Below are positions 1-21,219 of a stretch of 21,219 nucleotides of DNA, piece by piece (the stretch's first letter is position 1; the number at the start of each line of letters is the position of its first letter). Made by a program: the position numbers and the translations under genes. The notes below the pieces were generated by a model, which was not told the origin of the DNA, did no database searches, and was given only the letters and a program-made list of their open reading frames with translations. Source of the stretch: a virus; the IMG/VR virus record IMGVR_UViG_3300044960_000054, positions 1 through 21,219 of that record. One strand, 5' to 3'.

Positions 1-627
1 GCTGATGTGACTGGTGTTGGAACAGCAAGATATTTTTTAGCAGCAGCAGGTTATGGTGGAGATAAAGCAATATTTGGATATGGATATAGTAGTTCAGGAT
101 ATGTTTCAAAGACAAATCTAGTCAGTAATACTGGTGTTGTATATACCGATGTGACTGGTGTTGGAACAGCAAGAGGTTATTTAGCAGCAGCAGGTTATGG
201 TGGAGATAAAGCAATATTTGGATATGGAGCGAATGGTCCATACCTTTCAATAACAAACCGAGTCAGTAATACTGGTGTTGTATCTTCTGACGTGGCTGGT
301 GTTGGAACAGCAAGAACTCATTTAGCAGCAGCAGGTTATGGTGGAGATAAAGCAATATTTGGATATGGATGGAATGGTTCATATCTTTCAATGACAAACC
401 TAGTCAGTAATACAGGTGTTGTATCTGCTGATGTGACTGGTGTTGGAACAGTAAGAAACAGTTTAGCAGCAGCTGGTTATGGTGGAGATAAAGCAATATT
501 TGGATATGGATGGAATGGTTCAAATCTTTCAATGACAAACCTAGTCAGTAATACTGGTGACGTATCTGCTGACGTGACTGGTGTTGGAACAGCAAGAAGT
601 TATTTAGCAGCTGCAAGTTTTGGATAA
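1..627 (+). CDS. Kelch-like repeat protein, copy 1 (5' end outside window)
   Basis: The reading frame is open from base 1, so the gene starts upstream. The visible 208 residues hold the tail of one repeat and four full repeats of 47-48 residues. Each unit starts with AIFGYG and continues through TNLVSNTGVVSADVTGVG to TARxxLAAAGYGGDK. The R..LAAA...DKAIFGYG core resembles Kelch beta-propeller repeats (aR..haaa...kiyvfGG); this is my pattern match, not a search result. The final repeat ends AAASFG and a stop, as in the other copies. By analogy with the six-repeat copies downstream it probably lacks one to two repeats here. The likely role is a virion surface or fibre protein, since phage propellers often bind receptors; this is inference. 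The stop codon runs directly into an AGGAG ribosome site for the next copy. Confidence 0.8.
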   Translation, partial: ADVTGVGTARYFLAAAGYGGDKAIFGYGYSSSGYVSKTNLVSNTGVVYTDVTGVGTARGYLAAAGYGGDKAIFGYGANGPYLSITNRVSNTGVVSSDVAGVGTARTHLAAAGYGGDKAIFGYGWNGSYLSMTNLVSNTGVVSADVTGVGTVRNSLAAAGYGGDKAIFGYGWNGSNLSMTNLVSNTGDVSADVTGVGTARSYLAAASFG

Positions 628-645
628 AGGAGAGAATAATATAAC
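628..645 (+). promoter_or_regulatory. Repeated intercistronic ribosome site of the array
   Basis: AGGAG directly follows the TAA stop of each array gene and precedes the next ATG by about 10-13 bases. Two spacer lengths are used: 18 bases here and at 2164-2181 and 3103-3120, and 15 bases at 856-870 and 1222-1236. The layout suggests one polycistronic message with coupled translation. A similar AAAGGAGATAAT leader precedes the gene at 13325. Confidence 0.75.
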
Positions 646-855
646 ATGAACCCAATTTTACAAATAATAATTTCATCATATAGTAGTGGTAACCAAGGCG
701 GTGGTGGAGGAAATCCATACGCAATATTTGGATATGGACATTATTTTGAAAATCTTTCAATGACAAACCTAGTCAGTAATACTGGTGTTGTATCTGCTGA
801 TGTGACTGGAGTTGGAACAGCAAGACATAGTTTAGCAGCAGCAAGTTTTGGATAA
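646..855 (+). CDS. Kelch-like repeat protein, copy 2, single repeat
   Basis: This small gene codes for 69 residues. It has the family N-terminal segment MNPILQIIISSYSSGNQ, a glycine stretch and NPY, followed by exactly one repeat (AIFGYGHYFEN to LAAASFG). It is preceded by the family AGGAG ribosome site and keeps the same terminal residues as the long copies, so it is a complete short gene rather than a broken one. Its first variable loop (HYFEN) differs from every other copy. One repeat cannot close a propeller alone, so it would have to oligomerise, be non-functional, or serve as a recombination donor; the sequence does not decide between these. Confidence 0.8.
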   Translation: MNPILQIIISSYSSGNQGGGGGNPYAIFGYGHYFENLSMTNLVSNTGVVSADVTGVGTARHSLAAASFG

Positions 856-870
856 AGGAGATAATATAAT

Positions 871-1221
871 ATGAACCCAATTTTACAAATAATAGCTTCA
901 TCATATAGTAGTGGTAACCAAGGCGGCGGAAATCCATACGCAATATTTGGATATGGATATAATGGTTCAGAATATGTTTCAATCACAAACTTAATCAGTA
1001 ATACTGGTGTTGTGTCAGCAGATGTAGCTGGAGTTGGAACAACAAGATATGGTTTAGCAGCTGCAGGTTATGGTGGAGATAAAGCAATATTTGGATATGG
1101 ATATAGTAATTCAGGACCTATTTCAATGACAAATCTAGTCAGTAATACTGGTGTCGTATCTGCTGATGTGACTGGTGTTGGAACAGCAAGACGCGGTTTA
1201 GCAGCAGCAAGTTATGGATAA
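871..1221 (+). CDS. Kelch-like repeat protein, copy 3, two repeats
   Basis: The gene codes for 116 residues: the family leader MNPILQIIASSYSSGNQ with a short glycine stretch, then two repeats with variable loops YNGSEY and YSNSGP and variable dipeptides YG and RG. It ends LAAASYG and a stop. The spacer from copy 2 is the 15-base form (AGGAG, then AT-rich sequence, then ATG). Start and stop contexts match the long copies, so it appears intact. Function is unknown; it is probably a structural paralogue of the neighbouring proteins. Confidence 0.82.
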   Translation: MNPILQIIASSYSSGNQGGGNPYAIFGYGYNGSEYVSITNLISNTGVVSADVAGVGTTRYGLAAAGYGGDKAIFGYGYSNSGPISMTNLVSNTGVVSADVTGVGTARRGLAAASYG

Positions 1222-1236
1222 AGGAGATAATATAAC

Positions 1237-2163
1237 ATGAACCCAATTTTACAAATAATAATTTCATCATATAGTAGTGGTAATCAAGGCGGTGGAGGAA
1301 ATCCATACGCAATATTTGGATATGGAAGTAGTAGTTCAGGAAATGTTTCAATAACAAACCGAGTCAGTAATACTGGTGTTGTATCTGCTGACGTGGCTGG
1401 AGTTGGAACAGCAAGATTTGGTTTAGCAGCTGCAAATTATGGTGGAGATAAAGCAATATTTGGATATGGATGGAATGGTTCATTCCTTTCAATGACAAAC
1501 CTAGTCAGTAATACTGGTGTTGTATCTGCTGATGTGACTGGAGTTGGAACAGCAAGATATTATTTAGCAGCAGCAAGTTATGGTGGAGATAAAGCAATAT
1601 TTGGATATGGAAGTAGTAGTTCGGGATTTGTTTCAATGACAAACCTAGTCAGTAATACTGGTGTTGTATCTGCTGACGTGGCTGGAGTTGGAACAGCAAG
1701 ATATTTATTAGCAGCAGCTGGTTATGGTGGAAATAAAGCAATATTTGGATATGGACAAAGTGGTTCAGGATATCTTTCAATGACAAACCTAGTCAGTAAT
1801 ACTGGTGTTGTATCTGCTGATGTGACTGGAGTTGGAACAGCAAGAGGTTGGTTAGCAGCAGCAGGTTATGGTGGAGATAAAGCAATATTTGGATATGGAA
1901 GTAGTAGTTCAGGACGTGTTTCAATGACAAACCTAGTCAGTAATACTGGTGTTGTATCTGCTGACGTGACTGGAGTTGGAACAGCAAGATATTTATTAGC
2001 AGCAGCAAGTTATGGTGGAGATAAAGCAATATTTGGATATGGATACAGTAATTCAGGATATGTTTCAATAACAAATTTAGTCAGTAATACTGGTGTTGTA
2101 TCTGCTGATGTGACTGGAGTTGGAACAGCAAGAAGTGAGTTAGCAGCAGCAAGTTTTGGATAA
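1237..2163 (+). CDS. Kelch-like repeat protein, copy 4, six repeats
   Basis: The gene codes for 308 residues: a 24-residue leader (MNPILQIIISSYSSGNQ plus glycines and NPY) followed by six repeats of 47-48 residues. Six repeats is the classical blade number of many Kelch propellers. Variable loops in order are SSSSGN, WNGSF, SSSSGF, QSGSGY, SSSSGR and YSNSGY. Variable dipeptides after TAR are FG, YY, YL, GW, YL and SE. No transmembrane segment or signal peptide is evident. Translation is probably coupled to the upstream copy, since AGGAG immediately follows its stop. The likely role is a surface-exposed virion or receptor-binding protein, by inference from architecture and position upstream of a tail gene. 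Confidence 0.85.
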   Translation: MNPILQIIISSYSSGNQGGGGNPYAIFGYGSSSSGNVSITNRVSNTGVVSADVAGVGTARFGLAAANYGGDKAIFGYGWNGSFLSMTNLVSNTGVVSADVTGVGTARYYLAAASYGGDKAIFGYGSSSSGFVSMTNLVSNTGVVSADVAGVGTARYLLAAAGYGGNKAIFGYGQSGSGYLSMTNLVSNTGVVSADVTGVGTARGWLAAAGYGGDKAIFGYGSSSSGRVSMTNLVSNTGVVSADVTGVGTARYLLAAASYGGDKAIFGYGYSNSGYVSITNLVSNTGVVSADVTGVGTARSELAAASFG

Positions 2164-2181
2164 AGGAGAGAATAATATAAC

Positions 2182-3102
2182 ATGAACCCAATTTTACAAA
2201 TAATAATTTCATCATATAGTAGTAGTAACCAAGGCGGAGGAAATCCATACGCAATATTTGGATATGGATATAATGATGCATATCTTTCAATGACAAACCT
2301 AGTCAGTAATACAGGTGTTGTATCTTCTGACGTGACTGGTGTTGGAACAGCAAGACAAAGTTTAGCAGCAGCGGGTTATGGTGGAGATAAAGCAATATTT
2401 GGATATGGAAGTAGTAGTTCATACCTTTCAATCACAAACCTAGTCAGTAATACTGGTGTTGTATCTGCTGATGTGACTGGTGTTGGAACAGCAAGAATTG
2501 GTTTAGCAGCTGCAGGTTATGGTGGAGATAAAGCAATATTTGGATATGGATGGAGTGGTTCAGGACGTGTTTCAATAACAAATCTTGTCAATAATACTGG
2601 TATTGTATCTTCTAATGTGACTGGTGTTGGAACAGCAAGATATTATTTAGCAGCAGCTGGTTATGGTGGAGATAAAGCAATATTTGGATATGGACATAAT
2701 GGTTCAGCATATGTTTCAACGACAAACCTAGTCAGTAATATTGGTGTTGTATCTTCTGATGTGACTGGAGTTGGAACAGCAAGATATTGGTTAGCAGCAG
2801 CAGGTTATGGTGGAGATAAAGCAATATTTGGATATGGATATAGTAGTTCAGCATATGTTTCAATGACAAACCGAGTCAGTAATACTGGTGTCGTATCTTC
2901 TGACGTGACTGGTGTTGGAACAGCAAGATTTGCTTTAGCAGCAGCAGGTTATGGTAGAGATAAAGCAATATTTGGATATGGAGGTAGTAATTCAGGAAAT
3001 GTTTCAATCACAAACTTAGTCAGTAATACTGGTGTTGTATCTTCTAACGTGACTGGGGTTGGAACAGCAAGACAAAGTTTAGCAGCTGCAAGTTACGGAT
3101 AA
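2182..3102 (+). CDS. Kelch-like repeat protein, copy 5, six repeats
   Basis: The gene codes for 306 residues with the same leader (here SSNQGGGNPY, with fewer glycines) and six repeats. Variable loops are YNDAY, SSSSY, WSGSGR, HNGSAY, YSSSAY and GSNSGN; dipeptides are QS, IG, YY, YW, FA and QS. The framework carries a few private substitutions (NNTGIVSSNV in repeat 3, SNIGVV in repeat 4, YGRDK in repeat 5), so this copy has diverged a little more than its neighbours. It is preceded by the 18-base spacer with AGGAG. A structural or adhesin role is inferred as for copy 4. Confidence 0.85.
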   Translation: MNPILQIIISSYSSSNQGGGNPYAIFGYGYNDAYLSMTNLVSNTGVVSSDVTGVGTARQSLAAAGYGGDKAIFGYGSSSSYLSITNLVSNTGVVSADVTGVGTARIGLAAAGYGGDKAIFGYGWSGSGRVSITNLVNNTGIVSSNVTGVGTARYYLAAAGYGGDKAIFGYGHNGSAYVSTTNLVSNIGVVSSDVTGVGTARYWLAAAGYGGDKAIFGYGYSSSAYVSMTNRVSNTGVVSSDVTGVGTARFALAAAGYGRDKAIFGYGGSNSGNVSITNLVSNTGVVSSNVTGVGTARQSLAAASYG

Positions 3103-3120
3103 AGGAGAGAATAATATAAC

Positions 3121-4050
3121 ATGAACCCAATTTTACAAATAATAATTTCATCATATAGTAGTGGTAACCAAGGCGGTGGCGGCGGAAATCCATACGCAAT
3201 ATTTGGATATGGATATACTAGTACATATCTTTCAATGACAAACCGAGTCAGTAATACTGGTGTTGTATCTGCTGATGTGACTGGTGTTGGAACAGCAAGA
3301 TATGCTTTAGCAGCAGCTGGTTATGGTGGAGATAAAGCAATATTTGGATATGGAGGTGGTAGTTCAGGATATGTTTCAATAACAAACCTAGTCAGTAATA
3401 CTGGTGTTGTATCTTCTAATGTGACTGGTGTTGGAACAGCAAGATATGCTTTAGCAGCAGCTGGTTATGGTGGAGATAAAGCAATATTTGGATATGGATA
3501 TAGTAATTCAGGAAATGTTTCAATAACAAACCGAGTCAGTAATACTGGTGTTGTATCTGCTGACGTGGCTGGAGTTGGAACAGCAAGACAATGGTTAGCA
3601 GCAGCAGGTTATGGTGGAGATAAAGCAATATTTGGATATGGATATAGTAATTCAGGATATGTTTCAATAACAAACCTAGTCAGTAATACTGGTGTTGTAT
3701 CTGCTGATGTGACTGGTGTTGGAACAGCAAGAGGTTGGTTAGCAGCAGCTGGTTATGGTGGAGATAAAGCAATATTTGGATATGGAAGTAATAGTTCAGG
3801 ACGTGTTTCAATAACAAACCTAGTCAGTAATACTGGTGTTGTATCTGCTGATGTGACTGGTGTTGGAACAGCAAGATATGGTTTAGCAGCAGCAGGTTAT
3901 GGTGGAGATAAAGCAATATTTGGATATGGAAATAGTAGTTCAGGAAATGTTTCAATAACAAACCTAGTCAGTAATACTGGTGTTGTATCTGCTGATGTGA
4001 CTGGTGTTGGAACAGCAAGAGTTGATTTAGCAGCTGCAAGTTACGGATAA
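3121..4050 (+). CDS. Kelch-like repeat protein, copy 6, six repeats
   Basis: This is the last copy of the array, 309 residues. The leader has five glycines before NPY, followed by six repeats with loops YTSTY, GGSSGY, YSNSGN, YSNSGY, SNSSGR and NSSSGN and dipeptides YA, YA, QW, GW, YG and VD. It ends LAAASYG and a stop. After it the array signature stops: the downstream spacer has no AGGAG box and instead holds a late promoter for the tail gene. Family role is inferred as for the other copies. Confidence 0.85.
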   Translation: MNPILQIIISSYSSGNQGGGGGNPYAIFGYGYTSTYLSMTNRVSNTGVVSADVTGVGTARYALAAAGYGGDKAIFGYGGGSSGYVSITNLVSNTGVVSSNVTGVGTARYALAAAGYGGDKAIFGYGYSNSGNVSITNRVSNTGVVSADVAGVGTARQWLAAAGYGGDKAIFGYGYSNSGYVSITNLVSNTGVVSADVTGVGTARGWLAAAGYGGDKAIFGYGSNSSGRVSITNLVSNTGVVSADVTGVGTARYGLAAAGYGGDKAIFGYGNSSSGNVSITNLVSNTGVVSADVTGVGTARVDLAAASYG

Positions 4051-4071
4051 TTTTATCATTTTAATAATATA

Positions 4072-4105
4072 AGTAAAAACTATAAATATTTTATATATTT
4101 TTACT
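4072..4105. other. AT-rich inverted repeat around a late promoter
   Basis: AGTAAAAA (4072-4079) pairs with TTTTTACT (4098-4105). The arms continue inward with one mismatch into the TATAAATA box and its complement-like partner TATATA. It could act as a weak terminator for the array or be incidental to AT-richness. There is no GC-rich stem. Confidence 0.35.
4081..4088 (+). promoter_or_regulatory. T4-type late promoter box
   Basis: The sequence is an exact TATAAATA, the T4 late consensus read by gp55-type sigma factors, 35 bases before the ATG at 4124. The same exact box precedes the genes at 7586 and 13325 at similar distance, which supports a real signal despite the AT-rich background. Confidence 0.7.
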
Positions 4106-4123
4106 ATTATTATAAGATTAACA

Positions 4124-5296
4124 ATGGATATTTCAAATCTTTTACACTCAAGTGGAGTTGGTTTAGAATCTCAAGCACATAATGTTTTTGGTGCTGCTGT
4201 AGATGATTTTATTGCACAGGGAATTGATCTTGCTAGAAATAGAATAGTTCCGGAACCACCTGAAATTCCATTTAGTGGAACATGGACATCATCTAGATAT
4301 GCATCAGATATTTCATTTTCACATTATGCTCCTAAACATAGATTTATGTTTAGGGTCACTTTTGAATTTGCAGCACCATATTCAACGTATATAGGTAGAG
4401 GTGTTAGAGATTCTAGCAATATGTTTAACTATCTCATAAAACAGATAGATAAACCAACAATTGTATTTAAATATGAACCCGTAAATTTCTATAATTATAG
4501 AACATCTGTTATAACTGGTATAGAACATCAACAAATATCAATGGCATTTTATGATGATGTTGGAAATAATGTATTTGAATTTTTCGACGCGTATAGAAAA
4601 GCATACTCACCAATATCTAGAATAGATCCAAACTTAAGTTTTCCTACACCAGATCCAAAAGATCTTCAAAATAAAGGTATGGATTTTTCAGATCCAGGAA
4701 ATTATAATGCATGGCATTCTGCTGCTATAGGATCTTTGACAAATGAAAAAATAAATGTTTTAACAAGAATGACTGTTTACCAAATCTTTGGGCATGGACA
4801 ATTTGTTAATCAATTCATATTCATTAATCCTCGTATTTTACAATTTGATTTTGATGATTTAGATTTTGAAGGTGGAAATGGTAATATATTGACCGTTCAA
4901 ATAGAATATGATGCATTAGCAACAACAACAGTAAATCTTGCAGGAATGCAATCAATACCTGGTCTTCCAAATGGTTTACCACATGAAATAAGGCCAACAA
5001 TGTCTAGAGCACCTGGTGCTGGTGGTGGAATTTTAGGTTCTGTTGTAGATAGAGCAGTTAGAGGATTAATAAATGTAGGTACTCGTAACCTTGGTGTTTC
5101 AGCATCACAAGCAACACAAAAAGTTTTAGGTCCAGGTTCTGGATATATAGGATATTCAGTGGGTTCTGTAATATCTGATACATCAAGATATACATTACAT
5201 TCTGCATCACGTGGCGTAAATCAACCATATGCAGGTGTGTCACAACCACCACTTAATGACCCATTTGTATATCCTCAGACATCACGCATGTATTAA
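4124..5296 (+). CDS. Baseplate tail-tube protein, gp54/gp48-like
   Basis: The protein has 390 residues. The core (about residues 70-275) has the feel of the gp19-like tail-tube fold used by T4 gp48 and gp54: a first sheet around HRFMFRVTFEF, then IKQIDKPTIVFKYEPVNFYN, an FYDDVGNNVFEFFDAYRKAY helix, and a second sheet ending in VQIEYDAL. The C-terminal 110 residues are Gly/Ser/Pro-rich and low in complexity. T4 gp54 is 320 residues and gp48 364, so the size is close. Such proteins sit on the central baseplate and start or cap the tail tube. It follows a late promoter and lies 10 bases before the gp4-like gene. Which of gp48 or gp54 it equals cannot be settled here; other tail-tube paralogues remain possible. 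Confidence 0.62.
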   Translation: MDISNLLHSSGVGLESQAHNVFGAAVDDFIAQGIDLARNRIVPEPPEIPFSGTWTSSRYASDISFSHYAPKHRFMFRVTFEFAAPYSTYIGRGVRDSSNMFNYLIKQIDKPTIVFKYEPVNFYNYRTSVITGIEHQQISMAFYDDVGNNVFEFFDAYRKAYSPISRIDPNLSFPTPDPKDLQNKGMDFSDPGNYNAWHSAAIGSLTNEKINVLTRMTVYQIFGHGQFVNQFIFINPRILQFDFDDLDFEGGNGNILTVQIEYDALATTTVNLAGMQSIPGLPNGLPHEIRPTMSRAPGAGGGILGSVVDRAVRGLINVGTRNLGVSASQATQKVLGPGSGYIGYSVGSVISDTSRYTLHSASRGVNQPYAGVSQPPLNDPFVYPQTSRMY

Positions 5297-5306
5297 AAAT
5301 TTTTAA

Positions 5307-5756
5307 ATGGCTAAAGGAAGATTTATACTAAAAAATCCGACTAAATATATTGGTAATGCTAATAATGTATTTTTTCGTTCTTCTTGGGAACTACGTGCAA
5401 TGCAATTTTTTGATATGTCACCATCAATATTACGTTGGGGATCAGAAGAAATAAAGATACCATATATTAAACCAACAGATGGTAAAATACATTATTATTA
5501 CCCAGATTTCTTGATCGTTTATAAAGACAAAAATGGTCAAATTAAACAAGAATTATTAGAAATTAAACCACTTAAAGAAGTAAAAATATCAAAAAAATCA
5601 ACATTATATGATAAAGTTTCTATAGCAATTAATGAAGCTAAATGGAAAGCAGCTACAGCATTTGCACTTCAAAATGGTATGACATTTAGAATATTAACAG
5701 AAGCAAGCATTTTCAAAAATGCTAAACCAATAAAACCAAAAGAAGCACCTATTTAA
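5307..5756 (+). CDS. 4: Head-completion nuclease, T4 gp4-like
   Basis: The protein has 149 residues, matching T4 gp4 (150). It has a PD-(D/E)XK nuclease layout: RSSWELRAMQFFD (E28), YYPDFLI (D67) and LLEIKP (E85, K87). In T4, gp4 is needed for head completion before tail joining, probably by processing DNA ends. It sits immediately downstream of the tail-tube gene with a 10-base gap and no clear ribosome site of its own, so translational coupling is likely. Its 3' end overlaps the convergent homing-endonuclease gene by 8 bases. Confidence 0.85.
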   Translation: MAKGRFILKNPTKYIGNANNVFFRSSWELRAMQFFDMSPSILRWGSEEIKIPYIKPTDGKIHYYYPDFLIVYKDKNGQIKQELLEIKPLKEVKISKKSTLYDKVSIAINEAKWKAATAFALQNGMTFRILTEASIFKNAKPIKPKEAPI

Positions 5757-7497
5757 TGACTTTCCATTCATAGACATCATTTCCACAATCCCAAATTCTA
5801 TTCCATCCATTATTTTTCATATTTTCCCATTCAGTCAATTTAGGGTCAAATGTTTCTAATAAATTTTTTAATTTATGTTTTTGAAATTGAGTTCTATTAA
5901 ATAATTTTTTATTTTTAAAATACCAATAATTTGGTGGTGTTTCATTTATTTTTTTAAATCCTAATCTATCATACAATAATCCAATATTCCATCTTTTATC
6001 TGAATATGATATTATTGATGTTGGACAATTATTTTTTATAAAATATGAAAATAATTTGCTAGCACCGCCAATTACATTTGTGTTTAATAAAGTTGCAAAT
6101 CTAATAAGTTCCCATTCATATTTTTTATTAAATCTTGGAATTCCAAAGGTCATGCATGCAACGCATACATTGTTATAATATAATCCTATAGATATGTTAG
6201 AATGTGCATATCCTTGTAAATGATTTTTATTTAAAAATTCTATTACTTTAGAATTACTCATTTCTTTAATTATGCAATTTCTTGCATATAATTTATATTG
6301 CGTCACTTTTAAAAGATTTGAAATTTTAGATTTTACAATTTCTTTTTGTTGTTCCCATTCATTTTCAAATATATGAATAATTTTTATTCCATTTTTTGCG
6401 GCAATATTTGTTTTTTCTATATGATATGTTTTAGAAATATTTAATAATTCAGAATGCCAATATAGTCCATTTATTTCAAATCCAATATTTTCTGAAGGGA
6501 TAAAAATATCAATTTCTTTTGGTGATATTATAGTTCTATCATTTGTTAATGTTGTAAATCCTAAAGATTTAATAAATTCATTTATTTCATTTTGTATTAT
6601 TGAAATATTTGATGGATTACATGATGGACATATTGGTTCAGAACCATTATTAATATCATCTTCAAAAAGTAAATTGCATTTGTTACATTTATATTTGTGT
6701 TTTATATGGCAGCCTAAATAATCTTCCAATGTAAATAATGGAATAACATGTTTAAATTGTTGAATTCTTTTAAATGCTTCTTCTTTTTTTCGTTTTTGAA
6801 GTTTATTTTTAAAAGACGATGTTTGACTAAAATATTCAACTCCATATTTTTTGAATGTCGTTGTTTTTATTTTATTAATAATTTGCTGTTTTTCAACATC
6901 AGATTTGTTTTTATTTTTTATTAATATTTTATTTTTAACATATTCTGATTTAGAAATATGATCAACTCCATATTTATCATTAATTTTTTGTTTTATTTTA
7001 TTTTTTATAATATCACTTTTAAAAACATTATCTACACCGTATCGTTCTAAACATGTTTTTTTAATTTTTGCTTTAATTATGTCTGATGATGATATATTCT
7101 CTACACCATATTTTTTAATATATGTTTCTTTTGTTTTTTTAAAAATATCGTTTCTAGACCATCCACGTCCACCATATTTTTCTAAAATTTTATCATTATA
7201 AGATTTTGTTTTTAGAGAGCATGATATTGAACAAGTATTTTGATATCCTTTAGTGAAATTTAAAAATTTGGTAGGTTTACCACAGACTTCACATGTTTTT
7301 AGTTCAACGTTATAATATAATCTATAAAGTAGTTCAACATAATTTTTGGGTATTTCATTTACTCCAAAAAGAATATTTAAATATTTTTTATATTTAGTGT
7401 TAAGAATTTTTTTTGTATTTTTATTTAATTTATTATCCCTAATAAGTAATTGTGAAATTATTTTTTTAACGTTCATACGCAAAATTAAAATAATCAT
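5749..7497 (-). CDS. Free-standing homing endonuclease, EDxHD/Vsr-like
   Basis: The protein has 582 residues and is coded against its surroundings. It carries a C4 zinc site (C69, C72, C89, C93); then at least four tandem DNA-binding-like repeats of the form YGVENISSSDIIKAKIKKT (about residues 105-235); a second C4 site (C271, C274, C290, C293); and a Vsr-like nuclease segment (about 300-395) with EIDIFIP (D330), FEINGLYWHSE (E341, H348) and IIHIFENEW. A C-terminal domain with a GNAT-like look follows (HLQGYAH to SYSDKRWNIGLLYDRLGF). This order is known from mobile endonucleases of T4-like phages. It lies between gp4 and gp16 and converges on gp4. Two starts are possible, 7497 and 7476 (MNVKK); neither has a clear ribosome site. 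It is probably mobile DNA, very A/T-rich, and shows no frameshift. Confidence 0.85.
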   Translation of the reverse strand: MIILILRMNVKKIISQLLIRDNKLNKNTKKILNTKYKKYLNILFGVNEIPKNYVELLYRLYYNVELKTCEVCGKPTKFLNFTKGYQNTCSISCSLKTKSYNDKILEKYGGRGWSRNDIFKKTKETYIKKYGVENISSSDIIKAKIKKTCLERYGVDNVFKSDIIKNKIKQKINDKYGVDHISKSEYVKNKILIKNKNKSDVEKQQIINKIKTTTFKKYGVEYFSQTSSFKNKLQKRKKEEAFKRIQQFKHVIPLFTLEDYLGCHIKHKYKCNKCNLLFEDDINNGSEPICPSCNPSNISIIQNEINEFIKSLGFTTLTNDRTIISPKEIDIFIPSENIGFEINGLYWHSELLNISKTYHIEKTNIAAKNGIKIIHIFENEWEQQKEIVKSKISNLLKVTQYKLYARNCIIKEMSNSKVIEFLNKNHLQGYAHSNISIGLYYNNVCVACMTFGIPRFNKKYEWELIRFATLLNTNVIGGASKLFSYFIKNNCPTSIISYSDKRWNIGLLYDRLGFKKINETPPNYWYFKNKKLFNRTQFQKHKLKNLLETFDPKLTEWENMKNNGWNRIWDCGNDVYEWKVIK

Positions 7498-7545
7498 ATA
7501 TATACATTATTTAAATATCTATAATCACATTATTTAAAGATAAAC

Positions 7546-7553
7546 TATAAATA
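7546..7553 (+). promoter_or_regulatory. T4-type late promoter box
   Basis: An exact TATAAATA lies 32 bases before the ATG at 7586, between the divergent homing endonuclease and the small terminase gene. It should drive the terminase-accessory operon. Confidence 0.7.
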
Positions 7554-7585
7554 ATTAATATCTTAATTAAATAATGGAGATTTAA

Positions 7586-8071
7586 ATGTCTATAGAATCT
7601 AGAATACATCCATTAGAGGAAGTATTTGATATGACGGCAGGTGAATATTTTGAAAATAAACAAGAATATGATGAAGTTTTACAATCTGAGTTACCATCAA
7701 CTATAATTAATACTTCTAAACTAGCAGTACAGCAAGAAATTATTAAAGATGAAGAAGACACTAATATAGATAATAATATTGATAATATTTATAATAAAGC
7801 ATTGGCTGCATTTAATCAACAAACAGAAATGGTTGAAGTTGTTGATCCTAGATATGCTGCTAGAACAGCCGAAGTTGCAGCAAATTATCTTAATATAGCA
7901 CTTAATGCAATGGCTATAAAATCAAAAGTAAAAAATGATAGATATAGACGTAGTAGTTCTGGATTTATACCATATACAAATGGTCCAAAAACTGTTAATA
8001 ATAATTTAATAGTTGCAGATAGAAATGATATATTAAAAATGATGAAACAGGATAAGGATAAAGAAGAATGA
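7586..8071 (+). CDS. 16: Small terminase subunit, gp16-like
   Basis: The protein has 161 residues; T4 gp16 has 164. The acidic N-terminal third is followed by a helical central segment (about 85-115, DPRYAARTAEVAANYLNIALNAMA) that resembles the gp16 oligomerisation/DNA-recognition core. A C-terminal tail (VNNNLIVADRNDILKMM) matches the pattern of the gp16 C-terminus. gp16 forms a ring that recognises DNA and regulates the large terminase. GGAG at 7576-7579 lies 6 bases before the ATG. Its stop overlaps the next start (ATGA). Identity rests on size, context and pattern rather than a hard catalytic motif. Confidence 0.7.
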   Translation: MSIESRIHPLEEVFDMTAGEYFENKQEYDEVLQSELPSTIINTSKLAVQQEIIKDEEDTNIDNNIDNIYNKALAAFNQQTEMVEVVDPRYAARTAEVAANYLNIALNAMAIKSKVKNDRYRRSSSGFIPYTNGPKTVNNNLIVADRNDILKMMKQDKDKEE

Positions 8072-9042
8072 AGATGACATTTAAACAGTTTATTAATGAT
8101 GAAGTAATGTTGATTAATGAGGGTAAAAAATTCGTATCATCTCTTAAATACGATGAAAATAAGAATATTTTTAAAATATTAAAAAAAGATTGTTCTGAAT
8201 TTTTACGTGTTAAAAATCAAATTTCAATATTTAGGGGTTTTAGTGGTGGTAATAAATTGTGGTATATTTCTACACCATCAAAATTTACTCGTACTTCAAA
8301 ACAAGATGCTGGTGGAAACATCTATACATTGTTATTTGATAACTTAAATTCATGGCAAAAATTTCCAAAAAGAAGCAAAAGTTTAATATGTACTACAGAT
8401 TATCAATATTCAAATGAATTTGGACGTACATACTTAGTAATACCAAAAGATGGAGCTAAATGGGGTATTTGTCCTGAAGGAGATATTTGGAAAAGTTTCA
8501 ATAGGACGTCAGGAAAATATAATATTTGGTTAGAAGATTTTAATTTTTTATTCATCAATACTTTTAAATTATTAAATAAACATTTTCCTGAAAAATTTAA
8601 AAATTTTAAAGTTGATGAATTAAAATTTTCAAAAGATTTTAATTATTTGTTTAAAGTTTTACTCGCAATGGATGAATGTATAGACATAATTATATCAGAT
8701 GAATTTATGAGAAAAAATAAACGAAAGTATGAAAATATTATTGATAATCAAAATGCGCTATTGAAATTTTTAATCTATAAAAAACAAAAAACTAATAAAA
8801 ATATTGGATTTATTTTGGAAGAATTATTTGACCCAGAACAAAATAAATTTGTATTAGCAAATAATTTAAATATTTCAAAAATGGTTAATAAAAATAACCA
8901 TAATGAAGTATGGACAGATAGTGATTGTATTTTAATTAATATTGATAAATTTATTAATTTTTTAGAAAAAGAAGAAGGTTATTATATTGATGACGATAAT
9001 GAAATTTTAAAATTTATTAGATATAAATTATTTAGTTATTAG
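8068..9042 (+). CDS. Unknown protein with capsid-targeting-like leader; faint ART-like pattern
   Basis: The protein has 324 residues and its ATG overlaps the gp16 stop. It begins MKMTFKQFINDE, close to the leader of T4 packaged internal proteins (MKTYQEFIAEA). The N-terminal half shows ISIFRGF (R56), a YISTPSKFTRTS stretch, FPKRSKSLICTTDYQYSNEFG (104-119) and YLVIPKDG. The R / S-T-rich strand / turn order recalls ADP-ribosyltransferases, but I cannot place the usual catalytic glutamate, so this is only a suggestion. The C-terminal half (160-324) is helical, Lys/Asn-rich and unrecognised. In T4, gene 17 would follow gene 16 here, so this is an insertion. It could be an injected effector. Confidence 0.7.
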   Translation: MKMTFKQFINDEVMLINEGKKFVSSLKYDENKNIFKILKKDCSEFLRVKNQISIFRGFSGGNKLWYISTPSKFTRTSKQDAGGNIYTLLFDNLNSWQKFPKRSKSLICTTDYQYSNEFGRTYLVIPKDGAKWGICPEGDIWKSFNRTSGKYNIWLEDFNFLFINTFKLLNKHFPEKFKNFKVDELKFSKDFNYLFKVLLAMDECIDIIISDEFMRKNKRKYENIIDNQNALLKFLIYKKQKTNKNIGFILEELFDPEQNKFVLANNLNISKMVNKNNHNEVWTDSDCILINIDKFINFLEKEEGYYIDDDNEILKFIRYKLFSY

Positions 9043-9071
9043 AGATTATATAGAAAAAGGTTATTAAAAAC

Positions 9072-9803
9072 ATGATAACATTTAAAGATTTCATAATAGA
9101 AAGTACTTTAGATAAAGGTATTCTAAAAGCAATATTTGTTGTTGGAATTCCTGGTGCTGGTAAAAGTTATACTATTAAAAGACTTTATGGTACTATATCA
9201 CCAGTTGTGGTAAATACTGATAAAGCAACAGAGTTTTTATCTAAAAAATTAAATATTCCATCAAAAAATGAAACATGGCCAATAATAAAAAATGATGCCC
9301 AAAGAATAACAAAATCACAATTATTTCATTATTTAAATGGATTATTACCATTGTTTATTGATGGTACATCAAATGATGTATCTAATATATTGAATCGTGT
9401 TGGAATATTAGAATCTATTGGCTATGATGTTGGAATGGTTTTTATCAACGTGTCATTAGATACTGCTATTAAACGAGTAGAAGAAAGAGCTAAAAAAATA
9501 AACAGATATGTAAATTTAGATTTTATAAAAAGAACATTTGATATATCTCAAGAAAATAAAAATTATTTTAAAAATAAATTTGATTTTTTTTATGAAGTTA
9601 ATAATGACGAAAATGAAATGACAGATGAAGTATTGAATAAAGTATTTAAAAAAGTAACCAATTTTTATAATAGTGAATTAAAAAATCCAGTCGGAATTAG
9701 AACAATAAAAAAATTATCTGATAAAAATAAAAAATATTTAGTACCAGATATTTTTTCAAAAGAAGCATTGCAAAAAAAGGTTGATAGTTGGTATAAAAAT
9801 TAA
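9072..9803 (+). CDS. P-loop kinase, zeta-toxin/polynucleotide-kinase-like
   Basis: The protein has 243 residues. After the leader MITFKDFIIES, a Walker A GIPGAGKS (25-32) follows a hydrophobic strand (AIFVV). VVNTDKA (D50) fits the zeta/Pnk substrate-binding position. LFIDGTSND (95-102) is a Walker-B-like strand, and VSLDTAIKRVEERA (127-140, R135 and R139) fits an arginine lid. The family phosphorylates nucleotides, nucleic-acid 5' ends or UDP-sugars; the substrate cannot be read here. The leader resembles that of the preceding gene and of the LRR proteins, suggesting packaging in the head. AAGG at 9057-9060 lies 11 bases before the ATG. Confidence 0.75.
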   Translation: MITFKDFIIESTLDKGILKAIFVVGIPGAGKSYTIKRLYGTISPVVVNTDKATEFLSKKLNIPSKNETWPIIKNDAQRITKSQLFHYLNGLLPLFIDGTSNDVSNILNRVGILESIGYDVGMVFINVSLDTAIKRVEERAKKINRYVNLDFIKRTFDISQENKNYFKNKFDFFYEVNNDENEMTDEVLNKVFKKVTNFYNSELKNPVGIRTIKKLSDKNKKYLVPDIFSKEALQKKVDSWYKN

Positions 9804-9839
9804 TCCTAGTTATTAATTTTCATTAATTTATTATTACAA

Positions 9840-9847
9840 AATAAATA
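9840..9847 (+). promoter_or_regulatory. Possible late promoter variant before the ketosynthase
   Basis: AATAAATA differs from the T4 late box only at the first base and lies 25 bases before the GTG start, in the 69-base gap after the kinase. The same variant occurs on both arms of the palindrome at 19592-19613. In AT-rich DNA it could be chance. Confidence 0.35.
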
Positions 9848-9872
9848 AGCTAAATATTATTGGAGATAATTT

Positions 9873-11084
9873 GTGACAAACTCAATTGTTATAACTGGAT
9901 TATCTATTTTAAATAGTTTGGGTAAAAGTCCATCAGAAGTATGGTCAAAACTATATCAAAATGCTGATACTTTTAAAATAATTAAAAATTATAATCCAGA
10001 AGATTATCCATCTATATCCAATATAACGAAAGCATTTGAATACGATTTAACAGAAGATATTATTAATGCTTCAAATAATGATTTTATAAAAAATTCTTTT
10101 TTTGGTAAAAATACAAAATCGGCAATCTTTTTAGCAAAAGAAGCAATTAAGGATTCTGGAATAAATTTAGAAAAAAATAAAAATGGAGCTATATTTTTTT
10201 CTACTATTACGTCTGAAAGTATAGAAAGAATAGATAGAATTAAACATATTTTATATAGTAATAAAAAATATGATCCTAGATATATTATATCATCAGAACA
10301 GGATTTTGTTGGCGGTATATTAGCTGGTATTTATGATTTAATTGGTCCAAATATTTCATTAACATATGCATGTGCGTCTTCAATAATGAGTATAGATTAT
10401 GCAATAAAAATGATAAATGAAGGTGAAATTGATTATGCAATAATAGGAGCATGTGATATAAATTCAAATCCTATATCTGTACATAAATACAAAATGTTAG
10501 GCGCATTATCAACCGATAGATGTATTCCGTTAGATAAAAATAGAAATGGTATGGCTGTTGGTGATGGTGGAGGATTTATAGTTTTAGAAAAAAAATCATC
10601 TGCTATTGCTAGAGGAGCTAATATTTATGTAACAATTAAAAGTATAGGATATGGAACTGATAAATATCATCCAACATCTCCATCTAAAACTGGTGATGGG
10701 CTTTTTAGAGTTGTGAATTCTGTTCTAAAAAAAGCAAATCTTAAATATTCTGATATACCATATATTAATGCTCATGCAACAGGAACTTATATAGGTGATA
10801 AAGTAGAGTATGAATCATTGGATATGATATTTCCTAATTCTATTGTTAACGCGTTTAAAGGTTATATTGGCCATTTAACATCATCATCAGGAATTTCAGA
10901 ACTTATTATGTGTATATTATCTATGAAAAATTCTACAATAATTAAAACAGCAAATGTAACAGAACCAATGAATGGTAAATTAAAAATATGTACAGAAAAT
11001 ATATTAAAAGATATTAATTTATGTCTTAAAACATCATTTGGTTTTGGCGGTAAATGTGCAGCAATAATTTTGGAAAGAAGTTAA
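9873..11084 (+). CDS. Beta-ketoacyl-ACP synthase (KAS I/II, FabF-like)
   Basis: The protein has 403 residues, near the usual 410 of FabF/FabB, and spans the full thiolase fold. Catalytic residues of condensing enzymes are all visible: the nucleophile Cys167 in YACASS, His301 in NAHATGT, and His334 with Lys329 in KGYIGHLTSSSG. Spacing is close to E. coli FabF (163, 303, 340, 335). The C-terminal SFGFGG loop is also present. The enzyme condenses malonyl-ACP with an acyl-ACP or acyl group, extending fatty-acid or polyketide chains. The start is GTG (9873), with GGAG at 9862-9865. It is unusual in a phage: it lies inside the terminase operon with no ACP, ketoreductase or dehydratase gene visible, so it would rely on host acyl-ACP. 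Codon composition resembles the neighbouring phage genes, suggesting long residence. A role in altering host lipids or an acylated product is inference. Confidence 0.93.
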   Translation: MTNSIVITGLSILNSLGKSPSEVWSKLYQNADTFKIIKNYNPEDYPSISNITKAFEYDLTEDIINASNNDFIKNSFFGKNTKSAIFLAKEAIKDSGINLEKNKNGAIFFSTITSESIERIDRIKHILYSNKKYDPRYIISSEQDFVGGILAGIYDLIGPNISLTYACASSIMSIDYAIKMINEGEIDYAIIGACDINSNPISVHKYKMLGALSTDRCIPLDKNRNGMAVGDGGGFIVLEKKSSAIARGANIYVTIKSIGYGTDKYHPTSPSKTGDGLFRVVNSVLKKANLKYSDIPYINAHATGTYIGDKVEYESLDMIFPNSIVNAFKGYIGHLTSSSGISELIMCILSMKNSTIIKTANVTEPMNGKLKICTENILKDINLCLKTSFGFGGKCAAIILERS

Positions 11085-11091
11085 TAATATT

Positions 11092-11703
11092 ATGAAAGAA
11101 ATATGGTATATTCATGGTGCTAATTGTTCACCATTATCGTTTAATAGAATAATTGATAAATTACCAAAACATAAATTTGAATTTATTTCGTATAATAGTA
11201 AGATGTCTTTAGATGAAATTTTACATCACACTTGGAATGAACTCCCAGAAAAAAATCAAATAGATTTAGTTGGACATAGTTTAGGTGGAGTTATTTCTAT
11301 TTTGATTGCACATGAATCTAAATTTCCAGAAGCGAATAAAAAAATAAATATAAGAAATGTTGTAACTATTTCTAGTCCATTAGGAGGAAGTATTCATGCA
11401 AATATTCTTAAATACATTTATCCAGAATATAAAATTCTTAAAGGTATAAGTACAAAAAGTGAATTTATTGAAGGATTATTACGTCTTGGTATAGCATGTC
11501 CTACATTATCACTTGTTTCTATTTCTGGTAACTTACCAACTATTAAAGAAAAAAATGATGGGGTAGTGACAATTAGTAGTCAGAAGGCTATAAAAGGTCC
11601 AAAATATGTAGAGATAAATGCAAATCATTTTGAAATTTTACAATCAGATGAAACGATAAAAGAAATAAAAAATTTCCTTTTTAATGAAAACGTAATAATA
11701 TAA
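11092..11703 (+). CDS. Alpha/beta hydrolase, lipase/esterase-like
   Basis: The protein has 203 residues and a compact alpha/beta hydrolase layout: an oxyanion strand WYIHGAN (5-11), nucleophile elbow GHSLGG (61-66, Ser63), a probable acid in NDGVVT (Asp156) and a probable base in ANHFEIL (His179). PGAP1-like and lipase-like enzymes share this arrangement. No signal peptide or membrane segment is seen, so it should act in the host cytoplasm or after lysis. It begins 7 bases after the ketosynthase and lacks a clear ribosome site, so translation is probably coupled. Pairing suggests a thioesterase or lipase acting on the product or substrate of the ketosynthase; the substrate is not known. It ends 11 bases before the large terminase. 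Confidence 0.85.
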   Translation: MKEIWYIHGANCSPLSFNRIIDKLPKHKFEFISYNSKMSLDEILHHTWNELPEKNQIDLVGHSLGGVISILIAHESKFPEANKKINIRNVVTISSPLGGSIHANILKYIYPEYKILKGISTKSEFIEGLLRLGIACPTLSLVSISGNLPTIKEKNDGVVTISSQKAIKGPKYVEINANHFEILQSDETIKEIKNFLFNENVII

Positions 11704-11714
11704 AATATTTTTAT

Positions 11715-13271
11715 ATGCCAGCAAAAGGTAATGTATTTTTAAAAAAAGCAAATTTAGAAACAGAGTTTACACCAGAGCTTATTAGAGAATTGCATAAGTG
11801 TTCTGTTGATCCAATTTATTTTTTAAAAAATTATGTAAAAATTCAACATCCAGTCCATGGTTCAATTCCATTTAAGTTATATGATTATCAAGAAGAAATT
11901 ATTAACTGTATTCATAATAATAAAGACAGTTTAATCTTAACGGCCCGACAGATGGGAAAAACGACTACAATAGCTATGTATTTATTGTGGTTCTCGATCT
12001 TCAACTTTGATAAAACAGTTCTAATAGCATCTAAGGATAACTCTCATGCTATTGATATTCAAGATAGGATTAAATATGCGTATGAGGAATTACCTGATTG
12101 GCTAAAGCCTGGTATTGTTTGGTATAATCGCCATTCAATGAAATTTGATAACGGTTCGCAGATTGTATCATCTGCAACAACAGAAAAAACTGGTAGAGGA
12201 TATTCTATATCATTTTTATATCTTGACGAATTTGCGTTCATTAATCCACGAATTCAGACTAGTTTATGGTCATCAATAGCACCAACACTTGCTACCGGTG
12301 GTGCATGTGTTATATCATCTACACCAAATGGTGATTCTGATTTATTCGCTAATTTATGGCGTGGGTCTTTAGCAAAACTTAACACTTTTGCAAATGTTGA
12401 AGTAAAATGGGATAGACATCCTGATCGTGATGAAAAATGGAAAGCTGAAATGCTTGGAAAATTGGGTGAATTACAATTTAGACAAGAATGCGAAAATGAG
12501 TTTTTATCATCTGACTCATTATTGTTTAATAGTATAAAATTAAATTCATTATCAACAAAACCTCCTATTATGATAGACAATGGTATTGCATTTTGGAAAG
12601 AACAAATTGGTGGACTTGGAAAAACTTATTTAGTTGGAATTGATATATGTAAAGGATCAGGAAATGATTTTTCAACTATAGAAGTTTTAGAATTTCCTAG
12701 TATGGAACAAATAGCTGAATATAGAACAAATGATATTCTTACACATAGATTTTATGATCGTGTTAAATATTTACTTAATAAACTTTCATTACCTGATAAA
12801 AATGGACAGAGAGCAGAAGTTATTTGGTCATTTGAAAATAATGGATTAGGTGAAGCATTTGCTGCATTGTATAATGTTGACGATAATCCACCCGAGTATG
12901 CAGAATTAGTTAATTCAGATCAATCTGGAAAACATTTAGGAATGGTTACAACTGGTAAAAATAAAATAATATCATGTTTACAATTTAAATCATTAGTAGA
13001 AAAAATTAAAAATAATTTAACTATTAATTCTAATATTTTACTTTTTGAAATGAAAAATTTTGTTGCATCTGGTGGTAGTTATGCGGCAAAAGCTGGTGCC
13101 ACAGATGATTTGATATCTGCTATGTTGATTATTATGCAACTTCTTAAAAGAATGGCAGAATATGATCAAAAAGCATATGAAACAGTGTATAAATTTGATG
13201 AAAATTATTATGATCCAACATCAGATATTGTAGATAACGAAGAAATTCCTATACCATTTGCTATAAATTAA
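11715..13271 (+). CDS. 17: Large terminase subunit, gp17-like
   Basis: The protein has 518 residues. The N-terminal ATPase has Walker A TARQMGKTT (76-84), Walker B LYLDEFAF (168-175, D171 and E172) and the coupling motif SSTPNG (201-206). The C-terminal RNase H-like nuclease has VGIDICKGSGNDFS (D310), WSFENNG (E374) and GATDDLIS (D464, D465). It is the motor that cuts and pumps DNA into the prohead. It is shorter than T4 gp17 (610), mainly at the N-terminus and tail. All catalytic motifs are intact. The gene follows the accessory insert rather than gene 16 directly and has no strong ribosome site. Confidence 0.95.
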   Translation: MPAKGNVFLKKANLETEFTPELIRELHKCSVDPIYFLKNYVKIQHPVHGSIPFKLYDYQEEIINCIHNNKDSLILTARQMGKTTTIAMYLLWFSIFNFDKTVLIASKDNSHAIDIQDRIKYAYEELPDWLKPGIVWYNRHSMKFDNGSQIVSSATTEKTGRGYSISFLYLDEFAFINPRIQTSLWSSIAPTLATGGACVISSTPNGDSDLFANLWRGSLAKLNTFANVEVKWDRHPDRDEKWKAEMLGKLGELQFRQECENEFLSSDSLLFNSIKLNSLSTKPPIMIDNGIAFWKEQIGGLGKTYLVGIDICKGSGNDFSTIEVLEFPSMEQIAEYRTNDILTHRFYDRVKYLLNKLSLPDKNGQRAEVIWSFENNGLGEAFAALYNVDDNPPEYAELVNSDQSGKHLGMVTTGKNKIISCLQFKSLVEKIKNNLTINSNILLFEMKNFVASGGSYAAKAGATDDLISAMLIIMQLLKRMAEYDQKAYETVYKFDENYYDPTSDIVDNEEIPIPFAIN

Positions 13272-13275
13272 TAAA

Positions 13276-13283
13276 TATAAATA
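13276..13283 (+). promoter_or_regulatory. T4-type late promoter box
   Basis: An exact TATAAATA lies just after the terminase stop and 41 bases before the ATG at 13325. It is followed by the strong ribosome site AAAGGAGA at 13308-13315. Confidence 0.65.
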
Positions 13284-13324
13284 ATATGAGTTATAATAAA
13301 TTTTGTTAAAAGGAGATAATTATT

Positions 13325-13651
13325 ATGGGATTTTTTCAAAAATTAAAGAAATTTTTAGGTATTGAACAAGGTGCACCAGAACCAGTGCTTGATGATTTTA
13401 AACCTTTTGGGTTTAAAGATATAATAACAGGAAAAGTAGTATTACCAGTTGAAGAAAAACCAGTTGAAGAAAAACCAGTTGAAGAAAATGATGATTTTAA
13501 ACCTTTTGGGTCTAAAGATATAATAACAGGAAAAGTAGTATTACCAGTTGAAGAAAAACCAGTTGAAGAAAAACCAGTTGAAGAAAAACAAAACAAACAA
13601 AAATTTAAAAAGGCACCTAGAGTTCCACGTGTTAGAAAAACAAAAAAATAA
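13325..13651 (+). CDS. Small PVEEK-repeat protein
   Basis: The protein has 108 residues. A short amphipathic N-terminus (MGFFQKLKKFLGIEQ) is followed by two copies of a 33-residue unit (DDFKPFG, KDIITGKVVLP, then three PVEEK-type pentapeptides) and a very basic C-terminus (KAPRVPRVRKTKK). The alternating acidic Pro-rich and basic parts suggest a disordered linker or a scaffold/DNA-associated protein; I recognise no family. It has its own late promoter and a strong ribosome site. The stop falls right after a run of seven A, and the next frame downstream (+1) is open, so this may be the N-terminal part of a longer protein. Confidence 0.72.
   Translation: MGFFQKLKKFLGIEQGAPEPVLDDFKPFGFKDIITGKVVLPVEEKPVEEKPVEENDDFKPFGSKDIITGKVVLPVEEKPVEEKPVEEKQNKQKFKKAPRVPRVRKTKK
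13391..13588 (+). repeat. Tandem 99-bp duplication
   Basis: Two 99-base units (13391-13489 and 13490-13588) differ at two positions. Each ends in three copies of a 15-base PVEEK unit. The number of units is likely to vary between isolates. Confidence 0.85.
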
Positions 13652-13712
13652 TATAAAATCAGAAGGTTATAGAAAAATATCTCTTAAGGATTTAGAAGAG
13701 ATATTTTTTAAA

Positions 13713-14135
13713 ATGATAGAATTTGATAATATTAAACATTATCAAAAAACTGGTATGTTTAAGTATCGAAAAGCTAAAGTTGGTGAAAAAATAGTTACTA
13801 TTATTGATGGTAAAAAAGAAACACAAAATGTTGCAAATGAAAATTCTTGGATCATAACAGGTCCTAAAGGCGAAGAGTATATTATTGATGATAAAACACT
13901 CAAAAGTAGATATGAAATTGTTGATGATAATACAGTTAAAGCAATTGGTGAATGTTGGGCTTTTGAAAATAAAGAACATTTAATGTTTAAAGCATCCTGG
14001 GGCGAAGATATGGTTGCTGATCCTGGTGATATGATTGTATCTATTAATAAAAATGGTTCAGAACCATATAGAATAGAAAAAGAAATATTCAAAAAAACAT
14101 ATAAAGAAATTAAAAAGGCTAATAAAATTAATTAA
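13713..14135 (+). CDS. PGDYG-like domain protein
   Basis: The frame contains YRKAKVGEK, then NSWIITGPKGEEYIIDDKTLKSRYE (about 13843-13920), ECWAFEN and VADPGDMIVSINKNG. This is the arrangement I associate with the PGDYG family of phage and giant-virus proteins (function unknown). The first ATG after the upstream stop is 13713, giving 140 residues. However, coding-like sequence (SEGYRKISLKDLEEIFFK) extends upstream to about 13653 without an ATG, so the gene may start at a non-standard codon or continue from the preceding gene by a frameshift. A longer in-frame start at 13548 exists, but its first 35 codons only re-read the PVEEK repeat out of frame, so I did not use it. Confidence 0.65.
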   Translation: MIEFDNIKHYQKTGMFKYRKAKVGEKIVTIIDGKKETQNVANENSWIITGPKGEEYIIDDKTLKSRYEIVDDNTVKAIGECWAFENKEHLMFKASWGEDMVADPGDMIVSINKNGSEPYRIEKEIFKKTYKEIKKANKIN

Positions 14136-14144
14136 TTATTATAG

Positions 14145-14173
14145 TTTACTTTCTATTTTATTTGTGATATAAT
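14145..14173 (+). promoter_or_regulatory. Sigma-70 promoter with extended -10
   Basis: TTTACT (14145-14150), a 17-base spacer and a perfect TATAAT (14168-14173) preceded by TGA form an extended -10 promoter. It lies 34 bases before the ATG at 14208, with AAGGA at 14194-14198 as ribosome site. It differs from the late boxes and points to early transcription by host polymerase. Confidence 0.75.
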
Positions 14174-14207
14174 TATCCTATAAAATATAGATGAAGGATG
14201 ATTTCAG

Positions 14208-15440
14208 ATGTCAGTTGTTGAAACTTTTGAAACCAAAACATTCAGAATTCCTGATGAAAATCTAGAATTGTTTAAAGATAAGTTTCAAAAGCTTGCTAAA
14301 CGTGCTAAGAAACTTAATTCTGAACCTATTGCTTTCACAATTGTTTCAGAAGAAATTGTACCAATTCTCGATAAAAATAATAAAGAAACTGGTGAATTTC
14401 AACGCTTTCATAATGTGAAAGTAACGGGTCAAGCCCCAAAACTTAAAGGTTGGGAATTTGTTGGTACTCTTGATCATAATTATGCTGAAGATGGTTCAAT
14501 TGTTAACATCTTCCGTACTGTACCTGGTAAAAAAATACCACATCAATATCACAATGTTGGCACAAATTGTGATCATTGTGGAAAAAATATCTATCGAAAA
14601 GATACATTCATTGTTAAAAATAGTAATAATGAATTTAAACAAGTTGGTCGTTCATGTCTTAAAGATTTTCTTGGACATAAAAGTCCAGAAGCAATTGCTC
14701 AATATGCTGAATTAATTTCTTCTTTTGAAATATCTTTTTCAAAATTTGAGGGTGATTGTGGTATTAATCGTGAACCACTTTACAGAAACATTGATGCTTT
14801 AACCATAGCTGCTGCTTGCATACGTGAATTTGGTTTTGTATCAAAGTCTGCCGCAAATAACAATGAAGATACTATTTCAACATCAGAAATGGTTTATTAT
14901 AATCTTAATCCATGGAATAATAAAAATTATAGAGTTGATATTCTTCCAGAAGACAAGATTACTGCTCAAGATACGCATAATTGGATTATCCAGAATAATT
15001 CACAAAGTGAATTTATGTTTAATCTTAAACAAATTGCAAAACTTGAATATGTTAAAAATAAACATTTAGGATTTATTTCTGCTGCAGTGTCATCCTTCAT
15101 TAAGGAACGTGATAAGCTCAAATTTGAAAAAGAAACAGTCGTAAATGAACCACTTGGCAAAGAAGGTGAACGTATTACTTTTAATGCTACTGTTGTAAAT
15201 ATTAAAGAATTTCAAGGTAGGTCATTTAATTATTATGATTCTGGGGTTCGTATGATTTATACTCTTAAGACTGATGATAACAAAGTCGCAGTTTGGTTCA
15301 GTGGACCGGGTAAATTGGAACTTAATAAAAAGGTTACTATAACTGGTACTATTTCTGAATCACATATTGATGATTATGCACCATTTAAAGGATGCCTTAA
15401 AACTATTCTAAAGCGTTGTAAAGTAGTAAAAACAAATTAA
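14208..15440 (+). CDS. Phage protein with zinc-finger and OB-like domain
   Basis: The protein has 410 residues and I do not recognise a named family with certainty. Visible parts are a mixed N-terminal domain (1-110), a probable zinc-binding loop CDHCGKNIYRKDTF (C121, C124) continuing to VGRSCLKDFLG (C150), a helical middle, and a C-terminal beta-rich segment (about 310-408: GERITFNATVVNIKEFQ, MIYTLKTDDNKVAVWF, KVTITGTISES) that looks like an OB fold. Zinc finger plus OB fold suggests nucleic-acid binding. It follows a sigma-70 promoter and precedes the HD-Pnk gene by 49 bases, so a joint early role in nucleic-acid repair or protection is plausible. Confidence 0.78.
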   Translation: MSVVETFETKTFRIPDENLELFKDKFQKLAKRAKKLNSEPIAFTIVSEEIVPILDKNNKETGEFQRFHNVKVTGQAPKLKGWEFVGTLDHNYAEDGSIVNIFRTVPGKKIPHQYHNVGTNCDHCGKNIYRKDTFIVKNSNNEFKQVGRSCLKDFLGHKSPEAIAQYAELISSFEISFSKFEGDCGINREPLYRNIDALTIAAACIREFGFVSKSAANNNEDTISTSEMVYYNLNPWNNKNYRVDILPEDKITAQDTHNWIIQNNSQSEFMFNLKQIAKLEYVKNKHLGFISAAVSSFIKERDKLKFEKETVVNEPLGKEGERITFNATVVNIKEFQGRSFNYYDSGVRMIYTLKTDDNKVAVWFSGPGKLELNKKVTITGTISESHIDDYAPFKGCLKTILKRCKVVKTN

Positions 15441-15489
15441 AAATATATGTACTTTTTATGATATTCAAATAGTTAAATTTTAATTAGAT

Positions 15490-16647
15490 ATGTCAGATAC
15501 TACTCGTTTTCAAACATTTATTAAACAATTTCAGACTACTCAATTGTGGTCTGATATGGAGAAGTGTGTCGAAAATTCTCCTTGGCATCGTGAATCAAAT
15601 GTCGCTGAACACACAATGATGCTGTATCGTTTTTATCGTGATAATCTAATGTCGTCACGTACTAAACGTCAGCAAATTCTCACGTTTCTTGCTATGATGT
15701 TTCATGATGTTGGTAAACCTTCTGCTAAGGTTGAAAAATACCGCGAAGATCGTGGTAACTATTTTGTATTTGCTGGTCATGAACAAATTTCAGCACGACT
15801 TTGGGAAGATTATGCAGTTGGAAATTGGTCATATTTGAAAAACCTTTTTCCTGAAATTAATATCGATGATATTTTCCGTATTGGATTTATCATTGAAAAT
15901 CATTTGCCATTTACTATTACAAATCAAAAAGCTCTTGAAAAGTTTAGTAATGCAGTGCATTACACTCTAGAATCAGATAAAGTTGCATATTTTGATTGTC
16001 TAACATCCGATCAACATGGTAGGATTTCAGATAATCAAGAAGAAAAACTTAATCGATTTAACGAATGGATGGAAAAGTTTTGCAATATCAATAATAATAC
16101 AATTATTAATAATGAAGAAAATATCAATAAGGTTATATACCTGTTGATTGGTGCATCTGGTTCTGGAAAATCTACATACGCTAATAGTATTCGTCACCAA
16201 TATGGTGACGACAATGTAGGTGTATTTTCATTAGATACTTGTCGTCTTGATTTTGCTAAAAACTATATTGTCGATTGGGAAACCAAAAATGATATTGATT
16301 TTTATCGTGAAGCATTTGCACTCTGTGTTTCTAAACAAAATGAATTCAATGTATTTGCCGACAAATCATTTAGGAATATTCTTGATAAGTTTGATTATGT
16401 GATTTCTGATAACACTAATGTGTCTAAAAAGTCTAGACATAAATGGACAATGATGGCACATAATAAAGGATTTAAAGTTATTGGTGTGTTATTTCCAATC
16501 AACAAAGAAAAACTTTTAAATCGTATGGTTTCTCGTGTAGATAAAAAAGTTCCCGAAGAAGCAGTTCTCCGTCAATGGAATCAAATTTCATATCCACGAA
16601 TAGGAGATGATGTTGATGGTGTATTTGTTGTAAGTAATAATATTTAA
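15490..16647 (+). CDS. HD-Pnk: HD phosphoesterase fused to 5'-polynucleotide kinase
   Basis: The protein has 385 residues in two domains. The N-terminal HD domain has H33, H41 (NVAEHTMMLYR), the HD pair H72-D73 in FHDVGKP, H97 and H138. The C-terminal P-loop kinase has GASGSGKST (221-229), SLDTCRLDF (D249, R252), SDNTN (D307) and lid arginines in NRMVSRV (R345, R349). The order matches the HD-Pnk family described from Runella, an end-healing enzyme with 2',3'-phosphoesterase and 5'-OH kinase activities. It is analogous in purpose to T4 Pnkp but with an HD instead of a HAD phosphatase. It could repair RNA or DNA broken by host defences; no ligase is visible in the window. The start has only a weak ribosome site. 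Confidence 0.85.
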   Translation: MSDTTRFQTFIKQFQTTQLWSDMEKCVENSPWHRESNVAEHTMMLYRFYRDNLMSSRTKRQQILTFLAMMFHDVGKPSAKVEKYREDRGNYFVFAGHEQISARLWEDYAVGNWSYLKNLFPEINIDDIFRIGFIIENHLPFTITNQKALEKFSNAVHYTLESDKVAYFDCLTSDQHGRISDNQEEKLNRFNEWMEKFCNINNNTIINNEENINKVIYLLIGASGSGKSTYANSIRHQYGDDNVGVFSLDTCRLDFAKNYIVDWETKNDIDFYREAFALCVSKQNEFNVFADKSFRNILDKFDYVISDNTNVSKKSRHKWTMMAHNKGFKVIGVLFPINKEKLLNRMVSRVDKKVPEEAVLRQWNQISYPRIGDDVDGVFVVSNNI

Positions 16648-16701
16648 AAAATATTTACATTTAAATTTATATTATCTTTTAAGGAAATTGTTTTTGTTAT
16701 T

Positions 16702-17676
16702 TTAATTCCAAATAAAATCTTCATCAGTATTAATAAATGAATGGTCTGGTTCTGATTTAAATTTGTTATTATTACAAATAAAATCACGATGTACTTCTCT
16801 TGGTGCACCTTCTAATGATGTTAATTTATTATATGAACAATCAAAAAAACCACCAACTTTTCTTGGTCCATCCTGTAATGATGTTAATTGATTATGTGAA
16901 CAATTAAAATAACTGCCCACGTCTTTTGGTGCACCTTCTAATGATGTTAATTTATTATATGAACAATCAAAAAAACCACCAACTTTTCTTGGTCCACCCT
17001 GTAATGATGTCAATTGATTATTTGAACAATAAAAATCACGACCAACTTCTCTTGGTGAACCATATAATGATGTTAATTGATTATTTGAACAATAAAAATC
17101 ACGACCAACTTCTCTTGGTGCACCTTTTAATGATGTTAATTGATTATTTGAACAATAAAAATCACGACCAACTTCTATTGGTCCACCTTCTAATGATTTT
17201 AATTGATTATGATAACAATCAAAATTACCACCTACTTCTCTTGGTGCACCTTTTAATGATGTTAAATGATTATATGTACACACAAAAAAACCACCAACTT
17301 CTCTTGGTCCACCTTGTAATGATGTTAATTGATTATTTGAACAATCAAAAATACCACCTACTTCTCTTGGTGCACCTTGTAATGATGTTAATTGATTACG
17401 TGAACAATTAAAATAACCACCCACTTCTCTTGGTGCACCTTTTAATGATGTTAATTTATTATGTTGACAATGAAAATTACCATCTACTTCACCAAATTGA
17501 ACTGGTATATATGTTAATCTTTTATAAGAAATATCAACATCTCCATTAACATCAACTATACCATTATCATGAATAGTATAATTTTTAATGTTCATCTTTT
17601 TTAACCAATCCTCTATTTCTTGTTTATTGGTTAATAATTTATATTCTTCTTTTAAAAATAATTCTTGTAATTTCAT
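16702..17676 (-). CDS. Leucine-rich-repeat protein A (12 repeats)
   Basis: The protein has 324 residues. It begins MKLQELFLKEE, followed by a conserved cap domain (about 12-60, NYTIHDNGIVDVNGDV, YIPVQFGEVDG) and then about 12 repeats of 21 residues with the pattern REVGG.F.CS.NQLTSL.GAP. The NxLxxL spacing is leucine-rich-repeat-like, and a Cys occupies a conserved position in each unit. It ends in a C-terminal cap (SEPDHSFINTDEDFIWN) shared with the plus-strand paralogue. One unit (RKVGGFFDCSYNKLTSLEG) is duplicated exactly. The function is likely protein binding; the target is unknown. It is convergent with the HD-Pnk gene and lies downstream of the PcfJ gene on the same strand. The leader suggests packaging in the capsid. 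Confidence 0.85.
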   Translation of the reverse strand: MKLQELFLKEEYKLLTNKQEIEDWLKKMNIKNYTIHDNGIVDVNGDVDISYKRLTYIPVQFGEVDGNFHCQHNKLTSLKGAPREVGGYFNCSRNQLTSLQGAPREVGGIFDCSNNQLTSLQGGPREVGGFFVCTYNHLTSLKGAPREVGGNFDCYHNQLKSLEGGPIEVGRDFYCSNNQLTSLKGAPREVGRDFYCSNNQLTSLYGSPREVGRDFYCSNNQLTSLQGGPRKVGGFFDCSYNKLTSLEGAPKDVGSYFNCSHNQLTSLQDGPRKVGGFFDCSYNKLTSLEGAPREVHRDFICNNNKFKSEPDHSFINTDEDFIWN

Positions 17677-17737
17677 TTCCAGATAAATTCTCTACCAATA
17701 TTAATTCTTCTTTTAAAAATAATTCTTGTAATTTCAT
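17677..17737 (-). pseudogene. Scar of a deleted LRR paralogue
   Basis: Read on the minus strand this stretch is the first 33 bases of an LRR gene (coding MKLQELFLKEE), joined directly to the last 28 bases of an LRR gene (those that code for INIGREFIW in the paralogue at 19667), and then the ATG of the gene at 17676. The 28-base end and the following ATG match the junction at 20362-20391 exactly. The whole repeat body is missing. As read it would make a 33-residue out-of-frame peptide. Confidence 0.8.
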
Positions 17738-17739
17738 TT

Positions 17740-19566
17740 TTATTCTAATGCTTTAGTCATTGATTCATCATCTAATTTAACTCTATTGTCTGTTGATGGC
17801 CACACATAAATATAATGACCAGCATGATCTTTAACAAGTAAAAATGTATAATTTAAATATGTATATAACATAGCTTCTGCTTCATAACCAGGAATTTTTT
17901 CAAAAAATGTTATTTCATATTTTGGATTTCGTGTTCCGTGATCGTGTAAAAATTTAGCAACAGAATTAAGTTCTAATTCTGTATTTGGACCAGAATTATT
18001 TAAATTAGCTATAACATAAATATCTTCAATTTTTGTTTTTGTGAATGGTTCAAATACTTTCCTTCCTATTGCACGAATTCCAGATCTTAAATAACCTGGT
18101 AAATTTTTTATTGCATGAAATTCAGGATATTGATATCCAGCTGCTAACAAAGAGGTTGAAATTACTTTTGGTAATAAATTTGGTTTTGGTTTTGTGATAT
18201 CTATATTACCTAATGAAGTATCAATTTTTTCTTCATCTGCATCATCTAAATTCATGTTTAAAAAGTGTAAAAATGACGTTTTGTCTATTTTAACATTTTT
18301 CATTTTTTCTTTTGTTTTATTTTCATCTGATGTATTTAATTTTATACTTTTTTTAGTTTTATTTTCTGGCTCTCTATTTGATAAAGATTTATCTTTTTCA
18401 ACACCAGTAAAAATTTTAAAATCTTTTTTTGGTTTAAAATCAGATTTATAATCTACTTTTTTTTCAGATTTTTTTGAATCTTTATCTTCAGAATTTTCTA
18501 ATAATAATTTTACGTATTTGAAAAAATTTAATTCTTCTTGAGTTTTTACATCATCTATATTTTGTGATTTTAAACCTATATTTTTATAATCACCTGAACC
18601 ATAACCACTAGCCTTAAACTTTAAATTATATTTTTTAATAAATTTTTTAATTACATCATGATATTGTTTATCAATGACACCATTATGTTTGCCCTTTAAT
18701 TGTTCAATAAATTTCATTTGTGGGTCTAATTGGAATGTTGCTTCTGGTAAATCATCTTTTCCCCAAACACTCATAATAATTGTCGTTTTATTTTTTATAT
18801 CATTTCCATATGTTCCAACGCAGTGTTTCATTGCTTTACCTTCAAAATCTGCATATTTTGGAGATAATGCTTTAATAAATTTAATATTATCAATTTTGTC
18901 AAAAATCTCATAATCTGTGTTTAATTTTAATGATTTCTTTTCGTGTAGTAATTGTTCTTTAGATATTTTTTCAGCTTGACGTTTTAAATATTCATGATAG
19001 CCATATGCATTTTTTATAGCATTTACAGGAGTTAGTTTAGAAATATCATTAACAAAAAACATATCTGGCATCAATGTATAATTTCTGTTATTTGCATTAG
19101 AAACAACAGCATTTAAATAATCTATTAATTCACCCATCATTTCTGTAAACTTATAATTTTTATATCTATATAATCTACCACCAGAAAATATCTTAACATC
19201 ATTAGGATTTTTTTTGATAAAATCTGGAAACATGTTAAAAATTTCATCTTTAGACAACTTTGGATAATATTCTCTTATTAAATCTATTGTTTTATCTAGA
19301 GGAACAAAGAATAAATCATAGAATTTTTTTTCTTCTAAATATTTTCCTTGATCATCATATGCTGGTGCTTCATTTTTGAACCAATTTTTAAGGTTACTAT
19401 TCAACCAAGTAACAACTTTAGGATTTGTTGTACTTTTCACAAAAGATTTAATCATTTTATCATAAATTTTATCAAATGAATGTATAACATCATTATCACC
19501 GTCTAAATTTAACTCTATAGTAGTTTTACCACTATTAGCAAAATTTGCTTCAAAAAGATATTTCAT
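17740..19566 (-). CDS. PcfJ-domain protein with unknown C-terminal domain
   Basis: The protein has 608 residues. The core (about 243-315) has MKHCVGTYGNDIKNKT, ATFQLDP and the QLKGKHNG turn followed by a helix, which is the PcfJ-like pattern (HCVgtY ... Q..G..N). PcfJ domains occur on plasmids and in many phages, and their biochemistry is unclear. The N-terminal 240 residues are helical. A Lys/Ser/Asp-rich linker spans about 358-425. The C-terminal 175 residues (YVIANLNNSG, FLLVKDHAGHYIYVWPS) form a separate unrecognised globular domain. It starts MKYLFEANF, a weak version of the leader seen on the LRR proteins. Ribosome site AGGAG lies at 19575-19579 (minus strand). It is flanked on both sides by LRR paralogues in opposite orientation. 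Confidence 0.8.
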   Translation of the reverse strand: MKYLFEANFANSGKTTIELNLDGDNDVIHSFDKIYDKMIKSFVKSTTNPKVVTWLNSNLKNWFKNEAPAYDDQGKYLEEKKFYDLFFVPLDKTIDLIREYYPKLSKDEIFNMFPDFIKKNPNDVKIFSGGRLYRYKNYKFTEMMGELIDYLNAVVSNANNRNYTLMPDMFFVNDISKLTPVNAIKNAYGYHEYLKRQAEKISKEQLLHEKKSLKLNTDYEIFDKIDNIKFIKALSPKYADFEGKAMKHCVGTYGNDIKNKTTIIMSVWGKDDLPEATFQLDPQMKFIEQLKGKHNGVIDKQYHDVIKKFIKKYNLKFKASGYGSGDYKNIGLKSQNIDDVKTQEELNFFKYVKLLLENSEDKDSKKSEKKVDYKSDFKPKKDFKIFTGVEKDKSLSNREPENKTKKSIKLNTSDENKTKEKMKNVKIDKTSFLHFLNMNLDDADEEKIDTSLGNIDITKPKPNLLPKVISTSLLAAGYQYPEFHAIKNLPGYLRSGIRAIGRKVFEPFTKTKIEDIYVIANLNNSGPNTELELNSVAKFLHDHGTRNPKYEITFFEKIPGYEAEAMLYTYLNYTFLLVKDHAGHYIYVWPSTDNRVKLDDESMTKALE

Positions 19567-19591
19567 TTTTTAAGCTCCTAATTGACAAATA

Positions 19592-19613
19592 TTTAATAAA
19601 TATATTTATTAAA
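19592..19613. promoter_or_regulatory. Perfect palindrome, possible divergent late promoters
   Basis: This 22-base perfect palindrome has AATAAATATATTTATT as its centre. It contains AATAAATA on each strand, one base off the T4 late box, facing the PcfJ gene (37 bases before its start) and the LRR array. It could be two divergent late promoters or a protein-binding site; its A/T-only content weakens the case. Confidence 0.4.
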
Positions 19614-19666
19614 AAATATAAAATATGTTAAAATACTTAAATATAGGTAATATTATTAATAATAAA

Positions 19667-20392
19667 ATGAAACTACAAGAATTATTTTTAAAAGAAGAAC
19701 AATATAAATTTTTAACAGATAAACAAGAAATAGAGAATTGGTTAAACCAGATGAACATTAAAAATTATACCATTCATGATAATGGTATAGTTGATGTTAA
19801 TGGAGATGTTAATATTTCTAATAGAAATTTAACACATATACCAGTCCAATTTGGTGAAGTAGATGGTTATTTTGATTGTTCAAATAATCAATTAACATCA
19901 TTACAAGGTTCACCTAGAGAAGTAGGTGGCTTTTTTGATTGTTATCATAATCAATTAATATCATTAAAAGGTGGACCAAGAGAAGTAGGTGATTATTTTA
20001 ATTGTTCACGTAATCAATTAACATCATTACAAGGTGCACCAAGAGAGGTTGGTGGTAATTTTTATTGTTCACATAATCAATTAACATCATTAAAAGGTGG
20101 ACCAAGAGAAATACGTCGTGATTTTGATTGTTCACATAATAGATTAACAACATTAGAAGGCGCACCAAGAGAAGTAGGTGGTTATTTTGATTGTTCATAT
20201 AATCAATTAACATCATTACAAGGTGCACCAAGAGAAATTAATATTAGTTTTTATTGTTTTAATAATAAATTAACATCACTAGAAGGTGGGCCAAAAGAGG
20301 TAGGTGGTGATTTTGATTGTTTAAATAACAATTTTAAATCAGAACCAGATCATTCATTTATTAATATTGGTAGAGAATTTATCTGGAAATGA
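19667..20392 (+). CDS. Leucine-rich-repeat protein B (8 repeats)
   Basis: The protein has 241 residues from the ATG at 19667. I chose this start because it gives MKLQELFLKEE, the exact N-terminus of the paralogue at 17676. An in-frame ATG at 19625 would add 14 residues not found in relatives. The cap domain is followed by eight repeats of 21 residues (REVGG.F.CS.NQLTSL.GAP) and the end SEPDHSFINIGREFIWK. Its stop overlaps the next start (ATGA). It is probably a protein-binding scaffold with a capsid-targeting-like leader; the function is unknown. Confidence 0.85.
   Translation: MKLQELFLKEEQYKFLTDKQEIENWLNQMNIKNYTIHDNGIVDVNGDVNISNRNLTHIPVQFGEVDGYFDCSNNQLTSLQGSPREVGGFFDCYHNQLISLKGGPREVGDYFNCSRNQLTSLQGAPREVGGNFYCSHNQLTSLKGGPREIRRDFDCSHNRLTTLEGAPREVGGYFDCSYNQLTSLQGAPREINISFYCFNNKLTSLEGGPKEVGGDFDCLNNNFKSEPDHSFINIGREFIWK
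20185..20311 (+). repeat. 127-bp block identical to 21093-21219
   Basis: By eye the block is base-for-base the same as 21093-21219 (offset 908), reaching the window edge. A second shared block encodes REIRRDFDCSHNRLTTLEG in both genes (about 20096-20160 and 20879-20943). This points to recent duplication or gene conversion between LRR genes B and C. Confidence 0.85.
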
Positions 20393-21219
20393 AATTACAA
20401 GAATTATTTTTAGAAAAACAACATAAATTTCTAACAGATAAACAAGAAATAGAGGATTGGTTAAACCAGATGAACATTAAAAATTATACTATTCATGATA
20501 ATGGTATAGTTGATATTAATGGAAATGTTAATATTTCTTTTAGAGAATTAACATATATACCAGTCCAATTTGGTGAAGTAGATGGCAATTTTGATTGTTC
20601 AAATAATCAATTAACATCATTACAAGGTGCACCAAGAGAAGTGGGTGGTATTTTTATTTGTTCACATAATCAATTAACATCATTACAAGGTGCACCAAGA
20701 GAGGTTGGTGGTAATTTTTATTGTTCACATAATCAATTAACATCATTAAAAGGTGGACCAAGAGAGGTTGGTGGTAATTTTTATTGTTCACATAATAAAT
20801 TAACATCATTAGAAGGTGCACCAAGAGAAGTGGGTGGTATTTTTATTTGTTCACATAATCAATTAACATCATTAAAAGGTGGACCAAGAGAAATACGTCG
20901 TGATTTTGATTGTTCACATAATAGATTAACAACATTAGAAGGTGGACCAAGAGAGGTTGGTGGTAATTTTTATTGTTCACATAATCAATTAACATCATTA
21001 CAAGGTGCACCAAGAGTAGTTGGTGGTGGTTTTCATTGTCATAGTAATAAATTAACATCATTACAAGGTGCACCAAGAGAAGTAGGTGGTATTTTTGATT
21101 GTTCATATAATCAATTAACATCATTACAAGGTGCACCAAGAGAAATTAATATTAGTTTTTATTGTTTTAATAATAAATTAACATCACTAGAAGGTGGGCC
21201 AAAAGAGGTAGGTGGTGAT
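20389..21219 (+). CDS. Leucine-rich-repeat protein C (3' end outside window)
   Basis: The frame runs open from ATG 20389 to the window edge (277 residues visible). It starts MKLQELFLEKQHKFL, followed by the same cap domain (NYTIHDNGIVDINGNV) and about eleven 21-residue repeats. The last 127 visible bases are identical to part of gene B, so it probably ends with the same C-terminal cap soon after the edge. Its start overlaps the stop of gene B by four bases, so the two are translationally coupled. The orientation is opposite to gene A. Confidence 0.85.
   Translation, partial: MKLQELFLEKQHKFLTDKQEIEDWLNQMNIKNYTIHDNGIVDINGNVNISFRELTYIPVQFGEVDGNFDCSNNQLTSLQGAPREVGGIFICSHNQLTSLQGAPREVGGNFYCSHNQLTSLKGGPREVGGNFYCSHNKLTSLEGAPREVGGIFICSHNQLTSLKGGPREIRRDFDCSHNRLTTLEGGPREVGGNFYCSHNQLTSLQGAPRVVGGGFHCHSNKLTSLQGAPREVGGIFDCSYNQLTSLQGAPREINISFYCFNNKLTSLEGGPKEVGGD

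Follow-up and report, generated by a model that had tools for sequence, protein, structure and literature searches.

Phage control of host lipids is so far known mainly through isolated desaturase genes. The passages of PMC11480375 and PMC8224337 that cite cyanophage lipid desaturases (Roitman et al., 2018) deal with desaturases only and mention no ketosynthase. In freshwater pelagimyophages, fabF together with a stearoyl-CoA desaturase is noted in one sentence of annotation (PMC7029224). An acpP-fabF-fabG gene set has been reported in Rhodobacteraceae prophages (PMC8224337); because its gene order is that of the E. coli fab operon, it is probably host DNA at the prophage edges. Within the open-access literature, a scope that leaves out most subscription papers and preprints, we found passing mentions only, and neither a viral ketosynthase clade nor its desaturase operons had been described. 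Here we analyzed a predicted beta-ketoacyl-ACP synthase-type ketosynthase (KS) gene located near the terminase genes of a phage genome fragment, together with its viral relatives.

Genomic context of the KS gene

The window, by which we mean the whole 21.2-kb viral record, is judged to be a fragment of a giant (jumbo) bacteriophage genome. The KS gene (9873..11084, plus strand; 403 aa) stands in a series of genes that begins with a tail tube protein (4124..5296, plus strand) and a TnsA-like endonuclease-fold protein (5307..5756, plus strand), the latter fold being assigned by family search. Based on synteny with the PA5oct gene annotated as 'head closure', the TnsA-like product is probably a head completion/closure (gp4-like) protein. 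A DUF7487/homing-endonuclease-like gene on the minus strand (5749-7497), with relatives in PA5oct (L270), L285, and L294, is inserted between the gp4-like gene and terS (7586..8071, plus strand), which encodes the terminase small subunit (phrog_445, E 6.5e-5) and has homologues in L003 and L004. Downstream of terS are a phage protein of unknown function (8068..9042, plus strand) and a P-loop kinase of the zeta-toxin/polynucleotide-kinase-like type (9072..9803, plus strand), which match the N-terminal and middle parts of phrog_12810, respectively. The KS gene is followed by a serine alpha/beta hydrolase (11092..11703, plus strand; 203 aa) and by terL (11715..13271, plus strand), the terminase large subunit of the jumbo-phage type (phrog_36964, E 3e-78), whose best relative is that of Xanthomonas phage XacN1 (384 kb), with 44% identity. 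The original prediction placed the KS between the small and large terminase genes; it lies inside the terS-terL region but adjoins neither gene, as two genes intervene on the terS side and one on the terL side.

Two repeat-containing regions were also observed. Positions 1-4050 hold a long glycine-rich repeat tract (YGGDKAIFGYG...) split into open reading frames that mostly restart with MNPILQII, and this tract is tail-fibre-like and possibly frame-variable. Three paralogous proteins with NQLTSLQGAPREVGG repeats are encoded at 16702-17676 (minus strand), 19625-20392 (plus strand), and 20389-21219 (plus strand), with a mutual DNA identity of about 86-87%.

Comparison of the predicted enzyme with FabF

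The KS reading frame is complete, with a GTG start codon and a GGAG motif a few nucleotides upstream, and the Pfam ketoacyl-synt N (E 2.6e-28) and C (3e-24) domains span nearly the whole protein. Cys167, His301, Lys329, and His334 align to Cys163, His303, Lys335, and His340 of FabF, and Phe391 aligns to the FabF gate residue Phe400; the catalytic four and the Phe gate are invariant across 21 aligned phage KSs. The domain matches and the alignment agree with the original prediction of an intact, full-length condensing enzyme with these four residues. The predicted structural model (pLDDT 85.6, pTM 0.90) has a duplicated, FabF-like thiolase-type fold, and among solved structures it resembles FabF enzymes most closely (TM 0.92). 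Judged by its two ketoacyl-synt domains, its Cys-His-His set with Lys, and the modeled FabF-like fold, the predicted protein belongs to the elongating-type condensing enzymes. The suggested comparison with KS-beta proteins rules out a chain-length factor, in which the active-site Cys is replaced, usually by Gln, whereas Cys167 is kept here.

To compare the carrier-binding surface, we took the list of AcpP-contacting residues of E. coli FabF from PMC7138838, where contact region 1 comprises Lys65, Arg68, and Lys69, and region 2 includes Lys131, Lys132, and Arg206. The region 1 residues correspond to Ile72, Ser75, and Phe76 in the window KS; in region 2, Arg206 corresponds to Gly210, and only Lys131 and Lys132 are kept. 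The acyl-pocket motif Gly107-Ile108 of FabF is replaced by Ile112-Thr113. Structure prediction returned a FabF-like model, and the alterations affect the acyl pocket and most of the residues through which FabF contacts ACP. The window KS thus probably acts as FabF does, but with a different carrier partner or chain length. It scores 232.8 bits against the TIGR03150 equivalog model, below the curated cut-off of 493.75, falls below the cut-off of every NCBIfam KS family, and has no match in PHROG.

The window KS groups with a viral clade

We searched IMG/VR with alignments, single-sequence queries being too narrow, and recovered numerous viral KSs; the contigs that carry them reach 364 kb. A FastTree phylogeny with 183 sequences places the window KS within a clade of 62 sequences, all viral (at least 43 members after dereplication), and none of the 86 bacterial KSs in the tree lies inside it. 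A mixture-model tree of 69 rows splits 31 phage rows from the 38 others with a support of 100/100 and with no bacterial row on the phage side. Nested and sister positions of the window KS relative to the clade are not distinguished by the AU test (p 0.46) and its branch is long (1.83); it may be sister to the viral clade rather than inside it. With a phage HMM from whose input it was excluded, the window KS reaches 354 bits, versus 252 bits with a FabF HMM, while every bacterial KS tested prefers the FabF HMM over the phage HMM. Taken from the 100/100 viral side of the tree and this HMM preference, the predicted window KS is a member of a phage-lineage KS grouping.

The original prediction had treated the enzyme as an ordinary FabF/FabB and proposed a phylogeny to find its donor. 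Joining the window KS to the nine FabF rows was rejected by the AU test (delta lnL 91, p 0.0006), and the phylogeny yielded no donor among the 86 bacterial KSs or in 398 Pseudomonadota genomes, which speaks against a recent capture of a bacterial fabF. HMM scores across the 398 genomes contained no outlier, all being in the FabF-like range with a maximum of 347.5 bits; for bacterial phyla beyond Pseudomonadota, the sample consisted only of 80 genome-contig loci, chosen in order of their similarity to the window KS, plus several single genomes. When the window KS and three further members of the clade were used as queries, no close relative turned up in 50,697 GenBank phage records; most of the 'phage' matches were either contigs lacking annotation or host genes, for example fabB of E. 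coli. A shortened KS-like protein of about 314 aa is encoded among virion genes of a complete siphovirus genome (MW202545; L008:5593-6537).

Desaturase linkage and the proposed function

A desaturase gene lies within 4 kb of the KS gene in 20 of the 43 dereplicated clade members (the other 23 have none in this interval), whereas none of the 87 terL loci has one. For this comparison, the Fisher p value of 6e-12 overstates independence; the linkage nevertheless changes at least six times on the tree. The control terL loci were drawn from other phage lineages, and the desaturase linkage is partly inherited. Over whole records, KS-clade sequence (1.86 Mb) holds 33 desaturases and terL-relative sequence (5.42 Mb) holds 3, or 17.7 versus 0.55 per Mb. 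The gene order varies: desaturases precede the KS in L188 and L198, the KS is followed by two desaturases in L189, L199, L201, L203, and L204 and by one in L206, L217, L219, L223, L228, L254, L255, and L261, and in L193 (IMGVR_UViG_3300013126_000105; 3989-9059) it is followed by five desaturase genes in a row. Seven of nine desaturases tested score above the Pfam PF00487 cut-off; one from L189 is just under it, and one from L193 has no match at E 0.001.

Since its relatives adjoin fatty-acid desaturase genes, we read the window KS as a working elongating enzyme of a phage lineage that acts on acyl-ACP as part of a lipid-remodelling gene set, and assign this reading a probability of roughly 0.6; we infer both the substrate and the partner. 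The gene neighborhoods suggest that phages of this clade remodel lipid chains in infected cells, and the lipid-directed role of the original prediction finds support in these adjoining acyl desaturases. During infection, Cys167 would be loaded with an acyl chain from acyl-ACP, and the KS would decarboxylate malonyl-ACP and add two carbons to the chain, after which host reductases and a dehydratase would finish the cycle. The longer chains, in sister phages potentially also desaturated, would be incorporated into membrane lipids of the infected cell. Either the host or another part of the phage genome could supply the ACP.

Several observations weigh against this reading, namely the lost FabF ACP contacts, the changed pocket, the long branch, and the lack of ACP enrichment in KS records versus controls (4/26 versus 6/42). 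In its favor, four clade records carry an ACP gene, some next to desaturases. The 21-kb window itself has neither a desaturase nor an ACP gene, which also weighs against this reading; the original prediction, which had no ACP or other fatty-acid gene in view, missed the adjacent hydrolase, although this is a gene of the terminase operon. Stand-alone ACP genes are present in the large viral contigs L171, L173, L174, L175, L176, L354, and L355, adjoining desaturases in L171, L174, L176, and L355, and ACP domains are fused to the C-terminal end of a 429-aa phage protein (L353) and to the N-terminal part of a 348-aa protein (L357). In a 286-kb viral contig (L090:6977-9158), ACP, desaturase, and KS genes are contiguous; the KS of this set lies outside the viral clade, and the set may have been assembled independently.

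An unlikely, though not negligible, alternative is that the KS serves to build a dedicated product, either acyl or a short polyketide, instead of chains for the bulk membrane. Examples would be a small lipid signal or an acyl group attached to glycans of the virion or the cell surface. Some clade members do stand among biosynthetic genes. In a 364-kb viral contig (L209:1933-6727), the KS occurs together with a flavin monooxygenase and an SDR/enoyl-ACP-reductase-type gene, a trio that is a possible phage biosynthetic cluster, and in T4-like clade members the KS adjoins 2OG-Fe(II) oxygenases. A pocket and ACP-contact residues unlike those of FabF would also suit such a product. However, desaturases, which act on chains of acyl lipids or of acyl-ACP/CoA, are the commonest partner in the clade, and we found no tailoring gene beside the window KS and identified no acyltransferase. 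Another neighborhood, at about 7100-11100 in L012, L016, and L063, consists of consecutive genes for Hsp20-like and ClpS-like proteins, the KS, a heme-oxygenase-like protein, and one or more bilin-reductase-like proteins, with names assigned by eye.

The altered ACP face and pocket could alternatively belong to an enzyme that acts as a block or drain on the fatty-acid synthesis of the host. Such an enzyme would tie up ACP or decarboxylate malonyl-ACP to no product, thereby freeing acetyl-CoA and reductant for phage replication. There is a precedent in that a gate-mutant FabF mis-primes and unproductively extends malonyl-ACP (PMC7138838). We regard this explanation as doubtful, since the full condensation set (His301, His334, Lys329, and the Phe gate) is present in 21 of 21 phage KSs, beyond what a decoy needs, and the desaturase linkage indicates chain making.

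The KS gene in the terminase operon

Only 7 nt separate the KS stop codon from the hydrolase gene, and 11 nt separate the hydrolase from terL. The hydrolase has a lipase/TesA-like alpha/beta fold, and its Ser63-Asp156-His179 triad is intact and invariant. This arrangement would fit a two-enzyme unit in which chain extension by the KS is followed by release of the free acid, with the hydrolase acting as a thioesterase. However, the hydrolase lies directly 5' of terL in eight relatives (L003, L004, L274, L275, L276, L283, L284, and L301), none of which has a KS at the site, and so serves the terminase lineage independently. The original prediction proposed a search for KS genes near the terminase genes of other phages; 42 terL-relative records, five isolate genomes among them, gave no KS hit at any position in a search that had no positive control of its own but used the same alignment that found KSs in 10 of 10 bacterial genomes. 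No hydrolase homologue was found in the other KS loci examined. These distributions make the two-enzyme unit very improbable and the hydrolase unlikely as a dedicated KS partner; by its conserved position, the predicted hydrolase is native to the terminase operon and not evidently a partner of the KS. Because the relatives keep the hydrolase-terL pair without a KS, we consider the KS gene a sporadic insertion in the accessory region between terS and this pair. Other interruptions were seen in this region: in L003 (10569-13179), an insertion encoding an HNH/intein-like protein splits terL, and a gap before or within terL also occurs in L276, L284, and L301.

The KS is nevertheless a resident gene of this phage, since a second contig (L002) is 100% identical to window positions 3656-20412, across 16,757 bp, and the GC3 and codon usage of the KS are the same as those of its neighbors. 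Some GenBank 'phage' records do carry apparent stray host fabF/fabB genes, but contamination, a decaying passenger gene, or the chimera with a bacterial segment that the original prediction had named as its refutation can be practically discounted in view of the identical 16.8-kb contig, the matched composition, the intact frame, and the all-viral clade. The stray genes are found in OR84xxxx and MT83xxxx records, which are unannotated contigs with bacterial fabF/fabB-like genes that are probably host contamination.

Comparison with known systems

Phage desaturases were already known; what appears new is the viral KS clade and its desaturase operons. With a viral KS family often found in desaturase operons, the control of lipids by phages would extend from unsaturation to chain length, and not every phage gene annotated as 'fabF' has to be contamination or stolen from a host. 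A more ambitious interpretation, which we hold tentatively and at somewhat worse than even odds, is that phages possess a long-diverged KS family of their own, present neither in the bacteria sampled nor in the phage records of GenBank. Together with phage-encoded desaturases, joined in some genomes by an ACP of the phage, this family would form a partly autonomous elongation-desaturation system making chains that the host does not, and its KS gene would be able to enter a packaging operon, here that of an unrelated jumbo phage. The window KS provides a defined enzyme for expression and assay.

The cyanophage lipid desaturases, as cited, resemble the present genes in being phage desaturases that serve as auxiliary lipid genes. 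The Rhodobacteraceae acpP-fabF-fabG set (PMC8224337) likewise places fabF in phage regions, but is not a desaturase-linked set. The pelagimyophage genes (PMC7029224) share with the clade a phage-borne KS with a desaturase, known there from the annotation sentence alone; in contrast to the present analysis, that passage contains no family, phylogeny, or operon analysis. In comparison with FabF (KAS II; TIGR03150), the window KS is only about 25-30% identical and is without Lys65/Arg68/Lys69 and the GSGIGG pocket motif, whereas the fold (TM 0.92), the length, the Cys-His-Lys-His set, the Phe gate, and the GFGG loop are common to both.
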